DNA of 51,365 nucleotides from a virus, in IMG/VR virus record IMGVR_UViG_3300048033_000777, positions 1 to 51,365 of that record, one strand, 5' to 3'. Positions within the stretch are counted from its first letter, which is position 1; each line of letters begins with the position of its first letter. Positions 1 through 51,365 of this stretch are shown here, piece after piece. Both the position numbers and the translations under genes were made by a program. Below the pieces are notes generated by a model. That model was given only the letters and a program-made list of their open reading frames with translations. It was not told the DNA's origin and made no database searches.

Positions 1-264
1 TACGTCAATTTTCTTGTACTCATCAGGCATAAACCATTCACTTTGACATACACCGTCAAAAGTCTTTTGATCTACATCTAATGGAATATACTTTTGTAGT
101 TTGTCTAGACCTTGTTCTTCCATAGCAGAGTTAAACTTGTCTACATCATCGTTAGCATCGCATAACACCACATGGACTTTGTCCGCATGACCTGTATAGA
201 TCATATCGATAAGATCTTTATTAGAGAATCGTGGAATACCTAGTTCATCTGTTTTCATAAGCAT
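1..264 (-). CDS. Hypothetical protein, N-terminal part only
   Basis: An open frame runs off the left edge, so only the first 86-88 residues are visible. Two in-frame ATGs (positions 264 and 258) are possible starts and neither has a clear Shine-Dalgarno. The visible part is acidic and soluble, starts MKTDELGIPRF and continues with a segment rich in Asp and Lys. No motif is recognised. It lies 10 bases downstream of the small gene ending at 274 and reads in the same direction as the structural genes, so it probably belongs to the same late transcript. Confidence 0.6.
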   Translation of the reverse strand, partial: MLMKTDELGIPRFSNKDLIDMIYTGHADKVHVVLCDANDDVDKFNSAMEEQGLDKLQKYIPLDVDQKTFDGVCQSEWFMPDEYKKIDV

Positions 265-273
265 ACACTTATT

Positions 274-513
274 TTAACTTACATTGATTAAATTGTCAAG
301 AGAATTATCATCATTATTATTATTTTGTTGTTGAATTGATAATTTAGCTCGACGAGTAATTGCTTCTTCTTTATACATTTCAAGTGCAACAGCAAGTTGT
401 TGTTGGATCTCGGGATTTCTCGACATCCAATATTTACGACCTAATTCTGAAATTTTATTTTCAATTTCAGAATCGGAGTATTGAGATAGATTATTAATGC
501 GTGGATCAAACAT
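274..513 (-). CDS. Small conserved-type phage protein (79 aa)
   Basis: A 79-residue protein with a charged, probably helical first half (IENKISELGRKYWMSRNPEIQ), then a Gln/Asn/Asp-rich linker and a short tail DNLINVS. I recall similar small proteins (start M-DPR-N, end DNLINxS) next to structural genes of marine T4-like phages, but their role is not established. Its ATG overlaps the stop codon of the gene at 513-1136 (TAATG), which suggests translational coupling. No membrane segment or signal peptide is visible. Confidence 0.7.
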   Translation of the reverse strand: MFDPRINNLSQYSDSEIENKISELGRKYWMSRNPEIQQQLAVALEMYKEEAITRRAKLSIQQQNNNNDDNSLDNLINVS

Positions 514-1136
514 TACGATAGAATACTAAATTGGCCTTTGTATTCCATGAATACAGTAATACCACCGTCAACTGTCCATACATCTACTACTTTAGGACTT
601 GTTGCACTAACTACTTTAAAATCGCCATTATCTAACGCTGCATTCCAATTTTCTTGATTAACACGCAATGTACCAGCGTTCGCAGCTTCAAATGTTAATG
701 TTCTTTCACTACCGTCATTGCTGTAAATTGCTAAACGCATTTTAGCATATACACCTGATTCTGGCCAGCCACCAAGATTAAGACGAACACTGCTTGGATT
801 GCCCATTGCCATTTTATGATATTGTGCCGAACTCCACAGGATGTTACCTTTTTCGTTAGTATCAATGTTGCCATTGTCTAATTGCTCTTCGCCTACACGT
901 TGTAATACTGCGTTTGCAAGTATATTACCTTGTAGATTATTATCAATTGTTGTATCTGATAAAGCTACTTTAACTACTGCTTTAGATTCTAAATCTTGCA
1001 AGGCAGTCTTAGTTGCTGAAAGACTTGATTGTATTGCTGCAAAGTTATCTCTAAATCCTTGGCTGTCATTGTCTTGACCTGCTACTGGATATTCTTCGTC
1101 AATTTGTTCTGGGGTAATGTTGTCGCTAGTTGCCAT
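513..1136 (-). CDS. Putative virion structural protein
   Basis: A 207-residue protein whose N-terminus carries EEYPVAGQDNDSQGFRDNF, a motif I associate with structural or fibre-associated proteins of T4-like marine phages. After a helical stretch (about residues 28-55) the rest is beta-rich and ends ITVFMEYKGQFSILS, consistent with a trimeric fibre-type fold. A GGAG Shine-Dalgarno precedes the ATG, and a late promoter (GATAAATA on the minus strand) lies 18 bases further upstream, so it is expected to be late-expressed. The exact virion location is unknown. Confidence 0.75.
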   Translation of the reverse strand: MATSDNITPEQIDEEYPVAGQDNDSQGFRDNFAAIQSSLSATKTALQDLESKAVVKVALSDTTIDNNLQGNILANAVLQRVGEEQLDNGNIDTNEKGNILWSSAQYHKMAMGNPSSVRLNLGGWPESGVYAKMRLAIYSNDGSERTLTFEAANAGTLRVNQENWNAALDNGDFKVVSATSPKVVDVWTVDGGITVFMEYKGQFSILS

Positions 1137-1154
1137 AGTGTGTTCTCCTACACT

Positions 1155-1162
1155 TATTTATC
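1155..1162 (-). promoter_or_regulatory. T4-type late promoter GATAAATA
   Basis: The minus strand reads GATAAATA, one base from the T4 late consensus TATAAATA. It is 18 bases upstream of the ATG at 1136, with a GGAG ribosome binding site between. The same GATAAATA octamer recurs before four other genes in this window. Confidence 0.7.
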
Positions 1163-1166
1163 TGGG

Positions 1167-4001
1167 TTAAATGTTAAACTTATAATTTGCGAATAGTATA
1201 TATTGCTCTCGACTCGAAGATTTAGTACTATCAATTACATATCTATCCATGTCTAAATTAAATAGTTTAAAATCAAATCCACTTGCTTCAATTGCACTTT
1301 TAATTATTTCACTAGTTCCGGGTTTACAATAACATAATACTATAGCCGGAGTATATCCTAATTCATTTACACTACCTTGTTGTTGGCTACGCATCCATAA
1401 CGGAACAAAACTTCTGTTAGTTTCGCCTACAGATCGGATACGATCTCGCATGTTATTAATATTACTAATATATCTAATAATGTCTCTATTCATTGAAACG
1501 TTAATAGCATCACTATCTGTTTTAATTACATTTGGTGTAGACGGAGCAATCTTCATTGTTGGTCCTAAACCTTCTATTATACTTAAAAGATTATCCTCAG
1601 TTCTTCCGTCAATTTCGAGTCCAAGTCCCCAATCAATTTCAATTTTACCATCTTCACGGGTTATAATTTCAAAATCTTCACCAAGTGTTACTGTAACTGA
1701 TCCGTCTCGCGTTCCTACAATAAATGTAGGCTTAATGTCAAAATCATAATATGTATCTTTTGGATTATTAGATACACTATCAGCTGTTATTTTGTTATTA
1801 TTTTTAATTGTTATTTGATTTCGTGTTCTTCCTTGTGCAGTATCGTTTGGGTCAATTACTTCTAAGTAAATAACTTCATATACAACATCATTAGTGCCTT
1901 CATTTCTAGCTTCGGCAGTCGTTAAAGCACCAACTCGATATTGTTTTCTTTTATGATTTTTTGCAGATGCACTAACAAACTCTTGAATATCTTTATTTTC
2001 AATGCCATAGTATACTGGAACTTTAACATCAGTTTGAATGCCAAAATTCGGATCACCGGGTCTATAAATATATGCCGGATTAAAGACTTCTGGATTAGCA
2101 ATAAAGTTTCTAAACTCTTGTTTAATAGTTTCTTTTAAGAAAGGTTTTAAATATATGTTACTATACTTCTTAGCTTCGGGATCTGCTACTGTAATGCTAA
2201 ACTCTCTTTTAGCAATACTGTACTTGTATTGATCTTCGGCGTTAACTGTAAATTTAAATTTTCTATCTATTGTTGATTCGGCGCCATCAAAAAATGTATT
2301 GTCGCCATTAATAGTAGTTAGCCCAGTTGTAATATAATTAAATTCTTCCCAGTATGCTAAATCATTAGTAAATATACCAGCAACACTACTTAGGTGTGTA
2401 CTTACAGCCCTGTACAAAACTTGATCTTTCTTTACAACATCTCCAGCAGTGTAACTTCGATTACCTTTCCAAAGACCGTTGTATATGTTTTGCCCAAATG
2501 CGTTTACTTGACCAACAATTTCGCCATCATATGTTAATTCTAGTCCGGGCGGAAGTTTACCGCTAGATACACTATACAGCACTGATGCATTCGTAACATT
2601 AGTAGTAGCTTCAACTCTTAATACACTAATTGCATTAGAGTTTAAGAATCCTAAGTCGGGTTGTGTAACCCATAACGTTTCTGAATTAATTTCTCCAAGT
2701 ATTCTAATCCTAAATGTTTTTGTCGATGCTGCTGTTACTTCGATATCGTCTGGAGTATAGCGAATTGCTTTAATAGTAAACTTGTATTCATTAGTTATTT
2801 CTGCTTGATACGGAACTCTGCCGGCAATTTCACCATTTGATAAATCAAGTTCCATACCTGGTGGAAGGTTACTCACAGTTTCAGGTTCGATTACTTCCCA
2901 TTCGTCAACAGTAATAGGATTAGGTACAACACCATTATAAGAATCACCACTTCGATTGCTATCAATAAATTTTGGTAACTCACCAGTTATTTCATAACGC
3001 CCGTTAGTAATTATTTCGCCAGTTGTTTTTAATTTATATGTACCTGGGTTAGTGTCTAAAAATTCATAAGACACAAATCCAACCGAACTATTTGTATCAA
3101 TAATATCTAATTGTAATGTAACATAGTTATTTGCACGTTTAATTCCTAAATCTGCAGGAGTAATCCAGATAGGTGTACGTAAGTTAGTGTTGTCAGCTGT
3201 AAATGTTCCGCTACCTACTTGTAATACTGTGTTGTCTGCACGGAAGAAATCGTCGCCTACTACAAATATTTTAAATGTTCTTCGTGCAATAGTATCACCG
3301 TCAGTAACATTAACTGTAAATTCGTAGAATCTGTTTAATTTTTTTGGTGGGCGTTCTGTATAGCTAAAGTCCCACACTGTAGTATCGTAGTAAAAACTAT
3401 CAAATCCATTCGAACTTCTGATACCGAAATCGTATCCGCCTGACGTTAAATCGTACGGGCTAGTATCGTAGAATCCGCTAGCATATATTTCACCTTTTTC
3501 GATAGCAAGTAATGGATCAACAATTCCTATAATTCTTCCATCTGCAGTCAGTGATGTTCCGGGAGGAAGTTGACCGTCGCCGTCCTTCATAAAAAAGTCT
3601 AATGTTTGTCCAGCTGCTAAATCGTCATCTTCGGCTATTAATTGGAATTCGATTGGCGAACTATCTAAAATATAAAATGTATCATTATTGCCTATTGGCA
3701 AGTCACCCGGAGGTGTAATCCAAGTAGGTTCGTCGGGACCTGTAATAGATATATTAAATGTTCTGTCTTCAAGTTTATCTTGTTGTGTTGCTCTTAACAC
3801 AACTCTAAAATTTGTAATTCGAGAAACTTCTCTCGGAGTTCCGACAATTAAATTCGAACTTAGTCTAAGTCCGGGCGGTAATTTACCACTAACAATTGAT
3901 ATAACAGAATCTTCCTTAACAGGTAAAGTAATTTCTGTTGTAACGTTTTCTTCATATACACCTAAAGATGTATTCGAGCTTTGAGTCCACAATAATGCCA
4001 T
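1167..4001 (-). CDS. Large virion protein with Ig-like (He_PIG) repeats
   Basis: A 944-residue protein. At least four copies of the putative Ig-domain signature LPPG-x-x-L followed by G-x-I-x-G are seen, starting near residues 41, 145, 379 and 483. Each is followed by a beta-rich segment ending in TFxIxIxG-like strands. Around residues 508-540 a segment of the form N-G-x-W-x-x-x-x-x-Y-x-x-G-D-V-V resembles carbohydrate-binding modules of the chitinase type. This suggests an extended surface-exposed tail or capsid decoration that may bind host glycans. It is preceded by a late promoter and sits in a run of structural genes. Exact position in the virion is inference. Confidence 0.75.
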   Translation of the reverse strand: MALLWTQSSNTSLGVYEENVTTEITLPVKEDSVISIVSGKLPPGLRLSSNLIVGTPREVSRITNFRVVLRATQQDKLEDRTFNISITGPDEPTWITPPGDLPIGNNDTFYILDSSPIEFQLIAEDDDLAAGQTLDFFMKDGDGQLPPGTSLTADGRIIGIVDPLLAIEKGEIYASGFYDTSPYDLTSGGYDFGIRSSNGFDSFYYDTTVWDFSYTERPPKKLNRFYEFTVNVTDGDTIARRTFKIFVVGDDFFRADNTVLQVGSGTFTADNTNLRTPIWITPADLGIKRANNYVTLQLDIIDTNSSVGFVSYEFLDTNPGTYKLKTTGEIITNGRYEITGELPKFIDSNRSGDSYNGVVPNPITVDEWEVIEPETVSNLPPGMELDLSNGEIAGRVPYQAEITNEYKFTIKAIRYTPDDIEVTAASTKTFRIRILGEINSETLWVTQPDLGFLNSNAISVLRVEATTNVTNASVLYSVSSGKLPPGLELTYDGEIVGQVNAFGQNIYNGLWKGNRSYTAGDVVKKDQVLYRAVSTHLSSVAGIFTNDLAYWEEFNYITTGLTTINGDNTFFDGAESTIDRKFKFTVNAEDQYKYSIAKREFSITVADPEAKKYSNIYLKPFLKETIKQEFRNFIANPEVFNPAYIYRPGDPNFGIQTDVKVPVYYGIENKDIQEFVSASAKNHKRKQYRVGALTTAEARNEGTNDVVYEVIYLEVIDPNDTAQGRTRNQITIKNNNKITADSVSNNPKDTYYDFDIKPTFIVGTRDGSVTVTLGEDFEIITREDGKIEIDWGLGLEIDGRTEDNLLSIIEGLGPTMKIAPSTPNVIKTDSDAINVSMNRDIIRYISNINNMRDRIRSVGETNRSFVPLWMRSQQQGSVNELGYTPAIVLCYCKPGTSEIIKSAIEASGFDFKLFNLDMDRYVIDSTKSSSREQYILFANYKFNI

Positions 4002-4021
4002 AGATAGTTCCTTCTATAACA

Positions 4022-4029
4022 TATTTATC
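4022..4029 (-). promoter_or_regulatory. T4-type late promoter GATAAATA
   Basis: The minus strand reads CGATAAATATG, 20 bases upstream of the ATG of the 944-residue virion protein, with a GAAGGAA ribosome binding site between. The same decamer context, CGATAAATATG, recurs at 6517-6524. Confidence 0.7.
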
Positions 4030-4036
4030 GTTATCA

Positions 4037-4750
4037 TTACGCCGGCACCGGTTCTAAAAATCCAAAATCAACAGTATTAGTAAAGTCTTCAGGATCAAGA
4101 GGTCCAAAATCTACATCATTGTTATACATAATATATTCTATAGCATTTTTAGATATTTGTCTAATTCTACCAAATTCAAACCCGCTTAGATACGGACCAA
4201 ATTCTCTTATATCGTAACCAAATACTAATCCATCTAATGGTCCATTAAATTGATTTGCATTAATAGTATTAGCATTTACAATGTTTTGACTGTTAGCATT
4301 TAATGGCGCACTTAATGTTGGAGCAGTGTCTCGAGAAATAATATTTTGTGTATCTAAATTGACTGTTAATGTTTGCCCTGCTACTGATGTTTCAATTCCA
4401 CTTCCACCTTGCAAATTTATACTTTGGCCACTACTGATAGTAATAGCTCCGTTGTCACTTATAATTAGTAGTTCGTCTAATGCATCATTAACATCGAGTG
4501 TAACAGTTGATGCATTTTCAGTTACAGTAATATTAGTTCCGCCTACAATACTTCTAAAAGACGCAACATTATCTTCCCTGCCAATAAACAATCCTGCGCC
4601 AATAGAACCGGAATTTTCAAACTGTGTTTGTTCGATAGCCCGTAAGTCTAATTCTTCAAAATTATCGTTTACTTTGATAAATGCTTCACGCAGGGCATCG
4701 CCTGTTCCGTCATTTGCTATTGTACCTGTGTTAATATATTCTATTGCCAT
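4037..4750 (-). CDS. Fibre-like structural protein with NDGTGD N-terminal module
   Basis: A 237-residue protein starting with IANDGTGDALREAFIKVNDNF, the same N-terminal module that opens the giant fibre at 6529-15987 (EGNDGTGDSIRESFRKVNENF). The module is common at the N-terminus of marine phage fibre proteins and probably attaches them to the baseplate or to a partner. The middle is a beta-rich Ser/Thr/Asn-rich shaft (residues 60-150). The C-terminus is Asp/Pro-rich. Its stop lies 35 bases before the start region of the 944-residue gene. Late expression is likely through read-through from 6517. Confidence 0.75.
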   Translation of the reverse strand: MAIEYINTGTIANDGTGDALREAFIKVNDNFEELDLRAIEQTQFENSGSIGAGLFIGREDNVASFRSIVGGTNITVTENASTVTLDVNDALDELLIISDNGAITISSGQSINLQGGSGIETSVAGQTLTVNLDTQNIISRDTAPTLSAPLNANSQNIVNANTINANQFNGPLDGLVFGYDIREFGPYLSGFEFGRIRQISKNAIEYIMYNNDVDFGPLDPEDFTNTVDFGFLEPVPA

Positions 4751-4761
4751 TTATGTCTCCG

Positions 4762-6495
4762 TTATGGTGCAGGTCTGTTAGGATCTGTACTATCATTGTT
4801 TTTAAAGTCTACTATCCATGCAACTAGTCTATCGATAGCGTCTTGTACATTATCGGGCGGATTACCCTCCCAATTAGTATTGTCACCTGGTGTATAAGAA
4901 ATACTAGGACTTAGTAATCCTGAAATTGGTGAGTTACTAAATAAAATGCTAGTCAAGTCAGATAAGTCTAATGTTGTGCTATTTGTAACTTTAACAGTAT
5001 TAGTGCCACTACCTAAATTTAAATTACCTGATGCACCGTTAGCAATATTAATTGTATCACTTGTTGTTGCAATCGTAGTTGGAGAATTGCCACCAAGTAC
5101 AACGCCTCCGGAATTTGTTATTTCTAATCCGGCATCGCCATTTTTTTGAATTTTTGCTCCGGTACTATTAACTGTAACATCATAAATGCCGCTGTTAATT
5201 ACTGCTTCGTCAGTTTCGATCCTTCCGACAATCTTACCAGCAATTCCGTCTACAAGTTGCGTACTATTATCTGCAAACACACTACCTGTAAAATCACCAG
5301 TAACAGTTAGTCCTGTAACTGTAGCGCCGTCAAAGTTTACACTAGTACCTTCTGGAAAATCAACAATTCCGCTCGAACTAGTAAGAGTTAAATTGCCACT
5401 AGCTTCGATGCTAATACTATTTGTTGCGTTTATTGTAATATTAGAAGCATTTGGAATATTAAGTGGTCCACCTGGCGACATAGTAATACCAGCAGTATCT
5501 CCAGATATGTTTAACGGTAAATTATTATTATTAACTAAACTTGCAGCAACAATATCGTCGCCAATAATACTGTTAGCTTCTATTTTATTTGCAAATATTT
5601 CTCTAGATATACCGTCAACAATTAACGAACTATCGTCACTAAACACACTACCAGTTAAGTTACCGCTAAAGTTATCAAGACTTAACCCAAATACATTAGC
5701 AAGTCCAAAGTTTACATCTCCTCGAATAGTAAGTTGATCAACATCATAAATTTCAGTTCCGGATAAAGTGTTAAACAGTCTAAATGATGTTGATTGTAAA
5801 GTAAGATATTCGTCGGTTCTAATATTAATATTTCCAGTGGCTCGATGATTGTAGTCTTCTGAGTTAACAATATTAGCTGTTAATATATCAGTGTTTACAG
5901 TATTTGCATTAATTGTACTTGTAAGATGATCAACAATTAACGAACTGTCGTCACTAAACACACTACCTATTAAGTCACCTGTATTTTTCAATTCAACAGT
6001 TAATGTACCACCAGCAATTTGTTCGTTAGTAACGTAATTAGGAACATCAGATAAATCGTTAAACGATCCGCTTGTAGCTATGTCTGCTAATCCGGTAACT
6101 TGTGTTGGAATAATATTAATTTGTGCATTGGATACAAAATTTGTATCGTTAGTAAGTTGGCTTAGTTTGGATGCTATAACAGGTTTATTTGTTATGTCTG
6201 CCCAATCGCTTGAAATACTGCTTGGCTTATTATTTAAGTCGTTGTAGTCGCCACTAAACAATGTAGGCTTATTATTTAAATCATTATAGTCATTTGATAT
6301 AGCTACTGCCGATAGTGCAGTTCCGCCTACACTTATATTTTGTGCATTAACTGTGTTAATTGTTAATGTACCTGTAGCAGAAATATCAATTGCATTTAAT
6401 ACACTACTTCCAGTTAAATCTAAATTGTCACCTGTTGGTAGTTCTTGTAGGCTTTTACCTGTTGAATCAAAAACTAACGGAAATTTATTTGCCAT
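4762..6495 (-). CDS. Tail fibre protein with internal repeats
   Basis: A 577-residue Asn/Ser/Thr-rich protein. Residues about 68-95 carry the phage tail repeat DYNDLNNKP twice plus a third variant, DWADITNKP. Further on, the motif GSVFSDDSSLIVD occurs twice and a divergent copy, GSVFADNSTQLVDG, once. Each is followed by an alternating beta-helix-like segment. The C-terminus contains a segment that may trimerise (DAIDRLVAWIVDF). These are hallmarks of long trimeric phage fibres. A late promoter lies 21 bases upstream of the ATG. Confidence 0.8.
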   Translation of the reverse strand: MANKFPLVFDSTGKSLQELPTGDNLDLTGSSVLNAIDISATGTLTINTVNAQNISVGGTALSAVAISNDYNDLNNKPTLFSGDYNDLNNKPSSISSDWADITNKPVIASKLSQLTNDTNFVSNAQINIIPTQVTGLADIATSGSFNDLSDVPNYVTNEQIAGGTLTVELKNTGDLIGSVFSDDSSLIVDHLTSTINANTVNTDILTANIVNSEDYNHRATGNINIRTDEYLTLQSTSFRLFNTLSGTEIYDVDQLTIRGDVNFGLANVFGLSLDNFSGNLTGSVFSDDSSLIVDGISREIFANKIEANSIIGDDIVAASLVNNNNLPLNISGDTAGITMSPGGPLNIPNASNITINATNSISIEASGNLTLTSSSGIVDFPEGTSVNFDGATVTGLTVTGDFTGSVFADNSTQLVDGIAGKIVGRIETDEAVINSGIYDVTVNSTGAKIQKNGDAGLEITNSGGVVLGGNSPTTIATTSDTINIANGASGNLNLGSGTNTVKVTNSTTLDLSDLTSILFSNSPISGLLSPSISYTPGDNTNWEGNPPDNVQDAIDRLVAWIVDFKNNDSTDPNRPAP

Positions 6496-6516
6496 GCTGT
6501 CTGTTCCTATTTTACA

Positions 6517-6524
6517 TATTTATC
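6517..6524 (-). promoter_or_regulatory. T4-type late promoter GATAAATA
   Basis: The minus strand reads CGATAAATATG, 21 bases upstream of the ATG at 6495. The motif sits just past the stop-codon end of the giant fibre gene, so the smaller fibre genes can be transcribed separately from it. Confidence 0.7.
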
Positions 6525-6528
6525 GTTA

Positions 6529-9500
6529 TTACGACTTGCCTACTAATACTTCAACAACCCCGTGATATTCATCGTCTTTTGTTCCAACTGCTTTACCAAT
6601 AACTTGTCCAACACCCGGCGTGTTGTTAACAATTGCATAACCTGGTACAGCACTAGTAACTAACATATCGCCCTTGGCAACCTGCCCAATTACTTTACAT
6701 GGTACACGACCTGTTAGTGCAACGGCAACTACATGCTCACCTTTTAACTCTGAATTCATTAAGTGTGCTGGATTAGTTGTTACAACACCTATAACTCGTG
6801 TATCACTTTTAGATGTACACATTGTTACTTCATGCTCGCCTCCAAGTACAAGGACTGTTCCTGGATCGTAGTCATTATCACCAAGATAATTTTCAGCTAA
6901 GTCAGCGTATTTTGCTGTAGTAGCTGTACCTGAGAATGTTGTAGCATAAACTGTGTTCCATTGTCTAGATGAGTTACCTAAGTTTCTATTGTTTGCTGTT
7001 GAGTCAGGTTCTATGTTTGAATCAACTCTACCTGTGAAGGTAACAGTGTCACTATTTGCATTGCCAAGGTCTACGTTTCCATCTACTTCTAGGTTACCAT
7101 CTACTTGTATATTTCCGTTAGTGCTAATATTACCGCCTGATGATATAGATACTCCGGTGTTACCGTAGCCGCCGGCAATACTTGCACTTGTGCCTACAGC
7201 TAAATCAGCATTTGTAGTGATTGTACTTGTAACACCTAGCGTACCTGAAATAGTTGTATTACCAGTAGTACCGTCTATTAAGAACGCTTGATCACTACCG
7301 TTATCTTTCTTAATATCTAAGTTTCCGCCTGCGGTAATATTAACGCTATTGTTAGTATTAATAGCACCACTAGTTACAGTTAACGAACCGTTTATGGTAG
7401 TACTATTGGCTGCAACTACTATTCTTTCAGATCCGTTAGTAACTAATACAATAGCATTTGCCCCAGCACTGTCAAATCCAGTTCCGGCACCAATGCTAAT
7501 ACCTGTACTGGTGTCATCTTTTTCACCTGGCGCTTCAATAAACGAACTATAAATCCACCTACTTGCTAGAGCACTAATTTCTATGTCTGCCGGAATAGCA
7601 GCGCCTTCAACTCCCCAAATACTGTTTTCTTGGAACGCACTTGCTGCTGTTGCTGCCGAACCAATATCACCTACTGAAATGTTACCGCCTGATGCTAGTG
7701 TTGGTTTAGTTTGTCCTGCAGATGAAAGGATAGTACCTTGCGTTGGAGTCTTAATGACTAGCGATCCGCCTGATTCCACCATTACTTCGTTAGTTGACGA
7801 ACTACCAATAATAAGTGAAGTTGCTTGTAGGCTACCATTTTCATTACGCCTTGCAACCGAGTTACCTGCTGAACCAATACTAACTGGCACAGTTCCGTAA
7901 ATACCTTCTTCTTGTTTTACAACTACACTACCTGAAAGGTTTACATTAGTATTAACTTCATTTACTGTTCCAATTGCGCCAGACTGGGATCCAGTTACTG
8001 AACCGTTAATGAATGTTGCAGCATTATTTGTAATAGTATTAATTACATCGATTACATAGATTGAGTTTGCTTGATATACAGTACCCTGTACTGTACCTTG
8101 TGTATTACCTTGCGAAACTACTTCACCGTCAATAGCATCAACAAATGTTGTAAAATTAAGTTTTTGACCACTAAGACCAACAATTGTTGAATCTCTAACA
8201 TCTGCATCAGTTATTGCAAACCCTTCTTTTGTAACAGTTTCAAAAGATATTTCGTCAACATCACCAGCACCTAGTTTTGATCTACCAAGTACAACATCAG
8301 TTGATATCGGCGACAGTCTATCAAGATTAATACTTCTAGGAGCTAGGCCTATATATCCGCTAGCTTTTACGTTAGTAACTGTTACGCCTGTTACTGCCGT
8401 CTTTGCAGATTCTTGACCGTTTGTATCAAAATTAGTTTTTTCAATTACATCGCTATTTGATATCCAATTATCGCTTGTTCTAATTACTACTAGTACACTG
8501 TTTGTTACGTTGTTTACAACTTCGCCAACATTTGATCCTTGATATATGTAATCGCCTGCTGTTGCAGTTAAATTCCCACTTAGTGTTAACTGTAATTCTT
8601 CTGTAAAGTTTGAACTATCAAATACTGATAAACCACGAGATGCTTGTCCTACATCGTCGCCGCTACCGTACAACCCTACACTGCTGTCTAATGTTCCTGC
8701 TCTTTCCATTAACAGCTTACTTTGTGCAATACCTGCGCTTGGGCTAATGTTAGCATTAAGTATTACATCTTCGGAAATTTGAATATCAAATTCTGCAATA
8801 GGACCTGATAATAAATCATCTAATACGGCCGGTGTTCTTGTAATTGAAAATTCAATATCACTACCTGCTGTATTTCTAGCGTTTGCAATTTCATCAAATG
8901 GTCCTCTGAGAATCTGCGCACTTACAGATGATTTAAGTCCAGTACCTTCAATATTTTCTAGATTAAAATCACCACTACCAATTGCTAGTGCATAGGTAAT
9001 AATCCAAATCGCGTTTCCTGGTTCGTTTTCGCCAACGATGGCGTCAGTTGTTTGTACAATATCTCTAATTGTAGCTGTCTTGGTACCAGTACCGTCGCTA
9101 ATTATGTCACTTACTTCAAATATACCGCCATCTGGAACACTTATTAGAGCCTTTCTCAATCCTGTGTAAACTAAGAAGTCACCTTCGTCAACATCATTTT
9201 TAGTTGACTCACGTAGCGAGTCTATGCTATCGTTTGCAAGTAATTGCAAGTCTACATAACTTTTCGTCGCTGCATCTGAGTTGCTTGTTGGAGTAGCAAG
9301 GTTTTCAATCTTAAAGCTACCCATTTGTAGATCAGCTTCCATTTCTGCTGATCCGCTCAACGGAAGGAATGTAGGTCCAATTCTATCTGACGATAGTACT
9401 TCGTTGTCATCTTTATCTCGTCCAAGCCTTCTATTAATATATTTTACAATAGCACTCTCGACCGGTATTGCATTATCAGATTCGTCAACCATTGTATCGT

Positions 9501-12500
9501 CAATTGAGAATTCATCAACAGTAACACCTTTTCTAAAGCCAAGTTCTGTAGCACCAGTAATACCAATTTCACCTTTAAATGTAATTTTACCCTGTGCTTG
9601 GTCTACAGCAAAGAATTGACCAACACGGAAGAAACCATATTGGTCCGTTGACATCCAGAACACACGCCCTTTACGTCTTTCCCAAACTTGCGAACTTGTT
9701 GCATTTGGCTGATCTGAATAAAATTCTGCTAACGAATTTTCAGGCTCGCCTAAAATAACATTTGGATAGTTACTTTGGTTAAACGAACCTGTACCAATTT
9801 GAGTAAAATCGTGTCCAGTTGCACGACATAACGAAATTTTAACTGTAATTTCTGCTGTACTATCAATTGGTAGACCTGCATAAACAACTCTATCATTTGA
9901 TGTCATTGCTGCTGCTAGTCCAAAAGTTGGTCCAGCATTAATATCAGCTACGGGCATTGGGTCAATATTGATCGATCCTGTATCATCGCCATTATCAGTA
10001 AATCCTACAATTTGATGTGTTGCTCCATTGTAAGTAAATATTTGTCCGCCTGCATAGCCATCTACATCGAGCGGAATAGTAGATACATCATTGATGCCAT
10101 CAGTTACTATATCAAATAAGAATCCCGCATCAGCTGCTGCACTAACTTCAGCTGCCGATCCTGAAGTGTCTTGTGTATAACCATTACCGTTTGTTACTGT
10201 CCAAGCAGTACGAGGTAAAATATATTGTGTAATAATTTCTTTTGCTTTGTCAATTGCTTGTACTGTTTCGCCATCTTGATCACCAGGTAGTTGTAACACT
10301 GTACCAATATAATATTTGTTTGCATTTTGTACAGCACCAGCATTACCGCCATATAGTAAGTCCATTGCAACGCCACGAACAATTAAACCTGTATCTCTAT
10401 AACATTTTCTTTGATCATATGTCAACGAAGGGAATGTAGCATTTATCCATGCTATTACTTCTTCTTGCACAAATCGTAGGTTTCGTGCAATTAAGTTATG
10501 TGCGTTTGGATATAGTGTTGCTACCGGTGGTTGGTTTCCATAAATGTCACGAGTTAGACGAGTTGCAAGTGTTGAGTTAATATCAGGAACATCGTCGCCG
10601 CCTGTAAAGATAGCAAGTGTGGTATCGCCTGCTGCGCTACCATTTCCACCTGATAACCTAGTTGAATCTGTATACAACTCAATAAAATCAAATGGTGTAT
10701 TAAATGTAGTTTGAACCGTAAAATCGCCTAAGTCATCTCCGTAGTTATTAACACCAGAGAACGCAACAGATCTATATGTAATATCATCAGTTTCGTCAAA
10801 GTTAACGGCTGTACTTGGACGCTCAACAATATTTGTCTTATCTCTAATACCGTCAAACGTATGTGTTTCGGAAGGTCTTAATTCAACAAAATCGCCATTA
10901 TTAATAGTACCTTGCAAGGTATTGAAGAAATCGCCATTTTCACCGTTTGTTTGGCCAGTTAACTGTAATACATAAATGTCGTCGTTATATACACCGCCTG
11001 TTGTTGTTTCGTCAGTATTTCTGCTAACAGCACCAATTGTATATCGTTTAACTCCGACATCAACTGGCGATCCATCAATTGTTTGTGTGCCGTGATCAAC
11101 TTGTATAATTGAGTTAGGTAATGGCGGATATTTACAATCTGTAAGTGTTATTGCTCGCTGTCCGTATTCGTTTGAGTTACCTCCGCTAACTGGGTATACA
11201 ATAGATTTACCAGGTAATGTCATGTCTTGAGCGTATACAACTTGATCCGGAATTTCGTTTGGATCAGCGCCTTCAGCAACAAGACCAAAATTACCGTAAC
11301 CGTTAGAACCGTTTAGTGATCTAATCTCTGAACCGTTCTTCGCATAGTACGCTGCCTGACAGTAGTATGTAAACATAGATACCATCTCAGAGAACGCACC
11401 GTTGTTTGTAACAAGTCCATAACCTAAGTCGTTAATTTGTGTAAAGTCGTTACCGAGCATAGAACGGTTACCAGCTGTTTGTAAGTAAACCGTTCTACTA
11501 ATATTACCTCTGTTTTCATCAAATTGCGTTTCATCAAATCCTGCGCCGCTATTTGATGTAGAATCTAAGTATAGTTTACACCAACCGTTACCTTGGCTAT
11601 AATCGGATATTGCGTTTACTTGGAAACGTCTACCTTCTATATAGAAAGGACAAGGTAATTGTGGCTGCCTAATAAATAAACCTTGTCCTTCTTCTGAGCG
11701 TACCCAAATTTCAAAATTACTTATTTTACCACTTACTGGATTACCTTCGCCTGTAGGGTCAATTGTTTCCGGAATGTACACAGGCAAGTTTCCTGTGTAA
11801 GCATCAACAAACATACCTCCACCAAATATTTTCTCGTTGCCCTTAGACTTAGAAAAACTTGAACCAGTTTGAATATATGGAGATTTAGTTAAAATTTGTC
11901 CATCAGGGTCAAGTACAAGTAAAAATCCACCATGTCCTTGTACAGTTAAATTACGCAAAATAGTTGCATCATTCATTAAGAATGCATCCATTTCGTCATT
12001 ACGTTTTGGTGGGTTATAATTAGGATCAAATGCAAATACAACTTTATCTAGTAAGTTAGATACAACAATATTCGAGTTTACTTCACCTGTACCAAATTTA
12101 AAATCAGGTTCGATATAATCGACATCAGTTGGAGTTTGTTCTAGCAATCCTATTGGATATGATCCGTCAAATAGTTGTTCTGCAATATCGGAAATTCTTA
12201 AAATAGCTGCTTTAGTAGCGTTTTCTTGTCCGCCAAAGCCACCATTGTTATACTGCAAAATATAGCTATTATAATACTCACCTTGTACTTCTGTTGAATA
12301 CTGCGATCCGCCTATTAATAAATCTTCACTAAGTGCATCGATAATTAAGCCAACATCGCGTCTACACTTATCAGCGTTGTAGTTTAATACAGTAAGTGCG
12401 CTATCGTCGTTAAATGTTAGGATAGACGGAATTAATCCAGCTACGTTTGAATCAATACTTGACTTCGCTGCAATTAGCCCAGCATCACCTGCTGAAAGTA

Positions 12501-15500
12501 CTGGATAATTTTGTGTGCCAAGATTTAATAAGTTATCGTTGTTTATTTGAGTGAATACAATGTTAATGTATCCAGCTGTTAATGCTACCTCAGTTGATGT
12601 CCCAGGATTGTTTGTTGTATCCTGAGTTTCCTCATTTCCGGTCGTTGGAGTAATTGGAGTTTCTAAGATAATATCTTCAATAATTGATTCTAAATGTGTT
12701 AGTGTCTGTAACGTTTCTTCTCTTGTTGTAATTTCAAGTCTAATAACATCTTGTATATAAAGATCTTTAGCAAACTCAATAGTACCCCAGTTTCCGCCAT
12801 ACAAAAGGTCATGTGTAATTGCATCAACTAAGTTTCTAAAATCACGTAAACGTATGGCATCGTCAAAATATTTTCTAGGTGCTATTGATTTAAGATATGC
12901 TAGACCTTCTTGTGCAATAAATTCTTTATTTGCCTGTAGTTGATCTTTAGCAAAAACTGCATTAGGAGTACTACCTTCAAAATTATTAAATGTTATCGGA
13001 AGTGTTGCACCGGTATCAGTGTCAAGTTCGCCATTTTGAATAATGTTTATAATTTCATCAAAAAGTGGATCTGCCAAATTGCCAACATTAGGATATGTCG
13101 ATACTAGTGCCTTTGCTTGTGTTAATGCACTTGCCCAAATATCTTTTAATTTTTGATCTCTATAAATTGACTTAGATCTTTGGAATTGAAGTCCTCTAGT
13201 TACAGAATGGTATGTAGTTCGTAGAACAATATCATATGTAATACTTGTTAATATATCTTCTAAGTCTGCACTAAATTGATCTTTATCGTACAAAATGTCG
13301 TTTACATTATTGTTGATATAATTGATAATTTCTTCTTGAATAAACTTTTTGTTTTCGTGTAATATAGCTGCTGAGTTTTCATAGCCACCAGCGTTAGTAA
13401 CAGGCAATCCAATATTAATTTCTTTTTCAGGATTACTTAGATAATGATAGCCAAAGTGTCCTTGGAATTCTCCTGTCTGATTATAGAATCTTGCGCCTTT
13501 TTCTGCTACAGTAATACCGTCAAATTCTCTGTCACGATACATATAAGTTTCTGCCCAAGGTGATTGAGAAATACGTCTCTTAGGACGCACAATTACTCGT
13601 CTAAATTCGTCACCTTTAATAGATACGTTTGCTGCAACTTTAATTGGATAGTCTTCTTCGTATTGACCCGATTCAACAAAAATTGTAATTTGTTTTCTAT
13701 TAACAAAGTTTCCGTATTCTAAATCTTCGTTGTTTACAAAGGAAATTGGTTTAAGAAGGTGTACTTCTACTACATCGTTAAGTCCAGTCACATCAGGATT
13801 AAGAGGATCATCAGTTTGGTAATAGTTAACAATTCTACCCTGTGCTCCAGATATCTTACCAACTATTACTTTACCTGGTATAATATCTCTATTGGTTGTT
13901 TTAGCTTGGTCAACACTTGAACCGTTGCCTGGATTCAAGTAAATAAAGTATGTTTTACCATAGTTAAGAACTTGTCCTTCGTCTAGTCCAGCTGTCATAA
14001 TTTCAATTAACAAGTCAAATTTATCACTTACACCTGTTCTTGCACTAGCATCTGCTTGACTACCTACAAAGAATTGTTTTTCATCAGTTTGATAAACTTG
14101 TCCAATAACCCCGCCTGATTCGTATTCTGTTAGCTCTTGTGTATTAACCGGTATGTCTAGTGCTTCGTCTTCAAAAATTTCAAACTCTGTATCAGTTATT
14201 CGTTTGACATAGTAAAAATTATCATTTACTTCGGTCATTCCTACTACATCGGTAATTTTGATAATATTTTTATCTACTAAATCGTGTGGAGCAGTTGTTG
14301 TTATTAAACCAATTTGATTCTGTGTAATACTATCAATTGGAGTTTGATTAAATGGTCTATTTAATAGTGCTGCTGCAACTACATCTTTTGCATGTTCGAT
14401 AGCATCAACAGTTTCGACAACTTGACGAGTAATAGCAATACGTCCACTTGAATTTGCATAATAACGCTCGCCAGCCTTTCTTGTTAACGAGTTTGCGTTG
14501 TTTAGTGTTGCACTAAAACTTTTTGCAATATCAAATGCAATAGCATCAAGAATTAAACGAGTGTCTCTCTCACATGTTTCAATGTTATAATCAAAGTCAG
14601 GATATTTAAATTTAATATACGCACTAACCTCTTTAGTAATAAACTCTCTATTTGATTCAATTACATCTTTTGCAAATGTAAACTGCGGTAAAGGATTATT
14701 AAAGTTTGCTTGCGTAACAATTGAATTTGCAGCGCCTTCATCGATAGTAATTGTTTGGAAATACGGACCTGGCTCAGCTTCTGAAGCACGAATCATTTCT
14801 TCTGCACGACGAGCTGCTGCATTAATAGAAGAATACGCATAGTTAAACGATGTACCTTCTTTGCCTGCTGGTACTCCACGCATTGCATCATCGCCTTGTG
14901 TACTTACAAACAAGTTATCAACTGCTGAATAAGATGTATTATCTACATAATATTTCGTTGCTGCTTGTAATTCTTCGGGAACATTTGTAAGGCCAGCAAG
15001 TTCTCCTGGACTATCATTAAGAATTAATGGTCCAGTCATCGAATCGCCTTGACGTCTTACAGCACTTTTACGAGGTATTGCTTCGTTGGACAAAAAGAAT
15101 CCTTCTAAGGTTTCATCGTATCCTGTATCAACAAATGAATGATTGTCGTCTGATGCAATAATTCCAGTAACATACAGCTTGTTTAATTCAGCATCAGCCT
15201 GGCTTTGTACTTTTGCATCTTCCTTTGTAGCATGAATACTAAGCTGGTCTGGACTTGCGTATCTTATATAGTATACGCCATTTGTAACTATTCCTGTTGG
15301 GTCGTTGTCTTCTGCATTAAATCTATATTCGCTTCCGTTAACTGTTCTATCAAATCCGTGAGAGTTAACAATCATATTACCACTAGCGTAACCATTTACA
15401 ATTAGAGTATACTCATCAGCATTTAACGGCTCGTCTGCCAAACGAATAGGTAAATCGCCTGCAATATATCTGCCGTCAGCATATCCTTTTGTAATAACTA

Positions 15501-15987
15501 GATCGTCAATTGTAATATCCGGTTGATTGTGTACATCGTTAAAAGCACGTACAGCATCGTCACTAATTGATAATGAACCTAATGCAATTGGCGTAATAGC
15601 ATCTGTTCCTCGTCCACGAGCATCTAACGGACCGCCTAGTTTAGGTGATAAATCTTGACTTACTTGTCTAAATGCAGTTCTTAAGATAATTTTATCACGA
15701 CTTGGAGTAAACTCAATCAAAATACTATCTGTGTCACCACCAATAGCTTCGTCACTAGCAAACTCTACTAGATCAAATGCTGTTGCACCATCGTTTACTA
15801 ATGGAATTGTATTTGGCAATAAGTTATCAGGTGTGTCGCCTAGTGTAGTGAAACTAATTTGACCGCCTTCGCCAAATACTGCGTAAATCTCGTTAAAGTT
15901 TTCATTTACTTTACGAAACGATTCACGTATACTATCACCAGTGCCGTCATTACCCTCAACACCAATATCAATTTCTTGTTTAGCCAT
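6529..15987 (-). CDS. Giant tail fibre protein (3152 aa) with C-terminal peptidase G2-like domain
   Basis: This is the largest gene of the window. Residues 8-30 carry the NDGTGD fibre module. The body is beta-rich with several repeated phage-type segments: three or more copies of a helix-rich unit containing RDxxLIxDAIxxDLLYGGN-like sequence, and long Ser/Thr/Asn shaft regions. The last 130 or so residues (YADLAENY, then PGTVLVLGG, then RVIGVVTTNPAHLMN) match the peptidase G2 / intramolecular chaperone family that trimerises and may cleave itself from fibre proteins. It probably forms a host-recognition fibre or spike. A GGAG ribosome binding site precedes the ATG. Length is unusual even for marine T4-like phages. 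Confidence 0.85.
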   Translation of the reverse strand: MAKQEIDIGVEGNDGTGDSIRESFRKVNENFNEIYAVFGEGGQISFTTLGDTPDNLLPNTIPLVNDGATAFDLVEFASDEAIGGDTDSILIEFTPSRDKIILRTAFRQVSQDLSPKLGGPLDARGRGTDAITPIALGSLSISDDAVRAFNDVHNQPDITIDDLVITKGYADGRYIAGDLPIRLADEPLNADEYTLIVNGYASGNMIVNSHGFDRTVNGSEYRFNAEDNDPTGIVTNGVYYIRYASPDQLSIHATKEDAKVQSQADAELNKLYVTGIIASDDNHSFVDTGYDETLEGFFLSNEAIPRKSAVRRQGDSMTGPLILNDSPGELAGLTNVPEELQAATKYYVDNTSYSAVDNLFVSTQGDDAMRGVPAGKEGTSFNYAYSSINAAARRAEEMIRASEAEPGPYFQTITIDEGAANSIVTQANFNNPLPQFTFAKDVIESNREFITKEVSAYIKFKYPDFDYNIETCERDTRLILDAIAFDIAKSFSATLNNANSLTRKAGERYYANSSGRIAITRQVVETVDAIEHAKDVVAAALLNRPFNQTPIDSITQNQIGLITTTAPHDLVDKNIIKITDVVGMTEVNDNFYYVKRITDTEFEIFEDEALDIPVNTQELTEYESGGVIGQVYQTDEKQFFVGSQADASARTGVSDKFDLLIEIMTAGLDEGQVLNYGKTYFIYLNPGNGSSVDQAKTTNRDIIPGKVIVGKISGAQGRIVNYYQTDDPLNPDVTGLNDVVEVHLLKPISFVNNEDLEYGNFVNRKQITIFVESGQYEEDYPIKVAANVSIKGDEFRRVIVRPKRRISQSPWAETYMYRDREFDGITVAEKGARFYNQTGEFQGHFGYHYLSNPEKEINIGLPVTNAGGYENSAAILHENKKFIQEEIINYINNNVNDILYDKDQFSADLEDILTSITYDIVLRTTYHSVTRGLQFQRSKSIYRDQKLKDIWASALTQAKALVSTYPNVGNLADPLFDEIINIIQNGELDTDTGATLPITFNNFEGSTPNAVFAKDQLQANKEFIAQEGLAYLKSIAPRKYFDDAIRLRDFRNLVDAITHDLLYGGNWGTIEFAKDLYIQDVIRLEITTREETLQTLTHLESIIEDIILETPITPTTGNEETQDTTNNPGTSTEVALTAGYINIVFTQINNDNLLNLGTQNYPVLSAGDAGLIAAKSSIDSNVAGLIPSILTFNDDSALTVLNYNADKCRRDVGLIIDALSEDLLIGGSQYSTEVQGEYYNSYILQYNNGGFGGQENATKAAILRISDIAEQLFDGSYPIGLLEQTPTDVDYIEPDFKFGTGEVNSNIVVSNLLDKVVFAFDPNYNPPKRNDEMDAFLMNDATILRNLTVQGHGGFLLVLDPDGQILTKSPYIQTGSSFSKSKGNEKIFGGGMFVDAYTGNLPVYIPETIDPTGEGNPVSGKISNFEIWVRSEEGQGLFIRQPQLPCPFYIEGRRFQVNAISDYSQGNGWCKLYLDSTSNSGAGFDETQFDENRGNISRTVYLQTAGNRSMLGNDFTQINDLGYGLVTNNGAFSEMVSMFTYYCQAAYYAKNGSEIRSLNGSNGYGNFGLVAEGADPNEIPDQVVYAQDMTLPGKSIVYPVSGGNSNEYGQRAITLTDCKYPPLPNSIIQVDHGTQTIDGSPVDVGVKRYTIGAVSRNTDETTTGGVYNDDIYVLQLTGQTNGENGDFFNTLQGTINNGDFVELRPSETHTFDGIRDKTNIVERPSTAVNFDETDDITYRSVAFSGVNNYGDDLGDFTVQTTFNTPFDFIELYTDSTRLSGGNGSAAGDTTLAIFTGGDDVPDINSTLATRLTRDIYGNQPPVATLYPNAHNLIARNLRFVQEEVIAWINATFPSLTYDQRKCYRDTGLIVRGVAMDLLYGGNAGAVQNANKYYIGTVLQLPGDQDGETVQAIDKAKEIITQYILPRTAWTVTNGNGYTQDTSGSAAEVSAAADAGFLFDIVTDGINDVSTIPLDVDGYAGGQIFTYNGATHQIVGFTDNGDDTGSINIDPMPVADINAGPTFGLAAAMTSNDRVVYAGLPIDSTAEITVKISLCRATGHDFTQIGTGSFNQSNYPNVILGEPENSLAEFYSDQPNATSSQVWERRKGRVFWMSTDQYGFFRVGQFFAVDQAQGKITFKGEIGITGATELGFRKGVTVDEFSIDDTMVDESDNAIPVESAIVKYINRRLGRDKDDNEVLSSDRIGPTFLPLSGSAEMEADLQMGSFKIENLATPTSNSDAATKSYVDLQLLANDSIDSLRESTKNDVDEGDFLVYTGLRKALISVPDGGIFEVSDIISDGTGTKTATIRDIVQTTDAIVGENEPGNAIWIITYALAIGSGDFNLENIEGTGLKSSVSAQILRGPFDEIANARNTAGSDIEFSITRTPAVLDDLLSGPIAEFDIQISEDVILNANISPSAGIAQSKLLMERAGTLDSSVGLYGSGDDVGQASRGLSVFDSSNFTEELQLTLSGNLTATAGDYIYQGSNVGEVVNNVTNSVLVVIRTSDNWISNSDVIEKTNFDTNGQESAKTAVTGVTVTNVKASGYIGLAPRSINLDRLSPISTDVVLGRSKLGAGDVDEISFETVTKEGFAITDADVRDSTIVGLSGQKLNFTTFVDAIDGEVVSQGNTQGTVQGTVYQANSIYVIDVINTITNNAATFINGSVTGSQSGAIGTVNEVNTNVNLSGSVVVKQEEGIYGTVPVSIGSAGNSVARRNENGSLQATSLIIGSSSTNEVMVESGGSLVIKTPTQGTILSSAGQTKPTLASGGNISVGDIGSAATAASAFQENSIWGVEGAAIPADIEISALASRWIYSSFIEAPGEKDDTSTGISIGAGTGFDSAGANAIVLVTNGSERIVVAANSTTINGSLTVTSGAINTNNSVNITAGGNLDIKKDNGSDQAFLIDGTTGNTTISGTLGVTSTITTNADLAVGTSASIAGGYGNTGVSISSGGNISTNGNIQVDGNLEVDGNVDLGNANSDTVTFTGRVDSNIEPDSTANNRNLGNSSRQWNTVYATTFSGTATTAKYADLAENYLGDNDYDPGTVLVLGGEHEVTMCTSKSDTRVIGVVTTNPAHLMNSELKGEHVVAVALTGRVPCKVIGQVAKGDMLVTSAVPGYAIVNNTPGVGQVIGKAVGTKDDEYHGVVEVLVGKS

Positions 15988-16008
15988 TTTAAATTTGCTC
16001 CAGTTATA

Positions 16009-16359
16009 TTATAATGGAATAGTATCCATATTAAAGTTTATGCTAACGCCGCAGCCGCATGCTGACTGCGCATTAGGATTTCGTATTTCAAAATTTGAAC
16101 CTACTAAACTTTTTACATAGTCTATTTCAGTTCCAATTAAAAACATAACAGAATGCTTGTTAATTACAAAGTTACCTCGATCACAAGCGACTATTTCATC
16201 GCCTTCTTCTAGATCTTCTACTTGTGCTGTGCCCCAATCATATTCAAATCCGGCGCAGCCGCCGCCTTTAATGTTTAATGTGATAGCATAACAATCATTT
16301 TCCTCACATAATGTGCTGATTTGATGGTTAGCTGCTGGAGTTACTGTACAAATAGTCAT
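16009..16359 (-). CDS. IscA/HesB-like iron-sulfur cluster carrier
   Basis: A 116-residue protein, the usual size for A-type Fe-S carriers. The three conserved cysteines are visible: C35 in GGGCAGFEY, and C101 and C103 in the C-terminal ACGCGVSINF. Members bind a 2Fe-2S or 4Fe-4S cluster and hand it to client proteins. Phage copies are known in marine T4-like phages. Here a radical SAM protein lies 2.3 kb away and could be a client, which is inference. The start has AAGGA nine bases upstream and a late promoter at 16381-16388. Confidence 0.9.
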   Translation of the reverse strand: MTICTVTPAANHQISTLCEENDCYAITLNIKGGGCAGFEYDWGTAQVEDLEEGDEIVACDRGNFVINKHSVMFLIGTEIDYVKSLVGSNFEIRNPNAQSACGCGVSINFNMDTIPL

Positions 16360-16380
16360 GTTTTTTTAATTCCTTACTGT

Positions 16381-16388
16381 TATTTATC
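16381..16388 (-). promoter_or_regulatory. T4-type late promoter GATAAATA
   Basis: The minus strand reads GCGATAAATAAC, 21 bases upstream of the IscA-like start. It diverges from the plus-strand late element at 16409-16416, so this 60-base gap is a divergent late promoter region. Confidence 0.7.
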
Positions 16389-16408
16389 GCATGTTTTTAT
16401 AATCTTAA

Positions 16409-16416
16409 TGTAAATA
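16409..16416 (+). promoter_or_regulatory. Late promoter-like TGTAAATA, leaderless type
   Basis: TAAATA ends five bases before the ATG at 16422. T4 late transcription starts about six bases after this element, so the transcript should begin at or next to the A of ATG. No Shine-Dalgarno is present. Confidence 0.5.
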
Positions 16417-16421
16417 TAGTT

Positions 16422-16709
16422 ATGTTTATAAAAGAATATAAAAGGCAAACGCGGCACGTTCGTAAATCAAAAACCGGCAAGGAACATGCTTATACACGCG
16501 AGCAAACTATATGTTTGTTTAGATGTGATAATTGTAATGCAGAGTTCGAACGTACTAGAGGAAGCATGGATCCAAAAAGATTAAGTAATTCCTACTTTCA
16601 CGTATGTGAGACCTGCGATAGTAAGAAATTTGCTCAAAAGAAAGGCGTAGAACAAAAGCAAAAATGGAATATGAGTGCTTCTAGCTCTACGCCAATTGGT
16701 AGGTTATAA
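16422..16709 (+). CDS. Zinc-ribbon-like small protein
   Basis: A 95-residue basic protein with two CxxC pairs, CDNC near residues 35-38 and CETC near residues 62-65. This spacing suits a zinc ribbon. Basic N- and C-terminal tails suggest nucleic acid binding. It may act on DNA or RNA but no specific function can be assigned. It is one of only four plus-strand genes in the window and has no ribosome binding site. Its ATG lies five bases after a late-type TAAATA. It converges on the 24-residue gene at 16711. Confidence 0.75.
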   Translation: MFIKEYKRQTRHVRKSKTGKEHAYTREQTICLFRCDNCNAEFERTRGSMDPKRLSNSYFHVCETCDSKKFAQKKGVEQKQKWNMSASSSTPIGRL

Positions 16710-16710
16710 A

Positions 16711-16785
16711 TTATTTGCCTTTAGAACCAAACTTAGTTGATGCTTTTAGGTTGTCTTTTTTCTTTTGAGTCCATGATTTAGCCAT
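16711..16785 (-). CDS. Tiny basic protein (24 aa)
   Basis: The frame reads MAKSWTQKKKDNLKASTKFG and ends SKGK. It is strongly basic (eight Lys), without hydrophobic stretches. The ribosome binding site is probably AAGAAAGAAA, located inside the 3' end of the gene at 16787-16954, whose stop is two bases away from this ATG. The tight packing with that gene supports a coupled pair. Function is unknown. The short length makes the call tentative. Confidence 0.5.
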   Translation of the reverse strand: MAKSWTQKKKDNLKASTKFGSKGK

Positions 16786-16786
16786 A

Positions 16787-16954
16787 TTATTTTTCTTTCT
16801 TAAATAGTGTCCAAGCACCGTATGCAATTGCACCGTATGCTACTAAACTTGCAATTGGTTTAAAGATTAGAAACGCAACACCTGCACCAATTAGTACAGC
16901 ACCGTCAAGTGTAGTGCGTTCTTTTAAACGAGAATTAATCCATTTACGTATCAT
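16787..16954 (-). CDS. Small membrane protein (55 aa)
   Basis: The frame starts MIRKWINSRLKERTTLDGAV and then has two hydrophobic stretches (about residues 17-30 and 33-48) before a basic tail KKEK, consistent with one or two inner-membrane helices. An excellent ribosome binding site (AAAGGAGACAG) precedes the ATG. I recall similar short proteins in T4-like cyanophages. Function unknown. It is adjacent to the 24-residue gene and transcribed away from the plus-strand gene at 16994. Confidence 0.7.
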   Translation of the reverse strand: MIRKWINSRLKERTTLDGAVLIGAGVAFLIFKPIASLVAYGAIAYGAWTLFKKEK

Positions 16955-16980
16955 AACTGTCTCCTTTGATATATTATTTA

Positions 16981-16988
16981 TTTAAATA
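16981..16988 (+). promoter_or_regulatory. Late promoter-like TTTAAATA, leaderless type
   Basis: TAAATA ends exactly five bases before the ATG at 16994 and there is no Shine-Dalgarno. This is the same geometry as at 16409, 26275 and 48834. Confidence 0.5.
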
Positions 16989-16993
16989 TAAGC

Positions 16994-17575
16994 ATGGCAA
17001 TACATACTTATCCAATGTTTATTACTCCTTTGTGGATTGATGATTTTGATGCTCATTTAGAATGTCAACAATCGTATATAGATTATATTGAAGATACAAA
17101 TAGAGAAGACCACAATTCTTCTTTTATAACTTCTGGAGAGTTACATAACAATACTATATTTGAACCTTTAGTACAGTATCTAACTCATATTTCAAAAGAA
17201 CTAGTAAACATATGGGAACTTGAAACTAATATGACACAAATTGGTATACAACAAATGTGGGGAAGTTGTGCAAGTCCGGGTGGTCTACTGATGCCAATAA
17301 TGGTTCCAAATGCATTTGTAACAGGAACATACTTTGTTAAAACACCGCCTGAATCAGGAACATTGCTTATTGATAATCCAAATACTAATTTAGATTTTTA
17401 CGCTAATATGCACCGAAGAGACACAAATGAGTTTAATGTTGACAAGTATGAAACTGTTATGCCAGAAGGATCAATAGCATTATATCCGGGTAATTTGAGA
17501 AGTATTGTTACAACGAATAATAATCCTACAGAAAACAGATATGTAATTCACTTTAGTTTAGCACTAGTAAGTTGA
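16994..17575 (+). CDS. 2OG-Fe(II) oxygenase-like protein lacking metal ligands
   Basis: A 193-residue protein with the layout of the phage oxygenase family (compare 49961-50503): a MWG segment, then a glycine-rich turn, VTGTYFVKTPPESGTLLIDNP, and a C-terminal PEGSIALYPGNLRS followed by ENRYVIHF. In active relatives the first region has H-x-H or H-x-D before GxYY, and the second has a His after the P-G-x-L turn. Here these positions read LLMPIMVPNAF and NLRSIV, so no Fe ligand triad is visible. It may be a non-catalytic relative or partner. It overlaps the opposing gene at 17548 by 28 bases. Confidence 0.65.
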   Translation: MAIHTYPMFITPLWIDDFDAHLECQQSYIDYIEDTNREDHNSSFITSGELHNNTIFEPLVQYLTHISKELVNIWELETNMTQIGIQQMWGSCASPGGLLMPIMVPNAFVTGTYFVKTPPESGTLLIDNPNTNLDFYANMHRRDTNEFNVDKYETVMPEGSIALYPGNLRSIVTTNNNPTENRYVIHFSLALVS

Positions 17576-18627
17576 TTGATTAAATCAACCGGTGAAGAAG
17601 TAATATTTAATTTTTGGTATAATTTTCGATTATATTCAAGTGTTGGCATTAAATCAATATAAAGTTGATGATGTTCTTCAATAGTTAAACTTGCTAGATA
17701 GTCGATCTGAAGTTTAATTTGTTTAAATCTTTCATCCGGATCTTCAATACTATCATAACTTTCGTCTATAATATTATTAAATGTTTTAAATCCAAGCTGC
17801 TTTAAAGAATGCAAAGTATGTGGTAATCCTATTACAATAAACGGATGATAAAATAATATTGATTTTAACACTTTTTCAGTCCATCCCAAATATTCATCAG
17901 AATAAAAATCTCTTTCACCAATTAAACTCCAATACGAGTTTTGATAAAATTTAAGAGGATTCTGCAAATGCTTTCTATTATTAGTGTCATCTAAGATAAG
18001 AGGTAGTATGTCATATAGACGATTAATAGTACTTGGAGGAAGTCGCTTTAGTTCTAAATCTAAAATACTGTTTTCATTTAAACTATGTAATTCAAGTTTA
18101 TCACAACTTACAATAGAAGTTTTTAATAAGTTTTTTTCTATAAGATAATCAACTAATTGTAATCTATGTGTACGTGTTTGTTTATTAAGTGATAAAAATT
18201 TATTGTTTCTTAATTCTAAGTTTGGGCTAATTTCTTCTTGGACATATATATTATCATAATGACTGTATATTATATGAAAACTAAAAAAATATACATTTTT
18301 ACCAGTTAATTTTTCATTACTAGAACATATTGCGTAGTTAACACCGAGTGACATAATTTTATTAACTTGTTGCTGTGTTAATAATCCTTCGTAAGTATCA
18401 TCAATTACTATAAGGTCATTTTTGTTAAATTTTATATTAAGTAAATCGTCAAAATTTGATCCAATATTTTCAAAGAACAAAATGCTATTATCAGATAAAT
18501 TATCTTCGTATAATAAATTAATTGTTTTTAAAAAACTCCATAGCCGAGACGATGTTATTCCTTTAGATGGAAGCACTCCAAGAGATATTTTTTTAATAGG
18601 TTTAGGAGGCTTATAAAGGTTTTTCAT
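17548..18627 (-). CDS. Glycosyltransferase-like protein
   Basis: About 359 residues from the ATG at 18627. A TTG 18 bases upstream is an alternative. The C-terminal half has the pattern WSLIGERDFY, then WTEKVLKSILFYHPFIVIG, then LKQLGFKTFNNIIDESYD, which resembles the TEK/PFI-G/GFKTF-DESYD block of exostosin- or fucosyltransferase-like families. A KFLSLNKQTRTHRLQLVDYL segment precedes it, also typical of those proteins. The sugar and acceptor cannot be predicted. It is the last gene of the six-gene coupled cassette and overlaps the radical SAM gene by 17 bases. Its 3' end converges on the plus-strand gene at 16994. Confidence 0.65.
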   Translation of the reverse strand: MKNLYKPPKPIKKISLGVLPSKGITSSRLWSFLKTINLLYEDNLSDNSILFFENIGSNFDDLLNIKFNKNDLIVIDDTYEGLLTQQQVNKIMSLGVNYAICSSNEKLTGKNVYFFSFHIIYSHYDNIYVQEEISPNLELRNNKFLSLNKQTRTHRLQLVDYLIEKNLLKTSIVSCDKLELHSLNENSILDLELKRLPPSTINRLYDILPLILDDTNNRKHLQNPLKFYQNSYWSLIGERDFYSDEYLGWTEKVLKSILFYHPFIVIGLPHTLHSLKQLGFKTFNNIIDESYDSIEDPDERFKQIKLQIDYLASLTIEEHHQLYIDLMPTLEYNRKLYQKLNITSSPVDLINQLTSAKLK

Positions 18628-19495
18628 GGAACGTGCCTTTAACAACTGCTTCCGGTTGGTCTTTTAATACTGGCTTAGCAGGACACATTGCGCATATAGG
18701 GTGCGGCTCTTCAATGTTATGTATAAATCCTTGTAACTCATACTCAGAACAGTCAAGAGATAAACCTTCGTATTTAAGATACGGTGCCCAATCTTTGTCT
18801 TCAAGCATATTGTATTTTTTAGCATGTGTTTTTAACATACTAATAGGCGGACATTTATATAATTTGTTCTTATATATAATAGGATAAACATCAGCATTAC
18901 AAAAATTATAACTACTAACAGGATCATTATCTTGCCAAGGTTTTAATACACCATTTATATTCTGCCTATAATCATACCAACCACCGGCCGTTGGATCAGT
19001 TATTTGTAATTCAACATTGTGTTCTTTATGACGCCATAATCCGTTTCCTTCGTCTATCCATTTTCTTGCACTACGAATAATATGTGTTTGAATATTATCT
19101 AATACTGTTTGTCTAAGTTTTTCGTCTTTATGATGTAGTGTAATACTTAATTTACTAGGCTGGGCAGCAACAAGAGCATCAAATAATTCATTTCGTTTAG
19201 GTAAAAGAAACCCGTTTGAAAACACTTCAATTTTAGCATGATTAAACGTTCGTCTACTATGCTCAATTATTTCATATATCTTAGGATGTATAAGAGGCTC
19301 GCCCCCAATAATAGTAAAATTATTTGGGTCTAGGCGCTTACTCCATTTTGTCATGTTGATTTTCATTTGATCAAAATCTTCATGCCAGGGATGGTCGTAG
19401 TCAATGAACCGGTCACAACCAGGGCATGCTAAGTCGCAGCTAGTTGTGACCATCCATTCTAAATAATTTAAAAAATAGCCCCTAGGATCAATCAA
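18611..19495 (-). CDS. Radical SAM protein with C-terminal cysteine region
   Basis: The CX3CX2C cluster motif is seen as SCDLACPGC (C20, C24, C27 counted from the TTG at 19495), followed by the GGEPL SAM-binding motif. The C-terminal part has further cysteines (FCNAD, KCPPIS, then ICAMCPAKP) that could hold auxiliary clusters as in SPASM-type enzymes. So it likely generates a 5'-deoxyadenosyl radical to modify a peptide or small molecule. The TTG at 19495 has GGA nine bases upstream and overlaps the amidinotransferase stop by eight bases. An earlier TTG at 19531 lacks a ribosome binding site. The substrate is unknown. Confidence 0.8.
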   Translation of the reverse strand: MIDPRGYFLNYLEWMVTTSCDLACPGCDRFIDYDHPWHEDFDQMKINMTKWSKRLDPNNFTIIGGEPLIHPKIYEIIEHSRRTFNHAKIEVFSNGFLLPKRNELFDALVAAQPSKLSITLHHKDEKLRQTVLDNIQTHIIRSARKWIDEGNGLWRHKEHNVELQITDPTAGGWYDYRQNINGVLKPWQDNDPVSSYNFCNADVYPIIYKNKLYKCPPISMLKTHAKKYNMLEDKDWAPYLKYEGLSLDCSEYELQGFIHNIEEPHPICAMCPAKPVLKDQPEAVVKGTFHEKPL

Positions 19496-20549
19496 AATAG
19501 TTTTCCAACGAACCTTTGCGTTTAGTGTCAAGTGTCACACAATGAAATCCGCCACTGAGTGTACGTGCTTGACGCATAGGCAGTCCAATAGTTTCAATAC
19601 CGTGTTTGTTAAGTTCTCTGCGAACGTAGTCTTGATTCTCATCAATAATAACTAGTTCTTCGTTTACACTTAGCATATTTAATCCGATGTATTTAGAACA
19701 TGGCGATACATTACCTACTAAATTAGAACCAATGTCTACTACTTCGTCCCCAGGTATATAAATTTTATCCCAATCTTTAAAAATAGGGGGATACCAATCT
19801 GGAGTACAGCGATCTCCATTGAATAATACTAGTCCAGGGCGTAGTGGAATAACAGTTGAATCAAAATGTGAGTAGCTGTAGAATTTCTCTGCTAAATGAA
19901 TACGGTAACCACGCGGTTCTAATGTGTTTTTAAGCCACTGATACCCCCACATATTACCCGAATTAGAAACTTGATATAATAAGTCTTTACCTAAACGTAC
20001 TACATTAGGAGCATCAAACACAACCTCTTCGTTTGTTAGTGTTGGAATACTTAAATCGTCTAATTGATAACTATCGTCACGTAGTCTCGGACGCGGTGCT
20101 GCTAACCATTCTGTTCCTACTGCAAGAGTTTCATACATAAACGGACGATACGCTAATGTTTCGTATTGGCGAGCTCGCATTGCTCCTGGACAATCAATAA
20201 TAAGGTTATCCAAAGGTAATAGCAAGTCACGTGGACAATATGTATACCAGCCAGTTGTTTCCCAGTCTGGTGATTTAAACGATACTGAATGATCAATTGC
20301 TTCAGGACGTCTTACTTTTACGCCTAGACCTTCTAACGTTGTTTGAAGCCCGTTAAGGTCTTCATTTGCTTCATCTACCACCCATTGCGGACTTGGGCCT
20401 TCTAAGTCTTTAATTTGGTCGTATGTACAATCTGCAAATCCAAAACTGTGTGTTGATTTATCAACTGTAGGAATACGTGCATGATCTGCAATACCTACAA
20501 AAATTTCTTCTAGTGGATCCCAGTCGTTATGACTACTTACTATTGACAT
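19488..20549 (-). CDS. Glycine amidinotransferase family protein
   Basis: A 353-residue protein. The C-terminal block LSGGFHCVTLDTKRKGSLENYFD closely parallels the active-site end of arginine:glycine amidinotransferases, with C337 as nucleophile. H228 in SHFDSTVIPLRPG and D179 in FDAPNVVRLGKD fit the rest of the Asp-His-Cys triad. The family moves the amidino group of arginine to an amine such as glycine or an aminocyclitol. The acceptor here is unknown. GGAG lies nine bases before the ATG. It overlaps its neighbours on both sides (17 bases upstream, 8 downstream), so it is made with the aminotransferase-like and radical SAM proteins. Confidence 0.88.
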   Translation of the reverse strand: MSIVSSHNDWDPLEEIFVGIADHARIPTVDKSTHSFGFADCTYDQIKDLEGPSPQWVVDEANEDLNGLQTTLEGLGVKVRRPEAIDHSVSFKSPDWETTGWYTYCPRDLLLPLDNLIIDCPGAMRARQYETLAYRPFMYETLAVGTEWLAAPRPRLRDDSYQLDDLSIPTLTNEEVVFDAPNVVRLGKDLLYQVSNSGNMWGYQWLKNTLEPRGYRIHLAEKFYSYSHFDSTVIPLRPGLVLFNGDRCTPDWYPPIFKDWDKIYIPGDEVVDIGSNLVGNVSPCSKYIGLNMLSVNEELVIIDENQDYVRRELNKHGIETIGLPMRQARTLSGGFHCVTLDTKRKGSLENYFD

Positions 20550-21405
20550 ATAATTTTTCTCCTATTAATTCTGATACACAAACTCTATTAACTTCGGTAC
20601 CTCTATTCATCATTTCCCACTCTTCACCGCCTAATCCGAACATAATACAATTAGTACTGTTTAAATTATTTTCTATACAAACGTCCATGTAAATATCCTC
20701 ATGGGTATTCCAGTTATAATCTATACTATACTCATTGATTAAACTATTAGCAATACTTAATGAAACTCTGTTGTGCATATCGACAGAATTGAATACATCA
20801 ATACCATCGTCAGTGTCTTTACGTTCTAAACGCATACCTACCCGCAAAAACTCTGCACCATAAAATGCTTTTGAAATACTAAATGTTATAGTTTCTACAC
20901 ATGAGTATTTGTTTAAATCTAATACTATATTCTTAGTACATGGATAGTATGCAAAATCTAGTAGCACAGGTATGTTTAATGCTTGACAGTTATGTAATAT
21001 AAATTCTAATTTACTATGCTGTGTTCCGTAGTCTGAAAAAGGAACACTAATAATTACTGCATCATTAGAATTTAATTTGTTGTCATCTAAATATTGCCAA
21101 GTACCACCATGTTTTAAAACTGCACTATGATACATAAATTCGCCACGAAAGAATCTAAATGTTCTATTTTTGTGACGCCAATACCAATGATCAAATGCTT
21201 GTGCAGAGCCTGATACTAGTTTACGATTTGTAAATAATTCTAAACCTTTTAACTCGTTTAGTTTACTTGAATTGATCCAATTAAAATAATTTTCTGTAAA
21301 TTCACTAGGAATATTACTGTTATATAAATCTTTTGTAGGATTTAGATTTTGTATAAATTCTTTTACACTAGGATCAACTAAAGGCTTAGCCCCTCTTAAA
21401 TTCAT
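20533..21405 (-). CDS. PLP-dependent aminotransferase-like protein (fold type I, short)
   Basis: A 290-residue protein with the core motifs of fold type I PLP enzymes. It has IPVLLDFAYY (D150 and Y153, the pyridine-N and O3' contacts), then TFSISKAFYGAEFLRVGMRLER, with K179 as the predicted Schiff-base lysine and an Arg that could hold the cofactor phosphate. It is about 80-100 residues shorter than usual class I/II aminotransferases, so it may be a reduced enzyme. Reaction and substrate are unknown. GGAG is six bases before the ATG. It overlaps the oxygenase gene upstream by 20 bases and the amidinotransferase downstream by 17. Confidence 0.7.
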   Translation of the reverse strand: MNLRGAKPLVDPSVKEFIQNLNPTKDLYNSNIPSEFTENYFNWINSSKLNELKGLELFTNRKLVSGSAQAFDHWYWRHKNRTFRFFRGEFMYHSAVLKHGGTWQYLDDNKLNSNDAVIISVPFSDYGTQHSKLEFILHNCQALNIPVLLDFAYYPCTKNIVLDLNKYSCVETITFSISKAFYGAEFLRVGMRLERKDTDDGIDVFNSVDMHNRVSLSIANSLINEYSIDYNWNTHEDIYMDVCIENNLNSTNCIMFGLGGEEWEMMNRGTEVNRVCVSELIGEKLYVNSK

Positions 21406-21904
21406 TTAATACTCCGGTTACTTGCATGGTGTATTTTGTTGTCATACCCATGTTGCCGCTAAGATGCGGCTCATTACATTTTATTAGTATAGCATCACCT
21501 TTGCTCCAATGCAAGACCGAATTTTCATTTATTTCAAAATAATGCCCACTTTGCCAATCTTCTAAAAATATGTTTACACGGACACATTCTCGTGGATCTA
21601 TTTTGTTTAACTTAGCAAACATATAAAATGTATCATCGTGTACAGGTAATGTTTGTCCTGGAGGTTGTTTCATAATGCCAACACTGTATCGTGGAAATAG
21701 TGTTTCACAAAAATTATGCACTTCAAGGTCTACATTAAATGCACGATAGTACATCGAATTAAACGGTGTATAACCTGCATCTCGATAGCGTTCGTTTTGT
21801 TCTTCAAACTCACGAGCATGTCCTTGCAAGGTAACATTATCTTCTTTTTCCCAGCGATAATTTTTATAATTGAAATCTGGTAATTTTAAATTTATTTTTC
21901 CCAT
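21386..21904 (-). CDS. Fe(II)-dependent oxygenase or cupin-like protein
   Basis: A 172-residue protein with a double-stranded beta-helix pattern. PPGQTLPVHDDTFY supplies H89 and D91 (H-x-D), followed by RVNIFLEDWQSGHYFEI, and KGDAILIKCNEPHLSGNMG supplies a distal His (H147). This arrangement fits an aspartyl/asparaginyl hydroxylase-like or cupin oxygenase that binds Fe(II), possibly with 2-oxoglutarate. The substrate is unknown. Its ATG lies in the last codons of the oxygenase gene upstream (13-base overlap) and has no clear ribosome binding site, so translation probably depends on coupling. Confidence 0.65.
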   Translation of the reverse strand: MGKINLKLPDFNYKNYRWEKEDNVTLQGHAREFEEQNERYRDAGYTPFNSMYYRAFNVDLEVHNFCETLFPRYSVGIMKQPPGQTLPVHDDTFYMFAKLNKIDPRECVRVNIFLEDWQSGHYFEINENSVLHWSKGDAILIKCNEPHLSGNMGMTTKYTMQVTGVLNEFKRG

Positions 21905-22647
21905 GGTTTATCGTACGGAACGCCTTCTTCATTATCATACCAATATAAACTGCGATGCGGAGGAAACTTATCGTCATGTTGTGCATTACTTACATAATAA
22001 AACAATCTTAGATTTTTTCTGCTAACTCCAGTTGGAGTTTTCATTGGGTCTGGATAGCCGTGAAATGCTAAATTATCATAACTCCATATAACTAAATTTC
22101 CAGGACCTGGCACTACACTGCTAATAACATCTTTTCTATTTGTATCGTAAAAGTCCAAAGATCCGCCCCATTTTTCTTTCCAATCCTCATTTAAATAGAT
22201 TATAAAACTAAGGCGTCTGTGTAATCTTAATTGATCGTTCCAATTAAAGTCTGAGTGTATTTTTAAACTATCACCATTAAATGCCTTTGCATAACCGGCA
22301 CCTACTAAATGCGGATCTGGAATTAAATCAACAGTGTCAGTTACTTCTTGTAACCACTTTAAAAACGTTGAGCTATGGAGTGCATGTATAACTTCGTCTT
22401 GTATTGGAGTAATATCAAGATTATTATATTCGTACATACAACTTCCATTACGAGTAAATTTTTTGCCTTGTTCTAATGGAAGATTATCTAATTCTAATGC
22501 CATTGCATGTACTATGTCAAGTGGTAAAAAATTTGGAATTTCTATTTTACTATAGCCTGGATGACTACGGTATTCTCTTTGCAATTCATATGTATTCGAA
22601 AAATGTTCTTTTATATGATTAAGAATATGTTCTTTTACGTTTGCCAA
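21892..22647 (-). CDS. 2OG-Fe(II) oxygenase, prolyl hydroxylase-like
   Basis: A 251-residue protein with a full facial triad: H131 and D133 in KIHSDFNW and H196 in NLAFHGYPDP. An Arg about 14 residues later (GVSRKNLRLFYY) can bind 2-oxoglutarate. The segment RRLSFIIYLNEDWKEKWGGSLDFYD is typical of the prolyl-4-hydroxylase-like family. It is the first gene of the six-gene cassette. The start is TTG with AAGGA seven bases upstream. Hydroxylation of a small molecule or peptide is the likely reaction, but the substrate cannot be inferred. It diverges from the SAP-like gene at 22707. Confidence 0.85.
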   Translation of the reverse strand: MANVKEHILNHIKEHFSNTYELQREYRSHPGYSKIEIPNFLPLDIVHAMALELDNLPLEQGKKFTRNGSCMYEYNNLDITPIQDEVIHALHSSTFLKWLQEVTDTVDLIPDPHLVGAGYAKAFNGDSLKIHSDFNWNDQLRLHRRLSFIIYLNEDWKEKWGGSLDFYDTNRKDVISSVVPGPGNLVIWSYDNLAFHGYPDPMKTPTGVSRKNLRLFYYVSNAQHDDKFPPHRSLYWYDNEEGVPYDKPWEK

Positions 22648-22674
22648 TTTTAAATCCTTTGCATTAAATACGCA

Positions 22675-22682
22675 TATAAATA
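22675..22682 (+). promoter_or_regulatory. T4-type late promoter TATAAATA
   Basis: A perfect match to the T4 late consensus, 24 bases upstream of the ATG at 22707, with a strong TAGGAGGTAAT ribosome binding site in between. Confidence 0.75.
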
Positions 22683-22706
22683 GTTATTCCTATAGGAGGT
22701 AATATT

Positions 22707-22967
22707 ATGATAAAGTGGTTAACCAGTCTTTTTAAAGGTACAAGTGTTCCTGAAGTTATTAATGAAGTAGCCAAAGAAGCACCAGCACCTGCACCAACAC
22801 CTAAAAAGACTGCAACAAAAAAGAAACCTGCAACGAAAGCAGCAAAAGTTGACGTAGACGGTATGTCTAAAAAAGACTTACTTGCTCATGCTAAGAAAAA
22901 TGGTATTAAAGCCAACGCTAGTATGAATAAGGCTGCTCTAGTAAAGGCAATTAAGAACGGCCAGTAA
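22707..22967 (+). CDS. SAP/HeH-like DNA-binding small protein
   Basis: An 86-residue protein in three parts: an amphipathic N-terminus (MIKWLTSLFKG), an Ala/Pro/Lys-rich linker (APAPAPTPKKTATKKK), and a C-terminal SAP- or Rho-N-like helix-extended-helix (MSKKDLLAHAKKNGIKANAS). Lys-rich linkers and SAP-type folds suggest binding to DNA or RNA. It has a strong late promoter and ribosome binding site, so it is probably made in quantity late in infection. It converges on and overlaps the gene at 22951 by 17 bases. Confidence 0.8.
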   Translation: MIKWLTSLFKGTSVPEVINEVAKEAPAPAPTPKKTATKKKPATKAAKVDVDGMSKKDLLAHAKKNGIKANASMNKAALVKAIKNGQ

Positions 22968-23241
22968 TAGCTGATTGTAATTGCTGTATAGCAGTATCTT
23001 GGCGAGTCAGCTTTCGCTCTAATACAGTGATAGCGGCTCGCTGTTTTTTTGACTGCTCTTCCAAACTGCGAACATATTCAATTGTAGGAATCTTTTGAAT
23101 ACTGCCATCTTCACCAAGCATTTCAAACGTGTCGACACCTTGCGCACGTAGTCCGCCTGCTACACGATTAGGATTTTTTTCAGATGATGATTGGGTCTGG
23201 TCCGGCTTGCGTCTGCCGTACATCGAAGTTAGATAGCTCAT
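22951..23241 (-). CDS. Small coiled-coil protein (96 aa)
   Basis: The ATG at 23241 is chosen because GGAGG lies seven bases upstream and a TATAAATA late promoter follows. An upstream in-frame start would add 11 residues without support. The N-terminus, MSYLTSMYGRRKPDQ, is basic and disordered. The C-terminal half (EYVRSLEEQSKKQRAAITVLERKLTRQDTAI, split here by motif) has heptad-like spacing and probably forms a coiled coil. The gene overlaps the 3' end of the UVDE gene by 62 bases in another frame. Function unknown. Confidence 0.7.
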   Translation of the reverse strand: MSYLTSMYGRRKPDQTQSSSEKNPNRVAGGLRAQGVDTFEMLGEDGSIQKIPTIEYVRSLEEQSKKQRAAITVLERKLTRQDTAIQQLQSAITGRS

Positions 23242-24274
23242 ACTTTTCCTCCATATAGTATTTATACAGTGCAATGCTTGCTAAGTTCTTGCACTTACTC
23301 TCACACATAATATCTGCTGTGTCTAAGAATGACAAAGCCCAGTCGTTAGCATAACTGTTAGGATAGTAATCACTGTGCGCTCGTAGTTTTGCTTTCTTGT
23401 ATCCTGCTTCTAATAGTGCAGGCATATTAGGCAAACTGTTATGATCAAAACCTTCAGGCAATGCTTCGTTGCGACTGTATGAATAATGTATCACAGGACG
23501 CACACCACGCCAGCTGTCAATTACGCGAGCAAATCTATCGTCGGTGGGACGAATGTATTCTCCTTCACGGCACCAGTGATGGTGTATGTCAAGAACGAGT
23601 GCGCAGTGGTCGGCAAGCTCGAGGCTGTGTTCGAGTCCCCATTTGTTTTCGTCGTTCTCGATTGTGATTGTGTTTCTTGCTTCAGGCGAGAGTCGTTTAA
23701 GTGCGTCGATAATGCCTTGTGGACCTTTTCGACCCGATATGTGGACATTGCACTTAAAGTCTTGGAAGGTCTTGCCGTATCCCATATAGCGGATGACATC
23801 GGTGTGATATTCAAATTCTTCTATGCTCCTATCTACAATATCAGGGTTGTCAGATGCAAGCACAGTAAACTGACCAGGATGCATAGACAACCTAACATCC
23901 AACTGCCTTGCAAGCTCGCCGACCCTTGCGAAATGCTTTTCGCAATATGCGACCACAGCAGGTAGTTTCCAATAATAGCACCAGTCAGGCTGAGTGTAAA
24001 CAGGAAGGACATCACTGCCAAGTCGAACCATTCGTAATTCATGTGGTAAACTCCCTACGTATTCAATCAAGTTATAGTACGATTGAATGTTATGCACCAT
24101 GATGTCCCACAAGCGTTCTTCAGCAACATCACGTGTCTGTCTATTAAGCCACTGTACTGTTGTGCTACGAGTATTTAGCGGTCGTTGAATTTCTTCAAGT
24201 AGTTTTTTCTTCTGTGTTTGATCTGGGTGCATGTACTTGCATGCAAAACCTATACGTTTAGTCTGTGCCTTCAT
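23180..24274 (-). CDS. uvsE: UV damage endonuclease (UVDE/UvsE)
   Basis: About 364 residues from the ATG at 24274. TIM-barrel signatures of the family are seen: RIGFACKYMH at the start, LSMHPGQFTVL, NVHISGRKG, TIENDE, LDIHHHWC and a terminal YYMEEKYEL. These His, Glu and Asp residues bind the metals used to nick DNA 5' of UV photoproducts. An upstream ATG at 24307 is only five bases after the -10 element, so it would give a leaderless or absent start. The ATG at 24274 has AGCAGGCGA upstream and fits family length. Marine T4-like phages carry this repair gene. Confidence 0.92.
   Translation of the reverse strand: MKAQTKRIGFACKYMHPDQTQKKKLLEEIQRPLNTRSTTVQWLNRQTRDVAEERLWDIMVHNIQSYYNLIEYVGSLPHELRMVRLGSDVLPVYTQPDWCYYWKLPAVVAYCEKHFARVGELARQLDVRLSMHPGQFTVLASDNPDIVDRSIEEFEYHTDVIRYMGYGKTFQDFKCNVHISGRKGPQGIIDALKRLSPEARNTITIENDENKWGLEHSLELADHCALVLDIHHHWCREGEYIRPTDDRFARVIDSWRGVRPVIHYSYSRNEALPEGFDHNSLPNMPALLEAGYKKAKLRAHSDYYPNSYANDWALSFLDTADIMCESKCKNLASIALYKYYMEEKYELSNFDVRQTQAGPDPIII
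23259..23266 (-). promoter_or_regulatory. T4-type late promoter TATAAATA
   Basis: The minus strand reads TGTATAAATACT, a perfect late consensus, 17 bases upstream of the ATG at 23241. It lies inside the UVDE coding region, so it serves only the small coiled-coil gene. Confidence 0.7.
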
Positions 24275-24312
24275 AAAATCGCCTGCTGTTGTAAATTTTA
24301 AATCCATAGTTT

Positions 24313-24340
24313 ATTATAACACCTTATTTCCAATTGTCAA
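24313..24340 (-). promoter_or_regulatory. Sigma-70-type early promoter for UVDE
   Basis: The minus strand has TTGACA (24340-24335), 16 bases and then TATAAT (24318-24313). The -10 box ends five bases before the ATG at 24307, which favours the internal ATG at 24274 as the real start. Confidence 0.7.
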
Positions 24341-25163
24341 CCACCCACGGATCTTCGCAGTTGTGTGGATTTGGATCTCCGTGGAATACTGCAATACAAC
24401 AATTAGTATCTGGAATTACATTTTCAATTATTCTTAACTTACGTTGTCCGCGAGGCATGCCGTATCTAAGATCCTTGCTCTTTCTTATTTCCCATTTCCA
24501 ACTTTTAATCCATTCGTCTGGAAATAGTTTTGCAGGGTTGTGTATATGTGTTACTTCCCATAGCCAATCTTGATCTCCGTGATGCTTGCGTTCGATTGCT
24601 TTTTGATTTTCTTTAAACTGCGTCCATAAATATGATAATTCTCCTGTTTTAAACCGTATAACACTACTGTTGTATTTGTCCCAATTTGGCCGCATTTTAC
24701 GGGTAAAATCTCTTATAGTACACCAGTGGTTTGATTCATATGTAAATAAATGATCAATGTTGTTTGCAATTACAACATCTAAATCCATATAAAGTATAGT
24801 GCCTTTTAATGGTAAATCATTTGAAAAGAGGTAAGGTTTGCACCACCAGCCTTTTAAAAATTCTGGTAATATAAAAGTTTTAATATTTGGATTTAACATG
24901 CTTATATCGTCAGTTAAACAAACAAACTCTATATCTAGTGTGCAGTTACGCATAACCATATTATATAGTTTGTTTACATAATCCGCAGAATACTTTGTGC
25001 CGTGTTTTAGGCACAGCACATAGTATTTGTCTTTGATTAAAGGATTAGAGTTGTACGGCTCGTCTATACGACCTGACTCTTGATCTAGCTTTGCTAGTTT
25101 TTCAAGAGCTTTTCGTTGCTTACGCTTTTCTTTAGACTCGCCGTCAACATACTTTTTAACCAA
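24324..25163 (-). CDS. GT8-like glycosyltransferase
   Basis: A 279-residue protein. After a Lys/Glu-rich N-terminal extension (about residues 1-40) comes KYYVLCLKHGTKYS, then FVCLTDDI. A nucleotide-sugar-binding DxD motif is seen as LYMDLDVVIANNIDHLF, and then SSVIRFKTG and HGDQDWL, a pattern typical of GT-A enzymes such as GT8. It may glycosylate phage DNA, virion proteins or host glycans, which cannot be decided here. The start is TTG with GAGG eight bases upstream, immediately after the QueD stop. Confidence 0.75.
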   Translation of the reverse strand: MVKKYVDGESKEKRKQRKALEKLAKLDQESGRIDEPYNSNPLIKDKYYVLCLKHGTKYSADYVNKLYNMVMRNCTLDIEFVCLTDDISMLNPNIKTFILPEFLKGWWCKPYLFSNDLPLKGTILYMDLDVVIANNIDHLFTYESNHWCTIRDFTRKMRPNWDKYNSSVIRFKTGELSYLWTQFKENQKAIERKHHGDQDWLWEVTHIHNPAKLFPDEWIKSWKWEIRKSKDLRYGMPRGQRKLRIIENVIPDTNCCIAVFHGDPNPHNCEDPWVVDNWK

Positions 25164-25166
25164 CCG

Positions 25167-25616
25167 TCACGCCTCGTAAATAGCCGAGTTAGCACCATGC
25201 TCTGCACACTCTGCTCGCACACAATAACAACGATTGTCAGTTGCTTCGCGAATCAGTTTGTCTGCAAAGTTAAATGCATGTTCTGCAAACTTCTCTGCAC
25301 CCACGCCATCAAAGATACGTAGCTCTGCTAGACCTTTTGCTTCTAAATCTTTTAGTGTTTCCATATGCGGGTCGTTTGCATCTACTGCTACCTTGTGATC
25401 GAAACTATCTTCGAGCCAAGCCTTCAAAGGTTTGAGTCCTCCAAAGTCTACTGCCCAATTTTTGTTGTCTAGTTCGTCACATCCAAATGTAAATGTAAAT
25501 GCTAGACTGTATCCGTGTAGCAGATGACAGTGTGAGTGATCTGCATTAGGTTGACGGAACACTGCTGATAGTCCAATGTTGTGTCCGTAGTGTTTTGTGC
25601 TTAGATGTCTTGCCAT
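25167..25616 (-). CDS. queD: 6-carboxytetrahydropterin synthase-like protein (QueD/PTPS family)
   Basis: A 149-residue protein. Zinc-binding histidines appear as DHSHCHLLHGYS with a further N-terminal His. VDFGGLKPLKAWLEDSFDHKV and a C-terminal AECAEHGANS complete the family signature. QueD converts dihydroneopterin triphosphate to 6-carboxytetrahydropterin, the second step of 7-deazaguanine synthesis. No QueC, QueE, FolE or DpdA homologue is seen in this window, so it either complements host enzymes or works with genes outside the window. A sigma-70 promoter lies about 70 bases upstream. Confidence 0.88.
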   Translation of the reverse strand: MARHLSTKHYGHNIGLSAVFRQPNADHSHCHLLHGYSLAFTFTFGCDELDNKNWAVDFGGLKPLKAWLEDSFDHKVAVDANDPHMETLKDLEAKGLAELRIFDGVGAEKFAEHAFNFADKLIREATDNRCYCVRAECAEHGANSAIYEA

Positions 25617-25678
25617 ATATTTCTCCTATTAAATATGTGGCGGCAGAATTAGAAGGGTTGACGCCAAGTCCTTATTTA

Positions 25679-26269
25679 CTATATATTATAGTATATGTTA
25701 CTTATGTTGTCAACCGTTACGTTAGGGTTATTCCAGATTGCCGGTAAATTCCAGTCTGGTTCTTGATATATTGTAAATTTTATTTTAGGAAAGCATCTAA
25801 ATATCATGCTTATTTGGTGTATCCAGTAACTAGGATCAACAGCTCGTTTGTCTGCACTATCGTAGTTAGGTGTGCTTTTGTATATGTTGTTAACAGTTTT
25901 GGTATTACTGTGTAAATCAAATCCTAATAGATTTACGTCTTCGCTAAGTTTTGCACCTAGCAATACAGCATAAGGACCACTTCCCCATTGAAAGGGCTCG
26001 TCCCACCTGTCACTGCCTACATATGGTAATAACGGTACTGTTCTAATTCTTTTGTGTTCTTTGTAATTATTAACCCAATTTTCTCTAGTATATATTAGAG
26101 AGTGTTCGTTTGCGCCTTGTTTGATTGCTTCTGTAACCATTCTACGGTCAACACATACTAAATGGTTTACTTTAAAGTCTCGATGTATAGCATTACATCC
26201 GATCTTAATGCTGTCAATTGCATCAATATCAATGCCCGTGCGACTTTCACCATTTCCTATTACTAACAT
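25679..26269 (-). CDS. Unknown protein with Rossmann-like N-terminus
   Basis: A 196-residue protein starting MLVIGNGESRTGIDIDAIDS, followed by KIGCNAIHRDF and NHLVCVDRRMV. A GNGxS turn followed by C-N-A-I-H and C-V-D strands resembles small phage proteins of the sialyltransferase-like or DUF115-like group, but I cannot assign a reaction. A late-type element lies five bases before the ATG (26275-26282), overlaps the stop of the upstream gene, and leaves no room for a ribosome binding site. Expression is therefore probably leaderless. Confidence 0.6.
   Translation of the reverse strand: MLVIGNGESRTGIDIDAIDSIKIGCNAIHRDFKVNHLVCVDRRMVTEAIKQGANEHSLIYTRENWVNNYKEHKRIRTVPLLPYVGSDRWDEPFQWGSGPYAVLLGAKLSEDVNLLGFDLHSNTKTVNNIYKSTPNYDSADKRAVDPSYWIHQISMIFRCFPKIKFTIYQEPDWNLPAIWNNPNVTVDNISNIYYNI
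25685..25713 (-). promoter_or_regulatory. Sigma-70-type early promoter for queD
   Basis: The minus strand has TTGACA (25713-25708), 17 bases and TATAAT (25690-25685). It overlaps the 3' end of the gene at 25679-26269 and points at the QueD-like gene (ATG 25616), giving a leader of about 60 bases. Confidence 0.7.
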
Positions 26270-26274
26270 AAAAT

Positions 26275-26282
26275 TATTTAGC
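26275..26282 (-). promoter_or_regulatory. Late promoter-like GCTAAATA, leaderless type
   Basis: On the minus strand TAAATA is followed by exactly five bases and the ATG at 26269. The TAA of the motif is also the stop codon of the upstream gene at 26278-26751. Confidence 0.5.
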
Positions 26283-26751
26283 GTGGTTCAACAATCAATA
26301 GAATATTATCGTAAGTTTGTGATTTTTCTGTTTGAAAGATTAAGTAATTGCATACAAAGTCTCCGGTCATACTTACACGATATTCTCCACCCTGTTTCAT
26401 ATCATCTGGTACAACCATTGTCCATTGGTTTGGAACAGGCTCGCCAGGCCTCGTATTACGCACATATTGTTTTGTAAATTTATCTAGCCTGTGTGTATGT
26501 CCATCTTCGTGATATGCTATGCCATAGACTCTTTTACTATTGCATTCATGCTTTTTAGAACCTATCATCATAAATTCTATGTTTTCTTCTTCTGTTACAG
26601 GATTGTTTGTTATTTCTATTTTGATGTCTTGGAATACAAACGCATTGTCAAAACTCATATACATTACTCCTAACGAAATAAGAGTAACCATGCTGAGTCC
26701 GCTTATTATATTTGTTAATGCTTTAATCAACATGTATTTTTTATTTGTCAT
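26278..26751 (-). CDS. Membrane-anchored hypothetical protein (157 aa)
   Basis: One N-terminal hydrophobic helix (about residues 13-32, TNIISGLSMVTLISLGVMYM) is preceded by a basic N-terminus, so the rest is likely outside the cytoplasm. The soluble part is beta-rich with three Cys (HECNSKRVYG, FVCNYLIF) and a HEDGHTHR segment. No family is recognised. It overlaps the two-helix membrane gene upstream by 11 bases and the two are probably co-translated. Confidence 0.65.
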   Translation of the reverse strand: MTNKKYMLIKALTNIISGLSMVTLISLGVMYMSFDNAFVFQDIKIEITNNPVTEEENIEFMMIGSKKHECNSKRVYGIAYHEDGHTHRLDKFTKQYVRNTRPGEPVPNQWTMVVPDDMKQGGEYRVSMTGDFVCNYLIFQTEKSQTYDNILLIVEPR

Positions 26752-27049
26752 TTTTTATTGCCTCAATATCTTGAGCTACTTTAATAAATTCTCTGCGTAC
26801 TTCGCCTAAGTTTTTACTAGCTCTGTTTAATGTTTTTACTAACAGTCTAATAGTGTATATAGTCCAAAACCACCAAGTAACTGCTGTTAGGGCAAACAGC
26901 GCGAGCCCAATCCAAAATGCTGTTTCAAAATCAATTATGCCTGTACTTACTAAGCCTATACAAACCACAAGAAAAACAGTAGGAACAATCCTTGCGAAGA
27001 GGTCCCAGCGTTCTACCTGTCGTTCTATTTTTTGTTCTTTTTCAATCAT
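26741..27049 (-). CDS. Two-helix membrane protein (102 aa)
   Basis: A charged N-terminus (MIEKEQKIERQVERWDLF) is followed by two membrane helices (about residues 20-38 and 43-65) and a helical, charged C-terminal tail (LNRASKNLGEVRREFIK). It may be a holin-like or superinfection-related membrane protein but nothing specific supports that. AGGAG lies ten bases before the ATG, within a small inverted repeat (27061-27077). It is coupled to the membrane-anchored gene downstream. Confidence 0.6.
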   Translation of the reverse strand: MIEKEQKIERQVERWDLFARIVPTVFLVVCIGLVSTGIIDFETAFWIGLALFALTAVTWWFWTIYTIRLLVKTLNRASKNLGEVRREFIKVAQDIEAIKNDK

Positions 27050-27118
27050 GCCTATACTCCTGCTAAAATTTATAGCAGTAATATTTACTTAAAATTTTTG
27101 ATTAATTATATATCAGTA

Positions 27119-28204
27119 TTATGTTGATATTGGTCCAAAAAGATTCCAGTTTCCAGGAGTTCCGGACCTAGTGCATATCCAGCCTACATGTCCTCCCGGA
27201 CGTGGATTTGAATTCCAAACTATATCGCCTACAGAATAATTACCAATAGTAGGCTCTTCATCTAATATTTCGAATTTTTTACCTTGAAAACGAACAGGCC
27301 CGCCTGTTGTAATATCTGCATCAGGTGCAAAATTCTTAATACCGACTCCGATTTTATCCTTAAACGTAGTTTTACCGTGTACTACTATTGCCCCGCCTTC
27401 AGTAATAGTAAGTCGAGTAGTGTCATCTGTTATTAAATTAATTGCAACGTTAGTATACGAACCAATTTTAAATTGTTGTTCTTCATTACTATCAATGATA
27501 AACTCGTTATCCCAATTTTCAATACTAAATGTACCATTAGGTTCTGCTGTGCCAAGTCCTAAGCGTTCAGTATTTGCATCGTATATAATAAAATTATCAA
27601 TATTAAGAGGACCGTCAACGTTTAGTTGCGAAAGTCTCCCAAGAGTTTTTAAATTACTATTAACAACACTATTACCAAGAGATGATTGTGATAAGACCTC
27701 TTGACTTGAAATCATATATGTTTTATCTTTTAGTAGTTCGATAGACTCTGTAGAAAAGAACCTGTCTGGACGCTGTTGTAAAATAAACTGTTTAGTATAA
27801 TCCCCACCTGGCCATATTAATCCTTTTCCATATGCAACGCCATTATTAGATGTAAATGATAGCGGATCAGATCTTTCATGCCTAACATCAGCCGTTACTT
27901 CTTCTACATGCATACGTTTTGCATGCACAGTGCCATCAACAGTTAAATCGCCCTCAACGCTTAACGAATTTTTAATAACAGGTGTATGTACAGCATCTAA
28001 ATGAATACCATCATTTTTTACTGTAACAATAACTTGATTTGCTTGATCGCTAATACCTTGACTTGAAAAATGCGTTATAACGCCGCCGTGTATCTTATTA
28101 CCACTTAACTCTCTATCAAAAATTTCTCTTGTAGAGTTTTTGTTGTTTTGTAGATCTTCTATTGCTGTTGCTAGCGAATCTAAACTTTTACGTATATCAG
28201 TCAT
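27119..28204 (-). CDS. Receptor-type tail fibre protein
   Basis: A 361-residue protein. It starts with a short coiled coil (IRKSLDSLATAIEDLQNN), then beta-rich repeats (NSLSVEGDLTVDGTVHAKRM, LGLGTAEPNGTFSI). It ends in YSVGDIVWNSNPRPGGHVGWICTR with GTPGNWNLFG, a C-terminal tip common in marine phage fibre and pectate-lyase-like receptor-binding proteins. A late promoter precedes it. It lies away from the main fibre module and may be a separate adhesin or a virion-associated fibre. Confidence 0.75.
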   Translation of the reverse strand: MTDIRKSLDSLATAIEDLQNNKNSTREIFDRELSGNKIHGGVITHFSSQGISDQANQVIVTVKNDGIHLDAVHTPVIKNSLSVEGDLTVDGTVHAKRMHVEEVTADVRHERSDPLSFTSNNGVAYGKGLIWPGGDYTKQFILQQRPDRFFSTESIELLKDKTYMISSQEVLSQSSLGNSVVNSNLKTLGRLSQLNVDGPLNIDNFIIYDANTERLGLGTAEPNGTFSIENWDNEFIIDSNEEQQFKIGSYTNVAINLITDDTTRLTITEGGAIVVHGKTTFKDKIGVGIKNFAPDADITTGGPVRFQGKKFEILDEEPTIGNYSVGDIVWNSNPRPGGHVGWICTRSGTPGNWNLFGPIST

Positions 28205-28230
28205 CTAAGGTTCCTGTCAATTTATAACAG

Positions 28231-28238
28231 TATTTATC
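28231..28238 (-). promoter_or_regulatory. T4-type late promoter GATAAATA
   Basis: The minus strand reads CTGATAAATACTG, 26 bases upstream of the ATG at 28204. It overlaps the stop of the 435-residue gene at 28237, separating an early gene from the late fibre. Confidence 0.65.
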
Positions 28239-29544
28239 AGGAAACCTTTAGAAGTATAGTATCTGGATTACAACGTCCGTTAAGTTTGGTGTCAGTTGTC
28301 TTGATCTCATCTAAGAACTTGCGTAGTGCTACCTTACCTGCTGCCTTAAATGCTTTAAGTTGCTCTTCTGGTTTACGCAGTGTCTTTTGAATACTTGCAG
28401 TTTCATCAAAGCCAATAATAGTAGTACCTTTTACACTAAGTCCTGTACCTTCACGCTTCATTCCTTTAGGATCAATGTTGCTTGCAACATACTTACCTAG
28501 TTTACGTGTCTTAGTATTAAACACCCATAGCTCATTTGCTCCAATAATATCCACAGGATTTACACTTGCTAGGCTATACTTAGGATCAGTCTTAGCGTAT
28601 TTAAGCTTCTCTACTAGTTTATCAGCACTCTTGGGCTTGGCCTTGCGTGGCTTACGTGTTGCTTTAGCTTGATCAATAATAAAGTCTAATGCAAGCATCA
28701 GTTCTTCAATAGCTGTGCGGAACTTCTTAATGTCAGCTTTCTTAAGATGTGCATAACCTTCTTTAAGCTGTGCCCACATGTCTGCATCATGTTCGCTCAT
28801 CTTCTTTAACTGTCCAGCAGTTGGCATACGCTCTAAGTCGTTGTAGTCTGCAAGTATACCATCATAGAATGTCTTCATCTTGCGAGCGTGTGCTTGGCTA
28901 GGTTGTAATTTGTTAAAGTGTGCTTTAAAATCAAATGCCTTAGGATCAAAACTATTTGGATCAGCAACCCAAGTTTCTAACCATTCGTCAATGTCTTCAA
29001 CCATGTCAATGGACTGATCTCGGATTCGTTCTTGGATAGTAGGAACATATACGTTTACTTTTGCTTTTTCTTCTTCTTGCTTTACTTCTACAATCTTGCT
29101 ACCTGCTTCGATAGCACCTTCAACACGCTTTTTAAGAAACTCACTCATAGGCTTCTTACTGCCCATTGTGCCAGGAAGGCTTTCCCAGTATGCGTTTTCT
29201 TTTTCGTTGTAGTCAGGAGCACCGTCTAGCAATGTGTGTGCGATAATGCCTGCTGTAACACTCAGTGACGAGTTAGGAGCAGCCTTTGCTTGCTTGACCT
29301 GCTCTTTTGTGTAGTCGCCGGATTCTGTCATCCATTTGTAAACAGACAGATACAAATCTGCAGGCTTAAAGTTTTCGTAGTAGAACGAACGACACGTTTC
29401 TCTATGACGATGAATCTGTTCGCCTGTCCATTCTTCCCAACCTTCCCAACTTGGTGATGCTAGTTTTGCTCCACGTTTAATACGAGGTGCGCCACGTACT
29501 ACTTTTTTCTTGGGTTTCTTTGCGATTGATTTTGCTGTAGCCAT
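28237..29544 (-). CDS. Conserved-type hypothetical phage protein (435 aa)
   Basis: It has a Lys/Arg-rich N-terminus (KKPKKKVVRGAPRIKRG), a helical middle (about 60-290) and a second basic segment (ATRKPRKAKPKS). The C-terminal half includes ELWVFNTKTRKLGKYVAS and ends NGRCNPDTILLKVS. The basic regions suggest nucleic acid binding. I recall related large unknown proteins in T4-like marine phages but no function. It is preceded by a sigma-70-type promoter (29569-29597), so it is likely expressed early. Confidence 0.65.
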   Translation of the reverse strand: MATAKSIAKKPKKKVVRGAPRIKRGAKLASPSWEGWEEWTGEQIHRHRETCRSFYYENFKPADLYLSVYKWMTESGDYTKEQVKQAKAAPNSSLSVTAGIIAHTLLDGAPDYNEKENAYWESLPGTMGSKKPMSEFLKKRVEGAIEAGSKIVEVKQEEEKAKVNVYVPTIQERIRDQSIDMVEDIDEWLETWVADPNSFDPKAFDFKAHFNKLQPSQAHARKMKTFYDGILADYNDLERMPTAGQLKKMSEHDADMWAQLKEGYAHLKKADIKKFRTAIEELMLALDFIIDQAKATRKPRKAKPKSADKLVEKLKYAKTDPKYSLASVNPVDIIGANELWVFNTKTRKLGKYVASNIDPKGMKREGTGLSVKGTTIIGFDETASIQKTLRKPEEQLKAFKAAGKVALRKFLDEIKTTDTKLNGRCNPDTILLKVS

Positions 29545-29568
29545 GCCTATCTCCTAGCTGTTATAAAC

Positions 29569-29597
29569 AGTATATAGCCGTTGAATTAAAAAGTCAA
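29569..29597 (-). promoter_or_regulatory. Sigma-70-type early promoter
   Basis: The minus strand has TTGACT (29597-29592), 17 bases and TATACT (29574-29569), 25 bases upstream of the ATG at 29544. Confidence 0.6.
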
Positions 29598-29833
29598 GCT
29601 CTTTTGAGTGCGTAGAAGGTAGCGTGTTTGCCACTTAGCTCTCCTGTAATAGTAATATGGTAGCCCCAATTGTTAAAATCTTGGTTAATATGGTACTGCA
29701 TATTTGTAGCTTTTTCACTACACCATTTACCTTCGGGCGTCTGTTGCCATTGAGAAATTGGTTCTGCAATGTAAACTTCAACATCCTCTACATCGCCCAT
29801 TTTAAACTCGTGCAGTACGTACTTAGCCTTCAT
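29594..29833 (-). CDS. Hypothetical protein (79 aa)
   Basis: A small soluble protein, MKAKYVLHEFKMGDVEDV at the start and ITGELSGKHATFYALKRA at the end. It has a beta-rich pattern without Cys clusters or membrane segments. It lies 23 bases downstream of the ligase gene and probably shares its early transcript. Its 3' end overlaps the -35 box of the next promoter. I do not recognise a family. Confidence 0.6.
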   Translation of the reverse strand: MKAKYVLHEFKMGDVEDVEVYIAEPISQWQQTPEGKWCSEKATNMQYHINQDFNNWGYHITITGELSGKHATFYALKRA

Positions 29834-29856
29834 GTTCTAAGTCCCAACGTACTACG

Positions 29857-31164
29857 TTAGATTTTCTCGCCAACTTCGAATCCGCGGAACGTTTTGAAAC
29901 GTGGGAAACGAAGCGAGTAAGTACCGTCTTGATTTTGTGTAATAGCATCTGCTCGTACCTCTACTAAATTGCCGATAATATCGCTGCGGCTAGTCCAATA
30001 ACTGTCCCTGTGAGCATCAGTAAAACCACTACCCACGTTGACGCGAATATCTTTTCCATCGTCGATCCCTTCACAAACGAATGCACCAAGACGTCCTTCA
30101 TTCCTACCAGTACCTTCTTCAACTTCTTTAACCTCCAATGTAACCTCAATAAATGGCTTTGCTTTTAGCCAAGCGTGTGTGCGTTTGCACTCGTAAGGTG
30201 CGTCTACGTCTTTGATCATTACACCTTCGTAACCACCTTCTACAGCTTGCTTATTAAGCTCTACAAAGCGTTCTTGGCCTTCGGGTGTGTCCAAATCAAC
30301 ATCTTCCCAGTCCAACGCTTGTACGTGTTCTAAGGCGTCTTTGTGCTCCTCTACCCAATGCTTGGTAATAAGACTGCGGAAGCTCTGAGGCTTATCCCAC
30401 TTACCTTCACGGAAGCAACCTAATGGAATAGTATCAAATATGTGTAGTACAGCGTCAGTAGTTTGCTTTCCATCTTTGCGATGTACTTGCTTCATAAGGT
30501 CTTGGAAGTCTGAGCTCATTACTTCACCGTCTAGTACTAGCGGATATGGCACAGGATACTCTGCAACTACTGCTTCTAGCTCTGCAATAATGTGTCCAAA
30601 GTTGTGAAACTGTTTTCCGTTACGAGAGAACATTTCTACTTTGTTGCCTTGGATAATAGTAATAACACGAACGCCGTCAAGTTTGATTTCAATCTGCTTC
30701 TTGCCCGTCATTTTCTTTTCGTGCTTGGCCGAGTCATGTGCAAGACTACAAGTAAACACAGGCACTGTACCTGGTACTACTTTGTTAACAGTCTTTTCAC
30801 TTACGCCACACCGAAGGTCTTTGATAAGGATACGACGATACCAATCATTCCATTGTTCGTCTGTAGCAACACTCATTGCTAGTTCAATTGAATCACGTGC
30901 CGCATGACCTGTAAGTTCTCTGCCAGCAAGTCGCATTGCTAGTTCTACAAATGTCTCCCATGCTAACCCCTGACCAGGTTCTAGTCCTTCACGTACAGGT
31001 ACTTGCTTTACTCCAAACGTCACTAGAGCATCAAGTGCCATACGACAGCCTTCGAAAAACTCTGGAAGTCCTTCGTCGTGTGCTGTTTGAATAATTGCTT
31101 CTTTGTCTAGACGACTGTTGTGCTGTTCTAGTTTTCTAATAATTGCGTCTGGTTGTGTTCTCAT
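29857..31164 (-). CDS. ATP-dependent DNA ligase
   Basis: A 435-residue protein. The nucleotidyltransferase motif I is seen as EIKLDGVR with K161 as the AMP-accepting lysine. Further motifs are FSRNGKQF, LVLDGEVM, EGVMIKD and WLKAKP, the last being motif V. An OB-fold follows from about residue 345. An N-terminal helical domain of about 140 residues matches phage T4-type ligases in size. It seals nicks during replication and repair. It has its own sigma-70 promoter and an AGAGGCAC leader, so it is early. The large overlap with small genes on the other side is absent. Confidence 0.93.
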   Translation of the reverse strand: MRTQPDAIIRKLEQHNSRLDKEAIIQTAHDEGLPEFFEGCRMALDALVTFGVKQVPVREGLEPGQGLAWETFVELAMRLAGRELTGHAARDSIELAMSVATDEQWNDWYRRILIKDLRCGVSEKTVNKVVPGTVPVFTCSLAHDSAKHEKKMTGKKQIEIKLDGVRVITIIQGNKVEMFSRNGKQFHNFGHIIAELEAVVAEYPVPYPLVLDGEVMSSDFQDLMKQVHRKDGKQTTDAVLHIFDTIPLGCFREGKWDKPQSFRSLITKHWVEEHKDALEHVQALDWEDVDLDTPEGQERFVELNKQAVEGGYEGVMIKDVDAPYECKRTHAWLKAKPFIEVTLEVKEVEEGTGRNEGRLGAFVCEGIDDGKDIRVNVGSGFTDAHRDSYWTSRSDIIGNLVEVRADAITQNQDGTYSLRFPRFKTFRGFEVGEKI

Positions 31165-31185
31165 TAAATTGTGCCTCTATTTGCC

Positions 31186-31377
31186 TTAATATGTATGTAT
31201 TATAGCATCACTATTAGACTTGTCAACCGAATAATATTCGGGCTCCATATCTAGTGATTCGTGAAAGTCGAATACAGACCATCCGTTTAGTGCATACCAT
31301 GTTGCTTTTTTCGGTGTGCATAGAACAAGATGATTCTCTTTATTTTGTTCTATGCTATATAAGCGATGTTCAATCAT
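31186..31377 (-). CDS. Hypothetical protein (63 aa)
   Basis: The ATG at 31377 overlaps the stop of the basic gene at 31370 (ATGATTGA), so coupling is likely. A TTG nine bases further up is a weaker choice. The protein starts MIEHRLYSIEQNKENHLVLC and includes WYALNGWSVFDFHESLD, a soluble alpha/beta pattern. Its 3' end contains the -10 and -35 of the ligase promoter. No family is recognised. Confidence 0.6.
   Translation of the reverse strand: MIEHRLYSIEQNKENHLVLCTPKKATWYALNGWSVFDFHESLDMEPEYYSVDKSNSDAIIHTY
31199..31226 (-). promoter_or_regulatory. Sigma-70-type early promoter for DNA ligase
   Basis: The minus strand has TTGACA (31226-31221), 16 bases and TATAAT (31204-31199) with an extended TGC just before the -10. 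The leader then runs through GGCAAATAGAGGCACA to the ligase ATG at 31164. Confidence 0.8.
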
Positions 31378-31522
31378 CCCAATCAATCTTGTTATACTTG
31401 GGTTTCTTTTTGATCTTGTTTTTGATTACTCGTGGACGGAAGGGACCTTGTGGATCCCTTACCGCCTTTGCTTCAAAGTTTCTACGCTTTGGTGCTTGTG
31501 GCCGGCGCACATTTTTAGACAT
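31370..31522 (-). CDS. Small basic protein (50 aa)
   Basis: The frame reads MSKNVRRPQAPKRRNFEAKA at the start and ends PKYNKIDWDD. About a third of the residues are Lys or Arg, so it may bind nucleic acid. GAGG and AGGGT elements lie upstream of the ATG. Its ATG overlaps the TGA region of the phosphoesterase gene, and its stop overlaps the start of the gene at 31186-31377, giving a tightly coupled trio. Function unknown. Confidence 0.65.
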   Translation of the reverse strand: MSKNVRRPQAPKRRNFEAKAVRDPQGPFRPRVIKNKIKKKPKYNKIDWDD

Positions 31523-32061
31523 TAACGTACCCTCAATTCCTCAATGTTAATCGGAGTGTAGTTGATTTGCTCAACACTCACACATCTGTGGAACTCGGTT
31601 GGGCTTGGATTCTGGTGAATGTGTCCGTGTACGTTTACCATACTACCTTCGCCAAATCTGTGACTTTCGCCTAATGTACTATTGTGTACAGGAACGTGAG
31701 TCAACAACAATCCAAACTCAGGAAACATTCTCCACAAGTCAATCTTTCCCCACCAGCCACCGTTAACGTGGAACTTGATGTTGTCGTGGTTGCCAACAAT
31801 CAAACGCTTCTGTCCGTTTAGTCGAGGCATGTTGGTGTCCATCCACTCTTGCTTGCGAGTGCCAAACAACACATCGCCTAAGTGGTACACTTTGTCACCA
31901 GGTTTGACAACACTGTTCCAGTTAGCGATCATTTCTTCGTTCATGTCGTTTACATCGTTCCAACGATCGCCACGAGTGGGCCTACCTTCTCTATCTGAGA
32001 AAGTTAAGATGTTAGCGTGATCAAAGTGTGTATCACTGATAACCCAGATATTTCTTGCCAT
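31522..32061 (-). CDS. Calcineurin-like metallophosphoesterase
   Basis: A 179-residue protein containing every metal-binding block of the family: ISDTHFDHANI (D-x-H), HLGDV (GD), VGNHD (GNHD), LLLTHVP and NVHGHIHQ (GHxH). It matches short phage and bacterial metallophosphoesterases in length. It hydrolyses a phosphoester, possibly a nucleotide or nucleic acid end. The substrate cannot be specified. It is the first gene of a four-gene early unit leading to the DNA ligase and has its own promoter. Confidence 0.9.
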   Translation of the reverse strand: MARNIWVISDTHFDHANILTFSDREGRPTRGDRWNDVNDMNEEMIANWNSVVKPGDKVYHLGDVLFGTRKQEWMDTNMPRLNGQKRLIVGNHDNIKFHVNGGWWGKIDLWRMFPEFGLLLTHVPVHNSTLGESHRFGEGSMVNVHGHIHQNPSPTEFHRCVSVEQINYTPINIEELRVR

Positions 32062-32088
32062 AACAGTTTCCTTATTAACTTATCTACA

Positions 32089-32117
32089 ATTATACGATAT
32101 TTACTACATATTGTCAA
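32089..32117 (-). promoter_or_regulatory. Sigma-70-type early promoter for the phosphoesterase
   Basis: The minus strand has TTGACA (32117-32112), 17 bases and TATAAT (32094-32089), 27 bases before the ATG at 32061. It sits just after the 3' end of tRNA-Cys. Confidence 0.75.
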
Positions 32118-32124
32118 CTAGTAT

Positions 32125-32199
32125 TGGAGTGAGCGACAGGACTCGAACCTGCATAAAAAGGATTTGCAATCCTTTGCGTAACCATTCCGCCACGCTCAC
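32125..32199 (-). tRNA. tRNA-Cys (anticodon GCA)
   Basis: A full cloverleaf on the minus strand: acceptor GTGAGCG/CGCTCAC, anticodon loop TTGCAAA, a T-loop GGTTCGAGTCC and U as discriminator, as expected for tRNA-Cys. The CCA end is encoded. It is last of the four-tRNA cluster behind the leader/terminator at 32449-32632. Confidence 0.95.
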
Positions 32200-32203
32200 A
32201 AAA

Positions 32204-32291
32204 TGGCGGAGAGTGTGGGATTCGAACCCACGGTACGTTGCCGTACTCTAGTTTTCAAGACTAGCGCCTTCGACCGCTCGGCCAACTCTCC
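32204..32291 (-). tRNA. tRNA-Ser (anticodon UGA)
   Basis: The minus strand gives acceptor GGAGAGT/ACTCTCC, anticodon loop CTTGAAA, a long variable arm (AGTACGGCAACGTACC) typical of class II serine tRNAs, and an encoded CCA. It reads UCA, which is the first serine codon of the nearby leader peptide. Confidence 0.95.
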
Positions 32292-32297
32292 TATAAA

Positions 32298-32374
32298 TGG
32301 TCGGGGATGCAGGATTCGAACCTGCGACCTCTCGCTCCCAAAGCGAGCGCACTACCAGACTGTGCTAATCCCCG
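32298..32374 (-). tRNA. tRNA-Pro (anticodon UGG)
   Basis: Acceptor CGGGGAT/ATCCCCG, anticodon loop TTTGGGA, T-arm GCAGGTTCGAATCCTGC and encoded CCA on the minus strand. It is directly joined to tRNA-Trp with no spacer. Confidence 0.95.
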
Positions 32375-32448
32375 TGGCATAGGTGGAGGGAGTCGAACCC
32401 CCGCTTGCTGTTTTGGAGACAGCCGTGCTACCATAACACTTCACCCAT
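32375..32448 (-). tRNA. tRNA-Trp (anticodon CCA)
   Basis: Acceptor ATGGGTG/CACCTAT (one G-U), anticodon loop CTCCAAA, T-arm GGGGGTTCGACTCCCTC, G discriminator and encoded CCA. Its 5' end directly follows the T-tract of the terminator at 32449, so it needs read-through to be transcribed. Confidence 0.93.
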
Positions 32449-32485
32449 AAAAAAAGCCCCTAATAAAATTAATTACTAGGGGCTT
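32449..32485 (-). terminator. Intrinsic terminator ahead of the tRNA-Trp cluster
   Basis: The minus strand has stem AAGCCCCTA (32485-32477) with TAGGGGCTT (32462-32454), a 14-base loop and seven T residues ending at 32449. It would stop transcripts one base before the mature 5' end of tRNA-Trp. This is the main clue to an attenuation arrangement. Confidence 0.85.
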
Positions 32486-32495
32486 ATCTTAAATA

Positions 32496-32509
32496 ACTTT
32501 TTAAAAAGT
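32496..32509. repeat. Perfect 14-base palindrome ACTTTTTAAAAAGT
   Basis: A perfect palindrome between the leader stop codon and the terminator stem. It may form a weak AU hairpin in the leader RNA or bind a dimeric protein. No function can be assigned. Confidence 0.4.
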
Positions 32510-32513
32510 CGCG

Positions 32514-32572
32514 TTAAGACATACCCCCTTTCGGTGGACACCACGATAATGATTGTGTTGCATTTGTCTTAA
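32514..32572 (-). other. Inverted repeat framing the leader ORF
   Basis: TTAAGACA (32572-32565, codons 2-4 of the leader) and TGTCTTAA (32521-32514, including its stop) are perfect complements. The second arm can also pair with TTAAGATA at 32492-32485, just before the terminator, with one G-U pair. Inside lies CCACCGAAAGGGGG, a GAAA-capped hairpin with one mismatch. Alternative pairings like these are typical of attenuators, but the fold is inferred by eye. Confidence 0.5.
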
Positions 32573-32576
32573 TCAC
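32514..32576 (-). CDS. Candidate leader peptide (20 aa) with Ser, Trp, Cys and Pro codons
   Basis: The frame starts GTG at 32576 with AAGGA eight bases upstream and ends TAA at 32514. It reads about 20 residues, with QSLSWCPPKGGMS as its second half. Seven of 20 codons encode Ser, Trp, Cys or Pro, the same amino acids as the four tRNAs downstream. It lies between a sigma-70 promoter and an intrinsic terminator, as in classical attenuators. A second frame from an ATG at 32563 lacks a ribosome binding site. Very short ORFs occur by chance, so the coding call is tentative. Confidence 0.5.
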   Translation of the reverse strand: MIKTNATQSLSWCPPKGGMS

Positions 32577-32603
32577 GTTAATATTCCTTTTTAGTATGTT
32601 TAT

Positions 32604-32632
32604 ACTATACTACATTTATTTATCTTTGTCAA
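32604..32632 (-). promoter_or_regulatory. Sigma-70-type promoter of the leader/tRNA unit
   Basis: The minus strand has TTGACA (32632-32627), 17 bases and TATAGT (32609-32604). Transcription would start near 32597, about 20 bases before the GTG of the leader ORF. Confidence 0.75.
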
Positions 32633-32816
32633 CTTTATTTTTAGCATTTTTTTCTGCTTTAGTTAACTTATTATTCCAACTATTGTTACTAATGCCCAGC
32701 TCATTGGGCATTGGTTTTGTTTTTCCTTTAGTAATCTCTCCACCTTTAGCAAGATACTGTGCAACTAAGTCTTCAGTTTCTTTGTCTACAGGTTTCTTAT
32801 CATGATTCATTGACAT
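32616..32816 (-). CDS. Small conserved-type hypothetical (66 aa)
   Basis: Very charged and soluble. The middle, YLAKGGEITKGKTKPMPNEL, followed by GISNNSWNNKLT, resembles small proteins I recall from T4-like cyanophages, whose function is unknown. The ATG follows the stop of the gene at 32821 by four bases with a weak ribosome binding site, suggesting coupling. The 3' end overlaps the -35 box of the leader promoter. Confidence 0.65.
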   Translation of the reverse strand: MSMNHDKKPVDKETEDLVAQYLAKGGEITKGKTKPMPNELGISNNSWNNKLTKAEKNAKNKVDKDK

Positions 32817-32820
32817 TAGA

Positions 32821-33021
32821 TTAACTAAAATATTTTTTAAGCATTTCTAAGATATCGTCATATTCTGCTATTTTCTTTATCTCGTCTTCCATAGCTTCGA
32901 TGATATCCGGATGTTCTCCAATACCAGTTGTAGAGTTGAGATAAACTTCTACATTAGCTTTATGTTTAGCAACATGACCTTCTGCATGTTTTGTAAGTGC
33001 GTTTAAAAGTATCTCACGCAT
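32821..33021 (-). CDS. Small conserved-type hypothetical (66 aa)
   Basis: A helical acidic protein, MREILLNALTKHAEGHVAKH at the start, followed by NVEVYLNSTTGIGEHPDIIE and ending LEMLKKYFS. The GIGEHPDI turn between two helices is a feature I recall in small proteins of T4-like marine phages. Function unknown. AAGGAAAAAACT precedes the ATG. It follows tRNA-Leu in the transcript and is coupled to the gene at 32616. Confidence 0.7.
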   Translation of the reverse strand: MREILLNALTKHAEGHVAKHKANVEVYLNSTTGIGEHPDIIEAMEDEIKKIAEYDDILEMLKKYFS

Positions 33022-33039
33022 AGTTTTTTCCTTTCAATT

Positions 33040-33123
33040 TGGTGCGGATGGAGAGACTCGAACTCTCACGCCGTAAAGCACAGGTACCTAAAACCTGCGT
33101 GTCTACCATTCCACCACATCCGC
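33040..33123 (-). tRNA. tRNA-Leu (anticodon UAG)
   Basis: Acceptor GCGGATG/CATCCGC, anticodon loop TTTAGGT, a long variable arm of class II type, T-arm GAGAGTTCGAGTCTCTC and encoded CCA on the minus strand. Confidence 0.93.
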
Positions 33124-33125
33124 TA

Positions 33126-33201
<76 letters not shown>

Positions 33202-33202
33202 G

Positions 33203-33277
33203 TTATCTTCTTACTCTGCAACTAGGGCAAAAATCATTATGCCCTAACTCTGTTTTACATTCTGGACAAGTATTCAT
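33203..33277 (-). CDS. Zinc-ribbon micro-protein (24 aa)
   Basis: The whole protein is MNTCPECKTELGHNDFCPSC plus VRR-type basic tail. Two CPxC knuckles separated by 11 residues form a minimal zinc ribbon. AAGGATAAGAC lies upstream of the ATG. The gene sits between the TauD-like gene and tRNA-Thr on the same strand, so it is part of that transcript. The motif makes a chance ORF unlikely. Role unknown, perhaps binding RNA or RNA polymerase. Confidence 0.65.
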   Translation of the reverse strand: MNTCPECKTELGHNDFCPSCRVRR

Positions 33278-33293
33278 ACAGTCTTATCCTTTA

Positions 33294-34364
33294 TTATTGT
33301 ACATTAGACCAGTTATTTAGTATTGAGTTATATTCATTTAATTGTTTATGATATTTTGATTTATAAGGTTCTAATAGCCACGGACACCAATCTTTGTTTA
33401 CAATTTTATCATACACATATTGTATCCTAAGAGCTAGTCGATCGGTTATGCCACCTTTGCGTCTATGTAACGTAATTGAATTATCAAACAAACACAGGTC
33501 GTTATCTCTAGTATACCAATGATCGTATATATATTCCTCTACAAAAAGTGTTTTATTGATATATTCAAATAGCTCAGTTGACTGTTTTTTGGTCATGCCT
33601 TTGACTGAATGAATAGTATTAATACTATAGTGCAATCCTTTTATACCACCCGGGCTTAACGCTACTAAAGGTAACTCGACAGGTTCAGGACACATGTTTC
33701 GATGCATAATGCCGTCTTGAGACTCAAGCAATCCAGGATTAATTCTTCCTGGAGTAAACTGATGTTTTATAATTATTTCGTCAAGTTCGCTTCTAAATGT
33801 CTCAGTTTGATTTTCGTACCAGTTAGCTGTAGTTACAAATCCGGTTGCACTTCCAACTAATCCTTCAACGCCCATTAGACTTACTCCTGGAGAGAAAATT
33901 AAATTTCCAGATTCATTTGAATGCCAAAGAAGTTCTCCTTCATTAAACATTCCTAATGGCGATCCGTCATCCTTTTTTCTTCCAGTGACTTTCATAAGAG
34001 CTGTATCTCTATGTACTATATCCTGTGCAAAAAGATCAAAAAGACTTTGTATATAAGTTCTATCACCAGAATCAACCTTTTTTCCATTGATAAAATTATC
34101 AGTCAAAATTTTAGTAAGTTCGGTATCGGATATATTATATTTTTTCATTAATTTAATATATTCGTTTGCTCGAGGAGTGCCCCACATATGCATTTTTTCT
34201 TCATATTCGTGTGGAGTAACATTAACATCTCTAATTATCGTTACTAACGAGTTTAGATGTACGTCACCTAACATCATCCATTCTTCGTCAGATGCGTTTT
34301 TCATATCGAATTTATCAATGAATACACCGTAATCACCTAAACCAGGAATTTTAGTTATTTGCAA
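33294..34364 (-). CDS. TauD/TfdA-like 2OG dioxygenase-family protein
   Basis: 356 residues from a TTG at 34364, chosen because AAGGA lies about nine bases upstream. The longer frame would start inside tRNA-Gly. The N-terminus, MQITKIPGLGDYGVFIDKFD, and later DNSITLHRRKGGITDRLALR fit the TauD family (distal His and the 2OG-binding Arg). The usual H-x-D reads WHSNESG, so N150 replaces Asp, or E151 substitutes. Catalysis is therefore uncertain. A perfect late promoter is at 34391. Confidence 0.7.
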   Translation of the reverse strand: MQITKIPGLGDYGVFIDKFDMKNASDEEWMMLGDVHLNSLVTIIRDVNVTPHEYEEKMHMWGTPRANEYIKLMKKYNISDTELTKILTDNFINGKKVDSGDRTYIQSLFDLFAQDIVHRDTALMKVTGRKKDDGSPLGMFNEGELLWHSNESGNLIFSPGVSLMGVEGLVGSATGFVTTANWYENQTETFRSELDEIIIKHQFTPGRINPGLLESQDGIMHRNMCPEPVELPLVALSPGGIKGLHYSINTIHSVKGMTKKQSTELFEYINKTLFVEEYIYDHWYTRDNDLCLFDNSITLHRRKGGITDRLALRIQYVYDKIVNKDWCPWLLEPYKSKYHKQLNEYNSILNNWSNVQ

Positions 34365-34390
34365 TTGTTTTTTCCTTTTAGTTATTACGG

Positions 34391-34398
34391 TATTTATA
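34391..34398 (-). promoter_or_regulatory. T4-type late promoter TATAAATA
   Basis: Perfect late consensus on the minus strand, in the 36-base gap between tRNA-Gly and the TTG start at 34364. Confidence 0.7.
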
Positions 34399-34400
34399 AT

Positions 34401-34475
<75 letters not shown>

Positions 34476-34482
34476 ATTATTT

Positions 34483-34707
34483 TTAAAGGTCGGAACTATC
34501 TTTTACAAACGGACCTTCGTCAAGTGCTGTAATTGCTTCTGACTTATGATCTGCTTCAAACATCAAGTTCAAACTTTCAAACTTTTTGGTTTCCCAATCT
34601 TCATTAGAACGTAGTTGAGCATCTGTTGCTCCATTTTCTAATGCATTTTTAAAAGCTGTTAAACCAGCTTCGATATCTTTTGTATAAACGTCTACTGAGA
34701 CTTTCAT
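34483..34707 (-). CDS. Hypothetical acidic protein (74 aa)
   Basis: MKVSVDVYTKDIEAGLTAFK at the start, then ENGATDAQLRSNEDWETKKFE and an acidic end. It has an alpha/beta character and no recognised motif. A clear AAGGAAAG ribosome binding site precedes the ATG. It lies between tRNA-Gly and tRNA-Ser(GCU) and probably shares their transcript. Confidence 0.65.
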   Translation of the reverse strand: MKVSVDVYTKDIEAGLTAFKNALENGATDAQLRSNEDWETKKFESLNLMFEADHKSEAITALDEGPFVKDSSDL

Positions 34708-34728
34708 TTTCTTTCCTTTTATAAGTTA

Positions 34729-34818
34729 TGGCAGAGAGGAAGGGATTCGAACCCTCGGAACGCTTACACGTTCAACACCTTAGCAGGGTGCCGCTTTCGA
34801 CCACTCAGCCACCTCTCT
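34729..34818 (-). tRNA. tRNA-Ser (anticodon GCU)
   Basis: Acceptor AGAGAGG/CCTCTCT, anticodon loop CTGCTAA, long variable arm, T-arm GAGGGTTCGAATCCCTT and encoded CCA on the minus strand. A terminator-like hairpin ends four bases upstream of its mature 5' end. Confidence 0.95.
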
Positions 34819-34821
34819 AAT

Positions 34822-34881
34822 AAAAAACACACTCCCAGTTTATCAGATCTGTTGCATCAGCTATACTGTATGCAGAGTGTG
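34822..34881 (-). terminator. Terminator-like structured element before tRNA-Ser(GCU)
   Basis: The minus strand has CACACTC (34881-34875) pairing with GAGTGTG (34834-34828), followed by six T. Inside is a second stem TGCAT/ATGCA (34874-34870 with 34857-34853). The large loop makes it a weak terminator. It could instead be a structured RNA or processing signal between tRNA-Asn and tRNA-Ser. Confidence 0.45.
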
Positions 34882-34889
34882 CTTTAACT

Positions 34890-34964
34890 TGGCTCCCCAG
34901 GATGGGTTCGAACCACCGACCAATTGATTAACAGTCAACTGCTCTACCACTGAGCTACTGGGGA
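34890..34964 (-). tRNA. tRNA-Asn (anticodon GUU)
   Basis: Acceptor TCCCCAG/CTGGGGA, anticodon loop CTGTTAA, T-arm GGTGGTTCGAACCCATC and encoded CCA on the minus strand. It starts five bases after the stop of the glycine-zipper protein. Confidence 0.95.
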
Positions 34965-34969
34965 ATAAT

Positions 34970-35413
34970 TTAACCTTTTCTATTAAAACGTAATACTTGT
35001 CTTTGACCATCAACATAGAAAGTTACTGTGCTGTGGCTGTATACTTCACGCTTAACTTCTTCATAACGTGTTTCAATTTGGCACTGACGTTGTGTAGTGT
35101 AGTTACGAGGGCCTTTGTTTTGTCCACCAATAATAGCACCTGTCAATGCACCAATACCTGTTGCTGCTTCTTTGCCGCTACCGTTACCAAATTGGTTACC
35201 AATAACGCCCCCGATGATACCGCCAAGGATCGCACCTTCTGTATCAGTTGCGCCTTTTTGCGGTGTTCGAACATCCTTACATACTTCAACACGATACGGA
35301 CTTTGTTCGATCACAGTCTTAAAATGATCTCGAATAGTTGCTTTGCTTGTTTCAGCAAGAGCGGGTGTCGCCGTCGCTGCAATAAGACTTACTGTTGCTA
35401 GTAGTTTTTTCAT
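34970..35413 (-). CDS. Secreted glycine-zipper protein
   Basis: 147 residues from the ATG at 35413. The N-terminus MKKLLATVSLIAATATPALA is a textbook signal peptide with cleavage after ALA. Near the middle is a glycine-zipper stretch (GAILGGIIGGVIGNQFGNG and GIGALTGAIIGGQNKG) like those of SlyB/2TM outer-membrane-associated proteins. It probably acts in the host envelope. TAAATA lies four bases before the ATG and no ribosome binding site is seen. An upstream ATG at 35434 would spoil the signal peptide. Confidence 0.75.
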   Translation of the reverse strand: MKKLLATVSLIAATATPALAETSKATIRDHFKTVIEQSPYRVEVCKDVRTPQKGATDTEGAILGGIIGGVIGNQFGNGSGKEAATGIGALTGAIIGGQNKGPRNYTTQRQCQIETRYEEVKREVYSHSTVTFYVDGQRQVLRFNRKG

Positions 35414-35417
35414 ACGG

Positions 35418-35425
35418 TATTTATT
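35418..35425 (-). promoter_or_regulatory. Late promoter-like AATAAATA, near-leaderless type
   Basis: On the minus strand AATAAATA is followed by CCGT and ATG (35413). Its first bases overlap the stop of the gene at 35424. Confidence 0.45.
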
Positions 35426-35636
35426 ATAGATCATCTAAATCAACAACTTTCTTGGTTTCTGCAATTTTAGCAACATATGTTGCCCCAAATATTCCTTTAC
35501 ATAGTGTTTCTGAAGCAGTATACTCTTTGTGATAGCTTTCTGGAAATACTTCAACGATTTTAGGTTCAGGTGTAGCAATATACATTCCTAGTGCAAAGCC
35601 TGCTATAGTTCCTACCATTAAAAATTGTAATCCCAT
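35424..35636 (-). CDS. Small membrane-anchored protein (70 aa)
   Basis: One N-terminal hydrophobic helix (LMVGTIAGFALGMYIATP, about residues 6-23) is followed by a soluble tail ending VDLDDL. It is likely anchored in the inner membrane with its tail in the periplasm, or a secreted protein with an uncleaved signal. It sits between a lipoprotein and a glycine-zipper protein, suggesting a shared envelope role. No family is recognised. Confidence 0.65.
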   Translation of the reverse strand: MGLQFLMVGTIAGFALGMYIATPEPKIVEVFPESYHKEYTASETLCKGIFGATYVAKIAETKKVVDLDDL

Positions 35637-35637
35637 C

Positions 35638-36129
35638 TTAGTTATTCTCCGCTTGAATGATATTGCCTAAGTCGCTTTCTTTAAACTCGTATGTAGTAGT
35701 TTCAGTTACTGATTCCGGTTCGAGCATTGTAAACGTATGTAGGAGATTGTCGTCCTCTACTAGGATTGTTTCTTGCTCTTTTTCCGATCCTTTAACTGTA
35801 ACATTACATTTTGAAGTTACCATAACAACATCTCTTCTAGCTGCTTTATCCTGTGCGCCTTTACCAGTTTGTACTGATGTAGAACGTGTTTCTGCCTCAA
35901 CATTTGCTGACGTTTTCATACACAAGTCGCCTAAAGCATTATTCATAGATACTGCTTGAGATACATCAAGTTCATTCGAACGACCGTAACCAACACCTTC
36001 ATCAATATCAGCATTTTGATACTTTTTTGGTATGCCGTCTAAAGTTTTTCGAGTTTCAAACTTTGATGCACATCCACTAAGAACAATAGCCGATCCTAGT
36101 AAAGTGATTGTAAAGATATTAGATTTCAT
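35638..36129 (-). CDS. Predicted lipoprotein
   Basis: 163 residues. The N-terminus MKSNIFTITLLGSAIVLSGC is a lipoprotein signal peptide with lipobox L-S-G-C, so C20 would be lipidated. The mature part is soluble, with two more Cys (DLCMKTS and SKCNVTV) that could form a disulfide. It presumably sits in the host envelope, where phage lipoproteins can block superinfection, which is inference only. It starts the transcript from the promoter at 36163-36190 and has an AGAGGCAC leader. Confidence 0.8.
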   Translation of the reverse strand: MKSNIFTITLLGSAIVLSGCASKFETRKTLDGIPKKYQNADIDEGVGYGRSNELDVSQAVSMNNALGDLCMKTSANVEAETRSTSVQTGKGAQDKAARRDVVMVTSKCNVTVKGSEKEQETILVEDDNLLHTFTMLEPESVTETTTYEFKESDLGNIIQAENN

Positions 36130-36162
36130 AAGTGCCTCTTCATTAATGTTTAACTTATAATA

Positions 36163-36190
36163 AGTATAGCATCAAATAGAGTTTTGTCAA
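36163..36190 (-). promoter_or_regulatory. Sigma-70-type early promoter for the envelope genes
   Basis: The minus strand has TTGACA (36190-36185), 16 bases and TATACT (36168-36163) with TGC just before the -10. It overlaps the last bases of the gene at 36187 and drives the lipoprotein gene. Confidence 0.75.
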
Positions 36191-36396
36191 CTATTTTTTT
36201 GTATTTTTTTAAGAATTTTCTCAGCATCGGGATACGAACGCATTAATGTAACCTGATCGTCTATTTCTTCCAATCTCTCAAGTTCTTCTTGTGTCGTTAG
36301 TTCGTTCTTTAAAATACTTCTTTCATAGAAGGGATTATAACTTGTAGGCAAGTACGGCTGCGTCCAAGTGTGATTTACTGTCCATTTATCATTCAT
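36187..36396 (-). CDS. Hypothetical protein (69 aa)
   Basis: It starts MNDKWTVNHTWTQPYLPTSY and has a helical acidic second half (TTQEELERLEEIDDQVTLM). No motif is recognised. Its ATG overlaps the stop of the gene at 36393 (ATGA), so it is the last gene of a coupled run from ClpP downward. Confidence 0.65.
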   Translation of the reverse strand: MNDKWTVNHTWTQPYLPTSYNPFYERSILKNELTTQEELERLEEIDDQVTLMRSYPDAEKILKKIQKNS

Positions 36397-36596
36397 TGTA
36401 GTGTTGTAACTCCGAGATGTGTTTGTTTTTCGCCTGCTATGGTATCATAAAGAATATCGTTTACTGCTTCAAGTTCTTCCCAACTTGCTGCTTCGACTTT
36501 ATCATTTTCAATAGCATCTTGAATACGTTGCCAGTCTTCTTCTGTTAGAGTATTGCGCAACGGATGCACAGCTTTCTTTGGATCAACAGTGTTCAT
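36393..36596 (-). CDS. Hypothetical protein (67 aa)
   Basis: The ATG at 36596 is chosen because GGAG lies seven bases upstream. A longer frame starting at 36662 would add a stretch overlapping the WYL-like gene. The protein starts MNTVDPKKAVHPLRN and is mostly helical and acidic (LTEEDWQRIQDAIENDKVEA). Function unknown. It lies two bases after the stop of the gene at 36598. Confidence 0.65.
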   Translation of the reverse strand: MNTVDPKKAVHPLRNTLTEEDWQRIQDAIENDKVEAASWEELEAVNDILYDTIAGEKQTHLGVTTLQ

Positions 36597-36597
36597 A

Positions 36598-36945
36598 TTA
36601 TTTCTCCAAGTACCATTCTTGCAAATATTCATCAACAATGTCAACAGCATTAACACGCTCATAACGGAAACTGCGCCAACCTTTTGCGTTTACGTCCCAT
36701 ACACTTACAACAGCATCTGACACCTTACGAACAGCCTTTTGACTCATAGGATCTTTTTTAGTTGCCGCTGGCTTCATGTCTTCACGTAGTGTGCAAGTCA
36801 TTACTCGCTTGTCACCGTTGAGCTTAGTAAAGTCAACTACTAGAACGTTTTGCTCTAGCAGTTTATCTAAATCTTCACGAATAGGAATGCCTTTAAGACT
36901 TGCTACGGTTTCAGCGACTTGTGACGACTTTGTCTGCGAGTCCAT
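36598..36945 (-). CDS. WYL_2 / Sm-like SH3-fold protein
   Basis: 115 residues. The core [20 protein letters not shown] and the later [15 protein letters not shown] match the small WYL_2 (DUF2693, Sm-like beta-barrel) proteins common in T4-like phages. They may bind nucleic acid or nucleotides, and their precise role is unknown. A GGAGG ribosome binding site lies inside the end of the clpP gene, which this gene overlaps by 35 bases. Confidence 0.8.
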
Positions 36946-37528
36946 ATTCGACTGCCTCCTCTGCTGTTAAGAATGTATCAAACTTCATTGTTTCGAACAG
37001 TTCTTCGTATTCTTTACCTTTGCTGTTGTGCTTGACATACAGTTCTGTAAGACGTTTGTTGATCTTTTTACTTTCTTCAAACGAACGAATAGCATCTTCC
37101 ATTTCGAGCTCTTGTACGTGTACACTTCCGCTTGTACCGCGTGTGCCTGAGCTTACACGGTGGATCATTGTACGACTCTCAGGTAGTACTACACGCTTGC
37201 CTGCTGTGCCGGCTTGTGCTAGGAATGACCCCATTGAGCAGGCTTGGCCCATTACAATAGTACGCACATCGCATTTAATGTACTGCATAGTATCGTAGAT
37301 AGCAAGTCCAGCTGTTACTTGTCCACCCGGACTGTTAATATACAAGTTAATGTCCTTGTCTGGATTTTCACTTTCCAAGAACAACATCTGTGCTACAATT
37401 AAATTAGCCATGTTATCTTCTACTGGACCGTTAAGCATAACAATACGATCTTTCATCAACCGACTGTAAATGTCGTATGAGCGTTCTCCTCGAGCTTCTT
37501 GCTCAACTACCATAGGTACTAAAGGCAT
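36911..37528 (-). CDS. clpP: ClpP protease subunit
   Basis: 205 residues, the normal ClpP length. The catalytic triad is complete: S98 in QACSMGSF, H123 in TMIHRV and D184 in [29 protein letters not shown] is also conserved. The region after the His ([15 protein letters not shown]) is atypical, so partner choice may differ from the host ClpP. ClpP barrels need a ClpX/A ATPase, which is not encoded here and may be supplied by the host. It may process virion or regulatory proteins. Its start overlaps the stop of the gene at 37528. Confidence 0.95.
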
Positions 37529-37752
37529 TAGCGTCCCTCCTTAATATAACGTACTGTAGGTCCGGGCGAAGTAAACTCCATGCCGTGTGCATTACCTACA
37601 AATACTTTTCCATTCCAATGCATAGAAATCTTATTGTTTGCTAGGAAGGCATCAAATCTCTCGCCTTCTCTAAAGTTATCTGCTTCTGCTTCAACTACTA
37701 CTTCACTACGAGTATTAGTAAGCATTGCTTTATTGTCTACTAGTGTTCTCAT
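37528..37752 (-). CDS. Hypothetical protein (74 aa)
   Basis: A soluble protein of mixed beta character: [20 protein letters not shown], then [29 protein letters not shown] precedes the ATG, and its start and stop each overlap a neighbour by one to four bases. It immediately precedes clpP in the transcript. Function unknown. Confidence 0.65.
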
Positions 37753-37991
37753 TTTTTTCCTAACAGTTTAAGGTTTAATACAAAGTTCTCTACAAGTAGT
37801 TTAACAATAATTGCGCCATCTGTCAAGTGATTTCTTTCCATTTCGAGTACATGTGTTGCCATCATTACGTAGGCTTGATCCTTTGTAATGTTTAAATCAC
37901 CCCAATTAATGGGATCCATTGCTTCACCTTCTTTTGCTAATAGGACAAGGTTGCGGATTGCCTCGTCGTCTACTTCAAACATATTAGACAT
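37749..37991 (-). CDS. Hypothetical helical protein (80 aa)
   Basis: It is mainly helical and acidic, MSNMFEVDDEAIRNLVLLAK at the start and [14 protein letters not shown] at the end. Resembling small unknown proteins of T4-like marine phages, it has no recognised domain. GAGG is four bases before the ATG. It is coupled to its neighbours on both sides. Confidence 0.65.
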   Translation of the reverse strand: MSNMFEVDDEAIRNLVLLAKEGEAMDPINWGDLNITKDQAYVMMATHVLEMERNHLTDGAIIVKLLVENFVLNLKLLGKK

Positions 37992-38580
37992 AATACCTCT
38001 TATTACACATTATAAACATTAGTGTTAATCGTTTGCTTTTTATACTTTCAGGATGCTCAAAATTGTGCCAACTGTACTTACTAGGAATAAAACTGTAACC
38101 TTTATTAAATTTCCATCCAATATTTTTTACAGGTTCACTAGTTTCACTTGTATAAAGATCAGTTCCTTTGCTCTCTTCACTAAAATATACAATAGTAGTT
38201 AATTGCTTCCATTCGTCGTCTAAATGGACTCCGTTGGTGCCGCCTGTATGTTTGTGTCCTGGCGGCAAACACATTGTAGCAATTCTAAAAAATACGTCTT
38301 CTGCTTTTGTACTATAACACGTACTTTTACCTTTTGTAACTCTACTTAAATCTAAATATGTAGGATAAAGCATGTCCCACGCTTTATTTTGTAATAATTC
38401 GTTTATTTTTCTACCGTCATTTTTTCCAACAAAGTGCATCCAATTTTTGTTAAGTCTTTGTTTCTGGAAGTCTTTTAGTATTTCAAGTTCTTCTCCAGTA
38501 AAAAATTTATCGTGTATCATATGTGGCCAAGGATCTAAATCTAAACTCAAATGGAATACCTTTCTTTTATATCGTTCCAT
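37984..38580 (-). CDS. 2OG-Fe(II) oxygenase-like protein
   Basis: 198 residues. The facial triad is H119 and D121 in GVHLDDEWKQL and H172 in YSWHNFEHP. A following Arg (R184 in KSKRLTLMFI) can bind 2-oxoglutarate, and VYFSEESKGTDLYTS fits the minor sheet. It is therefore likely an active Fe(II) oxygenase with unknown substrate. Its start lies inside the end of the SGNH-like gene upstream (34-base overlap). Confidence 0.75.
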   Translation of the reverse strand: MERYKRKVFHLSLDLDPWPHMIHDKFFTGEELEILKDFQKQRLNKNWMHFVGKNDGRKINELLQNKAWDMLYPTYLDLSRVTKGKSTCYSTKAEDVFFRIATMCLPPGHKHTGGTNGVHLDDEWKQLTTIVYFSEESKGTDLYTSETSEPVKNIGWKFNKGYSFIPSKYSWHNFEHPESIKSKRLTLMFIMCNKRYYV

Positions 38581-39227
38581 AAATCTTCGTATGCTTGTGC
38601 ATCAGGATGTGCATTGTCCGGAAATCTACGACTTTGTTCTAATATGTCTCTATGTGTTATTGAAAGTTTTTGATATTCGTTAAAATCTTTTTTTGATAAC
38701 CATCGTTTGCATAATTCTATTTTATCATTGCCGCCGGTAAGCATGCTCATAAACTGATTGTACGGAAGTTCTTGATTTAATATTTTTGATTTCCAATCGG
38801 GTATAAAGTCTATTCTATTTTTAAATGCATCTATATACGATTTTGGTACTGGGGATTGTCCGCCAATAAAGAGAATTTTTGTGTCGTCTTTCATTAAAGG
38901 AAGTAATGCATTTTGTGTGTGCGCAATATACTGTTCTTCTAAAGATGTTTCTACATTAGCTGTTTTTTCTAACCAGTCTGTATGTATCAAGTCTCTTCCA
39001 ATTTCTGTCCAAAAATGTATCCATATGTCAGGCTTATCAATTGAGTTCTTAGCATGTTTTTCTAAAATAAAGAACTGACTTCGGTTACCGTTACCGCCTC
39101 TAGCAAGTTGTAAAACACTATGATTGTGTTTTTCAAATCTTCCGTTTAAGGAATGTCGGTAATAGACTTTAGATCGAAGCAAAGAAGTAAAATCTCCCCA
39201 GCTGTCTCCGCTTATCCATACTCTCAT
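38547..39227 (-). CDS. SGNH/GDSL hydrolase-like protein
   Basis: 226 residues from the ATG at 39227, which has GAGG seven bases upstream. An extended frame to 39260 lacks support. Block I reads VWISGDSWGDF, a GDS nucleophile motif. ARGGNGNRSQ supplies Gly and Asn of blocks II and III. The C-terminal FPDNAHPDAQAYEDLW gives the D-x-x-H pair. SGNH enzymes are esterases or sugar O-acetyl transferases/hydrolases. The target here could be a surface glycan. It is coupled to the oxygenase downstream. Confidence 0.65.
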   Translation of the reverse strand: MRVWISGDSWGDFTSLLRSKVYYRHSLNGRFEKHNHSVLQLARGGNGNRSQFFILEKHAKNSIDKPDIWIHFWTEIGRDLIHTDWLEKTANVETSLEEQYIAHTQNALLPLMKDDTKILFIGGQSPVPKSYIDAFKNRIDFIPDWKSKILNQELPYNQFMSMLTGGNDKIELCKRWLSKKDFNEYQKLSITHRDILEQSRRFPDNAHPDAQAYEDLWNDIKERYSI

Positions 39228-39256
39228 ACTAACCTCTGTACTATATTCATTGCGAC

Positions 39257-39838
39257 TCAATCCCAGAGGTTCTCATAATACTTTCCGAAGAGTCTAAACC
39301 CATTTGAAATTCTTTCTTGTTCTTTTTCCATTCCGTCTCGATCTAAAATATCAAAACGCATATACACATCGTCTTTGTTTGCTTTACAGTCAAAAGCATA
39401 AATCATTTCGTCTAACACCCAATCCCAACGATCAAAATGTTTAGGATCTACTTCACCCTTTTTACCGTATGCTTCAATTTGCTTTTTAGTAGCACGTAGT
39501 TGTTTAGGCACGTCTACGTTATCTACAAAAGGAGCACCGTGTTTAGTATCCTTTAGTTGTACAAGCATAGGCAAGATAATAGGAGCAAGTGTATGATCCA
39601 TACTCCATGTGTCCCAACGATCAATACGAATCTTTTGCTTCTGTCCTGTGCGTCTATCAAACCATAGCCAGTTAAACACGTTGTACACGCTTTGTACGCC
39701 GTCTTCGATAGCTTCAAATATGTGATCCTCGTAGTCTTGTACCTTAGGCCAATCTACAATGCCGTATTTCTTATCCATATGGCGATCGTGAATACGACAT
39801 CTCAATCTGTCTCTGTAGTTTGAAATTTTAATCTTCAT
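39257..39838 (-). CDS. Conserved-type phage hypothetical (193 aa)
   Basis: A soluble, Trp- and Asp-rich protein with WSMDHTLAPIILPMLVQLKD, followed by KHGAPFVDNVDVP, and later HFDRWDWVLDEMIYAFDCKA. I recall this pattern in many phages, where it remains unassigned. It overlaps the 64-residue gene upstream by 11 bases. Its place among small early-type genes suggests a takeover role, which is inference. Confidence 0.75.
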   Translation of the reverse strand: MKIKISNYRDRLRCRIHDRHMDKKYGIVDWPKVQDYEDHIFEAIEDGVQSVYNVFNWLWFDRRTGQKQKIRIDRWDTWSMDHTLAPIILPMLVQLKDTKHGAPFVDNVDVPKQLRATKKQIEAYGKKGEVDPKHFDRWDWVLDEMIYAFDCKANKDDVYMRFDILDRDGMEKEQERISNGFRLFGKYYENLWD

Positions 39839-40022
39839 AATAATCTACCACCATTACCATTTCAGGTTTGTCAGGATGTTGAAATGTTTTAGCAACTTCC
39901 ATTGCTTGATGTGCATCTTCATAAGTCTTTACTTTAAGATTCCACATGTCACACTTGTCAGTGTTTTCTGTAACATAAATCCAATCGTCTTTGCCATCAA
40001 GACATACCATTATAGCGTACAT
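39828..40022 (-). CDS. Hypothetical protein (64 aa)
   Basis: MYAIMVCLDGKDDWIYVTEN at the start, then a helix (YEDAHQAMEVAKTFQ) and a final beta strand MVMVVDYYED, an alpha/beta pattern. No family can be named. It overlaps both neighbours by 1-11 bases and has no separate promoter. Confidence 0.65.
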   Translation of the reverse strand: MYAIMVCLDGKDDWIYVTENTDKCDMWNLKVKTYEDAHQAMEVAKTFQHPDKPEMVMVVDYYED

Positions 40023-40276
40023 TACTTACTTTTCCTTGTTTCATAATCGTGCATCAGCACACTTAGCTCATCTATCTTATTGCCTGTTTCTAATACCTCT
40101 GGACACTTAGTTGCAATCAAATCTAAGTCGTACTGCCTCGGATAATGTCGTAAACATGCTCGAGCTTTGTTGCGTACTTCTCTCGACACACGAGGTGTTT
40201 TCTTAGGGTCACACAAATCTAACAAAAAGTCTTCTGTGTAACGTATACTATTATAGCGTTCGCAAGGTAGTGTCAT
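40022..40276 (-). CDS. BPSL0761-type small protein (84 aa)
   Basis: MTLPCERYNSIRYTEDFLLD followed by PRVSREVRNKARACLRHYPR fits the BPSL0761 family pattern (T-L-P-E-R at the start, then P-R-V-P and R-H-Y-P). Bacteria and phages share it, and its function is unknown. The GTG/ATG region overlaps the preceding gene by four bases. It may be a small DNA-binding protein, but nothing proves it. Confidence 0.7.
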   Translation of the reverse strand: MTLPCERYNSIRYTEDFLLDLCDPKKTPRVSREVRNKARACLRHYPRQYDLDLIATKCPEVLETGNKIDELSVLMHDYETRKSK

Positions 40277-40671
40277 GCTAAGTCCGTAATAAGTTTATAG
40301 TGGTCCCACGCTTTCTGCTGTGCAGGATTCATTTCGTTTGGTGGCACAACACAATCCAGCCAGTAGTAAGGCATGCGAGCAGGATGAGTACCAAACTGAC
40401 GAGGTTGATGTAGTTTACCACCATCATAAAGACGAATAGCAATGTTGCGATAAACTTCGCTTGCTTCTTCTTCAGACAGATTAGGTTCAACATCTGCCCA
40501 TTCTGCTTCGCTCAATCCACCGTAGCGATAACCTTCCCAAATTTGACTCCAGTGATTGTCGTTGTGTGGATCAAAATCTGTTCGTGCAATAATACACAGA
40601 ATGTCTTCATATAGCACCCGTGTTTCTGCAATATCTCGCATACAGCGACTTAGGCTTAATCCAACTTTCAT
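40273..40671 (-). CDS. Conserved-type phage hypothetical (132 aa)
   Basis: The N-terminus MKVGLSLSRCMRDIAETRVL is followed by CIIARTDFDPHNDNHWSQIW and EGYRYGGLSEAEWAD. The R-T-D-F and Y-R-Y-G-G patterns recur in phage proteins I recall, all of unknown function. It ends in a helical tail. It overlaps the gene at 40668 by four bases. Confidence 0.7.
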   Translation of the reverse strand: MKVGLSLSRCMRDIAETRVLYEDILCIIARTDFDPHNDNHWSQIWEGYRYGGLSEAEWADVEPNLSEEEASEVYRNIAIRLYDGGKLHQPRQFGTHPARMPYYWLDCVVPPNEMNPAQQKAWDHYKLITDLA

Positions 40672-40853
40672 TTACAGTCCTCAATAAAAATCTTTAGAGT
40701 GCGTCCTTCGTCTTGAATTATATAGTTCATACATTCTTCAGGTTCGAAGTATCGAACATATTCGCGCCCGTCTGGGCCGATTACTTCGACACGACTAATT
40801 TTGCTAAATTCACTTTTACGCACTTGTTCTGCCATTTCATTTAAATCAGTCAT
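40668..40853 (-). CDS. Hypothetical protein (61 aa)
   Basis: A small acidic protein with an N-terminal helix and beta strands (RVEVIGPDGREYVRYFEPEE). The pattern resembles small phage proteins of unknown role. Its ATG overlaps the stop of the gene at 40853 and its stop overlaps the next start, so it is translationally coupled on both sides. Confidence 0.65.
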   Translation of the reverse strand: MTDLNEMAEQVRKSEFSKISRVEVIGPDGREYVRYFEPEECMNYIIQDEGRTLKIFIEDCK

Positions 40854-41134
40854 TAGTCTTTGCCTACATTAATCCATTCTGCAAACTTAGTTTTAAAATT
40901 ATTTGCAGCGTATTCTTTTTCAAAATGGAATGTATGACTGTAGACATATGTATATCTGTCCATACTCCACTCCCAACGGTTTAGGTTTTTCCTACACCAT
41001 GCTTTACATTGTACATCCAAGTCACTGTGTATGTCAACCTGAAAGCCCGAAGGCTTCCAGGAATTTTTGTATTCAAATATTTCTTGTGGTGTCATTTTAC
41101 ACTTTTCAGTGAAGGATTGCGGGACGGTCGTCAT
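40853..41134 (-). CDS. Conserved-type phage hypothetical (93 aa)
   Basis: The ATG at 41134 is chosen for its GAGGAG ribosome binding site seven bases upstream. A longer frame to 41212 overlaps the gene upstream. The protein contains FQVDIHSDLDVQCKAWCRKN, then WEWSMDRYTYVYSHTFHFEK, a pattern I recall in other phages. It may be a small alpha/beta fold. Function unknown. Confidence 0.7.
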   Translation of the reverse strand: MTTVPQSFTEKCKMTPQEIFEYKNSWKPSGFQVDIHSDLDVQCKAWCRKNLNRWEWSMDRYTYVYSHTFHFEKEYAANNFKTKFAEWINVGKD

Positions 41135-41315
41135 CACAAAACTCCTCAGGGTCAATGCCAAATTGATTACAACATACTTGAATAATACTTTCAGGTACAT
41201 CGTCTTCGTCACTGCCCTCAGGAATAAACAATCCTTTCAATCGCCCATTCTTATCTATGATTAGCCCCCAGTCGTCGTGTTCTAAGGATTCTTCAAAGGT
41301 AATTTTTTTACTCAT
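41106..41315 (-). CDS. Hypothetical acidic protein (69 aa)
   Basis: MSKKITFEESLEHDDWGLII then an acidic run (GSDEDDVPESI) and VCCNQFGIDPEEFCDDDRP. It has three Cys and a net negative charge. No family recognised. It overlaps the gene at 40853 by 29 bases in another frame. Confidence 0.65.
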   Translation of the reverse strand: MSKKITFEESLEHDDWGLIIDKNGRLKGLFIPEGSDEDDVPESIIQVCCNQFGIDPEEFCDDDRPAILH

Positions 41316-41334
41316 TATTCTAGTTCTCCTTGTT

Positions 41335-41808
41335 TTATACTTGACAGTCTTTGCCTGGATAAACGTATTCTTTTGTGTCGCCTAATGCAACTAGATCTTG
41401 TATATCGTTTGCATAGAATCTACCATCTTTAATACGCATACTAATAGCACCGTGGCTACTTCGAACATATGCTCTTCCACCGTCAATCATTTTATCACCT
41501 ACTACTTTGTAGTCGTGGTGTGATTGACTGTAATAGTATTTACCGTCATGTTGTATCATGCCAAATTCAAGTGACTCTACAATGTCAGCGTTTGTAATCA
41601 TCATATGTCCACGCACATGATCGTGGTATAAGCCAAAGTAGCGATTACCAAACTGTGGATGTGGAGTAGCACGATAATAAATGTCTACAGGCACATCGCT
41701 TGCTCGCAAGTCTGTAGTGCAAACATAGTGTACAGGCTCACCGTCTTTTTCAGTGTAATGTGCCGTCACCTTTTCAATATCAAACAAGTTCTCGTGTACA
41801 ATGTTCAT
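41335..41808 (-). CDS. Hypothetical protein (157 aa)
   Basis: A beta-rich soluble protein with many His and Tyr residues (YYRATPHPQFGNRYFGLYHD, then HDGKYYYSQSHHDYKVVGD). The C-terminus is beta-rich and ends EYVYPGKDCQV. No domain is recognised. Its start lies in the last codons of the TilS-like gene (29-base overlap), so the two are co-translated and may act together, which is inference. Confidence 0.65.
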   Translation of the reverse strand: MNIVHENLFDIEKVTAHYTEKDGEPVHYVCTTDLRASDVPVDIYYRATPHPQFGNRYFGLYHDHVRGHMMITNADIVESLEFGMIQHDGKYYYSQSHHDYKVVGDKMIDGGRAYVRSSHGAISMRIKDGRFYANDIQDLVALGDTKEYVYPGKDCQV

Positions 41809-42397
41809 CTTCTTTTACCTTTTTAGCGATGACTTTGTGAATCCCAGGATTTACTCTGAGTACGTTTGGCATCATCTCATGCCTAATATAGTTACGAGTA
41901 TAACATACATCTGTGTTGCTGTCATCCTCTATGTAGGGTACATTCTTCAAATCACACCACATTTGAAAATCTCGCTTGCGTGTACTACGGAACGGACGGA
42001 TCACGTTCTTGTTTGCATAAGGAATAATCTTACCAGTGCCATGCATACTGCTCCACACCCAAGTTTCTACACAATCGTCTAAATGGTGTGCTGTAATAAC
42101 AGTTGCGTTAATATTGTGTAAGAACTCGTATCGTTCGTTTCGCCAGAATTCTTCTTTGCTCTGTCCTGGCTTTGCTTGTGCGTAACCAATAGTTCCCATA
42201 ATAATAGGTAAGTTGTTGTCAGTGCAATAGTGTGCTACAAACTTCTGTGCGTGTCGACTATGAGCAGTGCCATGATCAAAATAGCATACTGTTACATCAT
42301 GATTGTTTTTTAGAAAGTCAACCACAGCCATGCTGTCTACGCCACCACTACAAGCAACGTAGACTTCGCGTGGTAGTTTACCCTGAATTTTTATCAT
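41780..42397 (-). CDS. tilS: TilS-like tRNA(Ile)-lysidine synthetase, catalytic domain only
   Basis: 205 residues. The PP-loop is ACSGGVDSMAVVDFL (residues 17-22 region). HHLDDCVETWVWSSMHGTG, VIRPF and the final DDSNTDVCYTRNYIRHEMMP match TilS blocks. It corresponds to the N-terminal catalytic domain and lacks the C-terminal tRNA-binding domains of the bacterial enzyme. TilS converts C34 of tRNA-Ile(CAU) to lysidine so that it reads AUA. No such tRNA is seen in this window, so it may act on the host tRNA. Confidence 0.85.
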   Translation of the reverse strand: MIKIQGKLPREVYVACSGGVDSMAVVDFLKNNHDVTVCYFDHGTAHSRHAQKFVAHYCTDNNLPIIMGTIGYAQAKPGQSKEEFWRNERYEFLHNINATVITAHHLDDCVETWVWSSMHGTGKIIPYANKNVIRPFRSTRKRDFQMWCDLKNVPYIEDDSNTDVCYTRNYIRHEMMPNVLRVNPGIHKVIAKKVKEDEHCTRELV

Positions 42398-42596
42398 CAC
42401 ACCATTCTGTATACTTGAGGATTTCCATGTTGTCGCCGTAGCCCTTTGTCTTCAAATATTTTTGCTCGATGAGACTGTCAATGACTGCTTCTGCTGTGTT
42501 ACTAAGTCCGGATTTTAAACCCATATACCATCCAAAGCCAGTACCTACGGTATAAGCAAAAAACAACCAAGCTAAATCTGCATTAAAGTATTCCAT
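42378..42596 (-). CDS. Small membrane protein (72 aa)
   Basis: One hydrophobic helix at about residues 8-27 (AWLFFAYTVGTGFGWYMGLK), then a soluble tail with basic and acidic residues ending CDDKNSG. It is probably an inner-membrane protein. Its ATG overlaps the stop of the gene at 42596 and its stop overlaps the TilS-like start by 20 bases. Confidence 0.65.
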   Translation of the reverse strand: MEYFNADLAWLFFAYTVGTGFGWYMGLKSGLSNTAEAVIDSLIEQKYLKTKGYGDNMEILKYTEWCDDKNSG

Positions 42597-42754
42597 TACG
42601 CTTTCTCCGCTCTAAAATTTTCTAGTCCAAGTCCTGAATATTTACTTGCACTACCAAAGCGCATATAGCACTGATTGCAAGCGTCTTGTTCGCTGATTGC
42701 TTTTACCAAATCAATGTGTTTGCTGCCTACATAGACATTGTAATATCTAAACAT
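42596..42754 (-). CDS. Small protein with CxxC (52 aa)
   Basis: The frame reads MFRYYNVYVGSKHIDLVKAI, then EQDACNQCYMRFGSASKYSG. The single CNQC pair might bind a metal or form a disulfide. AAGG is seven bases before the ATG, inside the end of the gene at 42757. The stop and the next start share bases (TAATG), so it is coupled. No family recognised. Confidence 0.6.
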   Translation of the reverse strand: MFRYYNVYVGSKHIDLVKAISEQDACNQCYMRFGSASKYSGLGLENFRAEKA

Positions 42755-42756
42755 GT

Positions 42757-43626
42757 TTATACCTTATATAGTTTTACATAGTTTAAACGAGTTTCGTTTG
42801 CTTCGAACAAACGGTTCTTAGTCTGTGCTTTTACTTTAGCCTTACAGCGTAGCATAGCACCTACATCATATGGAAACTTGTTCATAAAGCTAACAAGGTT
42901 ACCTTCTGTAGTAACCGCAGTGTAGTTGTAGCTCTCCCACTGTGCGCTGTAACGCTTGTCAAGGATAGCAATCACTGCTTCTACACTATCTTTCTCTGCA
43001 CCTAGATGTTTGCTGTCGCGATACTCTACACGGATCTCTTTCTTCAATTCACTTTCGTGACGGTCACGCTTGATAAACTCTGGAGCAAACGCAATACGGC
43101 CCATACTTTTAAACGGCACTTCGTCTTGTGATAGTTCTTTAACCATATCTTGTTTAAAGCCGTCTAGGTCGCCTAGTCCAAGCATCACATACCGACGCAT
43201 CCACTTGAGTGCTTCTTGCACACTAGCATAGTCTGCTTCAGTAGGTTCGAACATTTCAAAGTCTGTAGGAAGATATTTCGCGTCTGCGGTATCTAACTTC
43301 TTTGTCCAATAAAAACGAATTAGACTCTTGTTGTCAAACTGTGTCTTGTTTTCTTCTGTGCTAAAACGACGAAGGTCTTTGGTGTAAGTTTCGCCGTTGA
43401 TACGATACGCGGCATACGCAACAGCAAGTGCATCTGCAAGTTTTACGGTCTTAGGAGGAAGTGGCTTATTATAACGTGTGAGTTTGCCTTCGTCAGCAAG
43501 CTCGTATTCAAGCTCCCAACGTTTAAACTCGCTCTTGCTCATGCTGCCCCAATCAAGTGTTTTTGGATCTGGAAGTGTCTTTTTCATTTGATTTGCCCAA
43601 CCAATCGGATTATAGATAGTTGTCAT
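42757..43626 (-). CDS. Conserved-type phage hypothetical (289 aa)
   Basis: MTTIYNPIGWANQMKKTLPD at the start, then ADALAVAYAAYRINGETYTK and IRFYWTKKLDTADAKYLPTD, a helical protein with many charged residues. The C-terminal part is beta-rich (SYNYTAVTTEGNLVSFMNKF). It resembles unknown T4-like early proteins, without assigned function. It has its own strong promoter and an AGAGGCACACA leader, so it is likely an early gene. Confidence 0.65.
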   Translation of the reverse strand: MTTIYNPIGWANQMKKTLPDPKTLDWGSMSKSEFKRWELEYELADEGKLTRYNKPLPPKTVKLADALAVAYAAYRINGETYTKDLRRFSTEENKTQFDNKSLIRFYWTKKLDTADAKYLPTDFEMFEPTEADYASVQEALKWMRRYVMLGLGDLDGFKQDMVKELSQDEVPFKSMGRIAFAPEFIKRDRHESELKKEIRVEYRDSKHLGAEKDSVEAVIAILDKRYSAQWESYNYTAVTTEGNLVSFMNKFPYDVGAMLRCKAKVKAQTKNRLFEANETRLNYVKLYKV

Positions 43627-43662
43627 TGTGTGCCTCTGTGTGTTTGCCTAATTAATATAACT

Positions 43663-43690
43663 ATTATAGCATCTATACAGACATTGTCAA
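43663..43690 (-). promoter_or_regulatory. Sigma-70-type early promoter
   Basis: The minus strand has TTGACA (43690-43685), 16 bases and TATAAT (43668-43663) with an extended TGC. The leader ends GGCAAACACACAGAGGCACACA before the ATG at 43626 (split: GGCAAACACAC, then AGAGGCACACA). Confidence 0.8.
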
Positions 43691-43691
43691 C

Positions 43692-44114
43692 CTAAACATT
43701 GCCATTTTCATTTTTACTAAAATGATATTGATAGCGCAGTGCATCTTCACATACAATGTTCTGCTCTACAATGTGTATAAGGTCTTCACGTCCGCATAGT
43801 AAACGCTCACGACACAGTTCGACATTGTCTTGCATTAGATCTACACCGTAGATAGTGCTAAGAGCTTGTTCGAACGTGCTGCCGTTCTCCATCTTACGTA
43901 TTAATACTTCACCTAAGAATTGTCCGTCACCGCAACTAGGATCTAAGAATGTTTTTGTAGTATCTGCAAATTGTTCTTGAGGTAATTGATCTAATACTTC
44001 TTGTACAAGGGGAGTAGGTGTAAAGACTTCGCCAGTTGCTTTTACTCTAACATGTTCTCTATCTACTCCGCTCATATAAGAACGGTTTCGTATATGATCA
44101 ATTATATGTTTCAA
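43692..44114 (-). CDS. N6-adenine methyltransferase-like protein, SAM-binding half
   Basis: 140 residues. It has GEVFTPTPLVQEVL, a motif that precedes the SAM site in N6-adenine methyltransferases, then motif I DPSCGDGQFL (residues 58-67) and GVDLMQDNVELC. The CEDALRY segment could be motif III. No NPPY catalytic motif is present, so it is not a full methyltransferase alone. It may pair with the neighbouring protein, which has NPPY. It starts with TTG inside the end of that gene (17-base overlap). Confidence 0.75.
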   Translation of the reverse strand: MKHIIDHIRNRSYMSGVDREHVRVKATGEVFTPTPLVQEVLDQLPQEQFADTTKTFLDPSCGDGQFLGEVLIRKMENGSTFEQALSTIYGVDLMQDNVELCRERLLCGREDLIHIVEQNIVCEDALRYQYHFSKNENGNV

Positions 44115-45339
44115 TATAATTAATTTCCTCTTTTGACAAATTAAAATATGTATACAGCTCTTTGTTTGTCCATACTTTACTCATATCTAACTTTGGTAAT
44201 TTTCGAACGATGTTTGTCTTCATGCAACCAGTTTTGTCAATTTGAAGTGTTTTATTAATATACCGAAAAATGTTGCTGTAGAATACAGATTTAAAACCGT
44301 CTTGAGTTACATTGTCTTCTACTCTTATAGCATATCCTTGTGCTAATGCACCAACACTGTTTAAGTCTAAGTATGGTTGCCAGTATCTACTTTGTACTGG
44401 CATTACTATTTTATTATAGCGTATACTAGGACTTTTATCAAAATCAATATATTTAATACTTAAATTATCAGTTACATTCGATCCCATAATCCAATGGGCA
44501 TAACAATACTTTTCTGTAGGAGTTATTTCTTCATGATAAGTTCCGGGCTTTGTATGATGTTGAAAATATTGTACTTCAAATGTATCATTATCTAAAGTGT
44601 GTAATACTTTATTCATTACACTAATAGACAGACTGTTTGGTTCAGAACTAAGAATGTCTGCTTTTGTAAGATCTACTTTAACAGTTTTATCTTCTAATTC
44701 TAAAATACTTTCTTTAGTAATTTTACTCTTTTGCATTACCCAATAAGAAATTTGTATTCCAATATTAGGAAAATATTTTTTAGTTACGTTATGTACATTT
44801 GCAAAAATTAATTGATACTTACAAAATACATCTTTTAATACTCCCCATTTGCCACTTGACATATTTGTTCCGCCTGTCATCCAAGCGTTTGGAGTAACAA
44901 ATGCAAGATATCCATCATCTTTTAAAAGACCTACTGATTTCCTAATAAAGCGATACCAAAGTTTTTCACCTTTAGATTTACCTGGGTTTTGGTAAGGTGG
45001 ATTACCTATAATTACATCAAACTTCATTTCTGTCTCCCATTCTATAAAATCTTCTTTAAAAACATTTGTATAGCCTTTTCGAACAGCATCTTTTGTAAAC
45101 ACTTTGTACTTATCGAGTAAGTAAATGCTATCTTTTACTTCTTGAGGAGATCGACCTAAAGCGATCATGCGATTAGCAATAATATCTGCTTCTGTACCGT
45201 GACCAAATGCTAGATTAAGTATTTTTAAATTTTTTTGAAGGAGTATGCTATCAGGAATATGTGAAGTTATTTCTAACCACATTTCGGTAGAATCTGGTTG
45301 TCCTAAGATACCTTTTCCTAGATCTGTTACAAACCGCAT
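44098..45339 (-). CDS. N6-adenine DNA methyltransferase-like protein with NPPY
   Basis: 413 residues. The catalytic motif IV is seen as FDVIIGNPPYQNPG (NPPY at residues 113-116), followed by LKDDGYLAFVTPNAWM, typical of type I, IIG or TaqI-like enzymes. The SAM motif I region reads NLAFGHGTE and is degenerate. The C-terminal half (about 230-413) could recognise DNA. A SAM-binding-type partner is encoded immediately downstream and a restriction-type helicase immediately upstream. The target sequence is unknown. AGAGGG precedes the ATG. Confidence 0.85.
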   Translation of the reverse strand: MRFVTDLGKGILGQPDSTEMWLEITSHIPDSILLQKNLKILNLAFGHGTEADIIANRMIALGRSPQEVKDSIYLLDKYKVFTKDAVRKGYTNVFKEDFIEWETEMKFDVIIGNPPYQNPGKSKGEKLWYRFIRKSVGLLKDDGYLAFVTPNAWMTGGTNMSSGKWGVLKDVFCKYQLIFANVHNVTKKYFPNIGIQISYWVMQKSKITKESILELEDKTVKVDLTKADILSSEPNSLSISVMNKVLHTLDNDTFEVQYFQHHTKPGTYHEEITPTEKYCYAHWIMGSNVTDNLSIKYIDFDKSPSIRYNKIVMPVQSRYWQPYLDLNSVGALAQGYAIRVEDNVTQDGFKSVFYSNIFRYINKTLQIDKTGCMKTNIVRKLPKLDMSKVWTNKELYTYFNLSKEEINYIETYN

Positions 45340-45369
45340 GATAGCCCTCTTGTGTTATTAACTATATAC

Positions 45370-45398
45370 AGTATACGCTCAAACGAACGGACTGTCAA
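45370..45398 (-). promoter_or_regulatory. Sigma-70-type early promoter for the methyltransferase pair
   Basis: The minus strand has TTGACA (45398-45393), 17 bases and TATACT (45375-45370), about 30 bases before the ATG at 45339. It overlaps the 3' end of the helicase gene. Confidence 0.75.
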
Positions 45399-47559
45399 CT
45401 GTATTCTTTGAGTTCTGTACAATTACATCTAAGATAGGTTCATTGAGCATTTCACGCTCTAAGATAATTTCTACTACACTAGGAGTTACTCCGAATAGTT
45501 CTTCAAACTCATATGCATCATCGTCATTGTTTACAATACGTTCAATGCAACCTCTATAAGTATTCCCACCATCGGCTAGAATATATACACTAGTTGCACT
45601 CATGTTAAGAGCACGTACTGCATTGTTAATAATCTTTTCTAGTTCGCGCTTTTCGCTATCAGTAGGCTGACGACCGTTTTGCTCACCTTCTCGAATTTTG
45701 TTTTTAGCACTGTTTATTGCATCGCGTGTCTTTTTATCTTGCTTACCTGATGCAGTTACATTGGCAAGCTCGTCAATAAGATCCATAGCACTTTCTATAT
45801 CAACTGTAACATCAGCAACACGCAATAGGTTATCGTTATCTCCAAGCAAGTCAAACATATCTTCTTCTGTTACTTCAACTGCTGTACCATAACGCACCTT
45901 AAAGCAATCAATACTAGAAAGTACAAAGCTAGTTGCTGTTGGAAAGTCTAGGTCTTCACCTTTGCTTACCTGTATAATTTCGTCTACAAGCAAACGCTCG
46001 ATGTTCTCAGAGCGATTAGGATCAAAGCTCATATCAAAGATATGTCCTGTTTCCTTCTTTTCGCCCGAGTATGTTAGACCTGGAGTAAGGCAACGGCTTA
46101 CTTTTTGTACTGTTGCATCTACACTGCCACGATCGTATGCAATAACAGTCGCCTGGATTTCTGAGATACTATAACTACGTGAGCCCATTTGGTTAGCAAT
46201 AACAATTACTCCGTCCTTGCCTGCAATACGTGCTTCGTTGATCTCTTTAGTAGTTTCGTACTGTGCTTGCTTGTTGCTAGTGTAATCACCGTTAAGTACT
46301 TTGATGTGGTAGTCGGGCAATGCACGTTCTGCAATGTCTTTGATCTGTTTCATCTCACGCTTGTTAGCACTCACTAGCATCATAAAGCAATCAATGCTAT
46401 CGCCAGTAAGATTGCTTAAATTAATCTCTTGACGCAGTGGCTCTTCACCTGTAAGGCTGAGGAACAGTTTGTTAATAAATGCTTTGTTGCCATTGGGCTT
46501 GCCCCAAATCTTAGTCCAGCTAGGCTGTACCTTTTCGTCTAGTTCTTCAACATCTTTCTTAAGGCTGTCTACTTCTAACATGTAGAACTTACGCTTTACA
46601 ATGCTGTCTTCAGTTTGCTCTAGCTGTGAGTATGCTGTATAGATAATGCCGTCTGCACGACCTGAGCCTTTTGCTAAACGTTGTACGTTAGTACCACTTG
46701 CGAAAACTTTAACTAGCTTGCCTGTGTTAACTGGGCCGCTGAGAATAAAATCTAACTTTTTCTTTTGATTGTCAGCATGAGTGCCGAAGTCGCCTTCGTC
46801 GGCGAACATAAAGATGTCATTGTTGTTGATATCAGCAATCCATTGGTGTTTAACTGTCCACTCATCATAGTCACCGTGCAGTGATACAGGAATAATAATA
46901 CGCTGATTGTTGTCTAGTGCATGTACTGCGGCTTGCTCTGCACCTTCTTTGTTAGGATCAATAAAAGCAATATCAAGAAAGTCGTCAAACTCGTCTAGCT
47001 CATCAACAAAGCTACTGTGTACACTAAGCCAGTATGCAGGCAATAGCATTACACGGTTGCCATACTTTTTTGAAATAGCATTAAACAGCATCAATGCCCA
47101 AATGGTTTTACCAAAGCGTGGGCACAAATTAGCAATCAAAGTTACAATGTTGCCACCATTAGCAATAATACGCATTGCTTCTTTCAATGCTTTCTTTTGT
47201 AGTTTACGCAACTTAACTTTATTGCGTACTTTCTTGCCTTCAAACTGCTCTACAAGACGGTCAATATACTCGTATGCTTCTTTCTGCGACTTACCAGGAA
47301 TTTTAAACCATTCTGTGCCTTTACCGTCTGTGTGATGTAATCCTTCTCGGGTTAACACCTTGTGTACTTCATAGTCGCGTTTAATTTTTTGCAAATTATT
47401 CCATGCGCCTATGACAATTTTGTCCTCCCATTCGGCAGAGTTGCCTTGTTCGTTCATTCGAACTTCTACATCGCGAATACTGTCGCCTACTTTAGTAAGA
47501 ACATAGCCGTCGAATTTTTCAACTGCCGAAGGATATGAAAATGCGTATAAGTTAATCAT
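45379..47559 (-). CDS. GIY-YIG-like (T5orf172) nuclease fused to SF2 helicase
   Basis: 726 residues. Residues 18-90 (GYVLTKVGDSIRDVEVRMNE, later GTEWFKIPG) resemble the T5orf172/MUG113 variant of GIY-YIG nucleases, with E83 as likely catalytic Glu. SF2 motifs follow: motif I CPRFGKT (about 146-152), motif II FADEGD (254-257), motif III ASGTN (287-291), and a QKVSRC segment near 490 as motif VI. It probably translocates on DNA and cuts it. With the neighbouring methyltransferases it forms a restriction-modification-like set. It has its own early promoter. Confidence 0.8.
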   Translation of the reverse strand: MINLYAFSYPSAVEKFDGYVLTKVGDSIRDVEVRMNEQGNSAEWEDKIVIGAWNNLQKIKRDYEVHKVLTREGLHHTDGKGTEWFKIPGKSQKEAYEYIDRLVEQFEGKKVRNKVKLRKLQKKALKEAMRIIANGGNIVTLIANLCPRFGKTIWALMLFNAISKKYGNRVMLLPAYWLSVHSSFVDELDEFDDFLDIAFIDPNKEGAEQAAVHALDNNQRIIIPVSLHGDYDEWTVKHQWIADINNNDIFMFADEGDFGTHADNQKKKLDFILSGPVNTGKLVKVFASGTNVQRLAKGSGRADGIIYTAYSQLEQTEDSIVKRKFYMLEVDSLKKDVEELDEKVQPSWTKIWGKPNGNKAFINKLFLSLTGEEPLRQEINLSNLTGDSIDCFMMLVSANKREMKQIKDIAERALPDYHIKVLNGDYTSNKQAQYETTKEINEARIAGKDGVIVIANQMGSRSYSISEIQATVIAYDRGSVDATVQKVSRCLTPGLTYSGEKKETGHIFDMSFDPNRSENIERLLVDEIIQVSKGEDLDFPTATSFVLSSIDCFKVRYGTAVEVTEEDMFDLLGDNDNLLRVADVTVDIESAMDLIDELANVTASGKQDKKTRDAINSAKNKIREGEQNGRQPTDSEKRELEKIINNAVRALNMSATSVYILADGGNTYRGCIERIVNNDDDAYEFEELFGVTPSVVEIILEREMLNEPILDVIVQNSKNTVDSPFV

Positions 47560-47587
47560 GTGTGCCTCTCTGTATGCCTATACTATT

Positions 47588-47615
47588 AATATAACATCTA
47601 TTTTGCAGATGTCAA
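47588..47615 (-). promoter_or_regulatory. Sigma-70-type early promoter for the helicase
   Basis: The minus strand has TTGACA (47615-47610), 16 bases and TATATT (47593-47588). The leader contains GGCATACAGAGAGGCACAC before the ATG at 47559. It overlaps the end of the SWIM gene. Confidence 0.7.
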
Positions 47616-47858
47616 GAACTTTTCTTCAAAGTCATCAGAAATAACATCACGCCACAGTTGTGCAATATTCCGTGTGTGCTTGCACTTACCGTGATATGTC
47701 ATTCCTGTACAATCACAAGTAAATCCTTTTGGTGTAATTTCTACAGTATACTTATTACCTTTACTTCCTTCGATAGGGTATTCAAGTCCTACAGCCCAAT
47801 GTGTTTTAAAATCAAACAGATCGTCAGGTTTAAGATATCTAGGTCCGTACTTAGCCAT
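47598..47858 (-). CDS. SWIM zinc finger-like protein (86 aa)
   Basis: The ATG at 47858 gives MAKYGPRYLKPDDLFDF as N-terminus. A longer in-frame start would overlap the SprT-like gene by more. The zinc motif is seen as CDCTGMTYHGKCKH (CxC, eight residues, CxH), the SWIM pattern that binds DNA or protein partners. It ends with a helical tail. It is coupled to the SprT-like gene upstream (8-base overlap). It may be an adaptor for the neighbouring DNA-acting proteins, by context only. Confidence 0.75.
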   Translation of the reverse strand: MAKYGPRYLKPDDLFDFKTHWAVGLEYPIEGSKGNKYTVEITPKGFTCDCTGMTYHGKCKHTRNIAQLWRDVISDDFEEKFLTSAK

Positions 47859-48285
47859 TTTGTGTCCACGCCTTATTAGCAAGTTGTTCTTTTTCTACCC
47901 AGCGGATAAACAATCCTACTTCACGCCCGTGTGCTTCAATCTCCCAAGGAAGATCCCAGTAATCGGTTGTCTTAGGATTATATGTTTTGCCACACCATGT
48001 TTCATGTACAGGATGTAGTTCGCGTCTAGCATACTGCTTTACATGCACCATTTCGTGTGCAACTGTTTCAAGAAGACTGCGCAACTTTTGTGTGCGATCA
48101 ATTTCAATTTCAAAGGTGCGTTTGTTTTCTGTTTCTAAACAGTAGCCCAATGCTCCGTCTGGCTTGCATAGTTTTACTGTAATGTCAAGAGTGCGCATAC
48201 GAGGCATCAATTTAGTAATACAAAAGTTTACTATGCTCTCTACATGCTTACGTTGATACTCTTTTCCGCCCGTAACCGTAATCAT
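47851..48285 (-). CDS. SprT-like zinc metalloprotease
   Basis: 144 residues. The active-site motif is TVAHEMVHVKQYA (HExxH), and PWEIEAHGREV gives the third ligand typical of SprT-like or M48-type families. Such proteins cleave DNA-bound proteins or act as DNA-binding metalloproteases. The real substrate is unknown. An AGAGG leader sits before the ATG and a sigma-70 promoter lies further upstream. It starts the SprT-SWIM unit. Confidence 0.82.
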   Translation of the reverse strand: MITVTGGKEYQRKHVESIVNFCITKLMPRMRTLDITVKLCKPDGALGYCLETENKRTFEIEIDRTQKLRSLLETVAHEMVHVKQYARRELHPVHETWCGKTYNPKTTDYWDLPWEIEAHGREVGLFIRWVEKEQLANKAWTQNG

Positions 48286-48318
48286 ACATACCTCTGTGTT
48301 TTTAGTTAATGTACATAC

Positions 48319-48347
48319 ATTATACAGTCATAAGAATGCTGTGTCAA
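48319..48347 (-). promoter_or_regulatory. Sigma-70-type early promoter for the SprT-like gene
   Basis: The minus strand has TTGACA (48347-48342), 17 bases and TATAAT (48324-48319), about 33 bases before the ATG at 48285. Confidence 0.8.
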
Positions 48348-48381
48348 CCACTAATAATCGTAGTTAAATCAATAACTTACG

Positions 48382-48600
48382 TTATTTTCGAAAAATAATA
48401 CGACCTTTTTCGAGATCGTAAGGTGTCATTTCTACAACTACACGATCTCCTGTAACCATACGTATTCTAAATTGACGCATTTTTCCACCGGTGTATGCAG
48501 TTACTATATGATCGTTGTCTAATTTTACCTTAAACATTTGATTTGGTAGAACTTCTATTATATTACCTTCGAGTTCAAAAAGGTCCTTATTTTTCGCCAC
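48382..48600 (-). CDS. infA: Translation initiation factor IF-1 homologue
   Basis: 72 residues, exactly the length of bacterial IF-1. The OB-fold signature is clear: [20 protein letters not shown], then [20 protein letters not shown] and [21 protein letters not shown]-1 occupies the ribosomal A site during initiation. A phage copy may help start phage mRNAs, including the leaderless ones proposed here, which is inference. The start is GTG with GGAG five bases upstream and shares a base with the TAG stop of the AbrB-like gene. Confidence 0.93.
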
Positions 48601-48821
48601 TATTTCTCCTCAGTTTTGGCATTGTATTCTTCTTGGGTGATTTTTTCTATAATAATAGTTCCCTGATCTCCATACTTAATTCTAATAGGATCCCCTGGAT
48701 TTAATCCTATTTGGTCAGCAATTTCATCAGGTATATTCATATTAACATTTTCCGGATCGTTTGGAATATCCTCAAATATGTCTTCTACTTTATATGTAAA
48801 AGTTTTTTGTTCTTCGCTCAT
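48600..48821 (-). CDS. AbrB/SpoVT-like small protein (73 aa)
   Basis: The core [20 protein letters not shown] followed by [13 protein letters not shown] matches the swapped-hairpin AbrB pattern seen in antitoxins and transition-state regulators. [19 protein letters not shown] precedes it and is like small proteins I recall from T4-like phages. It may bind DNA or act as a regulator. AGGAG lies nine bases before the ATG. It is coupled to the IF-1 gene and diverges from the gene at 48847. Confidence 0.75.
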
Positions 48822-48833
48822 AAATTTTCTCCT

Positions 48834-48841
48834 GCTAAATA
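48834..48841 (+). promoter_or_regulatory. Late promoter-like GCTAAATA, leaderless type
   Basis: TAAATA is followed by exactly five bases and the ATG at 48847 on the plus strand. No Shine-Dalgarno is present. It overlaps the ribosome binding region of the divergent gene at 48821. Confidence 0.5.
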
Positions 48842-48846
48842 CTTAT

Positions 48847-49281
48847 ATGAAAGATGCGTATCGCATAGCATTTTACGATGTTGTAAAAGAAACGCAGGCT
48901 GATACAGGTTACGATTTACCCGAACACCTTGAAGCCTACGTTGTAATGCTGTTGGCACATCATATTGATCGTCCTGACTATCTTCCTGAAAAATCTTTTG
49001 CTGAAGCATATCTAAAACTTTCACGTCCTTATGACTACAGTGCAAAAGAGCTCGGAGACACTTGTCTTTTTGTTACTGGAGTGTTTCCTACGTATGGTCG
49101 TAAACACGGATTAAGTCGCCGCTACTTTCAAGACATAGGAATTGGATCTTATGAAATGGTAGCAGGAGTTTTGAATCAAGATTTGTTCACAGAACTTGCT
49201 ACTCATTTTACATTCCTATCAGACTTCATAGAACATTCTACACATTCATCCAAAGATATGCAGAATAACCTTTTCCGTTAG
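48847..49281 (+). CDS. Conserved-type hypothetical protein (144 aa)
   Basis: The plus-strand frame starts MKDAYRIAFYDVVKETQADT, then YDLPEHLEAYVVMLLAHHID and FAEAYLKLSRPYD, KELGDTCLFVTGVFPTYG. This is a helical pattern I recall from phage and bacterial proteins of unknown function. A longer upstream frame is rejected because the ATG lies five bases after a late-type TAAATA. It overlaps the opposing gene at 49238 by 44 bases at its 3' end. Confidence 0.75.
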   Translation: MKDAYRIAFYDVVKETQADTGYDLPEHLEAYVVMLLAHHIDRPDYLPEKSFAEAYLKLSRPYDYSAKELGDTCLFVTGVFPTYGRKHGLSRRYFQDIGIGSYEMVAGVLNQDLFTELATHFTFLSDFIEHSTHSSKDMQNNLFR

Positions 49282-49960
49282 TATCGCCGCCATCGTTTTC
49301 GATATCAACTCCGTCATACAACAATCCATCTACAATGTCTTCACCGTTGGGATACTCGTTGATTACTGCTTTTAGTTTTTTAATATCAAACTCGCCTACA
49401 GTTTCAAAGCGGCCTTCAAAGAACGTGCCTTTTTCACTTGAGTAAAACTGCATAACATAATCGCCTTCTTCGCTATACAGTTCTGCTTCGCCCCAGTCTT
49501 TTGGTTCAATCTCGTAGTCCGATTCTTCCTCAACTTTGTCAAGCAGTTCGTTGAGATCTTCGCCGTCGATTACATCAGCAATATGATCTGCCATGTAATC
49601 GTCACCGGAAATTTCTTCCACGTCAATACGAGCAGATCCAAACTCTACACCGTTCTGATGACAAAACTCACCAGGTCCTTCATACCACGGATACTTGTAT
49701 TCGTCCTCAGTCAAAAAGTCTGCTTCAGTTGGTACAGTTTCAATATCTTCAAACTCGTAATCATCAGGATCATCGTTGACTGCATAGTTTACAAGATCAC
49801 TATCACCGTGTTCTTCTGTGATTGGCTTCCAAAAATCATATGTTTGTTTGTCAATATTCATGTAGGCTGCTTCGCCGCCATATCCCCAAAGTCGCACACG
49901 ATAGTAACGTGGCCCCTTGAGTGTTTCTACTAGTTCTGTTTTTTCTTCTGAAGTTGCCAT
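49238..49960 (-). CDS. Acidic hypothetical protein (240 aa)
   Basis: A strongly acidic protein (many Glu/Asp, e.g. NDDPDDYEFEDIETVPTEAD). It begins with a helix and then YYRVRLWGYGGEAAYMNIDK. The C-terminus (VDGLLYDGVDIENDGGDTNG) is Gly/Asp-rich. Acidic phage proteins sometimes mimic DNA to block host nucleases, which is speculation here. It ends opposite the plus-strand gene. No domain is recognised. Confidence 0.65.
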   Translation of the reverse strand: MATSEEKTELVETLKGPRYYRVRLWGYGGEAAYMNIDKQTYDFWKPITEEHGDSDLVNYAVNDDPDDYEFEDIETVPTEADFLTEDEYKYPWYEGPGEFCHQNGVEFGSARIDVEEISGDDYMADHIADVIDGEDLNELLDKVEEESDYEIEPKDWGEAELYSEEGDYVMQFYSSEKGTFFEGRFETVGEFDIKKLKAVINEYPNGEDIVDGLLYDGVDIENDGGDTNGKGYSAYLWMNV

Positions 49961-50503
49961 TTAAATCTCCATATCAGCAGCGACAATATATCGCCATTCG
50001 TTGCTTTGTAATATACCCGGTCGGTGCCAGCTTGCACCTGGAAATATAATCCAGTTTCCTATTCTTGCTTGTGCAAAATGATAAGATTCAGGATGTTCTA
50101 CACCATTAGGTGCAAATTCAGTGCCAGCAATGTCAAAATTTACGTTTGATGGCATATCAACATAATACACTCCGCTTAGAACAGTTGCTTCTGGACGAGT
50201 GTGCGTATGCCAATAGTTATCACGACTTTCTTCAGTTTGCAGATTAGTTTTATATCCCCAGCTCTTAACAGCTTTAATTTGACGCTCTTGTCTCATGTAA
50301 GCAAAGCAAGACCAAATAAAACTCATTTTAAGATTATTCCAGTGTTCCGACTGCAAACTAAAAATGTTAATATTTGTTTGGTAAGGAGGACTGTTAGTCC
50401 AGTAGTGCCCTTGATCTATAAGTTCACTAATATCTGATGCTAGGCTTTTTCTTGCCTCAGCATTGATAAGAGAAGTCCAGTCGTAGTGTTCGTATTCAAT
50501 CAT
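49961..50503 (-). CDS. 2OG-Fe(II) oxygenase-like protein
   Basis: 180 residues. The metal ligands are H99 and H101 in YWHTHTRPEATVLSGVYYVD and H160 in FPGASWHRPG, the H-x-H...H form of the phage oxygenase family (compare the ligand-less gene at 16994). The final REWRYIVAADME-type strand supplies an Arg. Substrate unknown. It has no ribosome binding site near the ATG. A -35-like TTGACA with a poor -10 lies 30-35 bases upstream, so its start of transcription is unclear. Confidence 0.75.
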   Translation of the reverse strand: MIEYEHYDWTSLINAEARKSLASDISELIDQGHYWTNSPPYQTNINIFSLQSEHWNNLKMSFIWSCFAYMRQERQIKAVKSWGYKTNLQTEESRDNYWHTHTRPEATVLSGVYYVDMPSNVNFDIAGTEFAPNGVEHPESYHFAQARIGNWIIFPGASWHRPGILQSNEWRYIVAADMEI

Positions 50504-50509
50504 AATACT

Positions 50510-50538
50510 ATACTAACAGACCGGACTTCATTTGTCAA
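50510..50538 (-). promoter_or_regulatory. Weak sigma-70-like promoter for the 50503 gene
   Basis: The minus strand has TTGACA (50538-50533) and, 17 bases on, TAGTAT (50515-50510). A better TATAGT is 20 bases away. Either would start RNA at or next to the ATG. Confidence 0.4.
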
Positions 50539-50542
50539 CCTT

Positions 50543-51079
50543 TTAATTAACTGAGCGTAAATATTCTACCATATTTTCTGGCGTAGTTTCGCCGTATGGA
50601 TCTTCGTCAGTGCCTTCGTTGTTGATGCCAGGTTCCTGCCACCACTTCTCTACGACACCATCGTTAAACACGGTCATGTAACGCCACGAACGCAATCCAA
50701 AGCCCAAATGGTTTTTACCAATCAACATACCCATAAAGCGAGTAAAGTTGCCCGATCCATCTGGAATTACTTTTACATTCTGAATGTCTTGCTGTTTAGC
50801 CCATGCATTCATTACAAACGCATCGTTAACACTAATACAGTATACTTCGTCGACGCCCATGCTCTTAATTTCTTCGTACTTTTCTTCAAAGCCAGGAAGC
50901 TGGTAAGTTGAGCAAGTAGGCGTAAACGCACCTGGCAAGCTGAATACTGCTACACGTTTGCCTTTGAGTAGGCTATCGCTAGTTACGTCTTCCCAACGGA
51001 AAGGGTTAGGCCCGCCAATGCTTTCATCGCGAACACGAGTTTTAAACACCACACACGGTGCCTTAAATCCTTCAATCAT
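50543..51079 (-). CDS. Peroxiredoxin (Prx5/AhpC-like)
   Basis: 178 residues. The peroxidatic site is SLPGAFTPTCSTYQ with C56, matching the P-x-x-x-T/S-x-x-C pattern, and a conserved Arg occurs further on. The rest follows the thioredoxin fold, with VYCISVNDAFVMNAWAKQ and DGSGNFTRFMGMLI. It reduces hydrogen peroxide or organic peroxides, perhaps protecting the infected cell. No resolving Cys is obvious. A sigma-70 promoter lies about 60 bases upstream. Confidence 0.92.
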   Translation of the reverse strand: MIEGFKAPCVVFKTRVRDESIGGPNPFRWEDVTSDSLLKGKRVAVFSLPGAFTPTCSTYQLPGFEEKYEEIKSMGVDEVYCISVNDAFVMNAWAKQQDIQNVKVIPDGSGNFTRFMGMLIGKNHLGFGLRSWRYMTVFNDGVVEKWWQEPGINNEGTDEDPYGETTPENMVEYLRSVN

Positions 51080-51138
51080 ACATATTCTCCTGTGTCTGTC
51101 TGCAGATTAGATATATAGGCTCAAATGCCTACATATTA

Positions 51139-51166
51139 ATTATACACGATTTAGATTATATGTCAA
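51139..51166 (-). promoter_or_regulatory. Sigma-70-type early promoter for peroxiredoxin
   Basis: The minus strand has TTGACA (51166-51161), 16 bases and TATAAT (51144-51139). The leader is about 55 bases long and has AGGAGA before the ATG at 51079. Confidence 0.8.
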
Positions 51167-51171
51167 CCTTT

Positions 51172-51365
51172 TTATATACGAGATCCACGGCGGATGCCTA
51201 GTGCTTTATCTGCACGATATAGTTTTACTGTGACCGAGTTGTTTTGATTGCCACCTAGAATGTAATAGTACAGCACTCCGTCAACAACTTGTTCTTTTAC
51301 ATAAAACCCGACATGTCCTTGCCAACCTTGATTACCACGAGGAAATACTACAACATCTCCCATTT
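51172..51365 (-). CDS. NlpC/P60-type cell wall hydrolase, C-terminal part
   Basis: Only the last 64 residues or so are in the window and the frame stays open to the right edge. GDVVVFPRGNQGWQGHVGFY followed by YYILGGNQNNSVTVKLYRAD and LGIRRGSRI closely fits the TIGR02594-type NlpC/P60 or CHAP-like endopeptidase end, with the catalytic His in GHVGFY. It is probably a lysis or virion-entry enzyme that cuts peptidoglycan. The catalytic Cys would lie outside the window. Confidence 0.75.
   Translation of the reverse strand, partial: MGDVVVFPRGNQGWQGHVGFYVKEQVVDGVLYYYILGGNQNNSVTVKLYRADKALGIRRGSRI

Follow-up and report, generated by a model that had tools for sequence, protein, structure and literature searches.

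Six overlapping genes in a marine phage probably make a guanidino sugar, or else a guanidino cyclitol, and attach it to an acceptor, a reading that we favour with some reserve. The window, the 51,365-nucleotide stretch of viral DNA that was analysed, carries all six overlapping open reading frames on its minus strand between positions 17548 and 22647, where they were confirmed. A guanidino-modified product had been put forward in the preliminary description of this DNA and is still the best reading of the cassette. We found no earlier description of this pathway in the literature. The six genes and a convergent gene that is likely associated with them are as follows.

OX1, 21892..22647, minus strand: prolyl-4-hydroxylase-type 2OG-Fe(II) oxygenase, 251 aa
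OX2, 21386..21904, minus strand: small 2OG-oxygenase-like protein, 172 aa
PLP, 20533..21405, minus strand: shortened fold-type-I PLP enzyme, aminotransferase-like, 290 aa
AMID, 19488..20549, minus strand: StrB1-like arginine:X amidinotransferase, 353 aa
RSAM, 18611..19495, minus strand: Twitch-type radical SAM enzyme; ORF readable from 19531
GT, 17548..18627, minus strand: probable GT-B glycosyltransferase; ORF readable from 18645
Convergent gene, 16994..17575, plus strand: 2OG-Fe(II) oxygenase of the TIGR02466/PF13759 family, 193 aa

The overlaps of 13, 20, 17, 8 and 17 bases reported earlier were reproduced when the second TTG of RSAM (19495) is taken as its start and the ATG at 18627 as that of GT; the longest-ORF starts of these two genes would give overlaps of 44 and 35. 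The 13-, 20- and 8-base overlaps recur together with the gene order in divergent marine phages, in several genomic settings, and since they are seen with far-diverged proteins they are not accidents of one genome. All six genes are under purifying selection (dN 0.06-0.48, dS 0.6-1.9 against two relatives), and the complete set of six families is present in 34 of 80 amidinotransferase loci retrieved, many of which are incomplete. In most of the complete loci the convergent oxygenase gene, read from the other strand, comes after the cassette. Shared order, overlaps and co-occurrence across diverged phages bear out the proposal that the six genes form one conserved unit. The genes are in part carried apart: OX1 was found without an amidinotransferase in 8 of 41 new loci, seven of them short contigs, and RSAM homologues also occur elsewhere without one. 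The enzymes appear intact, as active-site residues are kept in OX1, OX2, PLP, AMID and RSAM. Searching annotated phages for DNA similar to the cassette gave no match.

Judged from its sequence, AMID is well supported as an enzyme that transfers the amidino group of arginine. It aligns over its full length to inosamine-phosphate amidinotransferase StrB1 (1BWD), its best solved match (325 bits, E 6.8e-96), with conservation of the triad D179, H228 and C337 and of R107-D108. The Asp-His-Cys triad and arginine-binding residues of the pentein-fold arginine:X amidinotransferases (AGAT/StrB1) are both present. The preliminary description had rightly seen the triad and had called the protein a glycine amidinotransferase homologue; this label is imprecise, as the match to glycine amidinotransferase reaches 185 bits and AMID is clearly closer to StrB1. 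In a tree, the phage amidinotransferases form a separate clade (SH-aLRT 99). An Enterococcus record (L003) was excluded from the argument for its weak alignment and very long branch. The amine that receives the amidino group would belong to a sugar or cyclitol. Similarity to StrB1 leaves the acceptor unfixed: nucleoside-antibiotic clusters contain members of the superfamily for which glycine is the presumed acceptor (PMC6586884).

PLP is the constant partner of AMID, being present in 39 of 41 non-redundant amidinotransferase loci and lying no more than 150 bases away in 52 of the 75 loci that have both. Searches of the PDB with the protein sequence and with its profile returned chance or marginal matches only and were uninformative, so that structure prediction was needed. 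In a curated family search the valine-pyruvate transaminase equivalog NF006967 was rejected (20.5 bits against a cut-off of 402), and the cut-off of no other PLP family was reached. The AlphaFold2 model (pLDDT 94) has HisC (1uu1) as its top Foldseek match (E 2.7e-12); its fold is nearest HisC/CobD, with a further match to the arginine hydroxylase MppP. Among 42 sequences K179, D150 and R188 are invariant and Y153 is kept in at least 90%. The short fold-I PLP protein first recognized here thus has the fold, the Schiff-base lysine and all cofactor-binding residues of a fold-type-I PLP aminotransferase.

In a second, larger phage lineage the role of PLP is taken by a mini DegT/DnrJ/EryC1/StrS protein (mini-DegT; PF01041, about 2e-17), found in 39 of 43 loci and retaining the lysine in 30 of 30 sequences. 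The members of this family known so far aminate keto sugars and keto cyclitols. Control loci, taken from phages and containing the RSAM family but no amidinotransferase, included PLP in 0 of 32 and mini-DegT in 1 of 32. In a Flavobacterium phage, mini-DegT is located in a glycan cluster.

The substrates of HisC and CobD are not sugars, and the resemblance of the modelled PLP to these enzymes counts against sugar transamination. An alternative that we regard as unlikely starts from an amino acid, free or protein-bound: a HisC/CobD-like PLP would convert it to an amine, to which AMID would add the guanidino group and the oxygenases hydroxyl groups, and the product would be a guanidino amino acid or, in a virion protein, a modified residue. 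The PLP fold, with its additional match to MppP, and the prolyl-hydroxylase-like character of OX1 would suit this scheme, but the equivalent position in the sister lineage is held by a sugar-aminotransferase family, and the module is surrounded by glycosyltransferase and sugar-nucleotide genes.

RSAM matches PF04055 (E 1.8e-10). Its CX3CX2C motif and C211, C227, C280 and C283 are invariant in 23 of 23 sequences, in agreement with the radical SAM protein with extra cysteines noted at the outset; the auxiliary cysteines of the window protein are spaced 16/53/3. The motif, together with a C-terminal domain that has one auxiliary cluster of four cysteines, is that of a Twitch-domain enzyme. BtrN, which carries out the two-electron oxidation of 2-deoxy-scyllo-inosamine, likewise has four cysteines at its auxiliary cluster, and MoaA has three (PMC9012708). 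As with BtrN, the 2-deoxy-scyllo-inosamine dehydrogenase of butirosin biosynthesis, the RSAM gene lies near an aminotransferase gene. Overall similarity to BtrN is weak (profile E 0.002, covering the radical SAM core only). The profile also matches 7wzv (8.9e-13), a structure for which our literature search found no paper.

Both OX1 and OX2 contain the HxD...H iron site of 2OG-Fe(II) oxygenases. In OX1 (PF13640, E 1.2e-14; solved relatives OGFOD1 and prolyl 4-hydroxylase), H131xD133...H196 is retained in 21 of 21 non-redundant homologues, and the window has no GXY collagen repeats that could serve as its target. In OX2, H89xD91...H147 is invariant (43 of 43). OX2, formerly described as cupin/hydroxylase-like, is better called a 2OG-oxygenase-like protein with weak, sub-cut-off similarity to PhyH (0.0055); its profile found no convincing solved relative. 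It is a neighbour of the amidinotransferase in both phage lineages. The convergent gene matches PF13759 (7.8e-7) and phrog_81 (5e-13).

The last gene most likely encodes a GT-B glycosyltransferase, as indicated by a model of moderate confidence (pLDDT 80). Its top Foldseek matches are glycosyltransferases (SdgB, 1.5e-4; EXT1/EXT2; WaaA), at low TM-scores of 0.3-0.4. The earlier designation glycosyltransferase-like fits the predicted GT-B-like fold; no sequence-family match was found, and the sole profile match, to capsid VP4, was dismissed as chance. Among its viral relatives are fucosyltransferase-C-terminal, RfaG and GT47 proteins and a homologue annotated as a UDP-sugar dehydrogenase.

Such a pathway was at first considered unusual on a phage, which did not hold up: related versions of the cassette occur in hundreds of aquatic phage sequences, with 212 matching stretches of the window type and 330 of the sister type in IMG/VR. 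In the sister lineage mini-DegT has OX2 (35 of 43 loci) and GT25-like enzymes (37 of 43) as neighbours, and carbamoyltransferases and NDP-sugar enzymes are also found. A NodU/TobZ-like carbamoyltransferase immediately precedes the oxygenase genes in five loci; further sugar-type neighbours are an NDP-sugar epimerase/dehydratase and a UDP-sugar dehydrogenase. One phage-like locus (L132) combines a 50% identical amidinotransferase with OX1, GT, mini-DegT and a carbamoyltransferase and, by our reading of the sequences, has a halogenase-like and an AMP-ligase-like ORF. Another (L130) was rejected as phage, as it has a UvrC-like ORF and looks chromosomal.

These genes bear on a second alternative, also improbable in our estimate, in which the product is not a glycan decoration and is instead a small diffusible or cell-bound metabolite resembling an aminoglycoside or guanidino amino acid, which would be released or used inside the host and would, for example, block a competitor or a host enzyme. 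The enzyme set recalls antibiotic clusters (StrB1, the NodU/TobZ-like carbamoyltransferase), as do the halogenase-like and AMP-ligase-like ORFs. Against this, we noticed in the cassette no gene for a transporter, a kinase or self-resistance, and the several different glycosyltransferases and GT25-like enzymes point to decoration of a polymer or glycoprotein.

The streptidine branch of streptomycin biosynthesis uses the amidinotransferases StrB1 and StrB2 and StsC, a DegT/StrS aminotransferase. The phage cassettes share with it a StrB1-like amidinotransferase with the same triad, paired with a PLP aminotransferase that in the sister lineage is of the same DegT/StrS family, and the two amidinotransferases in loci L075-L077 recall StrB1 plus StrB2. 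In contrast to the streptidine branch, inositol-phosphate synthase (PF07994) is absent from 12 phage records, three of them complete genomes (controls positive), so that any cyclitol would come from the host. Other differences are that a radical SAM enzyme would replace the NAD dehydrogenase, that the phages have shortened PLP enzymes, HisC-like in the case of the window, that oxygenases and glycosyltransferases are added, and that the amidinotransferases form their own clade. By analogy, the phage route may parallel the streptidine logic of oxidation, transamination and amidination, with other enzyme families for the first two steps.

Among phages, a cluster with amidinotransferase and radical SAM genes was described in 2010 in Campylobacter phages CP220 and CPt10, where a putative glycine amidinotransferase and five radical SAM genes form an interchangeable block, called likely non-essential and left without a proposed function (PMC2853527). 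CP220 also has nucleotide-sugar transferase-like genes, and the related phage WX1 an aminotransferase. However, the window amidinotransferase is only 25-31% identical to theirs, and no homologue of PLP, OX1 or OX2 was detected in their module. The glycosyltransferase/inosamine-amidinotransferase cluster of Synechococcus phage S-SCSM2R has a 40% identical amidinotransferase, OX2 and radical SAM homologues and a PLP aminotransferase, but there a DegT-type mini-PLP replaces the HisC-like PLP of the window, and GT25-like enzymes replace GT-B.

Phage glycosyltransferases often act on hydroxymethyl bases, as in T4-like phages, and a sugar or amine could be placed on a modified base in the phage DNA. 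The genomes of CP220 and CPt10, phages with a related module, include genes for DNA modification proteins as well (PMC2853527). We nevertheless consider such hypermodification very improbable, and by a hydroxymethyl route unlikely: no thymidylate-synthase-fold hydroxymethylase was found in complete S-SCSM2R, CP220 or WX1 or in 13 of 14 long fragments, which speaks against the earlier suggestion of DNA modification as far as the hydroxymethylpyrimidine route is concerned. The single PF00303 match, in one long fragment, is a true thymidylate synthase. A search for the hmdU DNA kinase domain, run without a positive control and not counted as absence, gave no match. The remaining suggestion, that radical SAM, PLP and oxygenases tailor a ribosomal precursor peptide (RiPP), is the most doubtful: radical SAM/SPASM proteins are common RiPP enzymes and OX1 weakly matches the peptide oxygenase model YhhC (3.4e-7, far under cut-off), but we noticed neither a peptide-recognition domain nor a protease or transporter, no precursor-type small ORF within 3 kb is conserved across cassette settings, and the few conserved small ORFs near the cassette are confined to the window's own phage lineage.

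For the guanidino sugar or cyclitol that we favour, the following route is proposed. The Twitch enzyme RSAM would begin by oxidising a sugar or cyclitol, and the product is probably a ketone, as with BtrN. The shortened PLP would turn this ketone into an amine by transamination, a step suggested by its fold, its intact cofactor site and its replacement by a sugar-aminotransferase family in the sister phages. AMID would then place the amidino group of arginine on this amine, the GT-B enzyme would transfer the sugar, and the 2OG oxygenases may hydroxylate either this sugar or the side chain that carries it. As acceptor our first guess is a glycoprotein of the virion, for instance a tail fibre, and our second a glycan of the host envelope.

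More broadly, and as a tentative proposal that may well prove wrong, aquatic phages could possess a widespread system for amino sugars that bear a guanidino group and, in some lineages, a carbamoyl group. Shortened PLP transaminases would make these sugars together with a radical SAM oxidase, and virion proteins would carry them at hydroxylated side chains, so that the phage would have a cationic glycan derived from the chemistry of aminoglycoside antibiotics. If this is true, aminoglycoside-style chemistry (oxidise, transaminate, amidinate) would be common in marine phage genomes, in two parallel versions of the pathway, each with a different shortened PLP enzyme. These very small aminotransferases would be of interest to enzymologists, and phage genes automatically annotated as glycine amidinotransferase or unknown would gain testable functions. 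A guanidino sugar would add positive charge to a glycan of the virion or the host and could in this way alter adsorption, protection or superinfection.

Six overlapping minus-strand ORFs were found in the window (51,365-base IMG/VR virus record), exactly where the preliminary description had placed them:

17548-22647, minus strand: six-ORF cassette encoding two 2OG oxygenase-type proteins (OX1, OX2), a shortened fold-I PLP enzyme (PLP), an amidinotransferase (AMID), a radical SAM protein (RSAM) and a probable GT-B glycosyltransferase (GT).

The previously described overlaps of 13, 20, 17, 8 and 17 bases were reproduced with the second TTG as the RSAM start and ATG 18627 as that of the last gene. 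The 13-, 20- and 8-base overlaps and the same gene order were found again in far-diverged phages. Comparison with two relatives gave dN of 0.06-0.48 versus dS of 0.6-1.9 for all six genes. The adjoining region 24324-26269 encodes a further glycosyltransferase-like protein (phrog_1962) together with a QueD-like protein and one of uncharacterised function (phrog_30607), all retained in close relatives. A putative small A-type iron-sulfur carrier-like protein (16009-16359), also near the cassette, is kept in the window's lineage.

AMID carries the catalytic triad D179/H228/C337, and its top solved-structure match is StrB1 (1BWD, 325 bits), with HsvA (204), SxtG (191) and human glycine amidinotransferase (185) scoring lower. 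Phage AMIDs form a single clade (SH-aLRT 99) within the StrB1-like family. Likeness to StrB1 alone does not fix the acceptor, because pseudouridimycin clusters contain enzymes of this superfamily that are believed to use glycine (PMC6586884). Besides the radical SAM core, RSAM has four extra cysteines in 23/23 aligned sequences, spaced 16/53/3 in the window protein. This pattern indicates a single four-ligand auxiliary cluster, the arrangement of BtrN; the MoaA cluster has three ligands (PMC9012708). Its best profile match was 7wzv, followed by MoaA; the BtrN match had an E-value of 0.002. OX1 is prolyl-4-hydroxylase-like, and OX2 retains HxD...H but is otherwise difficult to place in a family. 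The predicted GT structure (pLDDT 80) matches GT-B-type glycosyltransferases best; a viral homologue is annotated as a UDP-glucose/GDP-mannose dehydrogenase.

A scan of viral contigs identified AMID relatives in 212 stretches, and 80 of these loci, many truncated, were taken for neighbourhood comparison. All six families occur together in 34 of the 80. Among 41 non-redundant loci, 39 include PLP and 36 include OX2. Complete or nearly complete cassettes lie downstream of a UV endonuclease gene (window included), downstream of a carbamoyltransferase gene, or, in a third group, behind variable upstream genes; in L011 the gene row stops after RSAM. OX1 lacks an amidinotransferase in 8/41 newly compared loci (seven of them short contigs). 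The RSAM family is less faithful, lacking one in 32/77. Among these RSAM relatives without amidinotransferase (L291-L317), 18 of 32 loci have a NodU/TobZ-like carbamoyltransferase in its place, which suggests a separate radical SAM/carbamoyl pair. OX2, AMID and PLP homologues on a Bdellovibrionota contig that also has a UvrC-like ORF (L130:521-3412) make it a possible bacterial holder of this core, and the module is perhaps not limited to viruses.

A second phage amidinotransferase lineage (representative: Synechococcus phage S-SCSM2R, 40% identity to AMID) is more numerous, with 330 stretches versus 212:

L328-L404, example L351:8001-10483: sister module with GT25-like protein, 195-aa mini-DegT/StrS aminotransferase, OX2, amidinotransferase and often carbamoyltransferase.

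The DegT/DnrJ/EryC1/StrS family aminates keto sugars and keto cyclitols. Its 195-residue member is present in 39 of 43 non-redundant sister loci (lysine retained in 30/30), indicating that two distinct PLP families fill one role beside the amidinotransferase. In phage RSAM-family loci that lack amidinotransferase, which served as a control, window-type PLP was found in 0/32 and mini-DegT in 1/32. Other sister neighbours are GT25-like glycosyltransferases (37/43), OX2 (35/43), carbamoyltransferases (15/43), NDP-sugar epimerase/dehydratase-like proteins (7/43) and UDP-sugar dehydrogenases (7/43). Both amidinotransferase types occur within one cluster in L075-L077, and phage-like L132 blends the two module types, having an amidinotransferase 50% identical to the window's with OX1, GT, mini-DegT and carbamoyltransferase. 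This Chloroflexi-binned contig also has a dense, natural-product-like row of ORFs (7589-18208), judged from sequence to be B12-type radical SAM-like, halogenase-like, AMP-ligase-like and nitroreductase-like. Flavobacterium phage immuto has a mini-DegT relative inside a glycan cluster.

Taken together, the families, intact motifs, co-inheritance, PLP-type replacement and sugar-type neighbours lead us to infer a pathway, in substrates and step order alike. RSAM would oxidise a sugar or cyclitol, PLP would transaminate the product, AMID would move an amidino group from arginine and GT would transfer a glycosyl group; the oxygenases would target either the sugar or the side chain that accepts it. 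PLP has no Pfam family and a weak transaminase match, but its confidently predicted structure (pLDDT 94; cofactor residues kept across 42 sequences) most resembles HisC and, further down, CobD. This fold keeps modification of an amino acid as a less likely alternative. True aminocyclitol synthesis is disfavoured, as inositol-phosphate synthase was not found in a search of 12 records whose positive controls were detected; any cyclitol would therefore come from the host. The observation in the preliminary description was confirmed and its interpretation was right in part. Its peptide-tailoring proposal is unsupported, as no precursor-type ORF was found travelling with the cassette, and phage DNA modification is opposed by the lack of any enzyme with a thymidylate-synthase fold in the complete S-SCSM2R, CP220 and WX1 genomes and in 13/14 long fragments; the lone exception, from a phage closely related to the window's, is a true thymidylate synthase.

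For the sugar pathway, a virion glycoprotein is our favoured acceptor, although only as a doubtful guess: a giant tail-fibre-like gene (6529-15987) lies ~1.5 kb downstream of the cassette in the window's lineage, and there is chemical precedent for proteins being first hydroxylated and then glycosylated. L413, a close relative, has a putative subtilisin-like protease ORF (12583-14640) in its tail-protein region.

The closest precedent found, in a search of open-licence papers, is the 2010 report of interchangeable clusters in Campylobacter phages CP220 and CPt10, in which a putative glycine amidinotransferase accompanies five radical SAM genes and for which no pathway was proposed (PMC2853527). 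The cassette, of which that literature yielded no description, would combine known enzyme chemistries in one phage pathway.

Follow-up and report, generated by a model that had tools for sequence, protein, structure and literature searches.

The window analysed here is a viral DNA sequence of 51,365 nt (IMG/VR record IMGVR_UViG_3300048033_000777) whose minus strand carries a unit of four predicted tRNA genes, tRNA-Trp (anticodon CCA, 32375-32448), tRNA-Pro (TGG, 32298-32374), tRNA-Ser (TGA, 32204-32291) and, last of the unit, tRNA-Cys (GCA, 32125-32199). The same four identities, downstream of a terminator, had been given by a first-pass annotation of this DNA. A perfect consensus promoter (32117-32089, minus strand) follows tRNA-Cys and precedes a phosphoesterase gene (32061-31522), and is probably the boundary of the tRNA unit. 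Beside the tRNA region, a stretch at 33294-34433 (minus strand) matches a taurine catabolism dioxygenase family (phrog_24590).

Ahead of tRNA-Trp on the minus strand are a sigma-70-type promoter (TTGACA-17-TATAGT, 11/12 consensus positions, 32632-32604) that overlaps the end of an upstream ORF, a Shine-Dalgarno AAGGA (32589-32585), a 20-codon ORF with a GTG start that encodes the peptide MIKTNATQSLSWCPPKGGMS and then stops (32576-32514), and an intrinsic terminator with a T tract (32485-32449, -19.2 kcal/mol). The terminator stem comprises 13 pairs (32485-32454), and the last base of the T tract, 32449, directly precedes the first base of tRNA-Trp (32448). All of these elements were found where the first-pass annotation had put them. 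Seven of the 20 codons specify Ser (three), Trp, Cys or Pro (two), with the Trp and Cys codons adjacent (32543-32538) at what is predicted to be the main stall site. The earlier statement that the ORF holds the exact set of the four downstream tRNAs is thus true of this rich block and not of the whole ORF, which also encodes Lys, Thr, Asn, Gln, Leu, Gly, Ile, Ala and Met. The leader RNA, which the first-pass annotation had suggested folding, is much more stable than its shuffled versions (-41.9 compared with -26.0 ± 3.45 in 200 shuffles, z -4.6).

The pairing segments are named as in the trp attenuator, from which the 1:2, 2:3 and 3:4 hairpin names come. Segment 1 covers the start codon region (32577-32565); segment 2 runs from a GGGG to just beyond the stop codon (32527-32510) and is common to stem 1:2 and the antiterminator; and segment 3, UUAAGAUAAGCCCC (32492-32479), overlaps the 5' arm of the terminator. 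Both pairings proposed in the first-pass annotation are real, and the important one is longer than it stated, since sequence reading and folding pair GGGGUAUGUCUUAA with UUAAGAUAAGCCCC at 13 of 14 positions. The result is one long hairpin from GGGG (32527) to CCCC (32479), folding at -18.5 kcal/mol, in which the terminator's 5' arm is captured, so that the antiterminator and terminator helices are mutually exclusive by prediction. This predicted antiterminator (32527-32479) would supply what the annotation had lacked, namely how the alternative pairing disables the terminator. The region of the start-to-stop stem folds at -17.3 kcal/mol.

In a model of the window leader with RNA made up to the terminator loop, the antiterminator can form when the ribosome is on Ser9, Ser11, Trp12 or Cys13 and does not form when it is on Pro14 or Pro15, so the two Pro codons of the window, which lie close to the GGGG, are probably weak sensors that contribute little. 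A ribosome placed at the stop codon yields the terminator as the fold of the complete leader. Equilibrium folding of the complete leader favors the terminator, as the structure of lowest energy, at every ribosome position tried (Trp, Cys and Ser included), so the switch must be kinetic, with the antiterminator forming before the 3' arm of the terminator is made. The model without a ribosome also permits the antiterminator at that stage, which makes the untranslated state uncertain.

Related leaders in viral sequences

IMG/VR loci were reached via the phosphoesterase gene behind the tRNAs, and blastn among them with the leader gave 12 with the same leader before tRNA-Trp. Pattern scans gave at least 119 stretches of one leader family (A) and 10 stretches of a second (B); two narrower scans, of 41 and 56 stretches, added a single locus, so few further loci are left for these patterns. 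Removal of identical leaders gave at least 81 distinct leaders including that of the window (75 family A, 6 family B), of which 78 have the start codon in the contig and 71 a complete tRNA operon; the final unique leaders number 63 at the amino-acid level or 64 at the codon level. For one locus (L280) the tRNA set used was that of L028 (nine tRNAs, identical leader), assigned manually because the tRNA-Trp of L280 lies apart from its other tRNAs, and L294 was left out of the analysis.

Leader ORFs of 17-25 codons were found in 78 of the 81 distinct leaders, the remaining three being cut by a contig end. By ARAGORN, tRNA-Trp is the first tRNA, no more than 232 nt behind the leader, in 80 of the 81; for the 81st (L225), cmscan detects a tRNA at that position. 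Run at the gathering score on 20 loci, cmscan found a tRNA at the ARAGORN position in 16 of 19, the exceptions being L280, L176 and L222. The ARAGORN tRNA-Trp of L280 (L280:1387-2232), without cmscan confirmation, stands about 0.8 kb ahead of the other eight tRNAs, and in L028, with the same leader, all nine are together; an insertion near or in the tRNA-Trp of L280 is possible. The leader promoter matches the consensus at 10 or more of 12 positions in 59/63 leaders, with an exact TTGACA in 51/63. Purine-rich motifs precede the start codon in the relatives as well; the start was chosen by them, so they are not independent support. The middle of the peptide is highly variable outside Trp. The terminator routine missed 5 of 64 true cases, and a hairpin and T run are visible in those five sequences.

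Searches elsewhere returned little. The family A pattern had 0 exact matches in bacterial and archaeal species genomes, and a 23-base stretch of the window leader had 0 exact matches in IMG/VR. Against INPHARED, a blastn search with the leader gave no convincing match (best E 4e-3 among the best 20 of 318 records, all partial matches); in a second search 0/529 records cover 80% of the query, and in the best 20 of these the aligned part is only about 67 nt long and falls on an annotated tRNA-Gly; a third search with the leader gave no match. No tRNA is listed in the annotated phosphoesterase regions of phages DSS3_PM1, DSS3_VP1, phiM6 and phiM12.

The outer closure of the antiterminator hairpin is in the lowest-energy fold of 54/56 distinct fragments. 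Among the 43 of 56 fragments in the family A alignment (13 were omitted for length or divergence), 88.3% of antiterminator cells pair, compared with 67.2% at best when the segments are slid; in these 43 rows 0 antiterminator pairs are changed on both sides, and RNAalifold on the family A alignment gave 7 pairs only and did not recover the antiterminator. Within family A, segment 2 pairs with its own segment 3 at -14.3 and with that of other leaders at -14.2. Family B has different segments 2 and 3 that again pair, at -17.5 with their own and -11.3 with family A partners. Covariation of the start codon and the base opposite argues for stem 1:2, with ATG opposite T in 41 leaders and GTG opposite C in 18 (59/59); TGA or TAA stops change together with this pairing, a pattern that may reflect few evolutionary events.

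Leader codons and the downstream tRNA set

A Trp codon is present in all 63 unique complete leader cores, and the tRNA sets downstream vary from Trp alone to the nine of Trp-Ile-Lys-Gln-Cys-Met-Arg-His-Phe in L028, whose leader peptide, MTTQQKHMQKHICIRWFSEGGSC, has a residue for each of these amino acids. The first-pass annotation had proposed looking for such covariation in relatives, and leader codons do covary with the downstream tRNA set, close relatives included. Across 63 loci, 135 of 148 non-Trp tRNA kinds have their own amino acid in the leader core, compared with 98.7 ± 4.2 when sets are permuted (0/10,000 permutations as high). This count does not assign the family A tRNAs with anticodon CAT to Ile2; when they are so assigned, the codon-level match is 137/148.

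Part of the mismatch falls outside the attenuated unit. Sigma-70-like promoters occur in inter-tRNA gaps of 42-50 nt at five loci (L203, L229, L271, L173 and L185) and split the cluster into units; of the six tRNAs behind these internal promoters, four have no matching codon and stand behind their own promoter (L203, L229, L271 and L185) and two are matched (Glu and Arg of L173). With these six excluded and CAT in family A again taken as Ile2, 140/142 non-Trp tRNA kinds of the attenuated units are matched by amino acid (permuted 106 ± 4, 0/5,000) and 135/142 by codon (0/5,000). The two that are unmatched even by amino acid are a tRNA-Ser in L272 and a tRNA-Met in L283, the latter probably an artefact of start choice.

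Agreement extends to the codon for several tRNAs. Leaders before tRNA-Ser (TGA) have TCA or TCG in 13/14 cases and AGY in 0/14, and those before tRNA-Ile (TAT) have ATA in 7/7. For the CAT tRNA, ATA is found in 8/8 family A loci and extra ATG codons in 4/5 of family B; the ATA codons, a criterion chosen post hoc, suggest that the family A CAT tRNA is tRNA-Ile2, and comparison of the CAT tRNAs with three E. coli tRNAs gave no decision between Ile2 and Met. In three cases of tRNA-Gly (TCC) the codon is GGT, a match by amino acid only. The match is one-directional, in that tRNAs nearly always have codons and many codons are present in the absence of a tRNA (among the 63 leaders, Cys is codon-only in 17, Pro in 28 and Ser in 33), and Trp-only operons still carry CWPP in the leader.

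Shared ancestry was controlled for in several ways. When tRNA sets were swapped among similar leaders only, 0/5,000 swaps did as well at a leader distance of 0.25 and 5/5,000 at 0.20. In 32 independent nearest pairs, 29 differences were as expected and 6 against, with 36 ties (sign p 5.8e-5). Two leaders that are 95% identical (L273 and L168) exchange Cys TGT for Gly GGT where tRNA-Cys is exchanged for tRNA-Gly, and in another pair (L226 and L211, 93%) a Ser versus Pro codon coincides with gain of tRNA-Ser. At 41 loci that also have tRNAs upstream of the leader, 61/137 upstream tRNAs are matched (permuted 58.7 ± 3.6, z 0.6), compared with 101/109 of the downstream tRNAs at the same loci (permuted 71.9 ± 4.0, z 7.3).

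The position of the matching codons was measured in 58 of the 59 family A leaders, counting from the GGGG that opens segment 2. The excess of cognate codons spans 40 to 13 nt before the GGGG, with a peak at 22 nt (z 6.6) and a dip at 19 nt (z 1.7), is weak at 10 nt (z 2.1), and disappears at distances of 7 nt or below and of 43 nt or above. A bacterial ribosome has a footprint reaching about 12 nt past the first base of the A-site codon, so 13 nt is the distance at which it just clears the GGGG; one stalled 7 nt or less before the GGGG is predicted to cover this block. In a fold model with that footprint, placing the Trp codon in the A site lets the antiterminator form in 57/58 leaders, and placing the stop codon there does so in 0/58. 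The boundary between 13 and 10 nt in the fold model follows from the footprint put in, and the boundary seen in the covariation does not depend on it. By this covariation in the 58 leaders, the matching codons are sited where a stalled ribosome would free the antiterminator.

Probable attenuation and rival readings

The leader is very probably a ribosome-mediated transcription attenuator that makes the tRNA operon of these marine phages demand-driven, in which stalling, antitermination and read-through are steps that we infer. Promoter and terminator flank a short, presumably translated ORF whose codons are linked to the downstream function; this anatomy, the codon-tRNA covariation and its position come from sequence comparison, and the helices are predicted. 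The first-pass annotation had offered an attenuator as its interpretation, which gains support from the comparison because the codons covary with downstream and not upstream tRNAs.

As RNA polymerase moves through the leader, a ribosome would be translating the small ORF. With charged tRNAs plentiful, the ribosome would reach the stop codon and cover segment 2, the terminator (32485-32454) would form, and transcription would stop just before tRNA-Trp. With a charged tRNA scarce (Trp, Cys, Ser or another of those sensed), the ribosome would stall 13-40 nt before the GGGG (32527), leaving segment 2 free to pair with segment 3 (32527-32479); the 5' arm of the terminator would then be taken, and the polymerase would continue into tRNA-Trp-Pro-Ser-Cys. 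If the leader were not translated, the start-to-stop stem (segments 1:2) could occupy segment 2. As the sensed codons are those read by the tRNAs of the operon, the phage would make its tRNAs when they are short.

Sensing could instead be confined to tRNA-Trp, perhaps with tRNA-Cys, the other matching codons being co-inherited with the tRNA sets. Such a leader would fit the invariant Trp codon (63/63), the place of tRNA-Trp as first tRNA in 80/81 and the existence of single-tRNA operons with the same core, but co-inheritance sits badly with the unmatched upstream tRNAs of the same loci, with the loss of matches when sets are swapped among close relatives, and with the two pairs (Cys to Gly in L273/L168, Ser versus Pro in L226/L211) that change codon alongside tRNA, and we consider it improbable. 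We give much less credence to a terminator that merely insulates the tRNA operon from upstream transcription, with an ORF that is there by chance or encodes a small functional peptide. The overlap of the promoter with the upstream ORF is in its favor, but a terminator between that promoter and the tRNAs would shut off its own operon, the codons covary with the tRNAs in a position-dependent manner, the peptide is highly variable outside Trp, and the terminator routine, which overlooked 5 of 64 true cases, finds no comparable terminator in 151 leaderless upstream regions of tRNA clusters (looser settings find one in 227 upstream regions, leader-bearing ones included). Least credible is the reading in which the short terminated RNA is itself the chief product, acting in trans as a phage sRNA as the Sinorhizobium trpL RNA reportedly does, since the stable fold, promoter and terminator make such a second role conceivable but leave the dependence of the codons on the downstream tRNA set unexplained. 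A noncoding structured RNA as sole explanation was dropped since the peptides covary with the tRNAs.

The attenuator proposed here resembles the trp, his, leu, thr, ilv and pheA attenuators of bacteria in its promoter, short ORF with regulatory codons, terminator and alternative hairpins, and differs from them in its occurrence in phages and in controlling tRNA genes instead of biosynthetic enzymes, with leader codons that match the encoded tRNAs for up to nine amino acids (L028). Rfam leader families do not reach their cut-offs in the window leader (Trp_leader RF00513, 14.5 bits with a gathering cut-off of 41; His_leader RF00514, 28.0 bits with a cut-off of 49). The pheM-pheST operon, in which a leader peptide attenuates an aminoacyl-tRNA synthetase operon, is similar in that a leader peptide regulates tRNA charging capacity, and unlike the phage leader in that its product is an enzyme, one amino acid is concerned and the gene is cellular. 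T-box riboswitches bind uncharged tRNA directly, with no translation, and act by transcription termination; like the phage leader they read the charging of specific tRNAs through termination, whereas the specificity of the phage leader would be carried by a translated ORF. T-box matches were found neither in the window at the gathering cut-off nor in 32440-32650 with E allowed up to 5. The logic of amino-acid operon attenuators is described in the available text of PMC1183508. The design, ribosome-mediated transcription attenuation, is thus known, and its use for a phage tRNA operon with many amino acids at once appears to be new: the first-pass annotation knew of no phage tRNA operon regulated in this way, and among the matches listed from an open-access library (most subscription papers and bioRxiv preprints lie outside it) no paper on attenuation of one was found.

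Phage tRNAs have been proposed as a counter to host tRNA nucleases (PMC10264068), an idea that accounts for the presence of replacement tRNAs in phages; nothing on how phage tRNA genes are controlled was found in the available text of that paper, which has 0 occurrences of "promoter" or "attenuat". More tentatively, and with rather less than even confidence, we suggest that the leader senses tRNA depletion through several channels, in which a host defence nuclease that cuts particular tRNAs, or host tRNAs that lag behind phage demand, would stall the ribosome on the matching leader codon and release replacement tRNAs, so that the leader codons could be read as an inventory of the tRNAs whose loss each phage anticipates, co-evolving with the tRNA cassette. 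A switch worked by stalling at its own cognate codons would mean that, to the phage, these tRNAs count as limiting in the course of infection, and a leader that names them to the codon level would provide a testable connection to codon supply or tRNA nucleases of the host. Ribosome-mediated attenuation, known for amino-acid synthesis, would also gain a role in tRNA supply, and the number of amino acids concerned would rise from one to as many as nine.

Host hints and accompanying elements

The nearest named phosphoesterases are those of DSS3 phages and Sinorhizobium phages (51-58% identity); DSS3 we take to be the strain name of a Roseobacter. One related contig has a tmRNA gene (L268:3537-3895, minus strand) that matches the alpha_tmRNA model, and this, together with the phosphoesterase kinship, hints at an alphaproteobacterial host. 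A tmRNA gene is also present on another phage contig (L216:4929-5274, minus strand), with the tag ANDNYAPEMALAA. Among hallmark genes, Gp23 was found in 0/9 records, with the controls silent too, and terminase in 2/9.

An extra structured element of about 75-110 nt with long terminal inverted repeats lies, in several versions, between the terminator and tRNA-Trp in L256, L270, L277, L185, L190, L216, L220, L247, L282, L226, L241, L173, L230, L243 and L253. The four versions folded have z from -2.9 to -5.9, and the one version searched, that of L256, matched no Rfam family other than tRNA at the cut-off. Glutamine (glnA) riboswitch aptamers (RF01739) lie within about 0.5 kb of tRNA-Trp in L213, L275, L184, L201, L202, L233 and L224.
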